Shown here piece after piece: positions 1 through 64,000 of a stretch of DNA of 64,000 nucleotides. The translations under genes and the position numbers were made by a program. The notes below the pieces were generated by a model, which searched no databases, had not been told where the DNA came from, and was given only the letters and a program-made list of their open reading frames with translations. Positions within the stretch are counted from its first letter, which is position 1. Every line of letters begins with the position of its first letter. The DNA is from Planifilum fulgidum (GTDB lineage Bacteria; Bacillota; Bacilli; Thermoactinomycetales; DSM-44946), in NCBI RefSeq assembly GCF_900113175.1, contig NZ_FOOK01000018.1:1-64000 (forward strand), read 5' to 3'.

Positions 1-240
1 CTAGCTCAGTTTGGCCTCAGATCCAGCATGTCAAGAAGAGGCAATTGCTTGGACAATGCCCCAATCGAGAGCTTCTTCTCCCACTTAAAGACAGAAGCTC
101 TCCAACACCATCATATCCAAGATACTGAGCAGGCTCAAATCCTAATTCAAAGGTATATTCGTTTTTACAACGAGGAGCGGCTTCAACTGAAATTAAACAA
201 GCTGACGCCTGTAGAATACAGGCGTCAGCACGCCGCATAA
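1..240 (+). CDS. IS3-family transposase, C-terminal part (partial)
   Basis: The reading frame is open from the window edge, so this is the 3' end of a longer gene. The protein carries the C-terminal half of an IS3/IS150-type integrase (rve) core: SRRGNCLDNAPIESFFSHLK followed by a helical tail ending NKLTPVEYRRQ. In this family the Glu of the ES-FF motif is the last residue of the DDE triad that carries out strand transfer. The two Asp residues and the helix-turn-helix part lie left of the window. No stop or frameshift is seen in the visible part. It is followed by a short stretch that looks like the element's right end, then a housekeeping region. Confidence 0.85.
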   Translation, partial: LAQFGLRSSMSRRGNCLDNAPIESFFSHLKTEALQHHHIQDTEQAQILIQRYIRFYNEERLQLKLNKLTPVEYRRQHAA

Positions 241-280
241 GCCGGGTGTTTTTACGTGTCTACATTTTTGGGGCTTGACC
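1..280 (+). mobile_element. Right end of an IS3/IS150-like insertion sequence
   Basis: The transposase stops at 240. The next 40 bases include TGTCTACATTTTTGGGGCTT (257-276), which looks like the terminal repeat of IS150-group elements. The left end is outside the window, so the repeat cannot be confirmed and no target-site duplication can be read. Confidence 0.45.
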
Positions 281-654
281 ATCCCCGGCGGGGCTTTCTT
301 TTCTTTTTCTCTTTCCGCGCCTTCAGGGCGAAGCCGTGGACCCGAACCGCGGGCTGTTGAAGCGCGAAGGTCAACTCCGGGCAAAGGGCAGTCGATGAGA
401 AAAAGCGTAAGTGCCTGCCGGCGTTTCCGCCGTGCTGTGCGGCCGTAAATTCGTCCCTATCCCAAACCATGCGAGCCAGGGCTTTCGAAATTCCCTCATT
501 CACCGGTTTTCGCCCCAAAATGGATTCAGATGTATTCATCCGAAATGTTATATAATTATGTCATTAGGGGCGTCTGAGCCTTCTGTGCCGGTGGCGGGGG
601 GAGGTTGTCGGAAGGGGTCGCAAGGCTGAAATGGCATCTGATCGGGGGGATCTC
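241..654. other. Intergenic region with a weak terminator and a promoter-like box
   Basis: No gene is seen here. CCCC-GGC-GGGG at 283-293 followed by a T-rich run (CTTTCTTTTCTTTTTC) could terminate the transposase transcript. TATAAT at 551-556 is a possible -10 box for the EamA transporter gene, but no convincing -35 box goes with it. Confidence 0.4.
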
Positions 655-1593
655 ATGAAACGGGTGCTGGATAGGCTTTGGAACAACCCTTACCTTCTCC
701 TCACTTCGGCGGCGCTCTTTTGGGGGAGCAATTTCGTGCTCGGCCGGGTGATGGTGGAGACGATCCCGCCCCTGCACTTGTCCCTCTTTCGGTGGACCAT
801 CGGATTGCTCGCTCTCTGGCCCTTTGCCCGCCGTCAGCTAAAGGGGGCGAAAGCCCTGTGGCGGGAGTATCGGGTGCCCCTTTTCTGGATGGCGATGACC
901 GGTGTGGTGGGCTTCAACGCCCTCACCTATCTGGCGGTCCAATTCACTTCGTCCATCAGCGCTTCTCTGTTCAATTCCGTCGCCCCCGTATTCATCATGC
1001 TTCTTTCCCATTTTTTCCTTAAAGAGAAAATCCGGCCCGTCCAGATCGCAGGGGTTTTCATCTCGCTGATCGGCGTCGTCTGGATCGTTTCCCGGGGAGA
1101 CTGGAAAGTGCTGGTTTCCCTGGAGTTCAACGCGGGCGATCTGATCATGATCGTGGCCGTGCTCTCCTGGGCGGTCTATTCCATCCTGTCCAAGCGCTTC
1201 GGAACGGTGGCGGGAGAGAAGGGCACCTTCTGGATCCTGATGGCCATCGGTCTTCCCTTTTCGCTTTTGCTCGGCGCGGTGGAGGAAATCTTCCGCCCCC
1301 TTCCCTGGTCGGAAGTGTCCCCGATCGAGTGGCTCTGCGTCCTCTATCTCGGCATCTTTCCCGCCGTTGTCGCCTTCCTTTGCTGGTCCCGGGGCATCCA
1401 GCTCGTCGGTCCGGCCAAATCGGGGGTGTTTCTCCATCTCATCATGCCCTTTGCGGTGATGATCGCGCTCTTTTTCGGGGAAACGCCCACGCTGGCCCAG
1501 GGGGTGGGCGCGGCCTTTGTGCTCCTCGGCGTCCTGATGGCCTCCAATCCGCCCCGGAAGGGCGGGGGGCGCGGTCAGGATTCAGCCCCTTGA
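655..1593 (+). CDS. EamA/DMT-family transporter
   Basis: 312-residue membrane protein with about ten hydrophobic segments arranged as two EamA halves, the usual size and layout of the drug/metabolite transporter superfamily. The first segment has the typical start (LLLTSAALFWGSNFVLGR) and the second half repeats the pattern near residue 165. Members export amino acids, metabolites or drugs; the substrate cannot be told from sequence. I chose ATG 655 because GGGGGGAT sits directly upstream. An in-frame ATG at 631 would add eight residues outside the family pattern. The gene stands alone, with 170 bp before the MOSC gene. Confidence 0.85.
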   Translation: MKRVLDRLWNNPYLLLTSAALFWGSNFVLGRVMVETIPPLHLSLFRWTIGLLALWPFARRQLKGAKALWREYRVPLFWMAMTGVVGFNALTYLAVQFTSSISASLFNSVAPVFIMLLSHFFLKEKIRPVQIAGVFISLIGVVWIVSRGDWKVLVSLEFNAGDLIMIVAVLSWAVYSILSKRFGTVAGEKGTFWILMAIGLPFSLLLGAVEEIFRPLPWSEVSPIEWLCVLYLGIFPAVVAFLCWSRGIQLVGPAKSGVFLHLIMPFAVMIALFFGETPTLAQGVGAAFVLLGVLMASNPPRKGGGRGQDSAP

Positions 1594-1763
1594 GCGAATC
1601 GTCCGATGTCTTGTCGGCACCGGGCGGAAGCGTTTTTCCCTGCAGGCATCAGGGGCGCCTTGCGGACACGGTGAACCGCGGCCGTCCGGCTCCTCCGCCT
1701 TGGACCGCGGCTCCCGACGGCTCCGGTCTGCCGAATTCCGCGATTTAAGGTGGTGACAATTTG

Positions 1764-2492
1764 ATGAAACCGATCGGGGAAATCAAGGAGATCATCCGCT
1801 ACCCGGTTAAATCGTTTCAAGGGGAGCGCGTACAAAAAACCCGGGTGATGAAAGGGGGGCTCTACGGGGACCGGAGCCACGCCTTTCTGGATGAATCGAG
1901 GCCGGGCAACTTTCTCACCATTGCCCAATGCCCCGAAATGGCCCGGTATCGGGCGCGGTTTCGGGGGGAGGAGTTGCCGGACCGCTATCCGCCTGTGGAA
2001 GTGACGACCCCCGAAGGCCGGGTTTACCGCTTTGGCGACGCCGAACTTCAGCGTCGCATCGAAGCGTTGGCCAAACGGAAGGTTTCGCCGGTGATGCACG
2101 ATCCCAGCGGCGGGCCGAACCGGGCGATCGAAGAAGCGCCGGTCCTGATCGTCACCGATGCCTCCCTCCGGGAACTCGGGAAGTGGCGGAGGCGGGAGGT
2201 CGCTTTGGAGCGGTTCCGCCCCAATCTGCTGATTTCCCTGCATGACCCGGTTCCCTTTGCCGAGGATGACTGGGTCGGTCGAACGCTGAGGGCGGGCGGG
2301 GTGGAGTTGGCGGTCAACGGGCTCTGTGAGCGCTGCATGATCGTCACCGTCGACCCGAAGGATGCAAGCCGTGATTTGCCGTTGCTCAGGACGCTGGCAA
2401 AGGAAAGGGATAGCTGTTTCGGCGTTTATGCCGCGGTGATCCGGCCCGGCGTGTTGCAAGTGGGGGATCGGGTGTTTCTGACCGGGTCCTGA
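1764..2492 (+). CDS. MOSC domain protein (YiiM/MOSC_N type)
   Basis: 242 residues. The N-terminus (IKEIIRYPVKSFQGERV) matches the MOSC_N beta-barrel domain. The C-terminal part carries the NGLCERCMIVTVDPKD motif, whose first Cys matches the conserved MOSC cysteine. MOSC proteins bind sulfur or molybdenum cofactor and often reduce N-hydroxylated compounds or carry sulfur; the exact reaction here is unknown. ATG 1764 is preceded by AAGGTGGTGA at good spacing. A TTG three bases earlier is possible but too close to that site. It is a single gene between the transporter and the malic enzyme. Confidence 0.85.
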   Translation: MKPIGEIKEIIRYPVKSFQGERVQKTRVMKGGLYGDRSHAFLDESRPGNFLTIAQCPEMARYRARFRGEELPDRYPPVEVTTPEGRVYRFGDAELQRRIEALAKRKVSPVMHDPSGGPNRAIEEAPVLIVTDASLRELGKWRRREVALERFRPNLLISLHDPVPFAEDDWVGRTLRAGGVELAVNGLCERCMIVTVDPKDASRDLPLLRTLAKERDSCFGVYAAVIRPGVLQVGDRVFLTGS

Positions 2493-2527
2493 TCGAAGGC
2501 GGCGCCGTTCCTTTCCCGTCTCCCTTC

Positions 2528-2536
2528 TGTTATAAT
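2528..2536 (+). promoter_or_regulatory. Extended -10 promoter for the malic enzyme gene
   Basis: TGTTATAAT fits the extended -10 form TGnTATAAT, about 60 bp upstream of the malic enzyme start. No clear -35 box is present, as is common for this promoter type. Confidence 0.55.
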
Positions 2537-2599
2537 AAATGCTACTCCGGGTGGTCATGCCATACGGACGCCCGCGAACGGAAAAAGGAGTGAGTGGCG

Positions 2600-3877
2600 T
2601 TGTCCACTTTGCGCGAAGAATCTCTCAGACTGCACCGTGAGAACCGGGGGAAACTGACGGTCCAATCCAAAGTTCCCTTGAATTCCGCCCGCGATCTCAG
2701 TTTGGCCTATTCGCCGGGCGTCGCGGAACCGTGCAAGGAGATTCATACCGATCAGGAGTCCGTGTACGATTTCACCATGAAGGGAAATTTGGTGGCGGTC
2801 GTGTCCGACGGAACGGCCGTGCTGGGACTGGGGAACATCGGACCTCATGCCGCCATGCCGGTGATGGAGGGGAAAGCGGTTCTGTTCAAGGCCTTTGCCG
2901 GAGTGGATGCGTTTCCCCTCTGCATCGACACGACGGAAATCGATAAGATCGTGGAGACGGTGAAGCTGCTTTCACCCACCTTCGGGGGGATCAACCTGGA
3001 AGACATCGCCGCTCCGAAATGTTTCATCATCGAAGAGCGGTTGAAGAAGGAAGTGGACATCCCCGTCTTTCACGATGACCAGCATGGAACCGCCATCGTC
3101 ACCTTGGCCGGTTTGATCAACGCCCTGAAGGTCGTGGGCAAGAAGATGGAAGAAATTCGCGTGGTGGCCAACGGGGCGGGAGCCGCAGGAATCGCCATCA
3201 TCAAATTGTTGCTTTCCGTGGGCGTGCAGGATGTGATCATGTGCGACAGCAGGGGAACCATTTATGAAGGGCGCCCCTACGGAATGAATCCGATCAAGGA
3301 ATCGATCGCCCGCCTGACCAACCGGGACCGCGTCCGGGGGTCCCTGGCGGACGCCATTCGCGGAGCGGATGTGTTCATCGGCGTGTCCGTCGAAGGGGCG
3401 GTCACGAAAGAAATGGTGGCCTCCATGAACCGGGATCCGATCATCTTCGCCATGGCGAATCCGGTTCCGGAAATCATGCCGGAAGATGCCTACGCCGTCG
3501 GGGCCAAAGTGGTCGGGACGGGACGTTCCGATTTTCCCAACCAGGTGAACAACGTGCTGGCTTTTCCGGGGATTTTCCGCGGTGCCCTCGACGTGCGCGC
3601 CCGGGGAATCAACGAGGAGATGAAGATCGCCGCGGCGCGGGCCATCGCCGAGCTCATCGACGAGGATGAATTGAGGCCGGATTACGTGATTCCCGCTCCT
3701 TTCGATCCGCGGGTTGCGCCCAACGTGGCCGCCGCGGTTGCCAAGGCGGCGATGGAGACGGGAATGGCCCGCATTCAGGTGGATCCCCAGGAGATCTACG
3801 AGCGGACGATGCGGATGAACGGACGAATTCCGGCGGAGGAAGCGGAGCGCCTTCTGAACCGGCGCAATTCCCTCTGA
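2600..3877 (+). CDS. ytsJ: NAD(P)-dependent malic enzyme (YtsJ/MaeB-like)
   Basis: 425 residues, the size of short bacterial malic enzymes without the phosphotransacetylase tail. It oxidatively decarboxylates malate to pyruvate, supplying NADPH. Visible marks are the catalytic Tyr in AYSPGVAEPC, the Lys in MKGNLVAVVSDGTAVLG, and the nucleotide-binding loop GAGAAG. TTG 2600 lies nine bases after AAGGAG and gives the start STLREESLRLHRENRGKL seen in relatives. GTG 2594 would sit too close to that site. In Bacillus ytsJ also precedes the acc-pfk-pyk group, so the context agrees. Confidence 0.93.
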   Translation: MSTLREESLRLHRENRGKLTVQSKVPLNSARDLSLAYSPGVAEPCKEIHTDQESVYDFTMKGNLVAVVSDGTAVLGLGNIGPHAAMPVMEGKAVLFKAFAGVDAFPLCIDTTEIDKIVETVKLLSPTFGGINLEDIAAPKCFIIEERLKKEVDIPVFHDDQHGTAIVTLAGLINALKVVGKKMEEIRVVANGAGAAGIAIIKLLLSVGVQDVIMCDSRGTIYEGRPYGMNPIKESIARLTNRDRVRGSLADAIRGADVFIGVSVEGAVTKEMVASMNRDPIIFAMANPVPEIMPEDAYAVGAKVVGTGRSDFPNQVNNVLAFPGIFRGALDVRARGINEEMKIAAARAIAELIDEDELRPDYVIPAPFDPRVAPNVAAAVAKAAMETGMARIQVDPQEIYERTMRMNGRIPAEEAERLLNRRNSL

Positions 3878-3937
3878 AGCCGCCGGAAAAGTTAAAGGAA
3901 AGGTTTAAGAATCGGAGCCTGCAATCTTCTCATATCG

Positions 3938-3967
3938 TTGCAGTCGATTTCGCAAATATGCTATCAT
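3938..3967 (+). promoter_or_regulatory. SigA-type promoter of the 60-aa gene and acc operon
   Basis: TTGCAG (3938-3943), an 18-base spacer and TATCAT (3962-3967) precede a good ribosome site at about 4010. It probably drives the small gene at 4022 and reads on into accD-accA. Confidence 0.6.
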
Positions 3968-4021
3968 GTGTCCGATGGTTGCACGTTGGACGAGGCTGCT
4001 TGAGTCTGAGGAGGAACCACG

Positions 4022-4204
4022 ATGTGGACCGTGATCTACATTGCGCCCGATTCGAAAACCGCGGAGCGGATCAAGGAGCGCCTGACCAATGAAGGTTTTT
4101 TGGTTCAGATCCGCCCGATGAACCTTTCCAAGGGTCAGTATGAAATCCTCGTTCCGAAGGCCGAGCTGAAGGAAGTGCAGGAAGTTCTTCCTTCCATCCT
4201 CTGA
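4022..4204 (+). CDS. Conserved 60-aa protein upstream of accD
   Basis: Sixty residues, [20 protein letters not shown] at the start and [17 protein letters not shown] at the end. This is a small alpha/beta protein resembling the DUF2007-like ferredoxin-fold proteins that often sit before accD in Bacilli. It has no membrane segment, no Cys pair and no catalytic motif. GGAGG ends seven bases before the ATG. The close downstream spacing (43 bp to accD) and a shared promoter suggest co-expression with acetyl-CoA carboxylase. Its function is unknown. Confidence 0.8.
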
Positions 4205-4247
4205 TGATCGGATCCTTCAGTTTTTACAAGCGGATGAGGTGTTATCG

Positions 4248-5129
4248 TTGTTAAAGGATTTTTTCAGGAAACAACGCCGATATGCAACCATCCCCTCGCA
4301 GGATGTCAAGCGGGAAATTCCGGAAGGCATCATGCAGAAATGCCCCCGTTGCGGAACCATCAGCTACGCCAAAGAGCTGGAAAAAAACCTGAAGGTCTGT
4401 AAGTCCTGCAGTTATCATTTTTCATTGAGTGCCCCGGAGCGGATCGCCGTCACGGTGGATGAGGGGCGTTTTTTTGAGTACGATGCCGATTTGAAATCCC
4501 TCGACCCGCTGGAGTTTCCGGACTACAAAAACAAGCTCAGGAAGGACATGGAAAAGACGGGCTTGAACGAGGCGGTGGTGACGGGCGAGGGAACCATCGG
4601 CGGCTATCCGGTTGTCATCGGCGTGATGGATTCCCGTTTCCGCATGGGGAGCATGGGTTCGGTTGTTGGCGAAAAAATCGCCAGAGCGGTGGAACAAGCC
4701 GCGACGAAGCGGTATCCTCTCATTCTCTTCTCCGCCTCCGGCGGGGCCCGGATGCAGGAGGGGGTTCTTTCCCTGATGCAGATGGCCAAGACGAGCGCGG
4801 CGCTCGAGCGTCTGCATCGGGAGCGGGTGCTGTTCGTCTCGGTGTTGACCAATCCCACCACCGGCGGGGTGTCGGCCAGCTTTTCCTCCCTGGGGGACAT
4901 CAACATCGCCGAACCCGGCGCGCTGATCGGCTTTGCCGGGCGGCGGGTGATCGAGCAAACCGTGCGCCAAAAACTTCCGGACGACTTTCAGACGGCGGAG
5001 TTTCTGCTGAAGCACGGGCAGCTGGATATGGTCGTCCCGCGGACCGAACTGCGCCAGACCCTGATCAAGATCCTGGAGTTGCACGCGAATGGGGGAAATG
5101 CCGATGGCAAACGGCCATCTACCCTTTGA
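4248..5129 (+). CDS. accD: Acetyl-CoA carboxylase carboxyltransferase, beta subunit
   Basis: 293 residues. With AccA it moves the carboxyl group from carboxybiotin to acetyl-CoA, making malonyl-CoA for fatty-acid synthesis. A four-Cys zinc ribbon (CPRCG...CKSC) lies near residues 30-52, followed by the crotonase-like core with [11 protein letters not shown] and [16 protein letters not shown], which form the oxyanion and CoA pocket. TTG 4248 gives the family N-terminus ([16 protein letters not shown]) and has GATGAGGTG six bases upstream. A GTG at 4239 would add three residues. The gene overlaps accA by 26 bp, which suggests coupled translation. Confidence 0.97.
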
Positions 5130-6066
5130 AAAACCGATCATCGAGCTAAGGCAAAAGATCGCCGAACTGAAAAAATTCACCAAGGAGAAAGAGATCGATC
5201 TGTCCGATGAGATCGCCACGCTGGAGGCCAAGGCGGAGCGCCTGGAGAAGGAAATCTACGGAAATCTGACCCCCTGGCAACGGGTCCAGATCGCCCGCCA
5301 TCCTTCCCGGCCGACCACGTTGGATTATATACAGCGCATCTTCACCGATTTCATCGAGCTGCACGGGGACCGGCTGTACGGCGACGATCCCGCCATTGTC
5401 GGCGGGATCGCCAAACTGGACGGAATGCCGGTGACCGTGATCGGGCACGAGCGGGGAAAGGACACCAAGGACAAAATCGCCCGCAACTTCGGGATGCCCC
5501 ATCCGGAGGGTTACCGGAAGGCGCTGCGCCTGATGCAGCAGGCGGACAAATTCGGCCGCCCCATCATCACGTTCATCGACACCCAGGGTGCCCATCCGGG
5601 GATCGAGGCGGAACAGCGGGGCCAGAGCGAAGCGATCGCCCGCAACCTGCGTGAGATGGCCGGTTTTTCGGTTCCCATCGTCTGCGTGGTGACCGGCGAG
5701 GGGGGAAGCGGCGGAGCCTTGGCCATCAGCGTCGGCAATCGCCTGCTCATGCTGGAGCACGCCTACTATTCGGTGATCACGCCGGAGGGCGCCGCCGCCA
5801 TCTTGTGGCGGGACGCGGCCGAAGCCCAGCAGGCCGCGGAGGCGCTGCGCATCACCGCCCAGGATCTGCTGAAATTGGGCGTGGTGGACCGCGTCATTCC
5901 CGAGCCGAAGGGGGGAGCCCACCGGGATCCCGATGCCCAGGCGGCTTGGATCAAAGAGGCCCTTCTCGAAACCTTGAAGCCCCTGTTGGAAATGGACGGA
6001 AAGGCGCTGGTCGCGGACCGGCATCGGAAGTATGCCCAAATCGGCGTGTTTGCCGGCGGAGATTGA
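5104..6066 (+). CDS. accA: Acetyl-CoA carboxylase carboxyltransferase, alpha subunit
   Basis: 320 residues, normal for AccA. It is the partner of AccD in the heterotetrameric carboxyltransferase. The N-terminal coiled coil (about residues 10-50) and the core motifs [35 protein letters not shown] and [14 protein letters not shown] are all present. ATG 5104 follows GGGGGAA by six bases and gives the family-like start; the ATGs at 5089 and 5098 would add a few residues. It begins inside accD, so the two subunits are probably made in equal amounts. Confidence 0.97.
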
Positions 6067-6093
6067 GGAGTTCACCTTGCCTTTACTCGCTGA

Positions 6094-7146
<1,053 letters not shown>

Positions 7147-7157
7147 GGGGGCAGGAC

Positions 7158-8909
7158 ATGCGCAAGACAAAAATCGTCTGCACGATCGGGCCGGCCAGTG
7201 AAGAGCTGTCCGTGTTGAAGCGGTTGATGGAGGCGGGAATGAATGTGGCGCGCCTCAATTTTTCCCACGGCTCCCACGAAGAACACGCCCTAAGGATTGA
7301 GCGGATCCGCCGGGCGGCGGCGGAGACGGGCAAAACGGTGGCCATTTTGCTGGATACCAAGGGACCGGAAATCCGCACCGGCGACCTGCGGGACGGGGAG
7401 GTGGAGCTGAAGGAGGGAGAAACCTTCATCCTCACCACGGAGCCGGTGGAGGGGGATGCGTCCCGGGTTTCGGTCTCCTACGCGGGATTGCCGCAAGATG
7501 TTCGCCCCGGTTCCACCATCCTGATCGACGACGGACTGATCAAACTTACGGTCGTGGAAGTTCGGGGGAATGAGATTGTCTGCCGGGTGGTCAACTCCGG
7601 CGTGTTGAAAAACCGAAAAGGGGTCAACGTTCCGGGGGTTCGGATCCAGCTGCCCGGAATCACCGAGAAGGACGCGGAGGACATCCTCTTCGGCCTGGAG
7701 CAGGGAATCGATTTCATCGCCGCCTCCTTCGTGCGAAAGAAGGAGGATGTGCTGGAGATCCGCAAGCTGCTGGAGGACCGGGGAGCGGACATCCCGATCA
7801 TCGCCAAGATCGAGAACCAGGAAGGTCTGGACAATCTGGATTCCATCCTGGAGGTGGCCGACGGGCTGATGGTCGCCCGCGGGGATTTGGGGGTTGAAAT
7901 TCCCGCGGAAGAAGTTCCCCTCGTTCAGAAGCAGATGATCCGCAAGTGCAATCTCCTCGGCAAACCGGTGATCACCGCGACGCAAATGCTGGATTCCATG
8001 CAGCGGAATCCCCGTCCGACCCGGGCGGAGGCCAGCGACGTGGCCAACGCGATTCTGGACGGCACCGATGCGATCATGCTGTCGGGGGAGACGGCGGCCG
8101 GCAAATATCCGGTGGAGGCGGTGGAGACGATGGCCCGCATCGCCTCCCGGGCGGAGTCGGCCCTTCGGTACCGGGATCTGTTCCGGCAGCGGAGCCAGGA
8201 ACTGGAGGTGAGCATCACCGATTCCATCAGCCAGGCGGTGGTGCACACGGCGGAGGCCCTGAATTGCGCCGCGATCATCACCTCCACCGAGTCGGGTCAC
8301 ACGGCCCGGATGGTGTCCAAGTATCGCCCCCGGGCCCCCATCGTGGCGGTGACTCCCCACGAAAAGGTGATGCGGAGGCTGACCCTGGTCTGGGGCGTGC
8401 ATCCGGTAAAGGGAAAGGTGGTAAACAGCACCGACGAAATGTTGCAGTCGGCCATCGATTCGGCCCTTGCCTCCAAAACCGTCCGCCACGGGGATTTGGT
8501 GGTGATCACCGCGGGAGTGCCCGTCGGTCAGCCCGGAACCACCAACTTGATCAAGGTCCATGTGATCAGCGACGTCCTGGCGAAGGGACAGGGCGTGGGC
8601 CGGCAGGTGGTGACGGGAAGAGTCGTGGTCGGGGTGGATCCCGAGGAAATCCGCAGGAAGATGCGGGATGGGGACATCCTGGTCACGCGGGCCACCGATC
8701 GGGACATGATCGACCTGTTCGAGCGGGCCAAAGCGGTGGTGACGGAGGAAGGCGGCCTCACTTCCCACACCGCCGTGGTCGGAATCAGCCTGGGGGTTCC
8801 CGTCATCGTCGGAGTGGAGGGGGCCCTTCAAATCCTGAAGGACGGGATGGAGATCACCGTCGATTCGGAACGGGGATATATCTATCCCGGGCGGGCCAAT
8901 GTGCTGTAG
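7158..8909 (+). CDS. pyk: Pyruvate kinase with C-terminal PEP-utiliser-like domain
   Basis: 583 residues, longer than the 470-residue standard enzyme because it has the extra C-terminal domain typical of Bacillus and Geobacillus. It converts PEP and ADP to pyruvate and ATP. The TIM-barrel and B domain occupy about residues 1-345, with [14 protein letters not shown] (catalytic Lys) and [15 protein letters not shown]. The allosteric domain follows. The last 90 residues contain [19 protein letters not shown], the mobile PEP-utilising domain motif. A strong terminator 20 bp downstream ends the operon. Confidence 0.97.
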
Positions 8910-8931
8910 GAAAAAAGGGAGAGCAATCCGA

Positions 8932-8962
8932 AAAAAATCGGCGGTAGACCCGCCGATTTTTT
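8932..8962. terminator. Rho-independent terminator after pyk (bidirectional)
   Basis: AAAAAATCGGCGG (8932-8944), loop TAGAC, then CCGCCGATTTTTT (8950-8962): a perfect 13-bp stem. T-runs on both strands mean it can also stop minus-strand transcripts. Confidence 0.9.
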
Positions 8963-8980
8963 GTGCTTCAAATTTGCCCC

Positions 8981-9013
8981 CCGAAAAATGAAAACAGCGC
9001 CGGATCCGGCGCC
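8981..9013 (-). terminator. Minus-strand terminator downstream of the 24-aa ORF
   Basis: GCGCCGGATCCGGCGC (8997-9012) is a perfect palindrome. On the minus strand it is followed by TGTTTTCATTTTTC, a terminator-like tail. It implies that something is transcribed leftwards in this gap. Confidence 0.6.
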
Positions 9014-9073
9014 ATGACGGAAATGACGAAAGGGGGCGACACCGCTTATGCTCAAACCGCCTTTCCGCGGCGG

Positions 9074-9148
9074 TCAGATGGTTCGCAAACGGGGATAAAT
9101 CCACCAGCGCAACCTTCTGCGTCTTTTCCTTCTTCGCCGCAGTTTCAT
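9074..9148 (-). CDS. Arginine-rich 24-residue peptide (candidate small protein)
   Basis: Minus-strand ATG at 9148 preceded by AAAGGAG ten bases upstream. It encodes MKLRRRRKRRRRLRWWIYPR plus LRTI, then TGA. Half of the residues are Arg or Lys, with a short aromatic patch (WWIY). Terminators lie downstream at 8997-9012 and 8932-8962, so the gap contains a complete minus-strand unit. It is not recognised as a known family. Such a peptide could bind nucleic acid or membranes (inference). A chance ORF in a GC-rich leader is the alternative. Confidence 0.45.
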   Translation of the reverse strand: MKLRRRRKRRRRLRWWIYPRLRTI

Positions 9149-9228
9149 CTGGAACCAACTCCTTTCCCAAAACGTGGTAAAGGGTTGAACCGTTCCGTTT
9201 CAGGGAATGCCAGATGAGTGACTTTCGC

Positions 9229-9328
9229 GGTTGTCGACGCAAGTTTTTCGTTTCATCCCGGTCCGCCCCGGAGAAGACCGCCTTTCCGACGGCCCGTCCC
9301 ACGATGTCTCTTGCGAGGGTCGACAACC
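9229..9328. repeat. Long inverted repeat, candidate structured RNA or leader
   Basis: GGTTGTCGAC-GCAAG (9229-9243) pairs with CTTGC-(GAGG)-GTCGACAACC (9310-9328), giving a 15-bp helix with one 4-base bulge. The enclosed segment can fold two smaller hairpins: CGGTC 9259-9263 with GACCG 9276-9280, and GCC with GGC at 9280-9293. On the minus strand it would be the leader of the arginine-rich ORF. On the plus strand it precedes the thioesterase promoter. Confidence 0.45.
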
Positions 9329-9465
9329 TTCCCGACCTGTGCGCTTTGTTCTTTATTTTACCGCGAAAGCGGAGGTTTTGCTATTCCCATTATGTGTGAT
9401 GCGCTCTTGTAATATGTATATATTCGCAAAAAAAGGCGGATTCCATAGGGCTGCGGAAATTTGTT

Positions 9466-9474
9466 TGGTATAAT
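9466..9474 (+). promoter_or_regulatory. Extended -10 promoter of the thioesterase-fxsA unit
   Basis: TGGTATAAT is a perfect extended -10 box, 39 bp before the thioesterase ATG. No good -35 is needed for this class. Confidence 0.65.
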
Positions 9475-9512
9475 GAGTTTGATTCCACATACCAACCCGG
9501 AGTTGAAGTCCC

Positions 9513-9977
9513 ATGGGAGAACGAATTTTTGAAACATCGGTACGCGTGCGCTACAAAGAGACGGATCAGATGGGTGTGGTGCATCACACCAACTACATCG
9601 TGTGGTTCGAGGTGGGCAGGACCGACCTTCTCCGGCAGCTGGGCCTGTCTTACCGGGATCTGGAAGGCCGCGGCATTCTTCTGCCGGTGGTGGATCTTTC
9701 CTGCCGCTACGTGGAAGCCGCCCGCTATGACGATGAGATTCGGATTCTGACGCGGATCGCGGATCTCACCCCGGGAAAGATCATCTTTTCCTACGAAATT
9801 CGGCGGAAACCGGATGATGCCAAGCTGGCGAGGGGATCCACCACCCACCTTTGGGTCAGCCGCGAGATGAAACGGATGAATATCCAGAGGTCCCATCCGG
9901 AGCTGTACGAGATGTTGGCGGCGGTCCGGGAAGGGGAGGAGGTGGGGACATGTTCCGGGTCTTCATCATCCTCCTGA
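9513..9977 (+). CDS. Acyl-CoA thioesterase (YbgC/4HBT hot-dog fold)
   Basis: 154 residues. The N-terminal stretch RYKETDQMGVVHHTNYIVWF contains the catalytic Asp and the HH-NY pattern of the 4-hydroxybenzoyl-CoA thioesterase (YbgC) group, so it probably hydrolyses a short or aromatic acyl-CoA. The hot-dog domain covers about residues 5-130. The Ser-rich tail (CSGSSSSS) arises because the frame runs on into the fxsA start region and is probably not functional. It overlaps fxsA by 28 bp. The site before the ATG (GGAG, ten bases) is weak. Confidence 0.88.
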   Translation: MGERIFETSVRVRYKETDQMGVVHHTNYIVWFEVGRTDLLRQLGLSYRDLEGRGILLPVVDLSCRYVEAARYDDEIRILTRIADLTPGKIIFSYEIRRKPDDAKLARGSTTHLWVSREMKRMNIQRSHPELYEMLAAVREGEEVGTCSGSSSSS

Positions 9978-10348
9978 TTCTCGTCCCCCTTCTTGAGATT
10001 TGGGGACTGGCTCAGATGGGACAGTGGATCGGCGCCCTTCCCACGGTTTTGGCCGTCATCGTGACCAGCGTCATCGGCGTCGTCCTGGCCCGCCGGCAGG
10101 GGCTGGAGGTTTACCGTTTGACGGTGCTCCAGCTGAATCGCGGCGAGCTGCCCAGCGACACGCTGTTGGACGGCCTTCTCATCCTGGCGGGAGGACTGCT
10201 GCTGATGGCTCCGGGCTTCTTTACGGATACCGTCGGTTTTCTCCTGATGATTCCTTACATACGGGGAATTGTGAGATTGTTTGTGAAACGCTGGTTTGAG
10301 AAAAAGACCCGCGAAGGGCGAGTGATCCGGATCACCCGCCGCTGGTGA
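9950..10348 (+). CDS. fxsA: FxsA family membrane protein
   Basis: 132 residues, mostly hydrophobic, with the FxsA signature: a first segment ILLILVPLLEIWGLAQMG, then VLAVIVTSVIGVVLARRQG, and a second pair of segments around GGLLLMAPGFFTDTVGFLL. The charged C-terminus faces the cytoplasm. FxsA in E. coli relieves F-plasmid exclusion of phage T7; its normal role is unclear. ATG 9950 has GGGGAGGAGGTGGGG just upstream. fxsA follows pyk and precedes ytvI in Bacillus too. Confidence 0.92.
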   Translation: MFRVFIILLILVPLLEIWGLAQMGQWIGALPTVLAVIVTSVIGVVLARRQGLEVYRLTVLQLNRGELPSDTLLDGLLILAGGLLLMAPGFFTDTVGFLLMIPYIRGIVRLFVKRWFEKKTREGRVIRITRRW

Positions 10349-10404
10349 AAAAGGGGAGCCGGACCGTTTTCATCGGAGGGAAAGCGGCCGGCGAAAGCGC
10401 CGAT

Positions 10405-10448
10405 AAAAGGAGCCGTCCCCGGATGTCTCCGGGAGGACGGCTCCTTTT
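10405..10448. terminator. Bidirectional terminator between convergent fxsA and ytvI
   Basis: AAAAGGAGCCGTCC (10405-10418) pairs perfectly with GGACGGCTCCTTTT (10435-10448). A and T runs at the ends serve both strands. Confidence 0.9.
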
Positions 10449-10449
10449 C

Positions 10450-11592
10450 TTAGGAACGGTTGAAGGAATCTCCCTTGATAAATCGCCACAGGTCGCGGAA
10501 CACATTGGCTCTGTAAAGGGCGATCGCGATCACCACGCTGACCGGACCGATGATCAATCCGATGAACCCGAACAGGTTGAGACCCACAAACAGGGCGATC
10601 AGGGTGGTCAAGGGGTCCAGCCCCACATTGCTGGAGACCAATTTGGTCTCCAATATCTGGCGCACTACAAGCAGCACGCCGTAAAGGACCAAAAGGCCCA
10701 CGGCCAGCTTCGTGTCCCCGCCGAAGAAAAACGAGTAGGCGGACCAGGGCACCAGCACCGCTCCCACGCCGAGGTAGGGGAGCAGGTCCACCACCCCGAT
10801 GATGATCGCCACGGTCAGGGCGTATTTGACGCCGAGGATCCACAGACCGATCATCACCAGGATGGCCGTGATGCTGATCAGCGTCAACTGGGCTCGCACA
10901 AATCCGAACAGGGAGGTTCGAATGTCCTTCAGCACGATCCCTCCCGTCCTGCGCACGCGCTCCGGGAGGGACCGGTTGAGGGCGTCCCGCATCCGCGGCC
11001 AATCGAGGCCGATGAACAGGGCGGCGAGGAAAATGATGACAATGACGGCCACGATATAGGGAAGGTCCGTGAGGAAGGAACCGATGCCGGCGATAATCCC
11101 GGTGATCAGCTCGGTGCCCTTCTGGGTGATGACTCCCAGATTTTCCCGTATGCTGCTGACGATTTCCTTTTGATGCTCCGGATTGTTCTGAAGATACGTC
11201 TGCACGTTCTGGATCAGATGCGATATTCCGGTGTCTTCATCGAGGAACAGGTCGAGGAGATATTGGTTGAACCGTTCGAGACTTGTCGGCAGCAATTCGG
11301 CCAGCCGGGTCAGTTCGATGACGACTTGCGTGACCAACAAAACCAGCAGTGAAGAGACCACTGCCAGCACAATGATCAGCATGAGGGAAACGCCCGCCCA
11401 GCGCGGAAGGCGAAGTTTATTTTCCATGAAACGGACGGCGGGTTCGATGGCCATGGCGATCAGCCAACCGATCAGAAAGGGATAGAGGAGCGGAAGGGCA
11501 AAGGACAGAATGTAATAGGCAGCAACCCCGATCAACACCAGCAGTCCGAGACGAATAAGGATTCCGATCAATTGAGATGAACCTATATTCAT
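10450..11592 (-). CDS. ytvI: AI-2E family membrane protein, YtvI-like
   Basis: 380 residues with two N-terminal membrane segments, a long amphipathic region, and a cluster of five or six segments in the second half. This is the AI-2E transporter/PerM layout (IIGVVDLLPYLGVGAVLVPW is the characteristic motif). In Bacillus the protein at this place is YtvI, a sporulation-associated integral membrane protein of unknown transport role. Minus-strand ATG at 11592 is preceded by GGCGGAGGCG. It lies convergent to fxsA and divergent from citZ. Confidence 0.88.
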   Translation of the reverse strand: MNIGSSQLIGILIRLGLLVLIGVAAYYILSFALPLLYPFLIGWLIAMAIEPAVRFMENKLRLPRWAGVSLMLIIVLAVVSSLLVLLVTQVVIELTRLAELLPTSLERFNQYLLDLFLDEDTGISHLIQNVQTYLQNNPEHQKEIVSSIRENLGVITQKGTELITGIIAGIGSFLTDLPYIVAVIVIIFLAALFIGLDWPRMRDALNRSLPERVRRTGGIVLKDIRTSLFGFVRAQLTLISITAILVMIGLWILGVKYALTVAIIIGVVDLLPYLGVGAVLVPWSAYSFFFGGDTKLAVGLLVLYGVLLVVRQILETKLVSSNVGLDPLTTLIALFVGLNLFGFIGLIIGPVSVVIAIALYRANVFRDLWRFIKGDSFNRS

Positions 11593-11624
11593 TGTTTCGC
11601 CTCCGCCGTTTATTTGGCGCTGAC

Positions 11625-11633
11625 ATTATACCA
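11625..11633 (-). promoter_or_regulatory. Extended -10 promoter of ytvI
   Basis: On the minus strand TGGTATAAT (extended -10) lies 33 bp before the ytvI start codon. Confidence 0.6.
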
Positions 11634-11708
11634 TTTTTAACGGTTTTAAAAAAGGGAATGGGCATGATAGAACGTTAATTCAATCACAATCCGAAACCGG
11701 CACCCATG

Positions 11709-11737
11709 GTGATATCCGTCGGTTTTTGTGGTACACT
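11709..11737 (+). promoter_or_regulatory. Probable citZ promoter
   Basis: GTGATA (11709-11714), a 17-base spacer, and TGGTACACT, an extended -10 with TACACT at 11732-11737. The resulting citZ leader would be about 225 nt. Confidence 0.5.
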
Positions 11738-11818
11738 ATTGTCGGAATAAGAAGGGCACATCCGGTCCAAGGAAAAATCGGGGGGCGAACCCCGGGTCTT
11801 ATCGGCTCTTTTTCGACC

Positions 11819-11833
11819 AAGATTGCGAATCTT
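11819..11833. promoter_or_regulatory. Inverted repeat in the citZ leader
   Basis: AAGATT-GCG-AATCTT is a perfect 6-bp inverted repeat, about 85 bp downstream of the proposed promoter. An upstream hairpin, GGGG-CGAA-CCCC, lies at 11782-11793. They may be an operator or attenuator. The rest of 11593-11967 holds no gene I can support. Confidence 0.35.
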
Positions 11834-11967
11834 GCGCAACACCGAACAAAGTGGTTCACCACCCTGGGGGGAAGTGAAACTCTTTCCTGTATTTTCAGTC
11901 GAATGCCGAAAGACTTCCCGGCCGGTTGTGCCCTGGGTCGCAGATCAGAATGCAAAGGAGAGATCAT

Positions 11968-13080
11968 ATGACGGTTGCCAAGGGATTGGAGGGTGTAGTT
12001 GCGGTAACTTCCGAAGTCAGCTCGATCATCGACGGCGTGCTGACCTACCGGGGGATCAACATCGACGAACTGGCCGAAAAGGCCGGGTTTGAAGAAGTGA
12101 TCCTCCTGCTCTGGAACGGCCGGCTGCCGAAGAGGGAAGAGCTGGAACAGCTGCAAAAGGACCTCGACGAAAATGCCTCCATTCCGGAACAGGTTTTGAA
12201 TGCGCTGAAAGAGTATCCGAAGGATGTGCACCCGATGGCCGTGCTGCGGACGGCGGTGTCCCAGCTGGCGGTGTACGATCCCGAAGCGGACGACAACAGC
12301 GCGGAGGCCAACCGCCGCAAGGCGATCCGGCTGACCGCCAAGATACCCACGATCATCACTTCCTTCTATCGCTTGCGGTCCGGACTGGAACCGGTCGCTC
12401 CCCGTCCGGGACAGGGATTCGCCCGTAATTTCCTGTATATGCTCAACGGCAAGGATCCGGAAGAGGTGGCCGTGAAAGCCTTTGACAAGGCGCTCATCCT
12501 GCACGCGGACCACGAGCTGAACGCTTCCACCTTCGCCGCCCGGGTGACGACCGCCACCCTGTCCGACATGTATTCCGCCATCACTTCGGCGATCGGCACC
12601 TTGAAGGGTCCCCTGCACGGCGGTGCCAACGAGCGCGTGATGGCCATGCTGAAGGAAATCGGCACGATGGACCGGGTGGAATCCTACATCCAGGAAAAGC
12701 TGGACCGGAAGGAAAAGATCATGGGCTTCGGACACCGGGTTTACAAGGACGGAGATCCCCGGGCGAAGCATCTGCGGGAGATGTCCCGCCAGCTGGCCGA
12801 GCTCACCGGAGACACCAAATGGTATGAGATGTCCCGGAAAATTGAGGCGCTGGTGGAAGAGAAGAAGGGGCTCAAGCCCAATGTGGACTTTTATTCCGCC
12901 TCGGTCTATAATTATCTCGGAATTCCCAGCGATTTGTTCACTCCCATCTTTGCCATGAGCCGGGTGACGGGTTGGACGGCCCACGTGATGGAGCAGTATG
13001 CCAACAACCGCCTGATCCGTCCGCGCGCGGAATATGTGGGGCCGAAGAATCAGCCCTATGTACCGATCGACCAGCGGTAA
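11968..13080 (+). CDS. citZ: Citrate synthase
   Basis: 370 residues, the Gram-positive type. It condenses oxaloacetate and acetyl-CoA to citrate, the entry of the TCA cycle. Conserved blocks include LILHADHELNASTF (catalytic His), HGGANERVMAML, and GFGHRVYKDGDPRAKHLREM, which holds the substrate-binding His and Arg; the catalytic Asp lies in the NVDFYSA block near the C-terminus. ATG 11968 follows AAAGGAG by seven bases; upstream in-frame codons lack a ribosome site. It heads the citZ-icd-mdh operon. Confidence 0.97.
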   Translation: MTVAKGLEGVVAVTSEVSSIIDGVLTYRGINIDELAEKAGFEEVILLLWNGRLPKREELEQLQKDLDENASIPEQVLNALKEYPKDVHPMAVLRTAVSQLAVYDPEADDNSAEANRRKAIRLTAKIPTIITSFYRLRSGLEPVAPRPGQGFARNFLYMLNGKDPEEVAVKAFDKALILHADHELNASTFAARVTTATLSDMYSAITSAIGTLKGPLHGGANERVMAMLKEIGTMDRVESYIQEKLDRKEKIMGFGHRVYKDGDPRAKHLREMSRQLAELTGDTKWYEMSRKIEALVEEKKGLKPNVDFYSASVYNYLGIPSDLFTPIFAMSRVTGWTAHVMEQYANNRLIRPRAEYVGPKNQPYVPIDQR

Positions 13081-13152
13081 CAGCTGCAGACAGGGGAGGG
13101 AGATCCTGTCCCCTGTTTTGTTGTGAATAAATATACAGTAAGGGGTGTCAGG

Positions 13153-14445
13153 ATGGCAGCGTTCAAATGGGGAGAACCGCAAGCCGGGGAAAAGATTGTC
13201 ATTGAAGGCGGAAAGCTCAACGTTCCCGATCAGCCGATCATTCCCTTCATCGAGGGGGACGGCACGGGCCCTGATATCTGGGCGGCGGCGAAGCGGGTGC
13301 TGGATGCCGCCGTGGAAAAGGCCTACGGTGGGAAGAAAAAGATCGCCTGGTTTGAAGTGTTTGCCGGGGAGAAGGCTTACAACCGCTTCGGCGAATGGTT
13401 GCCCGAAGATACCCTGAAAGCGATCCGCGAATACAAGGTGGCCATCAAGGGCCCCCTCACCACGCCGGTGGGCGGAGGGATCCGCTCGCTCAACGTGGCC
13501 CTGCGGCAGGAACTGGATCTGTACGTCTGCCTGCGGCCCGTCCGGTATTTTGACGGCGTTCCTTCGCCGGTGAAACATCCCGAGCTGGTGGACATGGTGA
13601 TTTTCCGGGAAAACTCGGAGGACATCTACGCCGGGATCGAGTGGGAAGCGGAGTCGGAGGAAGTGAAGAAGGTGATCCGCTTCCTGCAGGAGGAAATGGG
13701 CGTCAAGAAGATCCGCTTCCCGGAAACCTCCGGCATCGGCATCAAGCCCGTTTCCCGGGAGGGGACGGAGCGGCTGGTGCGGGCGGCCATTCAGTATGCC
13801 CTGGATCACGGCCGGAAGAGCGTCACCCTGGTCCACAAGGGGAACATCATGAAGTTTACCGAAGGCGCCTTCAAGAAATGGGGCTATGAGTTGGCCGAGC
13901 GGGAGTTCGGCGACAAGGTGTTCACCTGGGCCCAGTACGACCGGATCGCCGAAGAGCAGGGCAAGGAAGCGGCCAACCGCGCCCAGGCCGAGGCGGAAGA
14001 GGCCGGCAAGATCATCATCAAGGATGTGATCGCCGACGCCTTCCTGCAGCAGATCCTCACCCGCCCCGCCGAGTACGACGTGATCGCCACCCTCAACCTG
14101 AACGGGGACTACATTTCCGACGCCCTGGCGGCCCAGGTGGGCGGCATCGGAATCGCTCCCGGAGCCAACATCAACTACGACACCGGGCACGCCGTTTTTG
14201 AAGCGACCCACGGCACCGCCCCCAAATATGCCGGTTTGGACAAGGTGAACCCGGGTTCGGTCATTCTGTCCGGCGTGCTGATGTTGGAATATCTGGGCTG
14301 GCAGGAGGCGGCGGACTTGATCTACGCCTCGATGAACAAGACAATCAGCCAGAAGACCGTCACCTACGACTTCGCCCGGTTGATGGAAGGGGCCACCGAG
14401 GTGAAGTGCTCCGAGTTCGGGGACAAGTTGATCGAAAATCTGTGA
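13153..14445 (+). CDS. icd: NADP-dependent isocitrate dehydrogenase
   Basis: 430 residues. It decarboxylates isocitrate to 2-oxoglutarate. Visible are [20 protein letters not shown], with the Ser that contacts substrate and is phosphorylated in E. coli, [31 protein letters not shown] and [11 protein letters not shown], which is part of the cofactor site. ATG 13153 has AAGGGGTGTCAGG before it and gives the family-like start; a GTG 30 bases earlier is less likely. There are 72 bp to citZ with no terminator. Confidence 0.97.
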
Positions 14446-14575
14446 TCGGAAGATGAGACCCGCCCCCTCCCTTTCCCGAAGCTTCCGGCGGGAGGGGAGG
14501 GGGGAAGTGACACGCGCGAGACAGGAGATCCATCCCGATTCGTCACACGGGACCCCAAAAAGGAGGAAGGTTGAA

Positions 14576-15514
14576 GTGACCATCCGGAGAAGAAAAATTT
14601 CCGTCATCGGTGCCGGTTTCACCGGAGCGACGACCGCCTTGATGCTGGCGCAGAAGGAACTGGGGGATGTGGTCCTGGTGGACATTCCCCAGGTGGAGGG
14701 GCCGACCAAGGGGAAGGCGTTGGACATGCTGGAATCCACGCCGGTGCAGGGGGTGGATTCCAACATCGTCGGCACCACGGATTATGCGGAGACCGCCGGC
14801 TCCGATCTGGTGATCATCACCGCCGGCGTCGCCCGGAAGCCGGGGATGAGCCGCGATGATTTGGTCAGCACCAACGCCAAAATCATGAAGTCGGTAACCA
14901 AATCCGTCGTGGAACATTCCCCCAACACCATCATCATCGTCCTGACCAACCCGGTGGATGCCATGACCTATGAGGTGTTCCGCACCTCCGGTTTCCCCAA
15001 AAACCGGGTCATGGGGCAGTCCGGAGTTCTTGACACGGCCCGTTTCCGCACCTTTATCGCCCAGGAGTTGAACGTGTCGGTGGAAGATGTGACCGGCTTC
15101 GTGCTGGGCGGACACGGCGACGACATGGTGCCTCTGGTCCGGTATTCCTACGTCGGCGGCATTCCCCTGGAAAAATGGCTGCCGAAGGACCGGATCGACG
15201 CCATCGTCGAGCGGACCCGCAAGGGCGGAGGCGAAATCGTCAACCTGCTGGGCAACGGCAGTGCCTACTACGCCCCGGCGGCCTCCCTGGTGCAAATGGC
15301 CGAAGCCATCCTGAAGGACAAGCGGCGCATCCTGCCGGCCGTCGCCTATCTGGAAGGAGAGTACGGGTACAACGACATGTTCCTCGGCGTCCCGACCATC
15401 CTCGGCGGCAACGGCCTGGAAAAGGTGATCGAGCTGGAGCTGACCGACGAGGAGAAGCAGGCCCTGGACAAGTCGGCCGAATCGGTCCGCAGGGTGATGA
15501 AGCTCCTCGACTGA
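14576..15514 (+). CDS. mdh: Malate dehydrogenase (LDH-like)
   Basis: 312 residues, the same length as Bacillus Mdh. It oxidises malate to oxaloacetate with NAD. Seen are the dinucleotide loop [17 protein letters not shown], the cofactor-selecting Asp in VLVDIP, the substrate loop [17 protein letters not shown] and the catalytic His in [17 protein letters not shown] 14576 follows AGGAGG by nine bases; the frame is open further upstream, but that part is not Mdh-like. It ends the TCA operon. Confidence 0.96.
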
Positions 15515-15532
15515 CGGCCGCTATCGAATCGG

Positions 15533-15583
15533 AAAGCCATTGGGACTATGAGGGATCCTCCCTCGTAGCCTCAATGGCTTTTT
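15533..15583 (+). terminator. Strong terminator closing citZ-icd-mdh
   Basis: AAAGCCATTG (15533-15542) pairs with CAATGGCTTT (15572-15581). Inside, CTATGAGGGA-TCC-TCCCTCGTAG extends the helix to more than 20 bp. TTTTT follows. To its right the conserved gene order ends. Confidence 0.92.
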
Positions 15584-15782
15584 GGCTTAGAAAGCGGATT
15601 GGCCGGGGCGGTTTTTGCTCTAGCTCCGAAGAAGGGAAAGCTTTAAGCCGAGTGATCCGGACCGGTCGGTTCTGTTGGAGAGAAGTTGTGGGCCAAATTC
15701 ATCATAATCTTTTCCAGTTCAACAACCCAATTCATGTCCATAATTGTTTGGATGCATTTTTGCATCGAGGAGGAGAGTCACT

Positions 15783-16208
15783 GTGTTGATTTCAAATGAC
15801 ATAGGCGAAATATTAAATGATTATGAGTTTACTGATAGTATAATTACAAACCTTAAATGGGAAGACAACTTATTAGATTTATCCATTACAGTGGATTATT
15901 ATCGGGATATTCAAGAAGGATAAAAAAACTCTAGATTGCTAAAGCTTGTGTTTAAAAATTGTATAAAGGTTCAATTTTGTTTGTCGGAAAAAGTGTTGGC
16001 TGTACCTAGAGATCAACTTAAACCAGCAAATATATATAGTTGGTTTACTATAATAAATTTTTATGGAGATAACTGTCATAATGTAATAAATGAATACGGT
16101 GAACATATGTTTACTGAAATAAAGATTCATACGTTAGATATTGAAAAGCCATTCTTGCATATAGTTTGCAAGGATATGGAATTGTATCATGTAGGGTACA
16201 GTTTGTAA
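15783..16208 (+). pseudogene. Immunity-protein-like gene interrupted by a nonsense codon
   Basis: An AT-rich 141-codon frame starts at GTG 15783 (AGGAGGAG upstream). It reads LISNDIGEILNDYEFTDSII..., meets TAA at 15921 after 46 residues, then continues in the same frame with KNSRLLKLVFKNCIKVQF and ends at 16208. Because both halves share a frame, a single base change (for example GAA to TAA) explains the break. Its base composition is unlike its neighbours and it lies just before an RHS-core fragment, as immunity genes of polymorphic toxin systems do. I cannot name the Imm family. Internal TTG/GTG starts could still make the second part. Confidence 0.6.
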
Positions 16209-16209
16209 A

Positions 16210-16467
16210 AAAACTGGTAGAGGGGACGGGAATCCGCAGGATCCGAACTACAACCCGGACGACCCGTACAACGTCTATCGCTTCAACAGCAAGCGCTGGG
16301 ATCCCCATACCGGCAAGGTGGACATGGGCTTCCGGGACTACGATCCGGGGCTGAACCGCTTCCTGACTCGGGACATGTACAACGGCGCCCTGGCGGACAT
16401 GCGTCTCGCCCTGGATCCCTGGAACATGAACCGGTATGCCCTTTGTGGGTGGGGAAGACGCACGTAA
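16210..16467 (+). pseudogene. RHS/WapA core-domain fragment
   Basis: From 16240 the frame reads DPNYNPDDPYNVYRFNSKRW, DPHTGKVDMGFRDYDPGLNR, FLTRDMYNGALADMRLALDP and so on: the RHS-repeat-associated core that precedes the toxic C-terminus of Rhs/WapA proteins. It has no start codon of its own and stops at 16465 after an unrelated 8-residue tail, so no toxin domain is left in frame. The GC-rich fragment follows the AT-rich immunity remnant directly, the typical form of an orphan toxin cassette. The main rhs/wapA gene is not in the window. Confidence 0.8.
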
Positions 16468-16477
16468 TGCCTCATAA

Positions 16478-16750
16478 AAGTCCTATCGTGCGGAGATCTA
16501 CCATAAAGAAGAAGACGCTCATTTTCCGGAGAATGATGATTGCGTCGGGGATGGTCTGGAAGAGTCGGATTTCCCCCGTTTCAAAGTCCATGTGTTTGGA
16601 GGGAACGCGTTCGCCGGAGATGGAAAGGTTTGTTGCTGCATCGTTTTGGAGGCGGTGTTATTGAGCGAGCCGGATAAAGGGGTCCTTTACACACCAAAAT
16701 TCCTGCGCCGAAATCAAAGTAAGCCGTCCGCAAGACGGCTTTCAGCATAG
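16478..16750 (+). other. Open remnant after the RHS fragment
   Basis: A frame without start codon reads YRAEIYHKEEDAHFPENDD and later FPRFKVHVFGGNAFAGDGK, then stops at 16750. It has protein-like composition and may be what remains of the toxin or immunity gene of the RHS cassette. No family is recognised. Confidence 0.25.
16721..16741. terminator. Hairpin downstream of the DUF4272 gene
   Basis: AAGCCGTC-CGCAA-GACGGCTT is a perfect 8-bp stem 18 bp after the minus-strand DUF4272 stop codon. The T-tract is poor, so termination is only likely. Confidence 0.5.
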
Positions 16751-16759
16751 TTCGTCCTT

Positions 16760-17410
16760 CTAGTCGTCCCATTCATCGATCAGACCGCACACCCAGTTCA
16801 GGGCATGGATCCGTTCATAGGTGATCATCGTGTCAAAGGGATGTTTTTCTCCCTTCTCATAGGCCTCAACCTGTTGGTTGTAAAGTTGAAGGTGTTCTTC
16901 CAGCATGTGCACCATCTCTTCAGACGGGCGCAACCGGGCTGAGGCGATGAAGGGTCGAACGGACTCACCGAGGGCGGGTAATGCCTCGCTCATGTCGGAA
17001 CCGTCGCACCGTTCGATGGGCATATCCAGTTCATCCACCCGCCCGATGCTCCACAACAAGGCCTGCAAGCCCTCGATGCGCCAGGTTAGCAGGTTGGACT
17101 GCAATGCCCGTTGCTCCCGCTTTTTCTCGGCAGGGCTGAGATCCGATAGCGGCATCCGAAAAATCTCTTGTTCCCGGGGACTCAGGTAATCCCACATTCC
17201 CTCATCGATCGCCCAATTTACAACCTTTTCCGGCTCCTCGTAAAAAATGACTCCCAACAGCATGTGAAGGGCGAGGGCGCGCCTGGCGACTTCCCCGGCC
17301 GAACGGAGCCGGATGTCTTTTCTTTCGGGATAAACGGGAAAATTGAATATCATCTCGATTCGCTGGCTGTCGGGGTCGAAAACGACTTGCTTGGTATTGG
17401 CTTCTGTCAT
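16760..17410 (-). CDS. DUF4272 domain protein
   Basis: 216 residues, soluble. It matches the DUF4272 pattern: IRLRSAGEVARRALALHMLLG near residue 35, WAIDEGMWDYLSPREQEIF, TWRIEGLQALLWSIGRVDEL and the C-terminal signature YERIHALNWVCGLIDEWDD. The function of the family is unknown; members are scattered in Bacilli and often found near mobile or toxin genes. Minus-strand ATG 17410 has AAGGAGGG before it. The gene appears intact between two regions of debris. Confidence 0.8.
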   Translation of the reverse strand: MTEANTKQVVFDPDSQRIEMIFNFPVYPERKDIRLRSAGEVARRALALHMLLGVIFYEEPEKVVNWAIDEGMWDYLSPREQEIFRMPLSDLSPAEKKREQRALQSNLLTWRIEGLQALLWSIGRVDELDMPIERCDGSDMSEALPALGESVRPFIASARLRPSEEMVHMLEEHLQLYNQQVEAYEKGEKHPFDTMITYERIHALNWVCGLIDEWDD

Positions 17411-17609
17411 TAAGAAAATTCCCTCCTTGTCGGTTGATTCCTATTCTATCGAAAAAGGAGGTGGGCTTGCAGCGCCAGTTAAACGATCTCGGAGGATTTG
17501 AGGGTCTTTCGAGATCTCATTTTTGTAGATTCATGCCTTCATGGCGGCTGTCCTTTCTTCTCTTCTATTCTAAAAAGCCGCAAAACCCAACGGCCCGGCG
17601 ATGCGCCCA

Positions 17610-18360
17610 TCAGTCCTTCGCGACCAATCGAATCCGATATCCCGACGGATCGCAGATGGGGTAGCCTTCACTGATCGGCTTGACGGGCGCGCAGATCGGG
17701 CGGAGCCGGTCTGCGGTTTGGCCGATCGTTTCTTGATTTGGAAATTCGAGGGCATACCCGTTCCATTCCGCGATGTTTTCGGGAGCATTGGGGATGCCTG
17801 TCCCCGGTCAGGTGGTCACCGCAATATGATGGCGGTAACAGAACGCCATCTGCGATGAATAGCTGACCACGTCAAACCCGCTCCCTCGTAGAAGACACCT
17901 CCGCCGCCCCAGATCGCCCACGTGCAGATGGACGTGTCCCATCACGGCATTTTTCGGCATACCGGTTCCGGGCGCATCGCTTTCGGCCAGAAGCCCCGCA
18001 CTTCCACGGATCGGTCGCCATGGTTCCAAGTCCATTCCGATGGAGGCGTCGTGATACACTTCGATGCCCTTTCCTTCCGGATCGGAAATACGAGCGTCTC
18101 GCTGACGGCGTGGTCGGCGTTGCCCATCGGGTAGTCCCTTTCAAGCAGATGTTTCAGGAAGGCGGACAAATCGGCCCGGAAGGGGCAGGGTCCCGCCGCT
18201 TGCCCGCCTTCGGGACCACATCGGCCGGGCGTTCCAGCACAAGGAGCGGCGTTTTTCCGTCGGCGGTCAAAGCGGTCCGGTCTTCCGATCGTTTTAGAAC
18301 GCGGAAATCGATAAATTTCCGATAAAACGGGATCATCTTCTGATGTCGTTTCATGGCACA
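17610..18360 (-). pseudogene. Decayed catechol-2,3-dioxygenase-like (CatE/VOC) gene
   Basis: Pieces of a VOC/glyoxalase-fold dioxygenase appear in all three minus-strand frames, in the right order. FYRKFIDFRVLKRSEDRTAL and TADGKTPLLVLERPADVV come near the start, FLKHLLERDYPMGNADHAVS in the middle, then TPPSEWTWNHGDRSVEV, VMGHVHLHVGDL with a metal-ligand His, and finally YALEFPNQETIGQTADRL and CDPSGYRIRLVAKD. At least three indels and one stop separate them, so the gene cannot be functional. CatE opens catechol rings in Bacillus. The original start is probably the ATG near 18354. Confidence 0.75.
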
Positions 18361-18631
18361 TCCCGGCTCCAGGAACAACGACAGAACCGACATGTATTCA
18401 CGCACCTTCCCGGAAGTAGGTCGGTTTTTCTTTTTCGATCCTCCTCGAGAAAACCGGATATTCCCGCCTGCCGAGAGGGCCTGCTGGGCCGTATTGGAGC
18501 GCGTGGCCCATTGGGTGCCGCCGCTCACCAGGGACCTGCAGCTTTATCCCCTGATTCGGGTGCTCCGGGACTTCATCCACTCCGGGGAGCTGGTTCGACG
18601 GGTGGAGGAAGGTGGGAGGCAGCTGAACTGA
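18353..18631 (+). CDS. Hypothetical 92-aa protein or gene fragment
   Basis: A plus-strand frame whose second half (PPAERACWAVLERVAHWVPP through LRDFIHSGELVRRVEEGGRQ) is helical and protein-like. It has no clear ribosome site and begins over the catE remnant, so it is more likely the tail of a lost gene than an intact one. Not recognised. Confidence 0.25.
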   Translation: MAHPGSRNNDRTDMYSRTFPEVGRFFFFDPPRENRIFPPAERACWAVLERVAHWVPPLTRDLQLYPLIRVLRDFIHSGELVRRVEEGGRQLN

Positions 18632-18670
18632 TCCGCGGCGGTGAGAAGGTGTTCCCGCGAAGAGGAAAAA

Positions 18671-18711
18671 CGGATCATTCCGGCCCTCAAAAAAGGGGAC
18701 GGAATGATCCG
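18671..18711 (-). terminator. Terminator downstream of the feo operon
   Basis: CGGATCATTCCG (18671-18682) and CGGAATGATCCG (18700-18711) form a perfect 12-bp stem. On the minus strand it is followed by TTTTTCC, so it ends the feoA-feoB transcript. Confidence 0.75.
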
Positions 18712-18745
18712 TCGCAAGGCGCCCCGGCAGGATGTCTTTTTCCGG

Positions 18746-18921
18746 TCAAACAGGTTGACCTTCTTCCTTCTTTTGCTCCATTCGTCTTTTTTTGCCGCAA
18801 TCCTGCACGCTGCAGGCCGGGCAATACCCCGCCGGACAGTCATCCCGACGGAGGCGGCGAACAAAACGGAAGATCTGCCAACCGGCAAGCCGAACACCGC
18901 CGCCATCACCAGGTAAATCAT
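18746..18921 (-). pseudogene. FeoB-associated Cys-rich membrane protein, frameshifted
   Basis: Minus-strand ATG 18921 opens MIYLVMAAVFGL, a membrane helix. After about 12 codons the frame is lost, and a neighbouring frame continues GWQIFRFVRRLRRDDCPAGY, CPACSVQDCGKKRRMEQ to a stop at 18746. Joined, this is the roughly 58-residue FeoB-associated Cys-rich protein: one helix followed by a Cys cluster. One base is missing near 18885. It follows feoB by 19 bp, the usual place. Either a real recent inactivation or a sequencing error. Confidence 0.65.
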
Positions 18922-18940
18922 GTTGATCCTTCCCCTTTTT

Positions 18941-20932
18941 CTAGAAGATCAGCTGACCGACGCGATAGACGACAAAGGCCGTGATCCAAGCGATCGTCAA
19001 GCTGTAGCCGACGGAAAACAGCGTCCATCTCCAGGAACCGGTCTCGCGTTTGATCGTCGCCAGGGCGGCGACACACGGAGTATAGAGCAGGACAAAAAAC
19101 AGAAACGCCAGTGCCGCAGGCGGGTCAAAGGCATGGGGCAACAGTTCGCCGAGCTTGTCTTCGGTCCCGGCGCCGTACACGATGCCCAACGTGGATACGA
19201 TGAGCTCCTTGGCCAGAAAACCGACTACAAGGGACACGCCCGCCTCCCAGGAGTCAAAGCCGAGGGGAGCAAACAGCGGAGCGATCCATCGCCCGATGGC
19301 GGCAAGCCAACTCTCTTCCATCGGAACGAAACCCTGCCAGGAAGAGTTGCCGAGAAACCAGATCACCACCGTCATTCCGAAGATGATCGTCCCGGCTTTG
19401 CGGATGAAACCCCTTGTCTTTTCCCAGGTGTGCAAAAGCAAATTTTTCATCGCGGGTGCGTGGTAGGGAGGCATCTCCAGCAAAAAAACCCCTTCTTCGT
19501 CAGGCAGCCGTTTTTTCAACACAAGGGCCGTCAGGACCGCCGCCAGAACTCCGGCGACATACAGGGTGAACACCACGGCCGCTCCGCTTTCTTTGAAAAA
19601 TGCGGCTGCAAACAGCGAGTAAACGGGCAACCGCGCCGAACAGGACATAAAGGGGGAGATCAGCGCGGTGACCAGTCGGCTTTTCGGATCTTCCAGGGTG
19701 CGCGTCGCCATGATGGCCGGAACATTGCAGCCGAAACCGAGGATCAGCGGAATAAACGCTTTGCCGCTCAGTCCGATCATCGACATGAACCGATCCATCA
19801 GCACGGCCGCCCGCGCCATGTAGCCCGAATCCTCCAGATAGGAGAGGCAGAGAAACAGGATGGCAATCTGCGGCACGAATACGAGCACCGCTCCCACCCC
19901 GGTCAAGACGCCGTCGATCATCAACCGGGTGAACCAATCCGGACTGCCCATCGCATCCAGCGCGGCGCTCACACCCGTGAAGAACGGCCCGCTGAACCAG
20001 CTGTCGAGATGATCGGACAGGGGAGTGCCGACCCAACTGAAGGTGAGTTGAAACACCAGGTACATCAGCAAGAGAAAAATGGGGATTCCGATGACCGGGT
20101 GCAGGAGCAGGCGATCCAGCCGGTCGCTCCAGGTGGGACCGTCGGCCGTACGGCTATTGCGGGTCACTTCGCGGACGATTTTTTCGATGAGCGCGTAGCG
20201 CGCGTTCCGAATCCGTTGATCGAGATCCGCGGGGCACTTGGAACATACTTCCTCCATCTGTTCGATCAAATCGGAGGGCAACCGGGAACACAGCAGTTCC
20301 CTCACTGTGCGGTTTCCTTCCAGCCACATGAGCGCCAGCCAACGGCGGTTCGGGCGGAGATGCAACCCGGCCTCCGCCATCAGCTTGTCCAATTTCCGGA
20401 TGGCCTCTTCAATCTTGGGAGAATACGGTACCTTCCATGGGGGGGAGGGGATGTTTCGGTGAAGCAGATGGATCAGCTCGCCGTCGCCCTTCGCCCGGCG
20501 GGCGACGATGGGAACCACGGGAATCCCCAGCGTTCGGGAAAGGGCGGAAACGTCGATTTTCAGACCGCGTTTTTCGGCGATATCCATCATGTTCAGGCAC
20601 AAAACGAGCGGCATCCCCATTTCGAGGAGCTGAACGGAAAGGTAGAGATTTCGTTCGAGATTGGAAGCATCCACGATGTTGATCAGCAGGTGCGGATCTT
20701 CGTTGATCAAGTATGTGACCGCCAACTGCTCCTCCAGCGTCTGGGCGGACAGGCTGTAAATGCCGGGAAGGTCCACAAGGACGGCTTCTGGGAGGGTTTT
20801 GATCCGGCCCTCTTTTTTTTCCACCGTCACCCCCGGCCAGTTTCCGACGTGCTGCCGCGTTCCGGTCAAATGGTTGAATATCGACGTTTTACCGGTGTTT
20901 GGATTGCCAACGAGTGCAAGGGTTTTGTTCAT
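18941..20932 (-). CDS. feoB: Ferrous iron transport protein B
   Basis: 663 residues. The N-terminal G domain (about residues 1-165) has GNPNTGKTS (G1), DLPGIYSL (G3) and NMMD (G4). It is followed by a helical GDI region and eight or so membrane segments with the two Gate motifs (for example GYMARAAVLMDRFM and GFGCNVPAIMATRTLEDP). It imports Fe(II) using GTP. Minus-strand ATG 20932 starts NKTLALVGNPNTGKTS; the frame runs open upstream but overlaps feoA there. It is co-transcribed with feoA, 25 bp apart. Confidence 0.96.
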   Translation of the reverse strand: MNKTLALVGNPNTGKTSIFNHLTGTRQHVGNWPGVTVEKKEGRIKTLPEAVLVDLPGIYSLSAQTLEEQLAVTYLINEDPHLLINIVDASNLERNLYLSVQLLEMGMPLVLCLNMMDIAEKRGLKIDVSALSRTLGIPVVPIVARRAKGDGELIHLLHRNIPSPPWKVPYSPKIEEAIRKLDKLMAEAGLHLRPNRRWLALMWLEGNRTVRELLCSRLPSDLIEQMEEVCSKCPADLDQRIRNARYALIEKIVREVTRNSRTADGPTWSDRLDRLLLHPVIGIPIFLLLMYLVFQLTFSWVGTPLSDHLDSWFSGPFFTGVSAALDAMGSPDWFTRLMIDGVLTGVGAVLVFVPQIAILFLCLSYLEDSGYMARAAVLMDRFMSMIGLSGKAFIPLILGFGCNVPAIMATRTLEDPKSRLVTALISPFMSCSARLPVYSLFAAAFFKESGAAVVFTLYVAGVLAAVLTALVLKKRLPDEEGVFLLEMPPYHAPAMKNLLLHTWEKTRGFIRKAGTIIFGMTVVIWFLGNSSWQGFVPMEESWLAAIGRWIAPLFAPLGFDSWEAGVSLVVGFLAKELIVSTLGIVYGAGTEDKLGELLPHAFDPPAALAFLFFVLLYTPCVAALATIKRETGSWRWTLFSVGYSLTIAWITAFVVYRVGQLIF

Positions 20933-20957
20933 CGGTGCATCCCGCTCTCCGTCGGTC

Positions 20958-21191
20958 TCATGCCTCGGGTTCAATGAGAATCTTCTTTGCTTCGCTCGCC
21001 CGGATGCCGATTTGATAACCGCGTACTCGCACGATGATCGGCCCTCCGAAGGGAACCTTGCGAACCACCTGCACGACGGTTCCCGGAAGCATGCCAAGGT
21101 CGAGAAAGCGTTTTTTGTAGGCGGGATGGATCAGCAGCTCAGCCACTTTCGCTTTTTTGCCCGGAATGCAATCCGCCAAGCGCACGGCCAT
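20958..21191 (-). CDS. feoA: Ferrous iron transport protein A
   Basis: 77 residues with the SH3-like FeoA fold (KKRFLDLGMLPGTVVQVVRK and GYQIGIRASEAKKILIE). FeoA is a small cytosolic partner of FeoB. ATG 21191 is preceded by GGAGGAAACGGAG. It is the first gene of the feo operon. Confidence 0.95.
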   Translation of the reverse strand: MAVRLADCIPGKKAKVAELLIHPAYKKRFLDLGMLPGTVVQVVRKVPFGGPIIVRVRGYQIGIRASEAKKILIEPEA

Positions 21192-21219
21192 TCACTCCGT
21201 TTCCTCCATCCTGCTCAAA

Positions 21220-21234
21220 TGATAACGCTTCTCA
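21220..21234. promoter_or_regulatory. Fur-box-like repeat upstream of feoA
   Basis: TGATAACGCTTCTCA is a 7-1-7 imperfect inverted repeat. It matches TGATAAT-N-ATTATCA at 11 of 14 positions when read on either strand, 29 bp before feoA. Iron-dependent repression by Fur is the expected control. Confidence 0.55.
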
Positions 21235-21469
21235 TTTTCATCGTCTATCATTTCGGCTCGATTTTCCTGAAATCTACACATTTTGCCGGCCTCCGATCGC
21301 ACCGGCAGCGTCTGACCCATCGGTGCCGAAGGTCCCGGCTCTCAATGGCGAATCATCCCGTCAATCGGCGGAAAAGGGGAATATTGGACGGGCGGGCATG
21401 CAAAAAGCCCGGCTGCGATCAAAGGCCGGGCGGTGTCCGGGGCTGGAGTGATCTGGGTTGGCGGGAAAG

Positions 21470-21730
21470 TTACTCCACTTCCTTCAGGATCTTTTCGATG
21501 GAAGCCAGGCGCTCTTTCATTTCGGCCAGATCCTTCGCCAGCTGCTTCTGCTTCTGGAGGATTTCCCGCTGAACCTCCACCGCTTCGGAGGCCAATCTTT
21601 CGTACCTCTCCGATTCGCCTTTGATAATCTTGGCTTGCCGGATCTTCGACCGATTGCTCATCAAAATGGCGAGGAAGATGAGCGAAAAGGCCATGCCCGC
21701 CAGTGCAACGATGATCTCGCTTTTTATCAT
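21470..21730 (-). CDS. Small membrane protein with coiled coil
   Basis: 86 residues: one N-terminal helix (IIVALAGMAFSLIFLAILMS) followed by a long charged coiled coil (REILQKQKQLAKDLAEMKER). It overlaps the ArsR-type regulator by 4 bp (ATGA), so it is translationally coupled and third in that operon. No family is recognised. An envelope or sensor accessory role is possible. Confidence 0.7.
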   Translation of the reverse strand: MIKSEIIVALAGMAFSLIFLAILMSNRSKIRQAKIIKGESERYERLASEAVEVQREILQKQKQLAKDLAEMKERLASIEKILKEVE

Positions 21731-22059
21731 GATCCACTTCCTTTCGGTTTGATCGTCAGCGATTCCGCTGCTTTTGCGATCATCTCCTGATTGAGGGGCA
21801 GATCAAAGGGAACCAGCTCGTAATACTTCATCGCTTTTCCGTCGTCGGAGAGTTCGAGGGTGCTTTTTACGATCCCGGCCTTTTCCATCTTTTTCAGGTG
21901 CATGTACAGGAGGGGCCGGCTCATGTCCAGCTCCCTGGCCAGTTGGCTGACGTATTTCCGCTCACGGCTCAGGATGGAAACGATCAGCAGGCGGTGCGGA
22001 TTGGCCAGCGCTTCCAGAAGGGCGAGCAGTCGGTCTCCCGTGATTTCCGCATAAGTCAT
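21727..22059 (-). CDS. ArsR-family winged-helix regulator
   Basis: 110 residues. A winged helix spans about residues 8-90: LLALLEALANPHRLLIVSIL, then the recognition helix VSQLARELDMSRPLLYMHLK and the wing KSTLELSDDGKAMKYYELV. There is no Cys cluster of the metal-sensing kind, so the signal is unknown; it is closer to the general ArsR/PadR-like HTH_20 type. ATG 22059 lies 5 bp after the preceding gene. It probably binds the perfect operator at 22461-22494 and controls its own operon. Confidence 0.8.
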   Translation of the reverse strand: MTYAEITGDRLLALLEALANPHRLLIVSILSRERKYVSQLARELDMSRPLLYMHLKKMEKAGIVKSTLELSDDGKAMKYYELVPFDLPLNQEMIAKAAESLTIKPKGSGS

Positions 22060-22064
22060 TCGGA

Positions 22065-22430
22065 TCAACCGCTTGGCCGCAGATTTTTCAGGATGTTGGC
22101 GGCAAACGCGATTCCGTACGTCACGGTGAGACCGACGGCAGCGCTCGGGAGAACGGAGGCGCCGAATTTCCCAGGGCTGAACAGTTCCATTGCCGGCAGG
22201 GGAATGCCGATCATGTTCAGCCGGCAGAGAGCCGCTGCCAAACCGCTTCGGCCGTCCTGCGGGAAGGCGTGATGGGTCAAATCCGTCAGGGCCAGGGACA
22301 TCCATCCGAGCGGATGGATGCGCGCATGGGCCGATGTGCTGGAAAGCGGATCGGAACTACCCATATAACCCGCCGAAACCGCTCCGATGACGAAAGGGAT
22401 GTCGAAAATCCTGATGAAGCGGATGGTCAT
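22065..22430 (-). CDS. Hypothetical membrane protein, first gene of the ArsR operon
   Basis: 121 residues, with hydrophobic segments at the N-terminus (FIRIFDIPFVIGAVSAGYMG), the middle and the C-terminus (VLPSAAVGLTVTYGIAFAAN). The start is well supported by AAAGGAG before ATG 22430. It is separated from the regulator by only 5 bp, so it is the likely target of that regulator. Not recognised. Confidence 0.6.
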   Translation of the reverse strand: MTIRFIRIFDIPFVIGAVSAGYMGSSDPLSSTSAHARIHPLGWMSLALTDLTHHAFPQDGRSGLAAALCRLNMIGIPLPAMELFSPGKFGASVLPSAAVGLTVTYGIAFAANILKNLRPSG

Positions 22431-22460
22431 TCAGTTTCTCCTTTCATAAGTCTCAGATTA

Positions 22461-22494
22461 ATATCATGTGTAAATAAAATATTACACATGATAT
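22461..22494. promoter_or_regulatory. Perfect 13-bp inverted repeat: operator of the ArsR operon
   Basis: ATATCATGTGTAA (22461-22473), 8-base spacer, TTACACATGATAT (22482-22494). It covers the -10 box and most of the spacer of the minus-strand promoter, so a protein bound there would block transcription. Confidence 0.75.
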
Positions 22495-22504
22495 GATTTG
22501 TCAA
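22476..22504 (-). promoter_or_regulatory. SigA promoter of the ArsR operon
   Basis: On the minus strand TTGACA (22504-22499), a 17-base spacer, TATTTT (22481-22476). It lies 46 bp before the first start codon and overlaps the inverted repeat. Confidence 0.75.
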
Positions 22505-22673
22505 CGAAATGAGGAAACAAATTTGAGGAAGGCGTTCTCCGTTCGGCCAAGAGATGATGCGCTCGTTAATTTGAAAGAGATTTGGTGAAGGCGCGTCTTT
22601 TTCGTCTCTCTTTACAGATTAAAAGGAAGTGTTTATGGTTGAATGGAACGGGGATTTTTCCGGGGGTGGGTGC

Positions 22674-23342
22674 ATGGAGAATAACGATTTGTACGAGCAA
22701 ACCGTAAACGCACGAAAAGCCTTTTGGAAAAAGATTGGAACCGTGGATCCCTATGTTTTGTCATATTTTTTAAACCCCGCGCTTATCGGCAGCTTCGGAT
22801 GGTCGTTTGTGAGACAGGCCTTTGTGAAAGTAGAAACCCCGAATACGGTGATTTTGGCGAGTGACGGCTTGTCCAATCCGTTTGATGCCCTTGATGAGCC
22901 AAACCAGGGATTTTCTTTGGAATGTTTTATTGAATCGGATGATCCTGCGCTGCGCAAAAGCTTTGCCGATCTCACTGAGGCGTGGCAACTTCAATTGTTA
23001 TACAATGTGGTGCATCACATCGCGGGTCATGGGGGCATAAAGGAGTTGCTGGAGCGGCATGGTCTTCTTTCGATGGAACTGTCATCCATCGATGTGATGG
23101 AACCTTTCCGCGATGAGGAGGGGCGTGTGGGAGTCTTACTCGGGCTGGATTCGATTCATATCCCTCCCAGTATTGAGGGTCCGGCAAGCAACATTCGCCT
23201 GGTGAGCATAAAAATCCTCACATCCCGAGAGTTGCAGTACGTTTTGCGGCATGGTGACGCAGGGAGAAAAAAACTGGCCCGATTGTTCCGCGAACAAGGT
23301 TCCGATCATTTGTCCACGCTCAACAGAAATTCAGTCGTATAA
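22674..23342 (+). CDS. Suppressor-of-fused-like (SUFU) domain protein
   Basis: 222 residues, soluble. The core pattern TPNTVILASDGLSNPFDALD, GFSLECFIES, WQLQLLYNVVHHIAGHGGIK and VGVLLGLDS resembles bacterial suppressor-of-fused domain proteins, whose role is unknown but which are often near toxin-immunity loci. I chose ATG 22674 (GGGGGTGGG upstream). ATG 22635, behind AAGGAAGTG, is a credible alternative and would add 13 residues. It is a single gene. Confidence 0.6.
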   Translation: MENNDLYEQTVNARKAFWKKIGTVDPYVLSYFLNPALIGSFGWSFVRQAFVKVETPNTVILASDGLSNPFDALDEPNQGFSLECFIESDDPALRKSFADLTEAWQLQLLYNVVHHIAGHGGIKELLERHGLLSMELSSIDVMEPFRDEEGRVGVLLGLDSIHIPPSIEGPASNIRLVSIKILTSRELQYVLRHGDAGRKKLARLFREQGSDHLSTLNRNSVV

Positions 23343-23612
23343 GAATGTGATCGATCGGCGCCATGGTCAAGGCGGGGGCCGGCAACCGGCGAAAGAACCA
23401 ACTTGCAAATGCGCATCCGCAAGACCGCTTCCCGAGGCCATCCGAGGGTTTCCCATTCCGTGGTGCAAATTCCAGCAGGTGAACCGGGAGGGGATTTTTC
23501 ACCTCGTTCCGTGCCTTCGGGGGAGATTTGGGGTTTCAATGACACCCCAAAGGGTATTGATTAATGGTGAAACCCGTGTAACACTATTGTCAAATGGCCA
23601 GGAGGGGTGGCT

Positions 23613-23813
23613 GTGTCTCAGGCGAAAGAGTACCGGCGGTTAATTTTGGAAGCTATTGAAGACATGGAGTTTTTGGCCACAACCTTTAACACGGAAAAGG
23701 GCGAAGAGACAAAAAAGGCCTTTAAACGGGGGCAGAAAGAAGCTTGCCTGAAATGGGCGGAAATCCTTAAGGAGCGGTTAAACAAACTGGAAAGGAGCAA
23801 AACGAGTGGCTAA
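23613..23813 (+). CDS. Small helical protein, hypothetical
   Basis: 66 residues, highly charged and helical (YRRLILEAIEDMEFLATTFN then KRGQKEACLKWAEILKERLN). GTG 23613 has GGAGGGG six bases before it. It overlaps the zinc-ribbon ORF that follows by 8 bp, so the two are made together. Not recognised. Confidence 0.6.
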   Translation: MSQAKEYRRLILEAIEDMEFLATTFNTEKGEETKKAFKRGQKEACLKWAEILKERLNKLERSKTSG

Positions 23814-23937
23814 CAAATGCGTCGCATGTCTCCAACAGATTCCCCGCGGGGAACCGGTTTACTGGACGGATGGGAAAACCTTCTGTGAATCGTGCTATCT
23901 GGAATACAAGGAATGGAAGAGAAAACAGGGGAAATAG
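23806..23937 (+). CDS. 43-aa protein with two CxxC motifs
   Basis: GTG 23806 follows AAAGGAG by eight bases. The peptide has CVAC near the N-terminus and CESC about 25 residues later (KTFCESCYLEYKEWKRKQGK), a zinc-ribbon or LIM-like spacing. It is likely a tiny metal-binding protein partnered with the helical protein upstream. Not assigned to a family. Confidence 0.6.
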   Translation: MANKCVACLQQIPRGEPVYWTDGKTFCESCYLEYKEWKRKQGK

Positions 23938-24193
23938 GATTTGCAGCACTTTAAGCCGCGGTACATACAAGGTTTGTTGGAAGCGGAATGGAAGCGGATC
24001 CCTCGTCATTCGATGGAAACAGTCCGACCGACAGACGGCCCGAAGTGCGCGGGAAGGGTTGTAGGTCATGGGGAGGTAAAGGGAAATGCCAGCTGCTCGC
24101 CTGATGGAAGGAAGGGTGTTGACGTTGCAGTTTCTGAGGGGTTCCGGTTTTCTTGCGGGAAAGGCGATGGCGGACTTCGGTTTGGATGGGAAA
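23938..24193. other. Intergenic region, no gene seen
   Basis: Open frames here are short and lack ribosome sites. Nothing beyond the terminator to the right is supported. Confidence 0.5.
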
Positions 24194-24235
24194 CGCCCCC
24201 CTGCGGTCAAAGGCACATGAGATCGCAGGGGGGCG
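24194..24235. terminator. Terminator of the heparinase-like gene
   Basis: CGCCCCCCTGCG (24194-24205) pairs perfectly with CGCAGGGGGGCG (24224-24235), immediately after the minus-strand lyase stop codon. GTTTATTTT on the right suits plus-strand termination as well. Confidence 0.75.
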
Positions 24236-24239
24236 CCGT

Positions 24240-27200
24240 TTATTTTCCGAACCATTCGGCGGAAAGGGGAATCCGCCAGGAAGCTCCCTTTTTCAGGTTG
24301 TAGACATATCCCTTTGAAAAGTTGTTTTCATCCTTGTAACGCCGCACCAAGGTGATGTCTCCCAAATCCAGCACCCACCGGTTTCCGGAGGCTGGACGGA
24401 CTTCCCGGATTTCGTAGGAACCGTTTCTTTCCCCGTCGGTTTCGACGAAGATTTGCTTGCCGATGATTTCTTTCGGATCGATCGCCGGCCCTGTCCGCTT
24501 GACCGTCAGGCGGTTTTGATCCGTCAGCTCCCGGGTGAATTCTTCCACCGTCCCCTTGATGTGGCCGTGGGAGCGGAGCAGGGGCGGACCGGAGGCCGGT
24601 CCCAGGAGCCTGCCGTCGTGGAGATAGGCGTAGACCGGTTTTCCGCCCTTTTCGGAGTAGACGCCGATGAAGCCCCGGAAGCGGAATTTGCCGTCCACGG
24701 TGTAGGTGACTTCCGGATCCAGCGAGTTGACGATGTAGTCCACCCGCCCGTCGGAAAGGGTCACTTTCACGGCCGCCGCCGTGTTGGAATCGACCTTTTT
24801 TCCGCCCGCTTTCAGGGTTGCGGGTTCGACGGAGCGGATGAACCGCCGGTTTTTGTAGGGTTCCAGCACGGAGACGAACTGGCTTTCCAGATCCTCACCG
24901 CTCCGGCGGGCGATCAGGTAGCGGAGGCTCTTCGGGTTTCCCGGCAGTTTCGGCGGGTATCCGTCCGCCAGGGCGACTTCGTCCACGGGGCTTAGCATCG
25001 TCAGGCGGAGATGGATGTCCTCTTCCTGCGGGAGAACTCCCCAGGTATCCCGGATTTTCCAGTCGACGCTGAAGGGGCCCGAGGGATTTCGGTCCCGCTC
25101 GACCCGGGTCAGGTAGTGGAATCCGCTGCCGGCGTACTCCCACCCGTCGGGTTGATCCGGCTCCTTCTCCCCGAATTCCACGTCTTCTCCGGCATAGGTG
25201 CCCTTCGGCTGGGGCACGAGGCGGAGCCCTTCCGTCGTCACTTCCCCTTCGGCGCCGTGGAAGCTGAAGTGGTGCTCCTTGCCCCCCTTCACCCGGAAGA
25301 AATCGACGGCGTAGGAGTTTTCCTCATCCACCCGGATCATCGCCGTCGTCCGCCGGTACCGCTCCGTCTGCGGATACACCTTGGGCGCTTCCACGTCGAT
25401 CAGCTGGACCCGGGAGGAGGCGTCGAAGTGATGGGGGATGCCCACCCAGTGGTCCTTCTGCTTGGAGCGGTCCACCACCACGGTGTTATGGCTGACGGTG
25501 TTGCTCACCCACTCGGTGCGGTCCTTGAAATTGTCGGGATAGCCCAGGTCCGGGCTCAGATCGAGTCCGAAGGCGTGCAGCCCCAGGTTGAGGGTGTCCT
25601 TGTGTCCGTGGCGGCCGACCTGGTTGCGGCCGTAGTAGAGCCACAGCCCCCGGAGGTTGCGGGAATCCTTCGCTTCCTGGGTCAACGCCGCGCGGTTTTT
25701 CAGCACCAGCTTGCTGATTCCCAATTTGTAATTGGTCGCTTCCGGATGTTTGCCCGTGTTGACGAAGCTGATCGTGTGGGTTCCTTTGGTCAGCCGGAAT
25801 TCGCCCAGATCGACCGGCTCCGGCGAGGAGGACGTGCCGTAGAAATCGTGTTCCTTCACCTTCTTGCCGTCGATCCGAATCTCATACCGGCCGTAACCGG
25901 TCGATTCCAGGGGAAACACCAGCAGTCGGTAACGATCCGTGGAGGGAACCCGGAAAGCGAAGGAGATTCTTCTCCCTTTCCGAGCCGCTTCCAGCTGCAC
26001 GGCACCGGCGTTGTCATAATAGTCCTCGGGGATGTCGAAGGCCTCGGGGAGGCGTTTTCCCAGCTCGTCGGTTTCCAGGTGAATCCGGCCGAGGAAATCG
26101 GTCACTTCCGCTGTGGCGTCAATTCGCTTAAGCTCCGAGAACTTGTAGGTGATCCCCCGGTCGGAGGGCGGCTTTCCGTCGCGCAGGGCGGCGAAGCCGA
26201 AGCCGGAAAGGTTTATGCTGCCGGGATTGAAGGGACCCTCTTCATCGATGACGCGCTCGATGTCCCGGACCACCTTTTCCGGATCCGCGGAAAAGATATC
26301 CCCGTGAAGGCCGTCGGTGGTGTTGCCGTTCAGCAGGTGGGCCAGTTGGGCGTAAACGGGTTTTCGATACTTTTCAAAGGCCTTGACGTGTTCCTGGACC
26401 GTTCCGACGATCCCGGGATTCCCCGTCTTGAAGGAGTCGCCGATGGTGGGGGTGTAGTTGTTCACCATCACCAGCGGGTAACGGGTGTCGAACATCTTCC
26501 GTAACTTGACGTTGTTGTACAGGTCGGCCTTCGGATAGCGGTCGTATCCCTGCAATACATCGGCCACGTCCATGATTTGCTGCAACCAGTAGCTGTTGTA
26601 TTCGGTGGAGGGTTCGTCGCCGAACCCGTCCCGATCCACCTGATTGACGAGGGTGGTCATCACGTTCCCGCCGGTCAGGTGCCAGTCGGGGGTGGAATAG
26701 AGTCCCCCGGTCTGAAACACCCAATCGATCCACGCTTCCGTCGTTCCCGGCTCGTCCAGCACCACGGCGGCCATGGCCAGCGCCCGCTGGTGCATCCCGA
26801 AGTTGCCGCGGATCTGGGCGTTTTTTACAGCCGGGAAGATCTGCCGCACCAGGTTGTCCTCGATGTTTTTGCGGACGGCGTCGGCGGTGTCCTTCGGGTT
26901 GTCCAGCTTGTATTCCCTGGCTTTATCCCGGAGGAACTCCACCGCCCCGGATTCCTCCACCACCGGGAAGAAGGCGTCGTAAGCCGACAGATAATTGGGA
27001 ACCGCGGTCGCTTCCCAGATGCTTCCCCGGATTTTGCCCTTTCCGGTTCCGCCGTGGGAGTTGAGGAAGCCGTCCTCTTCCTTGTAGACGGAAACGTCCA
27101 TCTCCGGATACACATCGGCGACGCGGTCCAGGAGGATGATGCCGGCCCGGGCGTAACGCAGGTCGCCGGTGTAGAGATAAGCGTCCCGGAAGGCCCGGAT

Positions 27201-27839
27201 GGCGTTGTCCACCACGCCGCCGTGCCAGACGTGCCAGTGGTTGTAGTAGGCGATGAAGGTCCAGCGGTTCCCCTCTTCATCCACCCATCCAAAGCCGTCA
27301 TCCACCCCCCAGTCGGGCCCCTTTTCCGGGTAAAGTTCGTTGATCAGAAAACGCTTGTCGGCCCGTTTGGGGTCAAAGATGCCGTGCTCGTCCAAGCCGC
27401 TTTTGTAGTAGGATTCGAAGTCGTTGGTGGGGAATTTGTATCCGCTGCTGGGATCGGTCAGTTTCCAGGGTTCGTTCAGCGGGTCCGCCAGCCATCCCCG
27501 GTATCCGTACTTTTCGTTGAATTCCTTGCCGGTGATGGGGGAGCCCAATTCATAGTTGACCGCGTAACTGCGCGGGAGGGACTGGGGTGTCACCATTTCC
27601 CACAGCCGCTCTTCGCCGTAGCCCAGGTATTTTTCGGCTTCCTGGACGGCGTTGTCCCGCATTTTGCGCGCCCAGTCATACCGCTGTATGTTTTTGCGGG
27701 CGTTGGCCACCTTCTCGTCGGTGTATATCGTGCTCCGGGTTTTGCCGCCTTCCCCCTCGGACGGCTGGGCGCGGGCGGGAAGTTTGAAAAGGGGAAGCAG
27801 AAGCAACAGCAGGGCAAGGAGGATGAGGAAATGTTTCAC
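24240..27839 (-). CDS. Secreted heparinase II/III-family polysaccharide lyase
   Basis: 1199 residues. GTG 27839 (AAAAGGAG upstream) begins a signal peptide, KHFLILLALLLLLLPLFKLP then ARAQ. The N-terminal part is an alpha/alpha barrel with many aromatic residues (AYYNHWHVWHGG). The lyase motifs lie at about residue 745 (GRHGHKDTLNLGLHAFGLDL) and 785 (VSNTVSHNTVVVDRSKQ). The last 350 residues form the beta-sandwich. Heparinase II/III lyases cut uronate-containing glycans such as heparan or alginate by beta-elimination. It would act outside the cell and feed the transporters of this island. Substrate unknown. Confidence 0.85.
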   Translation of the reverse strand: MKHFLILLALLLLLLPLFKLPARAQPSEGEGGKTRSTIYTDEKVANARKNIQRYDWARKMRDNAVQEAEKYLGYGEERLWEMVTPQSLPRSYAVNYELGSPITGKEFNEKYGYRGWLADPLNEPWKLTDPSSGYKFPTNDFESYYKSGLDEHGIFDPKRADKRFLINELYPEKGPDWGVDDGFGWVDEEGNRWTFIAYYNHWHVWHGGVVDNAIRAFRDAYLYTGDLRYARAGIILLDRVADVYPEMDVSVYKEEDGFLNSHGGTGKGKIRGSIWEATAVPNYLSAYDAFFPVVEESGAVEFLRDKAREYKLDNPKDTADAVRKNIEDNLVRQIFPAVKNAQIRGNFGMHQRALAMAAVVLDEPGTTEAWIDWVFQTGGLYSTPDWHLTGGNVMTTLVNQVDRDGFGDEPSTEYNSYWLQQIMDVADVLQGYDRYPKADLYNNVKLRKMFDTRYPLVMVNNYTPTIGDSFKTGNPGIVGTVQEHVKAFEKYRKPVYAQLAHLLNGNTTDGLHGDIFSADPEKVVRDIERVIDEEGPFNPGSINLSGFGFAALRDGKPPSDRGITYKFSELKRIDATAEVTDFLGRIHLETDELGKRLPEAFDIPEDYYDNAGAVQLEAARKGRRISFAFRVPSTDRYRLLVFPLESTGYGRYEIRIDGKKVKEHDFYGTSSSPEPVDLGEFRLTKGTHTISFVNTGKHPEATNYKLGISKLVLKNRAALTQEAKDSRNLRGLWLYYGRNQVGRHGHKDTLNLGLHAFGLDLSPDLGYPDNFKDRTEWVSNTVSHNTVVVDRSKQKDHWVGIPHHFDASSRVQLIDVEAPKVYPQTERYRRTTAMIRVDEENSYAVDFFRVKGGKEHHFSFHGAEGEVTTEGLRLVPQPKGTYAGEDVEFGEKEPDQPDGWEYAGSGFHYLTRVERDRNPSGPFSVDWKIRDTWGVLPQEEDIHLRLTMLSPVDEVALADGYPPKLPGNPKSLRYLIARRSGEDLESQFVSVLEPYKNRRFIRSVEPATLKAGGKKVDSNTAAAVKVTLSDGRVDYIVNSLDPEVTYTVDGKFRFRGFIGVYSEKGGKPVYAYLHDGRLLGPASGPPLLRSHGHIKGTVEEFTRELTDQNRLTVKRTGPAIDPKEIIGKQIFVETDGERNGSYEIREVRPASGNRWVLDLGDITLVRRYKDENNFSKGYVYNLKKGASWRIPLSAEWFGK

Positions 27840-27949
27840 CCGAATGACTCCTTTTCCCAATTTTGAATTTTTCATAAATAAAAATAGCGAAGGGGCCCGC
27901 CGGATGCAAGTCCATTGATTGTCGAAAATTCCGGCGCTTTTTCCCCGCG

Positions 27950-27989
27950 TCATTTCGTCATTTTCCGGTCATTTTTCCGTTTTTATAAT
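27950..27989 (+). promoter_or_regulatory. TCATTT repeats and promoter upstream of the enolase-family gene
   Basis: TATAAT at 27984-27989 is a -10 box. Three direct repeats, TCATTT (27950), TCATTTTCCG (27958) and TCATTTTTCCG (27969), cover the -35 region. A regulator binding site shared with the divergent lyase gene is possible. Confidence 0.45.
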
Positions 27990-28091
27990 TTAAATGACCC
28001 GAGATCGGGATCTTCCTTCGCGTTCATGTCCGCGCCCCTTTCGGCGGACGCGGGCACGGGATTCTACTTTCTGGAAAAAGGAGCGGTGAAG

Positions 28092-29216
28092 TTGAAAATT
28101 TCCCGGATCGATGTGTTCCCGTTGCGACTGCCGATGAAACAAAACTTTTTGATCACCGGCGGTTCCGTGGGAGGAGTGGATCAGGGGGCGCCCCATGTGT
28201 ACGTGCGGGTGGTGGACGACCAGGGAGTGGAAGGATGGGGAGAGGCGCGTCCCAGCCATCGATGGAGCGACGAGACGCTGGAGTCGGTGGTGACCACCCT
28301 AAGGCGATACATCGCTCCCGCGCTGACGGGCGTGGATGCGGAGGACCTCGAGACGGTGCATCGGATCATGAACCGGGAAATCAAGGGCGCGCTCGGCATC
28401 GGCCAGCCCATCGCCAAAGCGGCGGTGGACACGGCCCTCCACGATCTGATCGGCAAAGGGCGGAACGTCCGCCTGTCCGGATTGTGGTTGGGTCCCTTCC
28501 GGGACACCCTCCGCCTCTCGTATCTGATCAGCACCCCCGATCCGGAGGAGGCGGCGGAAAAGGCGCGGCATGCCCGGGAAGCGGGTTTTCGGGGAGTGGA
28601 TGTCAAGATCGGGCTGGATCCCCGCCGGGACGTCGAGGTGCTGGAAGCGGTGAAGGCGGCGGCGCCGGATCTGTTTTTCCGGGTGGACGCCAACCAGGCG
28701 TACACCCTGCCCCAGGCGGTCCGGCTGGCCAAGCGGATGGAAGCGTTGGGGGTGGACGTCTTTGAACAGCCCCTGCCGGCCGGCGATCTGTTTGGCCACG
28801 CCGAACTGCGCCGCAAGATCCACCTGCCCGTGGCGTTGGACGAAAGCGTCTGGACGCCCGGCGATGTGATCCGGGCGGTTCGCCTTGGGGCCTGCGACGC
28901 GATCGTGGTCAAATGCACCAAGATGGGCGGGCTGAGCGGCGCGAAGCGGTGCGGCGAGATCGCCCGGGAAGCCGGATTGGAGCTGTTGGGGGGCGGGCTG
29001 ACGGAATCCAGCCTGGGACTTGCGGCCAGCGCCCACCTGTTCAACTATCTGGGAATTGAAACCCCCGTCGATCTGAACGGCCCCTTTTTCCTGAAGGAGG
29101 ATCCCGTGAGGGAAGGGCCGCAGATTCTGCAGGGAGGAACGGTCCGCCTCCCGGACCGCCCCGGGATCGGATGCCGGGTGGAGGAGGCGGATGTGGAGCG
29201 GTATCTGGCGGAGTGA
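28092..29216 (+). CDS. Enolase-superfamily enzyme (mandelate racemase/muconate lactonizing type)
   Basis: 374 residues in two domains: an N-terminal capping domain (about 1-125) and a TIM barrel. Metal ligands are visible as the Asp in FRVDANQAYTLP, the Glu in FEQPLPAGD and the Asp in ALDESVWTPGD. The Lys of DVKIG and of VKCTKMGG sit where the general bases occur, the muconate-cycloisomerase subgroup pattern. It could be a sugar-acid dehydratase, dipeptide epimerase or lactonizing enzyme. TTG 28092 is eight bases after AAAAAGGAG. It is transcribed away from the lyase. Confidence 0.85.
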   Translation: MKISRIDVFPLRLPMKQNFLITGGSVGGVDQGAPHVYVRVVDDQGVEGWGEARPSHRWSDETLESVVTTLRRYIAPALTGVDAEDLETVHRIMNREIKGALGIGQPIAKAAVDTALHDLIGKGRNVRLSGLWLGPFRDTLRLSYLISTPDPEEAAEKARHAREAGFRGVDVKIGLDPRRDVEVLEAVKAAAPDLFFRVDANQAYTLPQAVRLAKRMEALGVDVFEQPLPAGDLFGHAELRRKIHLPVALDESVWTPGDVIRAVRLGACDAIVVKCTKMGGLSGAKRCGEIAREAGLELLGGGLTESSLGLAASAHLFNYLGIETPVDLNGPFFLKEDPVREGPQILQGGTVRLPDRPGIGCRVEEADVERYLAE

Positions 29217-29943
29217 TGGGGCAAAACCCGAAAAAATTCCGGCCGATGCGTCCCGCGCATGGACGGCGGGGACGCGCCGGCCTTTTTTGTGGCCGGAAAT
29301 CCGGGGTGGGCTTCCTTTCCGCTGGCAAGGGGATCCGGCCGAAAATGGCGGGAGGTGGCGTGGACAGCCTCCTTTCCCGACCAGGCGGCTGTGAAAGGAT
29401 CTTTGGAGAAAATGAGAAAAAAGCGCCGGGTGACGGCGATGGCCCGGACGACCCGGCGGTTCCGCCGGACGGAGCCTCCTTTTCGGTGATCCGGGGGACG
29501 CCCCCTGACGGTCCGGTTGTTCATCTTGTGTGACGGTCTTGCGGTGATCGGGATCGCCTGGTTCCGATCACCGCCGCCGTGATCGGCTTTTTCACGGAGT
29601 GGGAGCACTGCGGAAACGGTCCGGGTGACCGATTCCTTTTTCAGGGAGAAGAGGGAAGCGGCCGGGCGGTCATGCGGCGCGCTATCTTCCGGTCCGGACC
29701 GGGGCCGGATTGTGGAGGCGGGCCCTCCGCCTTCCGGATTTTCACCGCTCCCCGGGAAGGCCGGCTCAAGGGGTTTCCGGAGATGATGCTGACGGGCGGA
29801 TGAGCCCGGGCTGCAGGGGGCATCCGGCGGGTTTAGACGTCCGCTCGCGGGAAAGGGTCGGGATTGAAGGCCGGGGTTTCATCCCGAAGGGTCAAAGCCG
29901 GGCGCCGTTTCAACCCGCGGCCTTTCACCACGCCGTTTTGCGC
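29217..29943. other. Gene-free GC-rich region with one terminator
   Basis: A long helix, GGCCG-AT-GCGTCCCGC paired with GCGGGGACGC-GC-CGGCC, then TTTTTTG, lies at about 29240-29287 and should end the enolase-family transcript. The remaining 650 bases hold only GC-driven open frames without ribosome sites; they may be degenerate DNA. Confidence 0.55.
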
Positions 29944-30774
29944 TCATTTCAGTCCCGACAGGGCAATTCCCTGGGTGAAATACCGTTGGAAAAACAGGTA
30001 GACCAGGAATGTGGGGATGAAGGATATGGCCGCGCTGGCCATCTGCAGACCGAAGTTCCCCTCTTTGCCCAGCAGCGTGGCCAACCCGACGGTCAAGGGA
30101 TACATTTCTTCCGAGTTGGTGAAGATCAGCGGAGTGAAAAGGTCGTTCCAGTTGCCGATAAAGGCGAAGGTTCCGACCGCCGCCATTGCCGGCTTGGACA
30201 AGGGGAGAATGACGTGGAAAAAGATCTTGAGGTCGCCGGCCCCGTCCATCTTGGCCGCGTCATCCAGTTCCCTGGGGATCGACTGCATAAACTGGCGCAT
30301 GAGAAACACACCCAGAATGCCCCACAACTCCGGAATGATGAACACCCAATACGTGTTGATCCACCCCAGCCATGAAAACAGGATGTAATTGGGAATGATC
30401 AGCATCTGCCTCGGCACCATGATGATGGCCATCAGAATCCAGAATATCGTTTCCTTCCAGGGAAAATCCTTTCGCGCAAAGATGTATCCGATCAGGGTGC
30501 AGAAGAACACCTGGGATGCGACGGGAACGACCGTGATGATCACCGAATTGAGAAACCAGCGGAGGAACGATTCTTCCCGGAGGATGACGGTATAGTTGTC
30601 CCAGGTGAAATCCCGCGGAATCCAGAAAAGGGGATCTGCGACGAACTCCGGAATATCGTTGAAGGATCCGCCCAGCATGACGAGAAACGGGCCGAAGTAA
30701 ACCGCGGCGAAAAGGGCCAGAAGAAGGTAGAGGGCTGTTTTTTTCAGGGGGCCGGTCAACGTGTGTTTCGGCAA
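29944..30774 (-). CDS. Carbohydrate ABC transporter permease (MalG type)
   Basis: 276 residues with six membrane segments. The EAA loop, RELDDAAKMDGAGDLKIFFH then VILPLSKPA, near residue 185 contacts the ATPase. Length and pattern fit the CUT1 family, which imports oligosaccharides. It is the last gene of the minus-strand operon, 39 bp after the first permease. No ATP-binding subunit is encoded nearby, so a shared MsmX-type ATPase is expected. Confidence 0.93.
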   Translation of the reverse strand: MPKHTLTGPLKKTALYLLLALFAAVYFGPFLVMLGGSFNDIPEFVADPLFWIPRDFTWDNYTVILREESFLRWFLNSVIITVVPVASQVFFCTLIGYIFARKDFPWKETIFWILMAIIMVPRQMLIIPNYILFSWLGWINTYWVFIIPELWGILGVFLMRQFMQSIPRELDDAAKMDGAGDLKIFFHVILPLSKPAMAAVGTFAFIGNWNDLFTPLIFTNSEEMYPLTVGLATLLGKEGNFGLQMASAAISFIPTFLVYLFFQRYFTQGIALSGLK

Positions 30775-30812
30775 CGATGGGTCCTCCTTTCAGGGGCTTG
30801 TCGATCGGGATT

Positions 30813-31743
30813 TTAATAAAAGCTGATTTCCCTGCCGAGGAATTTTCGCTGAATCAGGGAGACGGACAGGATGATCATGAAGAGCAGGTAGGCGAGGACG
30901 CTGGCGTAACCCAGCTGAAGAAATTGAAATCCCGTCTGGTACATGTAATAGACGATGGTCGTGGTGGCGTAATTGGGTCCGCCGTCCGTCAGGAGAAACG
31001 CGGAATCAAACACTTGGAACGATCCGATGGTCGTCACCACCGCCACATAAAAATGGGTCGGTTTGAGCAGGGGAAACGTGATGTACCAGAACCGGCGCCA
31101 GCCCGTGGCTCCGTCGATGGCCGCCGCTTCGTACAGATGATCGGGGATCCCTTTCAAGCCGGCCAGATAATAGATCATCATCCCTCCCGACACTTTAAAA
31201 ACACTGAGCATCGCCAAAACGATCAATGCCAGCCGCTCGTCGGAGAAATAAACTTGCGGCGGGATGCCGAACCAACCGAGGATGTAATTGACGATCCCGT
31301 CCTCGGACCCTTTGAACAGCCAGGCCCAAATCCCGGCGATCACCACAAAGGAGGTGACGACGGGCAAAAAAAAAGATCCCCTTGAAGAATCCCGCTCCGT
31401 GAAGCTTCTGGTGAACAAGCAGGGCGAGGATCAGGCCCATCGCCATCGTCGGCACCACGTAATACAGGGTGAACAGCGTGGTATTCCACAGGGAGCGCCA
31501 AGCCAAGTCGTCGGAGATCAGCCGCTCCCAGTTTTTCAGACCGACGAATTCCGGCTCCCCGATGATCGGCCAGTTCATGAAACTGAGCAAGAAGCTTCCG
31601 ATGAGAGGGAGGGCTTGAAAAATCAGAAAATGGACCAATACGGGAATCATCACGATATACACCAGCGCATTTTTCCGCCACTCTTTTTTCAGCCGCTCCA
31701 CCCAAGAGGCGCGGGCGGACAAGGGGATCCGTTCCATCCGCAT
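30813..31743 (-). pseudogene. Carbohydrate ABC transporter permease (MalF type), frameshifted
   Basis: The first 120 codons (ATG 31743) encode WRKNALVYIVMIPVLVHFLI and the next helices up to KLHGAGFFKGI. The rest, FFLPVVTSFVVIAGIWAWLF to the EAA loop (LYEAAAIDGATGWRRFWYIT) and the C-terminus, is in another frame that ends at 30813. The break is a run of nine A (31366-31374, T on the coding strand); eight would restore a complete 310-residue permease. Real mutation, slippage-dependent expression or a homopolymer error are all possible. Confidence 0.8.
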
Positions 31744-31838
31744 CCTCCTTCCACGATGACGTTCCTTGAAGTGGAGAGGCCGCTCCCGCGCATGTCGGTT
31801 GAAACCGGAGCGGCCATTTTGTTTTCGGGGACCGAAGA

Positions 31839-33106
31839 TCAGGAGCCGTTTTGTTCAATGGTCTGCCGGATGCTTTTTTCCAGCTCCGACAAGGCTTGAT
31901 CCACCGATGCCTTGCCGGTCATCACCTGTTGATAGCTGGCTTTCACCGCGGGAATGATCTGGCGGGCCACCGGGTGCAGCACGCCGGGTCGGGTCAGCTT
32001 GGATTGTTCAACCAGCATCTCCATCACCGGATCGCCTTTGTATAAGTCGGCGGCCGATTTCCGAGGAGGAATGTAACCGGCCATTTTGCAGAATTGGCTC
32101 ATGTTCTCTTTGTTGGTCAACAATTTGATGAACTCGGCCGCCAGTTCCTTGTTTTTGCTGTTTCCCGGAATGACGTAAAAGCCGGTGGTGCCGAAAGTCG
32201 CCTGCTCTTTGTCCTTCAATATCGGACCCAGTTTCCATTCAAACTCGGGGGGTTGATCCTTGAAGATCGCGGCAAAGTTGTTGGGACCGATGAAGACGGC
32301 CAATTTCCCGGCGAGAAACTCTTGGATGCCGGTATTGGCGGCCGTCGGGCTGTCTTTGCTGATATATCCCTTTTTGTACATGTCGGATATCAGCCGGTAA
32401 GTTTTTTTCGCTTCTTCGCTGTTGATCATCACATTCCCCTGTTCGTCGACGACGTCTCCGCCTGCCTGCCACAGCCAGGGATACAGTCTTTCGTTCGGCG
32501 AGCCTCCTCCTTCAAAATTGAGCAAGAATTTTTTCTTTTCCTTCAGCTTCGGCCCCAAGGCGATCAATTCGTCCCATGTCTCGGGGAGATCGTCGGGGTT
32601 TGCGCCGATCTCCTTGAGAAGATCCACGTTGTAATAGTTGGTGACCACGCTTTGGAGGATGGGCAGTCCGTACAATTTCCCTTCATGCCGGGCGGCCGCC
32701 AAGGCGTTGTCGTTGAAATCCCGGAGATCGTTTTTGTCGAGATACTCGTCCATCGGGGCCAGGATTCCTTTCGCCTTGTAGTCCACCATCATGTCGGGAA
32801 TGGCATAAAACACATCCGGTCCGCTGTTGGAGGAGATGGCCGTGAGAATTTTCTCCTCCCGGTTTCCCCAGGGAAGTACCTGCAGGTTGACTTTTACCCC
32901 GGGATGTTTTTTCTCGAATTCGGCGATGACTTTTTTCCAAAATTCATCTTCCTGGTTGTTCAGTTTCTCCCCGCCGAGGAAGGGATGGGTCCAGATTTCA
33001 GTTCGGTTTGCCCGGAGTCGGAAGAGGACGGAGAACACCCGGAAAACAGGGTCAGCAACATGGCGAACATCATCAAGACGATTGCCCGTTTGCCCCCAAA
33101 CATCAT
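31839..33106 (-). CDS. Sugar-binding lipoprotein of the ABC transporter, frame break after the signal
   Basis: The mature domain (about 380 residues) is a CUT1-type solute-binding protein: DEFWKKVIAEFEKKHPGVKV, WGNREEKILTAISSNSGPDV and a C-terminal helical region. Its own frame lacks a secretion signal. The adjacent frame from ATG 33106 (AAGGGGG upstream) gives FGGKRAIVLMMFAMLLTLFS with lipobox LFSGC and joins the mature frame near 33000 if one base is restored. So the gene is broken at the signal/mature junction as read. It stands between dppA and the permeases. Confidence 0.8.
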
Positions 33107-33297
33107 TCTGTTCCCCCTTGATTCTAAATGGTTCCGGTTTGGCGGACCAATCTCCGCGCCAGCGAGGCTCCGAATGGATCGAAAATTTTGATTTCGGACG
33201 GCTGCAGATCAATTATAGGGCATCGGGCATGATCCACAAAATGTCCAAAATATTTTTTCAAAGAACCCGCGAACTTTGCCTCGCCCCGGACGCATCA

Positions 33298-34095
33298 TCA
33301 TCCGGCCCAAAGTCTCTCCTTCAGCAGGGTTTCCATATCGTCCGCGTAAATGGCCACTTTGGTTTCCGAAAGGATGCGGCAATATTTCTTGTTTCGGTAT
33401 GGCTCAATCTGGTTGGGGCGGACAAATTCAAAGATGGCTTCATAGGGCGGATCCAGTTTGAAGGGCCGAATTCCCTCCATGTGGGTGACGGCGTAAGCCG
33501 CCGCCTCTTTGATTTTTTCCCGGGCCTTTTCCGGCTGGAGACAGAGGGCGCTGGTCTCTTTGATCGCTTTTTTGACGGCACAGGTGTGTATGCCGGGAAT
33601 GATTCGCCTGATTTCTTCGCAAGCCGCTCGGTCTCCGCTCAAAAAGATGGTGGGGATGTCGTATATTCCCGCCCTTAAGGCATTGATTCCCGCCTCTCCG
33701 ATCGGTGTGCCGTTGAGGGTCAGGGACAGGATGTTTTTGCTGCTGAAGGTGTGGGCCAAGGCGGCCCCGGGGGTTCCCTTCATTGCGTGCTGGCCGATCA
33801 TCAGGAAGGCGTCGAAGGGACCGTCGTCGATTCCGAACATCGGATCCAAGGGCCTTCCCATGATCAACTGGGCTTCCCTGTGCAGCAGCTCGATGTCGAT
33901 GCCTCCTGGACCGTGGCCGTCGCAAACGATGATCTCGTGGTTTCCGGTGCTCAGGATCCCTTCGATGGCGGCGTTGACCTCCAGCGTGGTCAACCGCATG
34001 GCTTTTTCGTAATGGACGCCTCCGGGGCTGCAATCTTTCTCATAGTCGACCACGCCGCTGACGCCTTCCATGTCGGTCATGATATAAAAGCGCAT
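33298..34095 (-). CDS. M55-family D-aminopeptidase (DppA-like)
   Basis: 265 residues. The start RFYIMTDMEGVSGVVDYEKD has the Asp-x-Glu zinc ligands of M55 peptidases. CDGHGPGG and IGQHAMKGTPGAALAHTF carry the conserved His residues, and IGEAGINA the last acidic ligand. DppA of Bacillus removes D-amino acids from peptides as a self-compartmentalised decamer. Placement between a regulator and a sugar transporter is unusual and suggests a peptide- or amide-linked sugar as substrate (inference). ATG 34095 has GAGGGGAAG upstream. Confidence 0.85.
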   Translation of the reverse strand: MRFYIMTDMEGVSGVVDYEKDCSPGGVHYEKAMRLTTLEVNAAIEGILSTGNHEIIVCDGHGPGGIDIELLHREAQLIMGRPLDPMFGIDDGPFDAFLMIGQHAMKGTPGAALAHTFSSKNILSLTLNGTPIGEAGINALRAGIYDIPTIFLSGDRAACEEIRRIIPGIHTCAVKKAIKETSALCLQPEKAREKIKEAAAYAVTHMEGIRPFKLDPPYEAIFEFVRPNQIEPYRNKKYCRILSETKVAIYADDMETLLKERLWAG

Positions 34096-34171
34096 GGAAT
34101 CTTCCCCTCTCATCGGTGGATTTCGGGAAAATCAGGGTTCATCCGCGAAGATTGAGGGCGTCGGGACCTGC

Positions 34172-35566
34172 TCACCCGTGCGGGTCGCCGGTTACGGCGC
34201 GTTTTTTCTTCAGGAGGTTCCGCTTTCGCATCAGTTCCTGGACGAAGGTCAGGCGGTAGATTTGCCGGGGTCGGCCTTTGGTGGACACTTTCTCCTCCCC
34301 GACGATTTCCACCAGCCGGGCGTCGATCCACTGCAGCAGGATCCGGTGGGCGCTGCGAATCGTGACGCCCAGCACCGCGGCCAGTTCGTGGGCGGTGTAG
34401 TCCGTTTTTCCGTCCCGGGCGATCTGGGCGGCCAACTTGCTCATGTAGATGGCGGACATGCCCGCTTTTTCCGCTTCCCGCAGCAGGGTTTCGTCGGTGA
34501 CGGAGAGTTCGTAAATCATCGGATGGGTCATCTCCACCGGGCCGATGACGCTGCGGTCCTCCCGCACAATAAAGCAGATGTTGCCCCCGAATTCGACGGA
34601 CTGCCGGAGGGCCATCCGGGCGTGGGTCCCCGCGTCCGTGGCCGATCGGCCGAAGCCGATGCCGATGCTCAGGGTGATGCCCAGGGAGCGATGGGTGTCC
34701 TCCAGGAGGGGAAGATACTTATAGCCCCGGGTTTCCCGCTCGAAGACGCCGCGGGTGGTGAAGAAAAGGTATTCTCCTCCCCCCAGGTTGGTCAGATGCC
34801 CGTCCAGGTGTTTCACATAGTCCAGCAGCAGCCGGTGAAGGTCCAACTCCAGCCGCTGAATGTCGTGCTCGTAGGAAAACTGGCCGGCGATCTTCCGGTA
34901 GTTGTCGATCTGGATCAGGCCCACCACGATTTGCGCCTCTTTGTTCCGGCGGGTCTCGGTGGACAGCAGGGCCCTCTCCAAAGCCACGATCAAGTCCTGC
35001 AGAGTGGGAGTGACCCATTCGTGGGGGATGTTCTCCTTTTCCATCTCCTTGGCGACGGCGTGGATGCCGGTCATCGCCGCGCAGTGCGGATGGCTGAGGG
35101 CGTATTTTCGGTGGAAGCGGACAATCTCTTCCACCGGCGCCGTGGGCGGACCTTGGAAATAGGCGGCCTCGCGGTTGTTTTCCCCCAGTTCCCCCAGGAT
35201 TTGCTCCACGTATCGCTTGGGAACGGAATCCACGGAAAGTATTTGGGCGCCGTGCAGGCTCCGGAGCCGGAAGAGGGAGCGGTACAGACCCGTTCCCATC
35301 AGGGGGACGTAGTGGGCGGGCACCTTGAACTGAAGGCGGTCCTGGGCCAGTTTGTACCCCCGGTATTCCGGAAACAGAAGGACTTCGACGGTATCCATCA
35401 GCTCCGACACGGCGTCCGTCAGCTCCTCCTCGGAAGAGAGGGGACGCAGGTGGGGCACGAAGGTGGGAAAGGATTTCAGCGCCTCCTCGGTGCGGTCCAC
35501 CAGCGGTTTGGGTCCGATAACGCCGATGGCGATGACGGAATCTCCGGTGGTGAAGGGTTCGCTCAT
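34172..35566 (-). CDS. One-component regulator: sensor, GGDEF-like core, winged helix
   Basis: 464 residues. An N-terminal alpha/beta domain (about 8-190: AIGVIGPKPLVDRTEEALKS) is followed by a GGDEF-like domain (about 240-365). The latter keeps VGLIQIDNYRKIAGQF, LTNLGGGEYLFFTT and LSIGIGFG, but GGGEY replaces GGDEF, so diguanylate synthesis is unlikely. The C-terminus (about 385-450) is a winged helix: YTAHELAAVLGVTIRSAHRI and RPRQIYRLTF. PucR/CdaR-type regulators share the middle fold but use another HTH. ATG 35566 follows AGGAGGAG. It is first gene of the dppA-transporter operon, divergent from the oxidoreductase. Confidence 0.65.
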   Translation of the reverse strand: MSEPFTTGDSVIAIGVIGPKPLVDRTEEALKSFPTFVPHLRPLSSEEELTDAVSELMDTVEVLLFPEYRGYKLAQDRLQFKVPAHYVPLMGTGLYRSLFRLRSLHGAQILSVDSVPKRYVEQILGELGENNREAAYFQGPPTAPVEEIVRFHRKYALSHPHCAAMTGIHAVAKEMEKENIPHEWVTPTLQDLIVALERALLSTETRRNKEAQIVVGLIQIDNYRKIAGQFSYEHDIQRLELDLHRLLLDYVKHLDGHLTNLGGGEYLFFTTRGVFERETRGYKYLPLLEDTHRSLGITLSIGIGFGRSATDAGTHARMALRQSVEFGGNICFIVREDRSVIGPVEMTHPMIYELSVTDETLLREAEKAGMSAIYMSKLAAQIARDGKTDYTAHELAAVLGVTIRSAHRILLQWIDARLVEIVGEEKVSTKGRPRQIYRLTFVQELMRKRNLLKKKRAVTGDPHG

Positions 35567-35605
35567 GGACTTCTCCTCCTGAAGCCGGGATGGTGATCGA
35601 ATAAA

Positions 35606-35627
35606 AAGACAATTAATCGACTTGTCT
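35606..35627. promoter_or_regulatory. 22-bp operator, copy A
   Basis: AAGACAATTAA-TC-GACTTGTCT, with AGACAA/TTGTCT as inverted half-sites. It differs from copy B (49312-49333) only in the central TC/AA. The last six bases, TTGTCT, serve as the -35 box of the plus-strand promoter. Confidence 0.7.
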
Positions 35628-35651
35628 ATAAAATAAAACATTTCGTATAAT
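35622..35651 (+). promoter_or_regulatory. Promoter of the 35752 oxidoreductase gene
   Basis: TTGTCT (35622-35627), 18-base spacer, TATAAT (35646-35651). A hairpin AATCGT-CAC-ACGATT at 35676-35690 lies in the leader, which is about 95 nt long. Confidence 0.65.
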
Positions 35652-35751
35652 AATTGCAAATGTACAAAAAAAATAAATCGTCACACGATTATCTTTCATT
35701 TCCGTCAATTTTTGAATTTTTTCGCCCTTAAAGGGGATTTGGGGGGATGAC

Positions 35752-36672
35752 ATGACGTTGATCGAAATCGGGATGATCGGTTTGGACACCTCCCATTGCA
35801 CGGCCTTTGCCCGGCTGTTGAATGATCCGGCCGACGAATTTCACGTGCCGGGGGGAAGAGTGACCGTCGCCTATCCCGGCGGTTCCACGGATTTTGAGCT
35901 GAGCCGGTCCCGGGTGGCTGGAATCACCGCGGAGCTGAAGGAACATTACGGCGTCCGCATCGTTTCCTCTCCGGAAGCGGTGGCGGAGCAGTCGGACGCC
36001 ATCCTCCTGACGGCTGTCGACGGGCGCCTTCATCCGGAGCTTTTCCGGCGGATCGCCCCCTATAAGAAGCCGGTTTTCATCGACAAGCCCTTCGCCGTCA
36101 GCTTCCGGGACGCGCGGGAGATGGTCCGCATTGCGGAAAGGCATGGGATTCCCCTGATGAGCGCCTCCGCCCTCCGGTATGCGGAACCCTTGGCGGAGGC
36201 CTTGGAGAGCGTAAAAGAGCCGTACGGCTGCGACTGTTTCGGCCCGATGGCGCTCGAGCCGACCCAGCCCGGGCTCTTTTGGTACGGCATTCACGGTGTG
36301 GAAATGATGTACGCCGCGCTGGGGGCCGGATGCGTGCGGGTGAGGGTCGTCTCCCATCCCCGGCAGGATGTGGTGGTCGGGGAATGGGAGGACGGCCGGA
36401 TCGGGACGTACCGGGGAAACCGGGAGGGAAATTCGGCTTTCGGGGCGCTGATTCACGGCAAAATGGGATCCGTGTTCGCGGATGTGACCCGGAGCCGCAA
36501 ACCCTATTACGCCGCGTTGTTGGAGCAGGTGATGGCGATGTTTCGATCGGGCACGCCGCCTTTGAATGTGGGGGAGACGCTGGAGATCATCCGGTTCATC
36601 GAGGCGGCCAACGAAAGCAGGACCACGGGGAAAGCGGTGGAGTTGGATCTTACGAGGCGTGAGGGGGGATAA
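35752..36672 (+). CDS. Gfo/Idh/MocA-family oxidoreductase (1)
   Basis: 306 residues. The N-terminal Rossmann domain starts IEIGMIGLDTSHCTAFARLL, lacking the classic GxGxxG but matching a known branch with G-L-D-T-S-H. FIDKPFAVSFRDAREMV holds the EKP-like motif (DKP) whose Lys is catalytic in the family. The C-terminal substrate domain is short. These enzymes oxidise or reduce sugars with NAD(P). It is first gene of the long plus-strand series, behind operator A. GGGGGGATG precedes ATG 35752. Confidence 0.82.
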   Translation: MTLIEIGMIGLDTSHCTAFARLLNDPADEFHVPGGRVTVAYPGGSTDFELSRSRVAGITAELKEHYGVRIVSSPEAVAEQSDAILLTAVDGRLHPELFRRIAPYKKPVFIDKPFAVSFRDAREMVRIAERHGIPLMSASALRYAEPLAEALESVKEPYGCDCFGPMALEPTQPGLFWYGIHGVEMMYAALGAGCVRVRVVSHPRQDVVVGEWEDGRIGTYRGNREGNSAFGALIHGKMGSVFADVTRSRKPYYAALLEQVMAMFRSGTPPLNVGETLEIIRFIEAANESRTTGKAVELDLTRREGG

Positions 36673-36674
36673 AC

Positions 36675-38351
36675 GTGAAAATGGCCGATGTGGCGGTCCT
36701 CCTGGACCGGGAAGAGGCGCGGAAGCGGTGGAGCCGGGGGGAAAACGCCTTCGGCGGCGAACTGTTTGAAATCCTGTCCCACGGCGGCATTCCCCATCGC
36801 CGGGTCTTTGATCCGAAGGAGCTCGGCAAGCCGGATGTTCTGCTCGTCGCCTTGGCGGGGCGGGAGGCGGTTCCCCTGTTGAAGGACGTGGCCGAACGGG
36901 GAGGGGAAGTGTTCGTCTTCGGCAGCTTTCCGGAGATGGCCGGCGCGCTGGGGGCGGAGGAGAAGATGATCGAGGGAGCGGGTTATGCATACACGGAGGA
37001 GGAAAATAGGCCTCCTCTCCGCTTTCTTCGCGCCTGCCGCTGGAGGGTTTCTTCTTCGGCTCCCTGTTCCGCGAGGGGGGGATTGTACGGCGGAAATCCC
37101 GACGGACCCTTTCACGGTCCCCTCTTTCACCGGTTTGCGATCGGGTCGGGGGGCATCACCCACTGGGCGGTGGATCTTCCGGGCACGGTGGTGGGGCTTC
37201 AGCAGGGAACCCGTCCGGTGGAAAGGGACGGTTTCCCCGCCCCCGACGGTACGGCGGGGATCGACGACGGCATCCTGAAGGCCGACGACGGGTTCGAGAT
37301 GGACTGGGAGGTGGACCGGGCCCGGACCGAGACCGGCGAGCGGTATTTCGCCCATCCCTATGCGGATCTGTGGAAGGAGACCCTGATCGGTTCGCTGCTG
37401 AAGGCGGCCACCGCCCGGGGGTTGACGCTTCCCTTTGTGGATTACTGGCCCGCCGGCGTGTCACAGGTGGCGATGATTTCCCTGGACAGCGACTGGAATC
37501 TGGATGATTCGGCGGAAACCACCCTGCGGCTGTTGAGGGAGTGCGATGTGGCCGCCACCTGGTGCCTGATCGAGCCGGGATACAGCCCCGGGATCTATCC
37601 CAAGGTGGCCGCGGAGGGGCATGAATTGGCCTTTCACTATAACGCCTACGAGCCGGACGGAGGGGCCTGGGGGCGGGAGGCGTTTTTAAGGCAACTGGAA
37701 TGGCTCAGGCGCGCAATCGGGACGGAGCGGGTGGTTTCCAACAAAAACCATTACACCCGGTATGAAGGGTGGGGGGAACTGTTCCGCTGGTGCGAGGAAT
37801 TCGGCATCCGGTCGGATCAGACCCGGGGTCCGAGCAAAAAGGGGAACATCGGCTTTTTGTTCGGGACGTGCCATCCCTATTTTCCCATCGCCCGGGCAGA
37901 CGAGGAAAACCGGTTCTACGACGTGTTGGAAATCAGTTTCCTCACCCAGGATGTCAATCTTGGCCGCCTGGCGGATGAGAGCGTGATCGTTCCCTTCCTG
38001 GAGGGGGTGCGGCGGGTGCGGGGCGTCGCCCACTTTCTCTTCCATCCCATCCACCTCCACCGGGAAAAGCCGGTCCGGGGGGCGCTGAGAAGGGTGGTCG
38101 AGGAGGCGCGAGGGCGGAATTTCGACTTCTGGACCGGCGAGCAGATCGACGACTGGGAGCGGCGCCGGCGGCGCATCCGGCTGGCGGGGGTGGATGAGGA
38201 GGGAAGACCGCTGGTGTCCGGGTCGGCGGGATGCGAGGACGCGGCGATCATGGTTCCCGTTCCCCGGGGAAGGGAAGAGCGGGGGGGGACGGTCCTCCGC
38301 CACGGAGTCCGGTGCAAAGCATGGTCCCTGTCGCTGGCGAAACGAGTGTGA
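36675..38351 (+). CDS. Polysaccharide-deacetylase-like (NodB fold) protein
   Basis: 558 residues, starting GTG 36675, 2 bp after the previous gene. The N-terminal 105 residues look like a flavodoxin/glutaminase-like fold (PDVLLVALAGREAVPLLKDV). The NodB-type barrel has AMISLDSDWNLDD near residue 268 and GHELAFHYNAYEPDGG near 320, where the metal-binding Asp and His of carbohydrate esterase family 4 would be. It may remove N-acetyl groups from a glycan. About residues 105-140 are oddly Arg-, Ser- and Pro-rich; a frame with FFFGSLFREGG runs beside it, so paired indels around a G7 run are possible. Confidence 0.7.
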   Translation: MKMADVAVLLDREEARKRWSRGENAFGGELFEILSHGGIPHRRVFDPKELGKPDVLLVALAGREAVPLLKDVAERGGEVFVFGSFPEMAGALGAEEKMIEGAGYAYTEEENRPPLRFLRACRWRVSSSAPCSARGGLYGGNPDGPFHGPLFHRFAIGSGGITHWAVDLPGTVVGLQQGTRPVERDGFPAPDGTAGIDDGILKADDGFEMDWEVDRARTETGERYFAHPYADLWKETLIGSLLKAATARGLTLPFVDYWPAGVSQVAMISLDSDWNLDDSAETTLRLLRECDVAATWCLIEPGYSPGIYPKVAAEGHELAFHYNAYEPDGGAWGREAFLRQLEWLRRAIGTERVVSNKNHYTRYEGWGELFRWCEEFGIRSDQTRGPSKKGNIGFLFGTCHPYFPIARADEENRFYDVLEISFLTQDVNLGRLADESVIVPFLEGVRRVRGVAHFLFHPIHLHREKPVRGALRRVVEEARGRNFDFWTGEQIDDWERRRRRIRLAGVDEEGRPLVSGSAGCEDAAIMVPVPRGREERGGTVLRHGVRCKAWSLSLAKRV

Positions 38352-38389
38352 GGCATTGTTGATCAAGGCGCTTGAAGGAGGGGAAGCAG

Positions 38390-39628
38390 GTGCGGGAAGA
38401 GGAGCTGGCCATCCACGGCGGGCCGAGGGTGAAGACGGACGCCTTCGGGACGGGCAAACGCTTCGGCGCGGAGGAGGCGAAAGAGCTGCTGGAGGCCTTG
38501 GAACAAAACACGCTGTTTTACCACTCCGGGACGAAGGTGAAGACCTTTCTGCGGCGCTTTAACGAACTGTACGGCGTCCGGTACAGCGTGGCCGTTTCCT
38601 CCGGAACGGCGGCGATCCACGTCGCCCTGGGGGCGGCGGGAGTGACGGTGGGGGACGAGGTGATCACCAGTCCGATCACCGATCAGGGGACGTTGATCGG
38701 CATTTTGTACCAGAATGCGATTCCGGTGTTCGCCGACCTGGATCCCCGCACCTACAATCTGGATCCGGCATCGGTGGAGGAGAGGATCACCCCCCGGACC
38801 AAGGCCATCCTGGTCGTCCATCTGGCGGGCACTCCCGCCGACATGGACGGGATCATGGAGGTCGCCCGAAAGCATCGCCTCAAGGTGATCGAGGATTGCG
38901 CCCAGAGCTGGCTGACCCGCCACCGGGGCAAACTGGCGGGCACCTTCGGCGACTACGGGTGTTTCAGCACCAACGATTTCAAGCATATCAGCACCGGGGA
39001 CGGGGGAATCGTCACCGTCAATTCCGGGGATGAAGAGGATTTTCAGCGGGTGCACGCTTTTGCCGACAAGAATTACCGGCGCTTTTCGGATGAGGTGATG
39101 CGGGATCCGGAGTGCCTGGCCCCCAATTACCGGATGACGGAGCTTCAGGGGGCCGTCGGCATCGCCCAGCTGAAAAAGTTGTCCTGGATCTGCGGAAGGC
39201 GCCATGCCTACGGCGAGCGGATCACCGAGGGCATCCGGGATTTGCCGGGCGTCCTTCCGCCGAAGGTGCCCGAAGGCGGCTGGTCTTCCTACTGGTTTTA
39301 CATGTTCCGGGTGGATGAGTCCCGGCTGTCCTGCACGCGGGATCAGTTTGCCCTCGCCCTCCGGGGGGAGGGTATTCCCGCAAGTCCCGGTTACATTCCC
39401 CACGTGCTGTACCGGCAAAAGATGTTTCGGGAGCGGCGGGCCTATCCCGGCAGCGATTTTCCTTTCTCCCTGTCGGACGTCTCCTATGAACCGGGACTCT
39501 GCCCCGTCGCCGAGCGGATTTTGGCGACGTCGATCCGCCTTCCCGTCAGCGAATTTTTTACGGAAAAGGACATCGACGACATGATCCGGGCGATCCGGAA
39601 AGTGGCGCGGTATTACGCCAAGGGGTGA
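38390..39628 (+). CDS. DegT/DnrJ/EryC1 sugar aminotransferase
   Basis: 412 residues, PLP-dependent. The Schiff-base Lys is in STNDFKHISTGDGGIVTV near residue 197; VSSGTAAIHVALGAAGV and IEDCAQSW are the phosphate and pyridine contacts. The family transaminates keto-sugars, usually on the way to amino-deoxy sugars. In this degradative island it may run with the Gfo/Idh oxidoreductases to remove or exchange an amino group (inference). GTG 38390 follows GGAGGGGAAG; an upstream TTG is unlikely. Confidence 0.9.
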   Translation: MREEELAIHGGPRVKTDAFGTGKRFGAEEAKELLEALEQNTLFYHSGTKVKTFLRRFNELYGVRYSVAVSSGTAAIHVALGAAGVTVGDEVITSPITDQGTLIGILYQNAIPVFADLDPRTYNLDPASVEERITPRTKAILVVHLAGTPADMDGIMEVARKHRLKVIEDCAQSWLTRHRGKLAGTFGDYGCFSTNDFKHISTGDGGIVTVNSGDEEDFQRVHAFADKNYRRFSDEVMRDPECLAPNYRMTELQGAVGIAQLKKLSWICGRRHAYGERITEGIRDLPGVLPPKVPEGGWSSYWFYMFRVDESRLSCTRDQFALALRGEGIPASPGYIPHVLYRQKMFRERRAYPGSDFPFSLSDVSYEPGLCPVAERILATSIRLPVSEFFTEKDIDDMIRAIRKVARYYAKG

Positions 39629-39900
39629 CGGCGGGGTTTTTCCGCCGGATTGCGGGACGCGGACTCGGCATGGTCTGCCGGAGGGAAGGCGGTACGGGTC
39701 TTCATGTCCGTCACGCCCGCACCTCACCGCAACCGGTGGCGCTTTTTCATGACGTTGGCGGCTTTGGGATCCGCATCTTTCGGAAAAATCTCGCGACGCG
39801 GGGGCGGGGAAGGACGGCCCCGTCCGGATTTTGGAGGATGCTAGTTTGACGGGAGTGAGCCTCGATGACGGCCGTTATCAGCGGGCGGGAGGAAGAGAGC

Positions 39901-41796
39901 ATGAGGCTGCGGTTTCAGGGAGATCTGTCCGGCCTGGAGGCCGGATTGAAGGAGCTGGAAGCCGATCTTTCCTTTGTCCGGGATGGAAGGGGATTTCCCG
40001 TGGAAGTGGAGCGGATACCGGAAAGTCTGCTCCAGGTTGAGGTGGGGAAGGAGCGGGGGCGGATCCGGTTCCGGGAGCCCGTCCATTTCTACCGCGGGCT
40101 CGGCATCCTGATCGGTGCCCTCCGGGACGGAAAGACGGAGGCCGTGACGGAAAAGCCCCGGTTTGCGATGAACGGGGCCATGTTCGATTGTTCCCGGAAC
40201 GCCGTGTTCCGGCCCGAGGTTCTGCGGCGGGTGATCCGGATCATGGCGTTGATGGGGCTCAACATGCTCATGCTGTACACGGAAGACACTTACACCGTGG
40301 AAGGGGAGCCCTACTTCGGATACATGCGCGGCCGCTATACGCCGGAGGAACTGAAGGAGCTGGACGAGTACGCCGCCCTTTTCGGCATCGAAATGATTCC
40401 CTGCATTCAAACCCTGGCCCACTTGGCCGCCTTTCTGAAGTGGGAGCCGGCGCGAAAGTACCGGGACACCGAGGACGTGCTCCTGGCCGGATCCGAGGAC
40501 ACCTACCGGCTGATCGAAGGAATGATCCGCTCCGTCTCCGGAACGTTCCGGAGCCGGCGCATCCACATCGGGATGGATGAGGCATTCGGCTTGGGAAGGG
40601 GGAGGTATCTGGACCGCTTCGGTTACCGGCCTCCCTTCGAGATCATGATGGATCATCTTGGGAAGGTGCTGGACATCACCTCCCGGTACGGGCTGAGGCC
40701 CATGATGTGGAGCGACATGTTTTTCCGGATGGGCTCTCCCGGCCACGAGTATTACGATTTGAGCGCGGAGATTCCCGGCGAGGCGGTCCGCCGGATGCCC
40801 GAGGGCATCCGGCTGGTGTACTGGGATTATTATCACGAAGATCCCGCCTTCTATGAGCAATTCATCGAAAAACACCGCTTACTGGGATCCGATCCCGTTT
40901 TCGCGGGAGGAGTGTGGACCTGGGCGGGGCCGGCGGTCCATTACGAGAAAACCTTCGCCGCCACCAACGCGGCCCTTTCCGCCTGCAAGCGGAAGGGGAT
41001 CCGGGAGGTGTTCGCCACCTTCTGGGGGGATGACGGGGCGGAGACCAACATGTTGGCCGGCCTGCTGGGACTGCAGCTGTTCGCCGAACACGGCTACGCG
41101 GAACAGCCGGATCCGGAAACCCTGAAACGGCGCTTTGCCCTCTGCACCGGAGGCGATGCCGACGCTTTCCTCAACATGGGGAGATTCGACACCCTTCCCG
41201 GGGCGGACATGGGGGCGCTGATTCCCGATAACCCCTCCAAATTCCTGTTGTGGCAGGATGTGTTGATCGGCCTGTTCGACAAGCACCTGGAGGGGGCGGG
41301 TGCCGCGGAATATTACGATCGGCTGCACCGCCTTCTGAAGGCCGACCGGGACCGGGCCGGAAGGTGGCGGGAGCTCTTTGAGGTTCCCGTCCGGTTGAGC
41401 GCCGTACTGCGCATGAAATGCGACATCGGCCTGAGGATCAAGGCGCATTACGATCGCGGGGAAAAGGACAGGCTGGAGGCCGTCGCCCGGGAAGAACTGC
41501 CGAAATTGCACCGGGAGATCGACCGGTTGCGGAAGGCGCACCGAAAACAGTGGTTCAGCACCTACAAACCCTTTGGCTGGGAGGTGCTGGACATCCGATA
41601 CGGAGGGCTGCTTGCCCGGGTGGAGACGGCGATGGAACGCCTCCTGGACTATTGCTCCGGAAGGATTTCCCGCATCGAGGAGCTGGAGGAAGAGCGGCTG
41701 GGATTCGACGGATTCCGCCCCGGACGGGACCCGGGCGTCGGCAAGGCCAATCTGTATTCCCGGATCGCTTCGGCCTGCGTCATGGGCTTCCGCTGA
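39901..41796 (+). CDS. GH20-type beta-N-acetylhexosaminidase
   Basis: 631 residues, no signal peptide, so it acts in the cytoplasm on imported oligosaccharides. A small N-terminal domain leads to a TIM barrel with LMGLNMLMLYTEDTYTVEGE and RIHIGMDEAFGLGRG near residue 225; the Asp-Glu pair is the catalytic pair of GH20, where the neighbouring acetamido group assists. The Trp-rich strand (FAGGVWTWAG, FATFWGDDGAE) lines the pocket. A helical C-terminal domain follows. ATG 39901 is behind GGGAGGAAG; ATG 39865 would add 12 residues. Confidence 0.82.
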   Translation: MRLRFQGDLSGLEAGLKELEADLSFVRDGRGFPVEVERIPESLLQVEVGKERGRIRFREPVHFYRGLGILIGALRDGKTEAVTEKPRFAMNGAMFDCSRNAVFRPEVLRRVIRIMALMGLNMLMLYTEDTYTVEGEPYFGYMRGRYTPEELKELDEYAALFGIEMIPCIQTLAHLAAFLKWEPARKYRDTEDVLLAGSEDTYRLIEGMIRSVSGTFRSRRIHIGMDEAFGLGRGRYLDRFGYRPPFEIMMDHLGKVLDITSRYGLRPMMWSDMFFRMGSPGHEYYDLSAEIPGEAVRRMPEGIRLVYWDYYHEDPAFYEQFIEKHRLLGSDPVFAGGVWTWAGPAVHYEKTFAATNAALSACKRKGIREVFATFWGDDGAETNMLAGLLGLQLFAEHGYAEQPDPETLKRRFALCTGGDADAFLNMGRFDTLPGADMGALIPDNPSKFLLWQDVLIGLFDKHLEGAGAAEYYDRLHRLLKADRDRAGRWRELFEVPVRLSAVLRMKCDIGLRIKAHYDRGEKDRLEAVAREELPKLHREIDRLRKAHRKQWFSTYKPFGWEVLDIRYGGLLARVETAMERLLDYCSGRISRIEELEEERLGFDGFRPGRDPGVGKANLYSRIASACVMGFR

Positions 41797-41872
41797 AGGG
41801 ATGAAGCCGGCATGCCGAAGGGTTCCGCCTCCTTTCGCGACGGGTTTTCACTTTGGATTGGAGGGGACTCCG

Positions 41873-43978
41873 ATGAATCCGGGCCGCCTGCTGCTGATCG
41901 CCGATTTGATCCCGCCGGGTCCGGAGGCGTTGGAACGGTTCGACGTGGGCGCCCAGGTGGAGGCGATCACCCGCTTGGGATTTAGCGCCCAGCACATCGA
42001 GGTGACCGATGTGACCGTCGGGGAGGCGGGGATCGCCTTTTTCGATTCCAAACATGCCCGCTTGAACCGGCGGGATCTCTTGAAGGAATACCGAAAGCAC
42101 CACGGGCGGCGGGGGAGTTGGGACATCGTCTATTTCAACGTGCACTGGCTGAGCGGGGAATTGATGCCGCTTCATCCCGAATGGTTCCAGCGGGACGGCC
42201 GCGGGGGAATCATTCCCATCCCCTACGGAAGCGGAGGCTATTCCTGCATCAATTCCCCTTTCCGGGATTGGGCGATGGAAATGATCCGGGAAATCGGCAT
42301 GTACGGGGTGAAGGGAATCTTCCTGGACGGCCCCGTGTTCAGTCCGAAGGGATGTTATTGCGATGCCTGCAGGGCGGGTTTTAAAGGACAACACGGGTTG
42401 GAATACGCGCCGGAACAGATGAAGGACCCTCTCGTCTTTCACAAGGTGTTGACCTTCAAGCAGGAGAGCATCGCCCGGTTTGTCCGGGATGTGCGAAAAT
42501 CCCTGAAAAGCGTCAATCCGGACGCGGTGCTGTACATGAACGGACTCCCGCTGGGTCCGGGAACCTGCGGCCGGGACAACCGCCGGGTGGCCCCCTGGCA
42601 GGATGCCCTGCTCGCCGAGGGCGGGTTTTTGTCCGGGGATTTGCGGGATCTTCCGGTCTGGAAGCCCGCGGCTACGGCCAAATGGCTGGAAACCCAGGCG
42701 GAAGGGAAACCGACCATCGTCGCCGTCGCCGGGAGGCACGGCCCGTGGAACCGTTACCTGCTTCCCGCGGCGGAAACCTGGATCGCCTATGCCCTTTCCG
42801 TCGCCAACGGCGCCCATGTCTGGTACGGCATCTACGATGCGAACCGCGACGACCCGCGGATGAACACCGTAAGGGAAATCAACCGGCTTTTGTCCGCCCA
42901 CTCCGATTGCCTGGCGCAGACCGCCTCGGTCGCCAGGGTGGCTTTGGTCTGGTCCCTGAAAAACGCCAATTTCTATCAGACCACCGCGGAGCAGCTGGAT
43001 TTTGTGGAAGGGAAGGCGGTCCTTGAGCATCGGATGAAGAGCGATGCGAGGCGGGCCTTTAACGGATGGTTCGAGGTGCTGTCCCGTTCCCACCGCCTCT
43101 TCGACGTGATCGACGATCACTGCCTGGAGCGCGGCGGTTTGTCCCGTTACGAGCTGGTCATCCTCCCGAACGTGGCCTGCATGGGGGAGAAGGAGTGCCG
43201 GTCGATCCGGGATTACGTGGCGGAGGGCGGCAACGTCATCGCCACCTACGACACCGCCCTCTGGGATGCCTGGGGGAGGCCGCGGGAAACCCACCCCTTG
43301 AAGGAAGTGTTCGAGATCTCGGAGACGGAGGGAGCCGAGTATCTGCGCTGCGATCATGTGGCTTTGGAGCCGTCGCCGCTGACCGGGGGAATCGACCAAT
43401 CGCTCATTCCCGCCCCGCACCTGCACATAAAGGTGGTTCCCGCGCCGGGGGCCCGGGCCCATATGCATTTCCAGGAAAAGCAACCCTCCAGCTACTGCGA
43501 CCTGCCTCCGAAGACGGATCATCCGTTTCTCTTGAAAAACCGCTTCGGAAAAGGGACGGCGCTCCTGTTTACGGGAAACATCGACGCGATGTACGAAACC
43601 TACCGTTTTCCCGAACACGGCCGGTTGATGCGAAATGCCGTCGACGGGCTGAGCCGGCGTGACGTCCGGATGGATGAAGAATCGACCTCCCTCATTGTCA
43701 ACGTTCGCGAAAAGGGAAACCGGCGGATTCTCCACTTGGTCAATTGCCCCCACGACGTCGGACGGCCGATCGAGCGGGTGAAGGAGCTAAGGGATGTGAA
43801 AATTTCCGTCCACACGGGGAGAAGGCCCCGATCCATCCGGACGATTCGGGGAGAGTGCGACCTTTCCTTTTCCTACGCGGAAGGATGGGTCTCTTTCCAA
43901 GTGCCGGAAGTGAGAGAGTATGAAGCCGCGGTGATCGATCTGCCGGGAAAAGGCGATGAACGCGGTTCGGACCGTTGA
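41873..43978 (+). CDS. GHL6-like glycoside hydrolase with trimerisation-like domain
   Basis: 701 residues. The first 330 form a barrel resembling hypothetical glycosyl hydrolase 6: VYFNVHWLSGELMPLHPEWF, CINSPFRDWAMEMIREIGMY, GIFLDGPVFSPKGCYCDACR. The Asp of FLDGP is the likely nucleophile region. The middle (about 400-600) is like the beta-galactosidase trimerisation domain (LVILPNVACMGEKECRSI, DYVAEGGNVIATYDTALWD). A beta-sandwich ends the protein. No signal peptide, thus intracellular. GGAGGGGAC precedes ATG 41873. Linkage specificity unknown. Confidence 0.75.
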   Translation: MNPGRLLLIADLIPPGPEALERFDVGAQVEAITRLGFSAQHIEVTDVTVGEAGIAFFDSKHARLNRRDLLKEYRKHHGRRGSWDIVYFNVHWLSGELMPLHPEWFQRDGRGGIIPIPYGSGGYSCINSPFRDWAMEMIREIGMYGVKGIFLDGPVFSPKGCYCDACRAGFKGQHGLEYAPEQMKDPLVFHKVLTFKQESIARFVRDVRKSLKSVNPDAVLYMNGLPLGPGTCGRDNRRVAPWQDALLAEGGFLSGDLRDLPVWKPAATAKWLETQAEGKPTIVAVAGRHGPWNRYLLPAAETWIAYALSVANGAHVWYGIYDANRDDPRMNTVREINRLLSAHSDCLAQTASVARVALVWSLKNANFYQTTAEQLDFVEGKAVLEHRMKSDARRAFNGWFEVLSRSHRLFDVIDDHCLERGGLSRYELVILPNVACMGEKECRSIRDYVAEGGNVIATYDTALWDAWGRPRETHPLKEVFEISETEGAEYLRCDHVALEPSPLTGGIDQSLIPAPHLHIKVVPAPGARAHMHFQEKQPSSYCDLPPKTDHPFLLKNRFGKGTALLFTGNIDAMYETYRFPEHGRLMRNAVDGLSRRDVRMDEESTSLIVNVREKGNRRILHLVNCPHDVGRPIERVKELRDVKISVHTGRRPRSIRTIRGECDLSFSYAEGWVSFQVPEVREYEAAVIDLPGKGDERGSDR

Positions 43979-44023
43979 TCTTAGGCTTGTTTGCTTCCGT
44001 TTGGTTTGTCGGCCTCCGGCATT

Positions 44024-44061
44024 GTCCAACCATGATTGGACCCATTTCCCATGCGGAAATG
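44024..44061. promoter_or_regulatory. Two adjacent hairpins before the second oxidoreductase
   Basis: GTCCAA-CCATGA-TTGGAC (44024-44041) and CATTTCC-CATGC-GGAAATG (44043-44061) are perfect inverted repeats side by side in a 259-bp gap. They may be operators or an internal processing site. Confidence 0.4.
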
Positions 44062-44237
44062 ATTGTTCGCCATCCCCATTCCCTTTCGGGAGGCAGAAAT
44101 TGCGCCCGATCGGCATCCCTTTGTCCGCCTTTGCCGGTCAGCCTGCGGAAGTGCGGCGGATCTGCTGCCGGTACGGGCGGATACGGGGACGATGTGGCGC
44201 CGTCAAAGGACGGAAAAATGGAGAGGAGAGAGGGACA

Positions 44238-45236
44238 ATGATTAATATCCTGATCGTCGGCGCGGGAACGATGGGACGCATCCATGCCCAAGCCTTCGCG
44301 GGAATGAAGGATGCGCGCGTCAGCGGCATCGTCGACAGGGACGCGCGGCGGGCGGAAGAACTGGCGAAACCGGTTGGCGCTTCCCCTTTCACCACCTTTG
44401 AAGAGGCGATCAGGGAGGTTCCGGCGGAGGTGGTCGACATCTGCCTGCCCACTCCTTTTCACAAGCCCTTTGTTCTCAAGGCGGCGGATGCCGGAAAACA
44501 TGTGATCTGCGAAAAACCCCTCGCCCGGAACCTCGAGGATGCACGGGAGATGATTGAAGCGTGCCGGGAAAAGGGGGTGGAGCTGTTCGTCGGACATGTG
44601 GTCCGGTTTTTTCCCGAATACGTGAGGGCCAGGGAGCTCGTGAAGAACGGAAGAATCGGCAACGTCACCGTTGTCCGCACCGGGCGCGGCGGAAGCTTCC
44701 CGGCGGGATGGAACGACTGGTATGCCGATTTTCATGCCAGCGGCGGACTGGTTTTGGATATGATCATCCACGATTTCGATTACCTCCGTTGGTGTTTCGG
44801 CGAAGTGGAGCGGGTGTTTGCCAAGGGTCTGACCGGCCGGGGTTACGCCCGCAGGGATTACGCGCTGGTCACCTTGCGGTTTCAAAGCGGTGTGATCGCC
44901 CATGTGGAGGGCATGTGGTCCCACGGAAGTTTTTCCTACCGTTTTGAGATCGCGGGGAAAACGGGCATTATCGCATATGACAGCGCGAAGGACCGGCCGC
45001 TGTTGGTGCGGGGGCACGGCAAGGAGGCATCCCTTCGCGGGGTGGAAGTTCCGGAAAGCCCGTTGAACGAAGATCCCTATGCCCGCCAATTGCGGCACTT
45101 CCTCCATTGTTTGAAGACCGGTGAACAGCCGGTTGTCACGGCGGAGGACGCGTACCGGGCGATGGAGATCGCTTTGGCGGCCCTCCGTTCCATCGAGACG
45201 GGAGAGCCGGTCAAGCCGGGGGAGCTCGTCTCCTGA
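44238..45236 (+). CDS. Gfo/Idh/MocA-family oxidoreductase (2)
   Basis: 332 residues. Canonical NAD(P) loop INILIVGAGTMGRIHAQAFA, catalytic motif VICEKPLARNLEDAREMIEA and the substrate-domain motif SGGLVLDMIIHDFDYLRW, with the His often acting as base. It probably oxidises a hydroxyl of a sugar or inositol derivative. GAGAGGAGAGAGGG precedes ATG 44238; the frame is open upstream but not family-like. Tandem with the third member. Confidence 0.9.
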   Translation: MINILIVGAGTMGRIHAQAFAGMKDARVSGIVDRDARRAEELAKPVGASPFTTFEEAIREVPAEVVDICLPTPFHKPFVLKAADAGKHVICEKPLARNLEDAREMIEACREKGVELFVGHVVRFFPEYVRARELVKNGRIGNVTVVRTGRGGSFPAGWNDWYADFHASGGLVLDMIIHDFDYLRWCFGEVERVFAKGLTGRGYARRDYALVTLRFQSGVIAHVEGMWSHGSFSYRFEIAGKTGIIAYDSAKDRPLLVRGHGKEASLRGVEVPESPLNEDPYARQLRHFLHCLKTGEQPVVTAEDAYRAMEIALAALRSIETGEPVKPGELVS

Positions 45237-45325
45237 ACGGGACATTCTTTGTTTCCGGTGTGGATCTTTGCAGGTATCGGCCGCGGGCAAGTCTTTTGGT
45301 CAGGATGAATCGGGGGGTGGGACCG

Positions 45326-46300
45326 ATGAAAGTGGGAATCATCAGTGTTGCTCATATGCATGCCTACAGTTATGCGCGGGCGCTAAAGCAATTGGAGGGC
45401 GTCGAATTGGCGGGGATCGCCGACCCCGACCAGGAACGGGGCGGGGCGGCGGCCCGGCGGTTCGGTGTCCAATTCTTTCCCGACATCGACGGTTTGTTGG
45501 ACTCGGACATCGATGCGGTGATCGTCACCTCGGAAAACGTCAAGCACCGAGAGCATGTTCTGGCGGCGGCAAGGGTGGGAAAACACGTCCTGTGTGAAAA
45601 ACCGCTGGCGACGATTCTGCAGGATGCCCGGGAAATGATCGAAGCCTGCAAGAAAAACGGGGTGGAGCTGATGACGGCTTTTCCGGTGCGGTTCAATCCT
45701 TCGATCGCCCGGGCCAGGGAGATGATCAAGGAGGGACGGTTGGGCAGGATTCTGGCCATCAAAGGAACGAATCGGGGAAAAAACCCGGGCGGTTGGTTTG
45801 TCGATCCCTCGCTGTCGGGGGGAGGGGCGGTGATGGACCATACGGTTCACGTTGTCGATGTGATGCGTTGGTTCATGGGAAGCGAGGTGCGGGAAGTTTA
45901 CGCCGAAGTGGACCGCTTGCCTTCCGCCGGCGGGATCGACGAAGCGGGCATCCTGACCATGGAATTCGACAACGGAGTCTTTGCCACCCTGGATTGCAGC
46001 TGGTCGCGGAACCGGGCGTTTCCGACCTGGGGGGATGTGACGCTGGAGATTGTCGGCACCGAGGGGGCGCTGTCGGTTGACGCCTTCGCGCAAAAGCTTC
46101 ACGTCTACACCGATGATCAGGGCGTCAGTTGGGATTATTGGGGTGACGACATGGATGTCGGCATGATCCGCGAATTCGTCGTCAGCATTCGTGAAGGGCG
46201 GTCGCCGTCGGTAACCGGGGAAGACGGGCTGAAAGCCGTCGAAGTGGCGCTGGCGGCCTACCGGGCCGCAGAGACGCAGACTCCGGTAATTCTCCGCTGA
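45326..46300 (+). CDS. Gfo/Idh/MocA-family oxidoreductase (3)
   Basis: 324 residues. Its N-terminus (KVGIISVAHMHAYSYARALK) departs from GxGxxG, while VLCEKPLATILQDAREMIEA and SGGGAVMDHTVHVVDVMRWF keep the catalytic Lys and His. Clearly related to the preceding gene (same blocks, same spacing) and probably arose by duplication, but the active-site loop differs, so a second step in one pathway is plausible. ATG 45326 follows GGGGGGTGGG. Confidence 0.9.
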   Translation: MKVGIISVAHMHAYSYARALKQLEGVELAGIADPDQERGGAAARRFGVQFFPDIDGLLDSDIDAVIVTSENVKHREHVLAAARVGKHVLCEKPLATILQDAREMIEACKKNGVELMTAFPVRFNPSIARAREMIKEGRLGRILAIKGTNRGKNPGGWFVDPSLSGGGAVMDHTVHVVDVMRWFMGSEVREVYAEVDRLPSAGGIDEAGILTMEFDNGVFATLDCSWSRNRAFPTWGDVTLEIVGTEGALSVDAFAQKLHVYTDDQGVSWDYWGDDMDVGMIREFVVSIREGRSPSVTGEDGLKAVEVALAAYRAAETQTPVILR

Positions 46301-46360
46301 GGATGGGGACTTGCTTCTTATTTGGGTGGTGGCGAGGAAACGAAAGAGGGGGATTAGGCG

Positions 46361-47926
46361 ATGCGGGGAAGGAAGACGATGCTCGCTCTGGCGTGCGTCC
46401 TGGTCTTGACGGGGGGAGTTTTGGCCTGTTCATCCCCCGAAGCGGAGCGGGGAGATTCCGGAGACAAAAAATACACCATCACATCCTTCGATTTTCTCTT
46501 TACGGACATTCCCCCCAAGGACGGCCGGGGGTTGAAGATGATCAACGAACGGTTCAATGTCGATTACCGGAGAGAGTACGCAGTGGTTACGGAATATAAC
46601 GAAAAGCTGACCGCCCGCGTCGCTGCGGGGGACATCCCCGATGTGATCGGTTTCAGCATGGAGGAAGACCGGGGCAATTACGTCAAATGGGCGAAACAGG
46701 GAGCGTTTTTGCCCTTGAACGAGTACATCGACGACTATCCCACCCTGAAAATGGTGCCGAAGGAGGTGTGGAACGCCGTCACGGTCGACGGAAAGATCTA
46801 CGCGATCCCCAAGTATTATCCCAAAAAATATCAGATCACGCCGATCATCCGCAAGGATTGGCTGGATAAACTGGGCCTGAAGATGCCCACCAATTTCGAA
46901 GAGTTGAAAGAGGTGGCCATCGCCTTCGCCAAACGGGACCCGGACGGAAACGGCAGGGACGACACCTACGGACTGGCATTCGGGGAAAAGAACTTGATCA
47001 ATTTTTATCACTTCGGCACCTATTGGGACGCCGATGCCTGGTACCACAAAAACGAGAAGGGACAGTACATCCCGGGAATCATCAGCGACGCCCGGAAAGA
47101 GTGGATCCGGGTGATGGCCGAACTGTACAAGGCCGGAGCGATTCAGAAGGATTTCGTTCTGCTGAGTCACAATGAAGCCAACACCAAGGTTTTTTACGCG
47201 GGGAAGGCGGGGATATTCTTCGGTGCCCCGCGGGGGATGGCGGATGATTACATGAAGGCCCTGAAAAAGATCCATCCCGGGGTGGAGCTGGCCCCGATCC
47301 CCCCTTTCAGGGCGCCCGACGGCTCCAGGGGATACACGGCGGGTTCCGGCTTCTACACCGCCTCCGCCCTCTCCGCCAAACTGGCCGATGACCCGGGCAA
47401 GGTGCGCCGGATCCTGGAGATCATCGACTTCGGCCGCAAATTTTATCCTCCGGAGCAGCAAAACCCGAAAAACAAGGATTTTGATTGGCTGTACGGAAAC
47501 GAGGGAACGGGATACCAAATGGTGGACGGAGCGCCGACCTTGCCCGAGGGGAAAAAGGGGCTGGCCCCCTGGAACTACATGATCGACAGAAGCATGTGGG
47601 CTCCCAGCGATGAAGCCAATCAATACCACCGGACGTACAAGACGAAGGAGTACCGGAAGCTGGCGAAGGAACTGGAAGAGATGCACGCGCGCATCCCACA
47701 CTACGACAATCCCATCCACCAGGTGTATTCCGAAACCTTCATTGAAAAAGGGCAGGAAATCACGCTCAAACTGCTGAACGAACAGGCCCGCATCATCACG
47801 GGCGACCGCCCCCTGTCCGACTGGGATCGGCTGGTTCAGGAGTATTTGGAGGCGGGCGGAGCACAGATCATCGAAGAAGTGAACCGCGAGATCAGGAAAA
47901 ACAACATCCGGCCCGGTTGGAAATGA
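46361..47926 (+). CDS. LplA-like extracellular sugar-binding lipoprotein (1)
   Basis: 521 residues. Signal peptide with lipobox VLAC (about residue 23), then KKYTITSFDFLFTDIPPKDG. The solute-binding fold follows, with NERFNVDYRREY, DKLGLKMPTNFEELKEVAIA and a long C-terminal helical part. Proteins of this size and type (LplA, YtcQ) work with LplB/LplC permeases and bind larger or branched oligosaccharides. Near-identical in large parts to the gene at 49461. A ribosome site AGAGGGGGAT precedes ATG 46361. Confidence 0.9.
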   Translation: MRGRKTMLALACVLVLTGGVLACSSPEAERGDSGDKKYTITSFDFLFTDIPPKDGRGLKMINERFNVDYRREYAVVTEYNEKLTARVAAGDIPDVIGFSMEEDRGNYVKWAKQGAFLPLNEYIDDYPTLKMVPKEVWNAVTVDGKIYAIPKYYPKKYQITPIIRKDWLDKLGLKMPTNFEELKEVAIAFAKRDPDGNGRDDTYGLAFGEKNLINFYHFGTYWDADAWYHKNEKGQYIPGIISDARKEWIRVMAELYKAGAIQKDFVLLSHNEANTKVFYAGKAGIFFGAPRGMADDYMKALKKIHPGVELAPIPPFRAPDGSRGYTAGSGFYTASALSAKLADDPGKVRRILEIIDFGRKFYPPEQQNPKNKDFDWLYGNEGTGYQMVDGAPTLPEGKKGLAPWNYMIDRSMWAPSDEANQYHRTYKTKEYRKLAKELEEMHARIPHYDNPIHQVYSETFIEKGQEITLKLLNEQARIITGDRPLSDWDRLVQEYLEAGGAQIIEEVNREIRKNNIRPGWK

Positions 47927-48027
47927 TTCCGGGAGCTGCCGCGTCAGAAGGTCCGAAAACGGATAAAAGGGCGATTTATCCGACGGAAAACGCGTCCTTC
48001 CGCGCCGAGGTGGAGGTGGAATTTCGG

Positions 48028-49290
48028 ATGGCAAGTCCGGAAAAGAAGCCGCTGGTCGAAGAGGCAAGAGGGGAGAGGACGTCGGGGTTTATCCGCTGGT
48101 TTGGATCCCTGGGGCCGGCGGTCATTACCGCCGCGCTGGTGCTGGGTCCCGGAAGCCTGACGGTGTCCACCAAACTGGGTGCCATGTACGGATATCAGGT
48201 GCTGTGGATTGTCGTCTTGGCGACGCTTTTCATGATGGTTTTCACCGAGATGGGCGCGCGGATCGGGATGGCTTCCGATTCATCCCTCCTCACCCTCGTC
48301 CGGCGGAAGTGGGGATCGCCGGCGGCGGTTCTCATCGGGGCGGGTTCGTTTCTGATCACCTCTTCCTTTCAGGCCGGCAATGCGATGGGGACGGGAATCG
48401 CCTTCGGAACGCTGACCGGAATCCCCGCCCCCCTCTGGACGCTTCTTTTCACGTTCTTGGCGATCGCTTCGCTGTTTCTGAAAAACTTCTATCGGTTTCT
48501 GGAAAAGGCGATGTTGTGCCTGGTCGGTCTCATGCTCGCCTCCTTCCTCTTCACCCTGCTGACGGTGAGGCCGGATCCGGCGGCGGTGGCGGGCGCCCTC
48601 ATCCCCCGCGTTCCGGAAGGGTCCTTCGCGCTGATCACCGCTTCCTTGGCCACGACGTTTTCCATCGTCGGCGCCTTTTACCAGTCCTATTTGGTTCAGG
48701 AAAGGGGATGGGGCCGGGAGAACGTCAAGGAAGGGGTGCGGGAAAGTTACTCGGGAATCTTCTGTCTGGGCCTGATCTCCGCCATGGTGATGGTTTGCGC
48801 CGCGGCCGTCTTGCTTCCCCAGGGCATTCGGGTGAACTCCGTCGTCGAAATGGGCAAAACGCTGGAACCCCTTTACGGAGGCACCGCCACCGCCGTTTTC
48901 ACCCTCGGCCTGTGGGGAGCCGCCTTCTCTTCCCTGATGGGGAATGCGGCGATCGGAGGCGCCTTGCTGGCCGATGCCCTGGGATGGGGTTCCCGCTTTC
49001 ACGGGATGCGGGTGAAAGGATTGGTGGTGGCGGTCATGCTGATCGGCGCCGCCGTCGCTCTGGCCTTCGGAAATGCACCCCTGGAACTGATCGTGACGGC
49101 CCAGCTGATCACCGTCGTGATCGTTCCCCTGATCGGAACGGCGATGTTCCGGATTGCCGGCGACCGGACCCTCATGGGGGATCTTGCGATTTCGGCCGTC
49201 AAGAAGCGAATCGGCGGGGTGGGTCTTTTCGTCCTTTATTTTCTGTCTCTATACACCCTGGGAAATTTGATCCGCGATCTGTTCGGCTGA
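48028..49290 (+). CDS. Atypical Nramp-family membrane protein
   Basis: 420 residues, eleven or so membrane segments. The first segments read SLGPAVITAALVLGPGSLTV and STKLGAMYGYQVLWIVVLAT, the Nramp fold, but the metal-binding DPGN of helix 1 is GPGS and the MPH of helix 6 is replaced (TTFSIVGAFYQSYLVQE). The canonical Mn/Fe ligands are therefore missing and the substrate is unlikely to be a usual divalent metal ion. It sits between two sugar-binding lipoproteins, so a role tied to the glycan is possible. GGAGGTGGA precedes ATG 48028. Confidence 0.82.
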   Translation: MASPEKKPLVEEARGERTSGFIRWFGSLGPAVITAALVLGPGSLTVSTKLGAMYGYQVLWIVVLATLFMMVFTEMGARIGMASDSSLLTLVRRKWGSPAAVLIGAGSFLITSSFQAGNAMGTGIAFGTLTGIPAPLWTLLFTFLAIASLFLKNFYRFLEKAMLCLVGLMLASFLFTLLTVRPDPAAVAGALIPRVPEGSFALITASLATTFSIVGAFYQSYLVQERGWGRENVKEGVRESYSGIFCLGLISAMVMVCAAAVLLPQGIRVNSVVEMGKTLEPLYGGTATAVFTLGLWGAAFSSLMGNAAIGGALLADALGWGSRFHGMRVKGLVVAVMLIGAAVALAFGNAPLELIVTAQLITVVIVPLIGTAMFRIAGDRTLMGDLAISAVKKRIGGVGLFVLYFLSLYTLGNLIRDLFG

Positions 49291-49311
49291 CGCCGCCTCG
49301 GGAATCAATTT

Positions 49312-49333
49312 AAGACAATTAAAAGACTTGTCT
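49312..49333. promoter_or_regulatory. 22-bp operator, copy B
   Basis: AAGACAATTAA-AA-GACTTGTCT, identical to copy A at 35606-35627 outside the two central bases. TTGTCT at its right end overlaps the -35 box. Confidence 0.7.
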
Positions 49334-49358
49334 TGATATCCTCGTCCCCACTTATAAT
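49328..49358 (+). promoter_or_regulatory. Promoter of the second LplA-like gene
   Basis: TTGTCT (49328-49333), 19-base spacer, TATAAT (49353-49358), with the same design as at 35622-35651. The leader is about 95 nt. Confidence 0.6.
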
Positions 49359-49460
49359 AGAAGTGAGCCCATCCATCCAGAATCTTCCGAATCAATCGTT
49401 TCCTTCGAATAGTCCGTACAAGGAGTCGTTTCGGGGGAAAAACCGGAGGGAGGAGTCGCG

Positions 49461-51023
49461 ATGCGGAGGTTTCGCCGGTGGATCGCTTGGATGTGTGTGT
49501 TGGCGCTGACGGGGTCCCTTCTGGCGTGTTCGTCCCGGGACGCGGAAGACGCGGATTCCAAAGACAAAAAGTACACCATCACCTCCATCGATTTTCTGTA
49601 TACGGACATCCCTCCCAAGGACGGCCGGGGCGTGAAGATGATCAACGAGCGGTTCAACGTGGATTACCGGCGGGAGTACGTGGTTTACACCGAGTACGTC
49701 CAGAAGCTGACCGCCCGGGTGGCCTCCGGGGACATTCCCGACGTGATCGGTTTCGAGGGGAGCATCGACCGGACCAACTTTTTCAAGTGGGCGAAGCAGG
49801 GAGCGTTTCTCCCCCTGAACGATTACATCGATGATTATCCCACCCTGAAGATGGTGCCGAAGGAGGTGTGGAACGCCGTTTCCGTCGACGGAAAGATTTA
49901 TGCCATTCCCAAATACTATCCCCAAAATTATCTGCTCACGCCGATCATCCGCAAGGATTGGTTGGACAAACTGGGCCTGAAGATGCCCACCAATTACGAG
50001 GAACTGAAGGAAGTGGCCATCGCTTTCGCCACCAAGGATCCGGACGGAAACGGCAAGGATGACACCTACGGCCTGGTGTTCGGGGAAAAGCTTTGGCCGA
50101 ATTATCATTTCGGCACCTACTGGGACGCCGATGCCTGGTACCACAAAAACGAGAAGGGGCAGTACATCCCGGGGATCATCAGCGACGCCCGAAAAGAGTG
50201 GATCCAATTGATGGCCGAGCTGTACAAGGCCGGTGCGATTCAGAAGGATTTCGTCCTCCTCAATCCCAATGAGGCCAACACCCGCGTGTTTTACGCGGGG
50301 AAGGCGGGGATCATGGTGGGAGCCCCCCGGGGGATGTCGGACGATTACATGAAGGCTCTGAAAAAGATCCATCCCGACGCGGAATTGGCCGCCATTCCCC
50401 CCTTTGAAGCCCCTGACGGCTCCCGGGGTTACACGGCGGGGTCGGGCTATTACACCATGACCGCCCTGTCCGCCAAGCTGGCCGATGATCCGGGCAAGGT
50501 GCGCCGCATATTGGAGATCATCGACTTCGGCCGCAAGTTTTACCCCCCCGATCAGCAGAAGCCGGAAAACAAGGATTTTGACTGGCTTTACGGCAATGAG
50601 GGAACCGGGTACCAGATCGTGGACGGGGTTGCGACACCCCCCGACGGGAAAAAGGGGCTGGCTCCCTTCAACTATCTGATCGACAACAAGATGTGGGCGC
50701 CCAGCGACGAGGCCAACCAATACCACCGGACATACAAGACAAAGGAGTACCGGAAGCTGGCCAAGGAACTGGAGGAGATGCATGCCGGCATCAAGCACTA
50801 TCAAAATCCGATCCATCAGGTGTACTCCAAAACCTTCGTCGAAAAGGGGCAGGAGATCACCGAGAAATTGCTGAATGAACAGGCCCGGATGATCACCGGC
50901 GATTTGCCCCTTTCCGAATGGGACCGGCTGGTGAAGGAATATCTGGATTCCGGCGGAGCGCAGATTATCGAGGAAGTGAACCGGGAGATTCAGAAGAACA
51001 ACATTCAGTCCGGCTGGAAATGA
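49461..51023 (+). CDS. LplA-like extracellular sugar-binding lipoprotein (2)
   Basis: 520 residues, a close copy of the protein at 46361: same signal peptide layout (lipobox LLAC), the same KKYTITSIDFLYTDIPPKDG start of the mature part and long identical blocks (AGAIQKDFVLL, GTYWDADAWYHKNEKGQYIP). Differences cluster at the N-terminus and a few loops, so the ligand may be similar but not the same. It has its own promoter and operator, unlike the first copy. GGAGGGAGGAG precedes ATG 49461. Confidence 0.9.
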   Translation: MRRFRRWIAWMCVLALTGSLLACSSRDAEDADSKDKKYTITSIDFLYTDIPPKDGRGVKMINERFNVDYRREYVVYTEYVQKLTARVASGDIPDVIGFEGSIDRTNFFKWAKQGAFLPLNDYIDDYPTLKMVPKEVWNAVSVDGKIYAIPKYYPQNYLLTPIIRKDWLDKLGLKMPTNYEELKEVAIAFATKDPDGNGKDDTYGLVFGEKLWPNYHFGTYWDADAWYHKNEKGQYIPGIISDARKEWIQLMAELYKAGAIQKDFVLLNPNEANTRVFYAGKAGIMVGAPRGMSDDYMKALKKIHPDAELAAIPPFEAPDGSRGYTAGSGYYTMTALSAKLADDPGKVRRILEIIDFGRKFYPPDQQKPENKDFDWLYGNEGTGYQIVDGVATPPDGKKGLAPFNYLIDNKMWAPSDEANQYHRTYKTKEYRKLAKELEEMHAGIKHYQNPIHQVYSKTFVEKGQEITEKLLNEQARMITGDLPLSEWDRLVKEYLDSGGAQIIEEVNREIQKNNIQSGWK

Positions 51024-51049
51024 GAAGCAAATCCCCCTCAACATCCGCC

Positions 51050-51084
51050 CGGGAGAGCCGGCTTCGATCCGCCCGGTTCTCCCG
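51050..51084 (+). other. Stem-loop after the second binding-protein gene
   Basis: CGGGAGAGCCGG (51050-51061) pairs with CCGGTTCTCCCG (51073-51084), 12 bp with one G-U. No T-tract follows. Such hairpins often protect binding-protein mRNA so that it outlasts the downstream part. Confidence 0.5.
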
Positions 51085-51211
51085 CCGCCATCTGAATCCG
51101 CTTGAAAAAGTCCGGGGCGACTTTGCCGCTCGGCAAAAGGACGCGGCGGACCGGCCTGTTCCGGATGCGGAAGGGCCGCCCACCCTTTGCACGGAGAGGA
51201 GAGGAACGGCG

Positions 51212-52228
51212 ATGGAAAGTCTTGAAGAGTTGGAACGAATCCTGACGGAACCCTCGGACCGGCTGGTTCGCGACGTGTCCCGGCTGGACGGGGATCTGAT
51301 CATTCTGGGCGTCGGGGGGAAAATGGGTCCCGGACTGGCAAAATTGGCCAAGAAGGCCTTTGAACGGGCCGGGCTGAAGCACAGGGTGATCGGCGTGTCC
51401 CGCTTTTCGGACCAAGGGGTTCGCGAGGAACTGGAGCGAAGCGGGGTGGAGACGATTTCCGCCGATCTCCTGGAAGAGGATCAACTGCAGGCCCTGCCCG
51501 ACGCCAAATATGTGATTCACATGGTCGGTCGGAAGTTCGGCACCAAAGGCAAGGAACACCTGACCTGGGCGTTGAACGCTTATCTTCCGGGAAGGGTGGC
51601 CCTGAAGTACCGGAATGCCCGGATCGTTTCCTTTTCCACCGGAAACGTGTACCCCCTCGTGAAACTGGCGCAGGGGGGCGCGACGGAGGAGGACCCGCCC
51701 CGGCCGACCGGCGAGTATGCCCAGTCCTGCCTGGGCCGGGAGCGGGTATTCGAATACTTTTCCCGGAAGTACGGGATTCCGATGTTGCATTTTCGCCTCA
51801 ATTACGCCATCGAAATGCGTTACGGGGTGCTTTTGGAAATCGCCCAGGCGGTGCGGCAGAGGCAGCCCATCGACCTCCGCATGGGCCAGGTCAACGTGAT
51901 CTGGCAGGGAGACGCCAGCGAAATGGCCATCCGTTCCCTTCTGCACTGCCAGTCGCCGCCCAAGATTCTGAACGTGACGGGACCGGAAAGCATTCCGGTC
52001 CGATGGCTGGCCCGGGAATTCGGCCGCCGGTTCAAGGTGGAGCCGATTTTTGAAAATGAAGAGGAGGACAGCGCCCTCCTGAGCAACGCGTCGGAAGCCC
52101 ATCGGCTGTTCGGCTATCCCCGGGTGTCCCTCCGGCAGATGATCGAGTGGACGGTGAAGTGGCTTGAGACCGGGGGCGTCATCTACAATAAGCCGACGCA
52201 TTTTCAGGAACGGGAGGGAGAGTTTTGA
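51212..52228 (+). CDS. NAD-dependent epimerase/dehydratase (extended SDR)
   Basis: 338 residues. The cofactor loop is IILGVGGKMGPGLAKLAKKA. VSFSTGNVYPL carries the active-site Ser/Thr region, but the usual YxxxK is YAQSC, so the catalytic Lys seems to be missing and the activity is uncertain. The C-terminal domain matches sugar epimerases (LNVTGPESIPVRWLAREFGR). It is followed immediately by the aldolase gene, 1 bp apart, and probably modifies the imported sugar. GAGAGGAGAGG precedes ATG 51212. Confidence 0.82.
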   Translation: MESLEELERILTEPSDRLVRDVSRLDGDLIILGVGGKMGPGLAKLAKKAFERAGLKHRVIGVSRFSDQGVREELERSGVETISADLLEEDQLQALPDAKYVIHMVGRKFGTKGKEHLTWALNAYLPGRVALKYRNARIVSFSTGNVYPLVKLAQGGATEEDPPRPTGEYAQSCLGRERVFEYFSRKYGIPMLHFRLNYAIEMRYGVLLEIAQAVRQRQPIDLRMGQVNVIWQGDASEMAIRSLLHCQSPPKILNVTGPESIPVRWLAREFGRRFKVEPIFENEEEDSALLSNASEAHRLFGYPRVSLRQMIEWTVKWLETGGVIYNKPTHFQEREGEF

Positions 52229-52229
52229 G

Positions 52230-53297
52230 ATGGCGAACGAGCCCTTGTCCCCAAGGCTAAGGGAAGCGTTGCGCGACGGCCTGGTGATTCCCGCCCATCC
52301 CCTGGCCCTGAACGCCTCCAGGCGCCTGGATGAGCGGAGACAGCGGGCGTTGACCCGTTATTATGTCGAAAGCGGCGCCGGAGGGGTGGCGGTGGGGGTT
52401 CACACCACCCAGTTCGCCATCCGCAAACCGGGAATCGACCTGCTGGAACCGGTGCTCCGCCTGGCGGCGGAAGAGGTGGAGCGGATGAATCCGGATCGCC
52501 CCGTTTTGCTGGTGGCGGGGATCTGCGGGGAGACGGAGCAGGCTCTCCGGGAAGCGGAATTGGCCCGGAAGCTGGGCTATCACCTGGGGCTGCTCAGCCC
52601 CGGGGGGCTCGGTCATCTCAGCGAGGAGGCCCTTCTCGAGCGGGCCGAGCGGGTGGCCGAAGTGATCCCCCTGTTCGGCTTTTACCTGCAGCCGGCCGTC
52701 GGCGGGCGGGAACTCTCCTTCGATTTTTGGCGGGCGTTTGCGGAGATCCCCGGGGTGGAGGCGATCAAGATCGCCCCCTTTGACCGGTACCGGACGGTGG
52801 ATGTGGTCCGGGCGGTGTGCCACTCGTCCCGCCGGGACGAAGTCGCCCTGTACACCGGCAACGATGACAACATCCTGGCGGATCTGTTGACCCCGTTTCG
52901 CTTCCACATCGGCGGAAAGATCGTGGAAAAGCGGATTGTCGGCGGACTTTTGGGACAGTGGGCGGTCTGGACCCGGAAGGCGGTGGAGCTTTTGGAACAG
53001 GTGAAGCGGGTTCGGAATCAAAACGCGATTCCGCCCGAATTGCTCGCCCTGGGGAGCCGGCTGACCGATGCCAATGCCGCTTTGTTCGATGCGGCCCATC
53101 GTTTCCGCGGCTGCATTCCGGGGATTCACGAGGTGCTCCGCCGCCAGGGGCTTCTGGAGGGGCGATGGTGCCTCGATCCGGAGGAGGAGTTGTCACCGGG
53201 CCAGATGGAGGAAATCGACCGGGTGTGTCGGGCGTATCCGGATCTTGCCGACGATGCCTTCGTGCGCCAAAATCTGCGGCGCTGGCTGGAGGTGTGA
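52230..53297 (+). CDS. DapA/NanA-family aldolase
   Basis: 355 residues, a class I TIM-barrel lyase. The Schiff-base Lys lies in VEAIKIAPFDRYRTVDVV (about residue 180) and the hydroxyl-bearing Tyr in GFYLQPAVGG. Dihydrodipicolinate synthase itself is about 290 residues; the longer C-terminus here favours a sugar-acid (keto-deoxy acid) aldolase or dehydratase. With the lyase and oxidoreductases it would make pyruvate-containing fragments. ATG 52230 follows GGGAGGGAGAG. Confidence 0.82.
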   Translation: MANEPLSPRLREALRDGLVIPAHPLALNASRRLDERRQRALTRYYVESGAGGVAVGVHTTQFAIRKPGIDLLEPVLRLAAEEVERMNPDRPVLLVAGICGETEQALREAELARKLGYHLGLLSPGGLGHLSEEALLERAERVAEVIPLFGFYLQPAVGGRELSFDFWRAFAEIPGVEAIKIAPFDRYRTVDVVRAVCHSSRRDEVALYTGNDDNILADLLTPFRFHIGGKIVEKRIVGGLLGQWAVWTRKAVELLEQVKRVRNQNAIPPELLALGSRLTDANAALFDAAHRFRGCIPGIHEVLRRQGLLEGRWCLDPEEELSPGQMEEIDRVCRAYPDLADDAFVRQNLRRWLEV

Positions 53298-53304
53298 AAG
53301 TGCC

Positions 53305-53961
53305 ATGGGCGGATGGGCCGGGGCTCTTGTGAAGGCGGGGGAATGGGCGCTCCGCCTGGCGTGTCTGAATCTTCTCTGGATCCTGTTCACCTTCCTCGGT
53401 GGCGGGGTCCTGGGACTGTTCCCCGCCACGGCGGCCGTCTTTTCGATGATCCGCAAAGGGTTGAGGGAAGAGTGGACGTTTCCGATGTTTCGCACCTTTT
53501 GGTCGTTCTACCGCGCCGATTGGGTTCCCATGAACATCCTGATGGTCATCTATTCGGTGATGGGACTGGGACTTTTCCTCGACTTCCGCCTGGTTCGGGA
53601 GTGGGAGGGGGCGGCGCAGCCGTGGGTCGTCCTCTTCCTGATTTTCGCCCTTTCCGTCTATCTCCTGTCCCTGCTCCATCTCTTCCCCCTCTATGCCCAC
53701 TATCGGCTGAAGCTGCGCGAGTACGTCCTGCAATCCTTTTTGATCACCCTGTATCGACCGCTGGCCTCCGTGTTGATGGGGGGTGCCGTGTATTTAATGT
53801 GCGCCGCCATGTCGTGGCTGCCCGGCACCCTTCCGGTGTTCGCGGTGAGCCTTCCCGCCACGGTGGTCATGGCGTTTTCCCTTCGCACCTTCCGTTCGAT
53901 CGATCCGACGGCCGCCGCCCCCAAAGCGGGTTGGGCAGGGGCCGAAAAAAAACAGTCCTGA
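53305..53961 (+). CDS. YesL-like DUF624 membrane protein
   Basis: 218 residues, five or six hydrophobic helices. The N-terminus, ALRLACLNLLWILFTFLGGG and VLGLFPATAAVFSMIRKGLR, is the DUF624 signature. YesL genes accompany sugar ABC permeases of the LplB/LplC type in Firmicutes; the function is unknown. GGAGGTG is ten bases before ATG 53305, at the end of the aldolase gene. Confidence 0.85.
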   Translation: MGGWAGALVKAGEWALRLACLNLLWILFTFLGGGVLGLFPATAAVFSMIRKGLREEWTFPMFRTFWSFYRADWVPMNILMVIYSVMGLGLFLDFRLVREWEGAAQPWVVLFLIFALSVYLLSLLHLFPLYAHYRLKLREYVLQSFLITLYRPLASVLMGGAVYLMCAAMSWLPGTLPVFAVSLPATVVMAFSLRTFRSIDPTAAAPKAGWAGAEKKQS

Positions 53962-53974
53962 GGGGGGAAGCGGC

Positions 53975-54865
53975 GTGGAAGTGGCTCTGGGGGTGGATAT
54001 CGGAGGAACGAAAGTGGCCGCCGGTCTGGTCAGCGCCGCCGGGGAATGCCTGCATTACGCGGAACTGCCCAGCGCTTCCGAAGACGGCGACGAGATGTTT
54101 CGGCAGGTGATGAGGGCCATCCGGGAAGTGATGTCGGAGGCGGGGGTGTCGCCCGCCGGCATCCGCGGGATCGGCGTCGGCGTTCCGGGAAAAGTGGACC
54201 GGGAGAAGGGGGTGGCGGTCATGCAGAACAATCTCCCCTGGCGCCATTTCCCCTTGGCGGATCGGATCCGGGAGGAGATCCCCGTCCCGGTGGTGCTGGA
54301 CAACGATGTGTGCATGGCCGCCCACGGGGAGTGGATGAAACGGGGGGGATCGGTGGAGGAGACCTTCGTCTATTTCACGATCAGCACCGGGATCGCCTGC
54401 TGCACCATTCATCGCGGGCGGATTCTCCGGGGAGCGGGTTTTTCCGGAGAAATCGGCCTGGCGGTTTTTTCCGGGGAGGGGGGCCGGCTGGAGAAGAAGG
54501 CGGCGGGTCCGGCGATCGGAAGGCTTGCGGGCGGGAAAGGACCGGAAGCTTCCAGGCGGGCGATGCGCCGCTTCCGGGAGGGCGATCCCCGGATGGTTGC
54601 GGCGATGGACGGGGTGATCGAAGCGTGGGCCCGGGGATTGTACGCGATTATCTGCCTGTTGGATCCCCACCGGCTGGTGCTGGGGGGAGGAGTGATCCAC
54701 CGCAATCCGTTCCTGCTGGATGAAATCCGCCGGCGCTTGGAATCCTTGGTCATCCCCGAACAGCGTCCGTCGCTTGAGCGGTTGTCCCTCACGACCCTGG
54801 GGGAGAGGGCGGGATGCATCGGGGCCGGTCTGCGGGTGCTGCGGGGAGAAACCGTTTCGTCCTGA
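53975..54865 (+). CDS. ROK-family sugar kinase, zinc motif missing
   Basis: 296 residues. GVDIGGTKVAAGLVSAAGEC is the ATP/phosphate loop and VVLDNDVCMAAHGEWMKRGG the catalytic Asp region. The ROK zinc signature (GEIGH...CxCGxxGCxE) is replaced by GEIGLAVFSGEGGRLEKK, so His and all Cys ligands are absent. It may still phosphorylate a hexose or N-acetylhexosamine, but structure must be stabilised otherwise. GTG start with GAGGGGGG upstream, 13 bp after the YesL-like gene. Confidence 0.85.
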   Translation: MEVALGVDIGGTKVAAGLVSAAGECLHYAELPSASEDGDEMFRQVMRAIREVMSEAGVSPAGIRGIGVGVPGKVDREKGVAVMQNNLPWRHFPLADRIREEIPVPVVLDNDVCMAAHGEWMKRGGSVEETFVYFTISTGIACCTIHRGRILRGAGFSGEIGLAVFSGEGGRLEKKAAGPAIGRLAGGKGPEASRRAMRRFREGDPRMVAAMDGVIEAWARGLYAIICLLDPHRLVLGGGVIHRNPFLLDEIRRRLESLVIPEQRPSLERLSLTTLGERAGCIGAGLRVLRGETVSS

Positions 54866-54877
54866 GGGGGTGGAGGC

Positions 54878-55840
54878 ATGGAAATCCGGAAACCAACCGG
54901 GACGGGCCCCGAAATCGGCAGGAGGGTCAAGGCGGTCAAGCGGCGCAGGACCCGTCCCCTTTACCGTCACTGGCATCTCTACCTGCTGATTTTGCCGGGG
55001 CTTCTCTATTTTCTCGTCTACAGGTACCTCCCCATGTTCGGGTTGGTGATGGCCTTCCAGGATTTCAGCCCCTTTTTGGGCTTTTTCGACAGCCCCTGGG
55101 TCGGTCTCAAGCATTTTAGGACGATGTTCGAGGATGAAGAGGCGCTCCGGGTGATCTGGAACACCCTGGAGATTTCCCTGCTCCAGATTTTGTTCGCCTT
55201 TCCGCTGCCCATCATCCTGGCCCTGATGATCAACGAGCTGCGCAATGCGGTGTACAAGCGGCTCATCCAGTCCATGGTCTATCTGCCCCACTTCCTGTCT
55301 TGGGTGGTGGTGGTGGGGATTTTCGTCGTCTTCCTCAAATCGGACGGCATTGTGAACCAGCTTCTGCAAGCGCTGGGGATCGGCCAGATTCCCTTTCTCA
55401 CCAGCCCGGAATGGTTCAAGCCCCTCATCGTGTTCCAGGTGATTTGGAAGGAGTCGGGGTGGGGAACCATCATCATCCTGGCCGCCCTGGCGGGGGTCAA
55501 TCCCCAACTGTACGAGGCGGCGGTGATCGACGGCGCCAACCGCTGGCAGCAGATGTGGCACATCACCCTGCCCGCCATTCGCAGCACCATCGTCATTTTG
55601 CTGATCCTGCGGCTCGGCTCGGTGATGGATACCGGTTTTGAGCAGATTTTCCTGATGCTGAACCCCTTTACGATGGAAGTGGGGAACGTTTTGGACACCT
55701 ATGTTTATTTCAAAGGGATTCAGCAGGGGGATATCAGCTTTGCAACGGCGGTGGGATTGTTCAAAGGGGCGGTCGGCCTGATCCTGGTGGTGATCGCCAA
55801 CCGCCTGGCGAAGCGGTTCGGTGAAGGGGGAATCTACTGA
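54878..55840 (+). CDS. LplB-type carbohydrate ABC permease
   Basis: 320 residues, six membrane segments. The N-terminus has a long charged tail (RRVKAVKRRRTRPLYRHWHL). The EAA loop reads LYEAAVIDGANRWQQMWHIT. This type imports oligosaccharides together with LplC and an LplA lipoprotein. 12 bp after the ROK gene. It overlaps no gene and is 13 bp before lplC. Confidence 0.93.
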   Translation: MEIRKPTGTGPEIGRRVKAVKRRRTRPLYRHWHLYLLILPGLLYFLVYRYLPMFGLVMAFQDFSPFLGFFDSPWVGLKHFRTMFEDEEALRVIWNTLEISLLQILFAFPLPIILALMINELRNAVYKRLIQSMVYLPHFLSWVVVVGIFVVFLKSDGIVNQLLQALGIGQIPFLTSPEWFKPLIVFQVIWKESGWGTIIILAALAGVNPQLYEAAVIDGANRWQQMWHITLPAIRSTIVILLILRLGSVMDTGFEQIFLMLNPFTMEVGNVLDTYVYFKGIQQGDISFATAVGLFKGAVGLILVVIANRLAKRFGEGGIY

Positions 55841-55853
55841 AGGAGGGAAGGGC

Positions 55854-56729
55854 GTGAGGTATCGAAGCACCGCCGGAAAAATCGCGGATGCCATAAACGC
55901 CTTTGTGCTGTTGCTGATCGCGCTGTCGATGCTGTTTCCCTTTGTCTACATTTTCGCCGTATCCTTTTCCAGCCTGGAGGAGGTGCTTCAGAACGAACTG
56001 CTGCTCTGGCCCAAGGAATGGGTGACCGACGCCTACCGGTACATCCTTTCCTCCGAGCAGTTCATCCGGTCCTTTTTTGTCACGGTGTTCGTCACCGTGG
56101 TCGGAACCTTTGTCAACATGGCCTTCACCACCACCATGGCTTACGGCTTGTCCCGGCCGGTGCCCGGACAAAAGCCGCTCCTGTTCATGGTGGTATTCAC
56201 CTTGCTGTTCAGCGCGGGGATGATCCCCACCTACATGGTGGTCCGGGCGACGGGGCTGATCGACAGCCTGTGGGCCCTGATTCTCCCGGCGGCCATCAAT
56301 CCCTTCAATCTGATCGTCATGCGCCAATTCTTCCTCAACATACCGGAGGAGCTGCACGAAGCGGCCATCATCGACGGGGCGAACCACCTGCAGATTTTCT
56401 GGCGGATCATCCTGCCCCTGTCCAAACCGGCCCTGGCCGCCATCAGCCTGTTTTACGCCGTGGTCCATTGGAACAACTATTTTGCGGCGATTCTGTACAT
56501 CAACGATCCCGCCAAGTGGCCCCTGCAGGTGGTTCTTCGGCAAATCGTCATCGTCAATGAACCGAATGCGGCGCTCCGGGGCGGACAGCAGATGATCGAA
56601 AATCCGCCTCCTCCCGAAACGGTGCAGATGGCGGCGATCCTGCTCGCCACCCTGCCGATTCTGTTCGTTTATCCCTTCTTGCAGAGGTATTTTGTCAAGG
56701 GAGTCATGCTGGGTTCGGTGAAGGAATGA
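55854..56729 (+). CDS. LplC/YtcP-type carbohydrate ABC permease
   Basis: 291 residues, six membrane segments; EAA loop ELHEAAIIDGANHLQIFWRI. GTG 55854 follows AAGGAGGGAAG. It is the last gene of the island. As with the other pair, no ATP-binding protein is encoded in the window, so the ATPase must come from elsewhere (MsmX type, inference). Confidence 0.93.
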   Translation: MRYRSTAGKIADAINAFVLLLIALSMLFPFVYIFAVSFSSLEEVLQNELLLWPKEWVTDAYRYILSSEQFIRSFFVTVFVTVVGTFVNMAFTTTMAYGLSRPVPGQKPLLFMVVFTLLFSAGMIPTYMVVRATGLIDSLWALILPAAINPFNLIVMRQFFLNIPEELHEAAIIDGANHLQIFWRIILPLSKPALAAISLFYAVVHWNNYFAAILYINDPAKWPLQVVLRQIVIVNEPNAALRGGQQMIENPPPPETVQMAAILLATLPILFVYPFLQRYFVKGVMLGSVKE

Positions 56730-56762
56730 ACGCATGGATGCGGCGCGATCCTTTTTCCAAAG

Positions 56763-56792
56763 GGGCGCATCGAGATGGGCGCCGGTTTTTTT
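56763..56792 (+). terminator. Terminator at the end of the carbohydrate island
   Basis: GGCGCAT-CGAG-ATG(G)GCGCC then GGTTTTTTTT. One bulged G. About 35 bp after the lplC-type stop. Confidence 0.75.
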
Positions 56793-57078
56793 TGGATGGC
56801 TGGGCGGAACCGGTCTTTTCTGCGGGGGCTTTTCGCATGGAGGAAGGCGTGGGTCCCATCCCCCGCGGCGGCGGCCTGCCCCCCTCCTGAAGACCTCCCG
56901 GGGGATGATTTGCTTGGCTGACCCAGCCGGCATGGACGGGGCGAAAAACCCTTTTTGCGGGCCAAAGAGAACCTGCCTTTGGTTTCCGGTGCCGGTTTTT
57001 CTTCATTCTGGCCCGGATTTGCCGTATACTGATTTTGAGCGATTTTACCGGATGGACGGAGGACCGGGAGGCTTTGTC
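56793..57078. other. Gap before the TetR gene
   Basis: No gene or clear promoter is seen. The frame of the TetR gene is open leftwards through it, but the codons do not look protein-like. Confidence 0.45.
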
Positions 57079-57681
57079 ATGCGCCATGAAACAGTGGATC
57101 TGATTTTTAACGCCGCCATTGAAGTCTTTGCCGAAAGCGGTTTCGACCAGGCGAAAATGGACGACATCGCAAGGGCGGCCGGAGTCGCGAAAGGGACCAT
57201 TTATTACCACTTTAGGAGCAAAGAGGAATTGTTCGTCGGGTTGATGAATGAAGGGGTTCAAAAGCTGATAGACCGCGCCAGACAGTATCTGAAATTGCAT
57301 AAATCGCCGACGGATCAATTGCTGGCCCTGGTGGAGAATCAGATTCATTTTTATGTGCAGAACGGGAAACTCGCCAAATTGTTGCTGAACGAAGCCTTCG
57401 GAACCAAGACGAGACAAGTCCAGTTCCGGAGAAAGATCGGTGAATATTTGCAGCTGATCGAGGAAGTGATGATCGAAGGGAACCGGCTCGGCGAATTTCA
57501 GATCAAGCATGTTCCGGAAACGGCCAGTGCCATTTTCGGGGCGGCCAGTGTCGTGGTGCTGCAAAAATTGTACAGCATGGAAGAAGTGGATCCCGCCCGG
57601 ATTGAGCGCGATATTCCTCCGATGGTCGAAACGGTCCGGCGCATGGTCTTGTGCGGCATTAAAGATTCCACCTATTGCTAA
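57079..57681 (+). CDS. TetR-family transcriptional regulator
   Basis: 200 residues. The N-terminal HTH reads IFNAAIEVFAESGFDQAKMD, DIARAAGVAKGTIYYHFRSK. The helical C-terminal domain is typical of repressors of membrane-protein genes. It is upstream of a YhgE/Pip gene and between them lies a TetR-type palindrome, so it probably represses that gene. ATG 57079 has GGGAGG nine bases upstream; ATG 57052 is an alternative. Confidence 0.9.
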   Translation: MRHETVDLIFNAAIEVFAESGFDQAKMDDIARAAGVAKGTIYYHFRSKEELFVGLMNEGVQKLIDRARQYLKLHKSPTDQLLALVENQIHFYVQNGKLAKLLLNEAFGTKTRQVQFRRKIGEYLQLIEEVMIEGNRLGEFQIKHVPETASAIFGAASVVVLQKLYSMEEVDPARIERDIPPMVETVRRMVLCGIKDSTYC

Positions 57682-57693
57682 GAAATTCAGGCC

Positions 57694-57721
57694 TTGTGTG
57701 GGAATGGGAAAGTAGTATAAT
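57694..57721 (+). promoter_or_regulatory. Promoter of the YhgE/Pip gene
   Basis: TTGTGT (57694-57699), 16-base spacer, TATAAT (57716-57721). Confidence 0.6.
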
Positions 57722-57730
57722 ATCTTTTGT

Positions 57731-57744
57731 ACTGACCAGTCAGT
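57731..57744. promoter_or_regulatory. TetR-type operator
   Basis: ACTGAC-CA-GTCAGT, an inverted repeat at about +3 to +16 of the promoter, where bound repressor would block initiation. Confidence 0.7.
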
Positions 57745-57772
57745 TTAACCCATTCCCGTTAGGAGTGGAAGG

Positions 57773-59803
57773 ATGAAAGGGAGGAAAGAGAATCGTTTTT
57801 TGCTTCTTTCCGGGCTTCGCGACTTGGAGAGACTGTGGGCCTTCAAGCCCATGCGGATGGGGTTGATCGGCATTCTGCTGGTTCCCCTGGTGTACTGCGT
57901 CATTTATCTGTCCGCCTTTTACGATCCCTACGAGAATCTGCAATACCTGCCGGTGGCCCTGGTGAATGAGGACCGGGGAGCCGTTCAGGACGGAGAGAAA
58001 ATCCATGTCGGCGATGAGCTGGTTGAGGAGTTGCTGAAAGACCCCAAAGTGAAATGGGAAGTGACCGACAGGGAGAAAATGGAGGAAGGATTTGACAAAG
58101 GCGCTTATTACATTGGAATCGTCATCCCCCGAAATTTCTCACAGGCCGTGATCTCCGTGGACTCCCCGGAGCCGCTGAAGGGGCAATTGGAATACCATGT
58201 GGACAAAAGCAACAACTATCTGTCCGGGACGATCGGAGATTCCATCCGGCGCGAGCTGGAGATCAGCCTGGATGAAAAGTTGAGCAAAATCTTTCTGGAT
58301 CATTTGTTTGCCCGCATCTCCGATTCGGTGGAAGAGCTGCAAAAAGCGGCAGAGGGAGCGCGCCTGTTGGCTGAAAAAACCGGTGATGCCCGCTCCGGTT
58401 CCCAAACCCTTGCCGAGGGATTGTCCAGGCTGGACCGGGGCGCCTCCAAAATCCTCGATTCTCTCCGGCTTCTGAACCGAAAAGCCGTCCAGGCGGAACA
58501 GGAGATCGACAAGATTCCGATTGAGGAATTGGAGAAGGCGCAACGGATCATTCATCAGGTGAACGACGAGATTCAACGGATCGCCAGGCTTCCCCTGCCT
58601 GAGACTCCGCCGGACATCCGGAACCTTTTTCTGGAGGAACGGCGGTCGGCGGAAAGGGCCGGGGATGGTGTCCGGAGAACACAGGAGGCTTTAAACCGGC
58701 TGATCGAGAAACATCCGGAACTGGCGGAGGATCCCGCTGTCCTTTCCATGAAGGAATCGCTTAGACAGGCGGAGGCGGGCAATGCGTCGGGACTGAGACG
58801 CCTTGAGGAGATCGACCGGGCCGTTCCCGAATGGGAAAAGCATTGGAAGAAATTTTTAAATGAAAGGCAAAAAGTTGCGGATCAGGCCAACCGCTTGACG
58901 GAGCGAGTGGATCAGGCGGTGGCGAAAGCCAAGGAGCTGAAGGATCAGTCCGGGCGGTTCATACAGGCCGCCTCCCGGCTGACCGACGGGCAGGAGCAGC
59001 TGGTGAGCGGCATCCATCAATTGGAGGACGGGGCGGGAACCTTGTCGGAGGGATTGGGGAAAATCCAATCCGGACAAAGGGATTTGGCTCAGGGGCTGAG
59101 GGACGGCGCGGAGAAAGCGAAGGAGCAGGTTGAGGATTCCGGAAAAAAGGGGGAAGTGATTTCCGATCCGGTCCAATTCAAGGAAAAGGTGCATCATGAA
59201 GTTCCGAACTATGCGACCGGCTTTGCCCCCTATTTCATTTCCCTTTCGCTTTGGGTGGGAGCCATGCTTCTGTTCACCGCGGTCGATCTGTACCGGGTGT
59301 TTCCGGATCGCGGGGAGCCGCTTTCCGTGCCGGCCGCCGCTTTGATCGGCCTGTGTCAGGCCGTGCTGCTCATCACCGCCGTCGTATGGGGGCTGGGAAT
59401 TCAACCGGAACTTCCGGCATGGCTGTTTCTGTTCGGCATTCTGATGTCCGTCACCTTCGTCGCCCTCAACTACATGCTCATTGCGCTGTTGGGAAATGCG
59501 GGCCGCTTTTTGTCGATTGTCATTTTGATGCTCCAGCTGGCCTCCAGTGCCGGAACCTATCCCGTCGAGCTTTTGCCCGACTTTTTCCGCTCGATCCACG
59601 AATACTTGCCCATGACCTATTCCGTCCAGGGGCTGCGCGCGATCCTGTCCAGCGGAAATTTGGATACGGTGGTTCGCTGCGCCCACGTGTTGCTCGGATT
59701 TCTGACCGCGGCGGTTCTGCTCGCCCAATTTCATCTTCAGATCGCAAAACCCTGGATGATAAAAGAAGCGCACCGGATCAAGGGGCTCTTCGGCCGCGCG
59801 TAA
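57773..59803 (+). CDS. YhgE/Pip-domain membrane protein
   Basis: 676 residues. One N-terminal helix (MRMGLIGILLVPLVYCVIYL), a long extracellular region rich in coiled coil (about 200-470), and five helices in the last 200 residues, the ABC-2-like C-terminus. The N-terminal LVNEDRGAVQDGEKIHVGDE is the YhgE motif. Family members are phage receptors (Pip) or components of ESX/type VII-like secretion and stress responses; here function is unknown. TetR control suggests induction by membrane stress or toxic compound. Confidence 0.9.
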   Translation: MKGRKENRFLLLSGLRDLERLWAFKPMRMGLIGILLVPLVYCVIYLSAFYDPYENLQYLPVALVNEDRGAVQDGEKIHVGDELVEELLKDPKVKWEVTDREKMEEGFDKGAYYIGIVIPRNFSQAVISVDSPEPLKGQLEYHVDKSNNYLSGTIGDSIRRELEISLDEKLSKIFLDHLFARISDSVEELQKAAEGARLLAEKTGDARSGSQTLAEGLSRLDRGASKILDSLRLLNRKAVQAEQEIDKIPIEELEKAQRIIHQVNDEIQRIARLPLPETPPDIRNLFLEERRSAERAGDGVRRTQEALNRLIEKHPELAEDPAVLSMKESLRQAEAGNASGLRRLEEIDRAVPEWEKHWKKFLNERQKVADQANRLTERVDQAVAKAKELKDQSGRFIQAASRLTDGQEQLVSGIHQLEDGAGTLSEGLGKIQSGQRDLAQGLRDGAEKAKEQVEDSGKKGEVISDPVQFKEKVHHEVPNYATGFAPYFISLSLWVGAMLLFTAVDLYRVFPDRGEPLSVPAAALIGLCQAVLLITAVVWGLGIQPELPAWLFLFGILMSVTFVALNYMLIALLGNAGRFLSIVILMLQLASSAGTYPVELLPDFFRSIHEYLPMTYSVQGLRAILSSGNLDTVVRCAHVLLGFLTAAVLLAQFHLQIAKPWMIKEAHRIKGLFGRA

Positions 59804-59805
59804 AG

Positions 59806-59835
59806 AAAGCGCCCGGTTTTTTCCGGGCGCTTTTT
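59806..59835 (+). terminator. Terminator after YhgE/Pip gene
   Basis: AAAGCGCCCGG - TTTTTT - CCGGGCGCTTTTT, perfect 11-bp stem. Confidence 0.9.
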
Positions 59836-60059
59836 AGCCGCCTGAAATAGCGGCCCCAAAAAGCGCATACTAAATGGGACACCTCTTTTTTCGGCTTTTT
59901 TCGGAGCGATCGATTTCCCCCGATCGCCGGATTTCGTCCTCGCTTTTCCCCTGCAAACGGGCCGCCCGGGCCAATTGGATATTTTTTGTGCTATCATGAT
60001 GGGTGAAGATGCCGGGCCCATGCGCCTGTGGACGCACAACGAGGTGGAAGCGGGGTTAC

Positions 60060-60776
60060 ATGATGGGAAAACGGATCCTGGTGGTTGATGACGAGCCGTC
60101 CATTGTCAAGTTGGTCCAATTCAACCTGGAAAAGGAAGGTTTTCGGGTGGACTGCGCCTATGACGGACAGACCGCGCTGGAGATGGCGGAGCGGGAGCCG
60201 CCGGACTTGATGGTGCTGGATCTGATGCTTCCCAAGATGGACGGGCTGGATGTATGCCGAAAGCTGCGCAAACGGGATGTGCACATCCCCATTTTGATTC
60301 TGACGGCGAAGTCGGACGAATTTGACAAGGTGCTCGGCCTGGAACTGGGCGCCGACGATTACATGACGAAGCCCTTCAGCACGCGGGAACTCATCGCCCG
60401 GGTGAAGGCGATTCTGCGCCGGATGGAAGCGGTTCGGGAAGCGGGGAACGCGATGGAGCGGGACGGCCGCATTCGGGTGGGGGATTTGCTCATCGATGTG
60501 GACGCCCATGAAGTGCTCCGGAAGGGAGAGACCGTTGACCTGACCCCGAAGGAGTTTGAGCTCCTGGTTTATCTGGCCCGGCATCGGGGCAAGGTCCTCT
60601 CCAGGGACCAGCTCTTGAATGCCGTGTGGAATTATGATTTTATGGGGGATTCCCGCATCGTCGACGTACACGTCAGCCACCTCCGGGAAAAAATCGAGCC
60701 CGATTCGAAGCATCCCGTCTACATCAAGACCGTTCGGGGAATCGGGTACAAGTTTGAGGGACCCAGGGAAAAATGA
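60060..60776 (+). CDS. phoP: Phosphate-response regulator PhoP (OmpR family)
   Basis: 238 residues. Receiver domain (about 1-120) with acidic pocket VVDDEP, phosphorylated Asp in MVLDLMLPKMDG, Lys in MTKPFS; C-terminal winged helix with VDLTPKEFELLVYLARHRGK and VDVHVSHLREKI. It activates or represses phosphate-starvation genes, such as pst, by binding TTAACA-type repeats. ATG 60060 or 60063 follow GGAAGCGGGG. It overlaps phoR by 4 bp. Confidence 0.95.
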   Translation: MMGKRILVVDDEPSIVKLVQFNLEKEGFRVDCAYDGQTALEMAEREPPDLMVLDLMLPKMDGLDVCRKLRKRDVHIPILILTAKSDEFDKVLGLELGADDYMTKPFSTRELIARVKAILRRMEAVREAGNAMERDGRIRVGDLLIDVDAHEVLRKGETVDLTPKEFELLVYLARHRGKVLSRDQLLNAVWNYDFMGDSRIVDVHVSHLREKIEPDSKHPVYIKTVRGIGYKFEGPREK

Positions 60777-62533
60777 GGACGCTGCACGCACAGATCAAAT
60801 CGATGTTTCTTTTGTGGATCGGCCTGTCCGTTCTCGCTTCCGGCCTGTTCGTCACGTGGCTTTTGGAAAATTCCTACCGGGAGTCCCTGATGAACCGGGC
60901 GGCCAAAGAGGCGGCTTTGGCCGTCGAGGCCCTGGAGAAGAAGGGGGGCGCAACGGCTCAGGGTGCGGCGGAGCAACTGGGACGGACCCTCGACGCCCGG
61001 GTGTTGATCGTGGGACGGGACGGGAAACTGCGGGGGGATTCGGAGAAGGACCCGGGGGATGCGAGCCGTTTTGTCGGACATCCCGAGGTGCGGCGGGTCC
61101 TGCGGTCCTCCCCGGAACAACCCGTCTCCTATATCCGGGACGGCCGAATCCACGTGGCGGCTCCCCTGGCGCGGGGCGCGAGCGGGGCGGAGGCCCTCCT
61201 GATCGTGTATGATCCGGAAAAGGAGAAGACTTCCCTGCGCCATGCGGTATATTCCCTGGTGGGCGGTCTGGCCGTCGCCTATGTTCTCGCGGCTTTCGCC
61301 AGTTCCCGCCTGGCCAGGCGGTTGACACTCCCCCTCGCGGAGATCGCCCAGGTGGCCGTCGATATCGCCCAGAATCAGTTCCACCGCCGGGTGAAGGTGA
61401 AGGGTCGGGATGAGATCGCCCGACTGGGCGAAGCGATCAACCGGATGGCCAGGAGCCTGCAGAATCAGATGGATGCCCTGCGTCAGAGCGAGCGACGCCT
61501 GGCCAGCGTCATCGACACGATGGACAGCGGGCTGCTATTGGTGGATGCCGACGGAAAGGTGAACCTGGCCAACCGGGCCTTTGAAAACATGATCGGGGTG
61601 CAGGCCCGAAAAATAGTGGGCAAGCCCTACACCAAGCTGACGTATCCCTATGAACTGGCCTCCCTCATCGACCAGTGCAGGGAAACCGGCGGACGTATCC
61701 GGGAAGAGCTCCACGTGTATTATCCCGAGGAGCGCATCTTGTCCGCCCATTTCGCCCCGATGGAAGGGGAGAGGGGGGTCGAGGGGGTGGTCGGCGTGTT
61801 TCACGACATCACGGCCATCCGCCGCCTGGAGAAGATGCGTTCGGAATTTGTGGCCAATGTTTCCCACGAGCTGAAAACCCCGATCACTTCCCTGCGGGGG
61901 TTTGCCGAAACCCTGCTGGACGGAGCGATGAACGATCCCGAGACGTGCCGGGAATTCCTTCAGATCATCCACGACGAGAGCCTCCGCCTTCAGCGGCTGG
62001 TCAGCGATATTCTGGATCTTTCCCGCATCGAGTCAAAACTGCCGCTGAAATGGGAAAAGGTTCCCGTCGGCGAGATTGTCGAGTCGGCGACGAAGACGGT
62101 GGAGGAGCAGATGCGAAAGCGGGATCTTGCCCTCGACGTCGTGCTCCCCGAATCCTTCACCGTCCTGGTGGACAAGGACCGCTTCCGGCAGATTCTTCTC
62201 AATCTCTTGACCAACGCCATGGCCTACACCCCGGAAGGGGGGAAGGTGACCGTGGAGGCGCGGCGGGAGGGGGACCGCTGGTGGATCCGCGTGGCGGATA
62301 CGGGCATCGGGATTCCGGAGGAGGATTTGCCCCGGATTTTTGAACGCTTTTACCGCGTCGACAAGGCCCGTTCCCGGGAGTCCGGGGGAACCGGCCTGGG
62401 ACTTGCGATCGTGAAACACCTGGTGGAGGCCCATCGGGGAGAAATCCGGGTGAAAAGCCGGGTCGGGGAGGGAACCGAATTCAAGCTGATTTTTCCCTTC
62501 AAGGAAAAGGAAATGGAAGATGAAGACCGATGA
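60773..62533 (+). CDS. phoR: Phosphate-sensing histidine kinase PhoR
   Basis: 586 residues. Two membrane helices (FLLWIGLSVLASGLFVTWLL at the N-terminus, and VYSLVGGLAVAYVLAAFASS near residue 170) enclose a sensor domain. HAMP (about 185-235), PAS (about 245-350), HisKA with FVANVSHELKTPITSLRGFA (phosphorylated His near residue 364), and the ATPase domain with NLLTNAMAYTPEGG, DTGIGIPEEDLPRIFERFYR and GTGLGLAIVKH. It phosphorylates PhoP when phosphate is low. The ATGA overlap shows coupled translation. Confidence 0.95.
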   Translation: MRTLHAQIKSMFLLWIGLSVLASGLFVTWLLENSYRESLMNRAAKEAALAVEALEKKGGATAQGAAEQLGRTLDARVLIVGRDGKLRGDSEKDPGDASRFVGHPEVRRVLRSSPEQPVSYIRDGRIHVAAPLARGASGAEALLIVYDPEKEKTSLRHAVYSLVGGLAVAYVLAAFASSRLARRLTLPLAEIAQVAVDIAQNQFHRRVKVKGRDEIARLGEAINRMARSLQNQMDALRQSERRLASVIDTMDSGLLLVDADGKVNLANRAFENMIGVQARKIVGKPYTKLTYPYELASLIDQCRETGGRIREELHVYYPEERILSAHFAPMEGERGVEGVVGVFHDITAIRRLEKMRSEFVANVSHELKTPITSLRGFAETLLDGAMNDPETCREFLQIIHDESLRLQRLVSDILDLSRIESKLPLKWEKVPVGEIVESATKTVEEQMRKRDLALDVVLPESFTVLVDKDRFRQILLNLLTNAMAYTPEGGKVTVEARREGDRWWIRVADTGIGIPEEDLPRIFERFYRVDKARSRESGGTGLGLAIVKHLVEAHRGEIRVKSRVGEGTEFKLIFPFKEKEMEDEDR

Positions 62534-62604
62534 CGAGGGCGCCGCGACGGCCGTTGCCAGGGCTTGAAGCGGCGCCTTTTGCATGGACGAATGAGGTTCG
62601 GCCC

Positions 62605-62659
62605 TTAACACAAACTTAACAATGCATTTATAAAGGGACAAAAGAGAAACGTTATAGTG
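62605..62659 (+). promoter_or_regulatory. Pho box and promoter of pstS
   Basis: TTAACA at 62605-62610 and 62616-62621, spaced 11 bp, the PhoP-binding repeat. TATAGT (62654-62659) is the -10 box. The first binding repeats lie where the -35 region and activator site would be. Confidence 0.8.
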
Positions 62660-62706
62660 GGACTTGAAAAGAAAACACATCACCGGTTCAAGGGGGCCAT
62701 CATCCG

Positions 62707-63645
62707 ATGTTCAAGCGCGGAGTCGCTCTTTTCTGTTCCGTTGTCCTTGCTGTCGGTCTTCTGGCCGGTTGCGGACAGTCCGGCCGGTCGGAAGGGGACG
62801 GTGAAGGTCTTTCCGGAACCGTGAAGATCGACGGTTCCAGCACCGTCTTTCCCATCAGTCAGGCGGTCGCCGAAGAGTTTATGGCGGAAAATCCAAAGGT
62901 GCAGGTCACCGTCTCGGAATCCGGAACCGGCGGGGGATTTCAAAAATGGGTGGCCGGCGAGACGGACATCAATGACGCCTCCCGTCCCATCAAGGATGAG
63001 GAAAAGAAAAAAGCCGCCGAAAACGGCATTGAGCCGATCGAGATTCCCGTCGCATACGACGGAATCACCGTCGTGGTCAACAAAGACAACGATTTTGTGG
63101 AAGAATTGACCGTCGACGAACTGAAAAAGATTTGGGAGCCGGACAGCAAGGTGAAACGCTGGAGCGACGTCCGTCCCGAGTGGCCGAAGGAGCCGATCAA
63201 GCTTTACGGCCCGGGCACCGCTTCCGGCACCTTCGGATACTTCACGGAGGCCATCGTCGGTGAAGAAGGGAAGAGCCGGACGGATTACACGGCCAGCGAA
63301 GATGACAACGTGCTGGTTCAGGGGGTTTCCGGGGACAAATACGCCCTCGGCTACTTCGGTTACGCCTACTACGCGGAGAACAAGGACCGATTGAAAGCGG
63401 TGAAGATCGACGGCGGCGACGGCCCCGTCGAACCCACCGAACAGACGATCAACGACGGAACCTATTCCCCGCTCTCCCGGCCCGTCTTCATCTACGTCAG
63501 CAGCAAAGCCATGGAGCGGCCGGAAGTGAAGGAATTCGTCAAGTTCTACATCGAAGTTGCCAAGGACCTGGCCAAGGAAGTGGGTTACATTCCGCTGCCG
63601 GATGCGGATTATGAGGAGTCCATGAAGCGGCTGGAAGGAAAATAA
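62707..63645 (+). CDS. pstS: Phosphate-binding lipoprotein PstS
   Basis: 312 residues. Signal peptide with lipobox LLAGC (about residue 22). Phosphate-contact motifs [40 protein letters not shown] and [15 protein letters not shown] are all present. It captures phosphate for PstCAB. ATG 62707; the ribosome site TTCAAGGGGG lies a little upstream. Controlled by PhoPR encoded just before it, via the Pho box. Confidence 0.95.
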
Positions 63646-63666
63646 AGGGAAATTCAGGCGGACGCT

Positions 63667-63699
63667 CCCCGGCTCCGGGCCGGGGCGGCGCGCTTTTTT
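63667..63699 (+). terminator. Attenuator between pstS and pstC
   Basis: CCCCGGC - TCCGG - GCCGGGG (63667-63685), followed by CGGCGCGC and TTTTTT (63694-63699). It should stop part of the transcripts so that PstS is made in excess over the permease. Confidence 0.6.
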
Positions 63700-63731
63700 C
63701 GCGATTGAAAATGGAGAGGGGAGTCGGTCGG

Positions 63732-64000
63732 ATGTCCCAGGTTGCAAACAAGGGATTGTCGGCTTCCGGCGGCCGTTTTCGCAGGCCGCGGACGTGGCGA
63801 AATGCGGTGGAGTGGGTCATTCCCAAACTGCTTTCGGTCTGCGCCTTGTTGTCCGTGGTCACCACCTTCGCCATCCTGTTGACACTGCTGGTTGAAACGG
63901 CTTCCTTTTTTGAGGAAGTTTCCATCATCGAATTTGTCACGGGAACGGAGTGGACGGCCCTGTTCAGCGGGGATCAGCAAAAATTCGGCGTCCTTCCCCT
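63732..64000 (+). CDS. pstC: Phosphate ABC permease PstC (partial)
   Basis: The first 89 codons are in the window; the frame is open at the right edge. After a charged head (SGGRFRRPRTWRNAVEWV) comes the first membrane helix (LLSVVTTFAILLTLLVETAS), and EFVTGTEWTALFS is typical of PstC. It is the next gene after pstS, as in other pst operons. GAGAGGGGAG precedes ATG 63732. Confidence 0.9.
   Translation, partial: MSQVANKGLSASGGRFRRPRTWRNAVEWVIPKLLSVCALLSVVTTFAILLTLLVETASFFEEVSIIEFVTGTEWTALFSGDQQKFGVLP

Follow-up and report, generated by a model that had tools for sequence, protein, structure and literature searches.

The 64,000-nucleotide stretch of Planifilum fulgidum DNA analysed here (the window) contains a glycan island, whose genes, predicted operators, and promoters are listed in Table 1. 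The probable regulator gene, called REG below, starts 34 bp from operator 1. The name of the deacetylase-like protein is our own reading; Pfam gave no match. The gene order from the Gfo gene through the genes at 36675..39628 is kept in G001, G009, G010, and G011, and both ABC permeases of the distal part are conserved in the neighbourhoods compared.

Several other genes lie in or next to the island. The region 44241-47926 encodes two Gfo/Idh/MocA oxidoreductases and a second LplA-like solute-binding protein, a paralogue of the product of the 49461 gene. This paralogous gene has no box, and the same genes are missing between the same neighbours in the congener G001. An Nramp-family transporter is encoded at 48028-49290, inside the island. 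Such a transporter is found beside Epim-DHDPS-REG again at L091, L092, L094, L103, L104, and L108, and at L092 it is directly behind the box. Behind REG on the minus strand (31839-34113), and possibly on one transcript with it, are genes for an M55 D-aminopeptidase and for a solute-binding protein of the sugar type.

Table 1. Genes, predicted operators, and promoters of the glycan island (positions in the window)
Feature	Position	Strand	Remarks
REG, probable regulator	34172..35566	-	divergent from the gene at 35752
Operator 1 (predicted), 33 bp	35601..35633	+	half-sites TAAAAAGAC / TTAATCGAC / inverted TTTATAGAC; holds box 35606-35627
Promoter overlapping operator 1	35622..35651	+	-35 TTGTCT, 18-base spacer, -10 TATAAT
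Gfo/Idh/MocA oxidoreductase (Gfo)	35752..36672	+	first gene after operator 1; preceded by the box in 9 named loci too
Deacetylase-like protein and DegT/DnrJ/EryC1 aminotransferase	36675..39628	+	downstream of the Gfo gene
GH20C-type glycoside hydrolase	39865..41796	+	farther downstream of operator 1
Operator 2 (predicted), 33 bp	49307..49339	+	half-sites ATTTAAGAC / TTAAAAGAC / inverted TATCAAGAC; holds box 49312-49333
Promoter overlapping operator 2	49328..49358	+	-35 TTGTCT, 19-base spacer, -10 TATAAT
Extracellular solute-binding lipoprotein (SBP_bac_8)	49461..51023	+	first gene behind operator 2
Epim, NAD-dependent epimerase/dehydratase-like	51212..52228	+	commonest box-led gene elsewhere (61/81 sites)
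DHDPS-superfamily aldolase-like protein	52224..53297	+	adjoins Epim at almost every orthologous locus
ROK sugar kinase and two ABC permeases	53975..56729	+	distal genes of the operator-2 operon

The initial annotation placed a 22-bp operator at two promoters of plus-strand island genes, and its coordinates, strand, and count of identical positions proved right. The two copies, AAGACAATTAATCGACTTGTCT (35606-35627) and AAGACAATTAAAAGACTTGTCT (49312-49333), are both on the plus strand, share 20 of 22 positions, and differ at 2. They lie at the promoters of the Gfo gene (35752) and the solute-binding gene (49461). When the whole 3.38-Mb genome was searched for AAGACAATTAAnnGACTTGTCT with up to 3 mismatches, these two island promoters were the only matches, with no even spread over the genome, and dinucleotide-shuffled windows gave zero matches at the same tolerance. 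A PWM from which the two sites of the window had been left out gave scores of 36.7 for 35601-35633 and 41.1 for 49307-49339 (33 bp each), while the maximum in 30 shuffles was 6.1. Two chance matches, or a promoter sequence duplicated without any regulator, might also leave such a pair of sites, and the two paralogous solute-binding protein genes show that local duplication has taken place within the island. However, the sequences flanking the two boxes are unrelated and therefore speak against any recent promoter duplication, the scores are far above those of the shuffles, and the cross-family conservation described below already refutes this explanation, which we regard as having practically no chance of being correct.

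Two other patterns were tried and rejected. The plain palindrome AGACAA-N9-TTGTCT with 2 mismatches had 69 matches in the genome versus 66 for the reversed control, and therefore the outer arms carry no specificity at this tolerance. A third site before the heparinase-like gene of the window (27898-27930, minus strand) had a PWM score of -3.1, which is background; unlike the window, Melghirimyces has a site before its heparinase-like gene.

The consensus of 64 non-redundant sites is about 33 bp long, ATTTAAAGACAATTwAAAGAyTTGTCTTTaAAT. It contains three TTTAAAGAC half-sites with an 11-bp pitch, two direct and one inverted, at relative positions -3 (+), 8 (+), and 19 (-). Their mean matches were 7.9, 7.3, and 7.3 of 9, respectively, and no other register exceeded 5.5. 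The 11-bp pitch would put all three half-sites on one face of the helix. Thus, the repeat in the initial annotation stands but its length does not: given the 33-bp scores above, the predicted operator has three half-sites, spans about 33 bp, and is not a simple 22-bp palindrome. The annotation also took the right half-site TTGTCT as a -35 element followed by TATAAT, and this is what is seen at both sites. The promoter scanner scored the operator-1 promoter 10/12; it takes spacers of 16-18 only, and the operator-2 promoter with its spacer of 19 is outside its range. A -10-like hexamer was present 17-18 bp past TTGTCT in 53 of the 64 non-redundant sites. Judged from this spacing, the inverted pair would be centred at about -35.5 and the upstream half-site would lie at about -52, if the -10 element is set 18 bp from TTGTCT.

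The initial annotation held that a single regulator binds both sites and proposed the 34172 gene, REG, and comparative genomics strongly supports this claim. The congener G001 has exactly two box matches, and they are at the same two promoters, in the REG-Gfo intergenic region (operator 1, 1 mismatch) and before the solute-binding protein gene (operator 2, with the 22-bp core identical). G001 has neither the oxidoreductases of the 44-48 kb region nor the first solute-binding gene; the second solute-binding gene keeps its box. Operator 1 is also conserved at the same REG-Gfo junction in Melghirimyces/Marinithermofilum. REG orthologues (57-100% identity) were found in 11 of 42 genomes of the window's order, and a degenerate box with 1 mismatch was found in 12 genomes. 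Ten of these 12 are exactly the ten genomes with a near-complete orthologue, and the remaining two have differing sequences and no REG orthologue. Within the order, the box is before the Gfo gene, the solute-binding gene, the heparinase-like gene (G010 and G011), or the Epim-DHDPS-REG operon (G017, G018, G027, and G026). No such site was found near the REG paralogues (24-29% identity).

With a cut-off of E at most 1e-60, REG orthologues were present in 27 of 400 Bacilli genomes. The exact sequence AGACNNTTWANNGAYTTGTCT was present in 17 of the 400, comprising 15 of the 27 genomes with REG versus 2 of the 373 without it (Fisher p = 3.5e-18, which overstates independence because the genomes share ancestry); the reversed pattern had 1 match in the same 400 genomes. 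The two exact boxes in genomes without REG were set aside. One is inside an apparent mutL-type frame (G272), and the other is in a genome without any REG-type match at E 1e-10, where the 9 kb around the box held no homologue of the window genes (G110). The spread over many families helps against the problem of ancestry, and so does a comparison among genomes with Epim. Epim homologues were found in 41 of the 400 genomes, and sites were scored with a PWM from Paenibacillus-type named loci only, counting those above 18 bits. Among these Epim(-DHDPS) genomes, the box was present in 22 of 26 with REG versus 0 of 15 without it (p = 6e-8), and therefore the box follows the regulator and not the enzymes. 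For the REG orthologues of G081 and G311 (59-61% identity), the surrounding 17 kb contained no box that could be recognised.

In a Paenibacillus-type clade (L229, L233, L235, and L237), the operator upstream of Epim is a variant that is one base longer, for example TTTTAAGGACGATTTAAAGACGTTGTCTTATAA. This clade was scored as lacking REG, and it has diverged REG homologues (31-33% identity) about 10 kb from Epim (G321, G384, and G400). A one-base-longer operator together with a diverged homologue suggests that operator and regulator co-diverged, a pattern noticed after the fact.

REG is predicted to bind the operators because of this co-occurrence, which could also arise if the box belonged to another regulator, encoded elsewhere and co-occurring with the pathway. 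However, the box was missing from every Epim-DHDPS genome without a REG orthologue at the cut-off used, and REG is the conserved DNA-binding gene beside the box, which in many cases separates REG from the neighbouring gene, divergent or downstream. A different regulator is therefore improbable, and it is highly probable that the two boxes are operators for REG as a one-component regulator.

A scan of the contigs of named genomes gave 80 REG loci (Melghirimyces, Marinithermofilum, Fictibacillus, Pseudalkalibacillus, Paenibacillus, Cohnella, and others). With a leave-one-locus-out PWM, 72 of the 80 carry a site, and there are 81 sites in 1.01 Mb. The Epim gene is behind 61 of them (median distance to its start 59 bp), the Gfo gene behind 9, and REG itself behind 2. 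The other 9 are elsewhere, and those inspected precede a heparinase-like gene, genes of secreted glycosidase-like proteins, a serine-dehydratase-like pair, or a gene that is followed by an enolase-superfamily gene and a Gfo gene. Four of the eight loci without a site are on contigs that end before the expected place; at L135, L162, L171, and L185 no box was found and the contig is intact at the relevant place. The box is restricted to one coherent gene set, at promoters. The motif upstream of orthologous genes was thus found in other genera and families, and the predicted regulon spans several Bacilli families and is not a local peculiarity.

The operon order in Paenibacillus is Epim, DHDPS-like, SDH beta, SDH alpha, (REG), Gfo. 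The serine-dehydratase-like alpha/beta pair is box-led in Paenibacillus and Salibacterium (L137:2992-4659, L151:9517-11081, and L144:7334 onwards), which hints at a hydroxy amino acid as a product of the pathway. In G026 (L193:6906-8033) the box at about 6780 leads the gene of an enolase-superfamily (MR_MLE) protein, and in Cytobacillus (L115, minus strand below 10514) an enolase-superfamily protein is also encoded behind the box. Since such genes are box-led, the regulon probably includes an epimerase or an acid-sugar dehydratase.

The only Pfam match above the cut-off in REG is the GGDEF_GdpP domain (PF24898, 32.1 bits versus a cut-off of 30). This middle domain was matched by PF24898 in 27 of 27 family members and by PF05165, the GTP cyclohydrolase III family, in 25. 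The family consensus keeps the GGDEY motif, which reads GGGEY in the window's REG. An AlphaFold2 model from 27 sequences had a mean pLDDT of 79.6 and a pTM of 0.47, and since the overall model is moderate, only domain-level matches were used. PrpR, the activator of propionate catabolism, is an NtrC-type sigma-54 activator. Roughly the N-terminal 200 residues of REG match the PrpR-N sensor structure 2pju (Foldseek E 3.9e-6, TM 0.79 on target), a match of fold only with 12-13% identity. Unlike PrpR, REG ends in a winged HTH and is associated with sigma-A-type promoters, and no Pfam match to the AAA+ sigma-54 activation domain was found in REG or its 26 relatives. The middle of the model matches the folds of GGDEF domains, as in GdpP, and of GTP cyclohydrolase III. 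In contrast to GdpP, the GGDEF-like domain of REG is embedded in a predicted DNA-binding protein that has no phosphodiesterase domain match. The C-terminus is modelled as a wing-bearing HTH, which matches HTH_Crp_2 weakly in 20 of the 27 members (16.7 bits for the window's REG, below the family cut-off of 27). Unlike Crp-type regulators, the REG family showed no cNMP-binding-like N-terminal beta-roll in Pfam scans or model fold matches, and TTTAAAGAC is not a CRP/FNR half-site (TGTGA / TTGAT). REG is thus predicted to combine a PrpR-N-like sensor, a GGDEF/GTP-cyclohydrolase-III-like domain, and a C-terminal Crp-like winged helix.

REG relatives on plasmid records are "hypothetical protein" or have no listed gene. 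In open-licence PMC papers, a scope in which absence is no proof, we found no description of REG or of a PrpR/GGDEF architecture, nor of the box (GACTTGTCT, AAAGACAA), in agreement with the initial annotation, which knew of no regulator with this box. The sole match to TTTAAAGAC as an operator was a cloning primer (PMC9104551) and is irrelevant.

In the proposed mechanism, when no inducer from the glycan pathway is present, REG, probably as dimers, would bind the three half-sites. Because the centre of the promoter-proximal inverted pair (TTwAAAGAy-TT-GTCTTTaAA) falls on the -35 element, REG binding there would exclude sigma-A and shut both island operons. REG would then be released by a catabolite in the PrpR-N-like domain, possibly with a nucleotide bound to the GGDEF-like domain as well. 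Given the genes for transport, hydrolases, and catabolism in the regulon, an intermediate of the glycan pathway presumably serves as the inducer.

REG might instead bind the same box as an activator. RNA polymerase would then be recruited through the direct half-sites in tandem near -52 and -41, in place of the -35 contact. Pho box operators, bound by PhoB, are 11-bp direct repeats that overlap the -35 region. The two upstream half-sites of the REG operator are likewise direct repeats with an 11-bp pitch, the upstream one is closest to the consensus (7.86/9), and the -35 TTGTCT matches its consensus at only 4 of 6 positions. An operator over the -35 element also fits a PhoB- or class-II-type activator. 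However, the REG operator differs from the Pho box in sequence and in its third, inverted half-site, which extends downstream into the -35/-10 spacer, and REG is not a response regulator. Moreover, the -10 elements of the box-led promoters (TATAAT/TATGAT) match mostly at 5-6 of 6 positions with a spacing of 17-18, and therefore these promoters look self-sufficient. Activation is possible but rather unlikely. Since the palindromic pair covers the -35 element and enters the spacer, and the promoters look complete unaided, we suggest that REG probably represses rather than activates.

New regulator-operator pairs are a familiar type of finding; the REG family itself is apparently undescribed, and its domain make-up is unusual. 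A more far-reaching reading, which we hold only tentatively, is that REG founds an undescribed family in which a PrpR-like sensor, a nucleotide domain, and a winged HTH on a three-half-site operator gate a Bacilli glycan pathway by catabolite and nucleotide. This raises the question of whether the GGDEF-like domain senses a nucleotide within a DNA-binding protein. For a "hypothetical" regulator family there are now a predicted operator with its consensus half-site and a regulon that extends over dozens of Paenibacillus, Cohnella, Fictibacillus, Melghirimyces, and relatives. The site and the REG gene travel together in dozens of soil and heat-loving Bacilli, which makes an easily tested circuit. 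A widespread sugar-catabolic set (Epim, DHDPS-like, Gfo, serine-dehydratase-like, enolase-superfamily, GH20C, and heparinase-like) thereby becomes accessible, and knowing what induces the promoter should show which substrate this set acts on.
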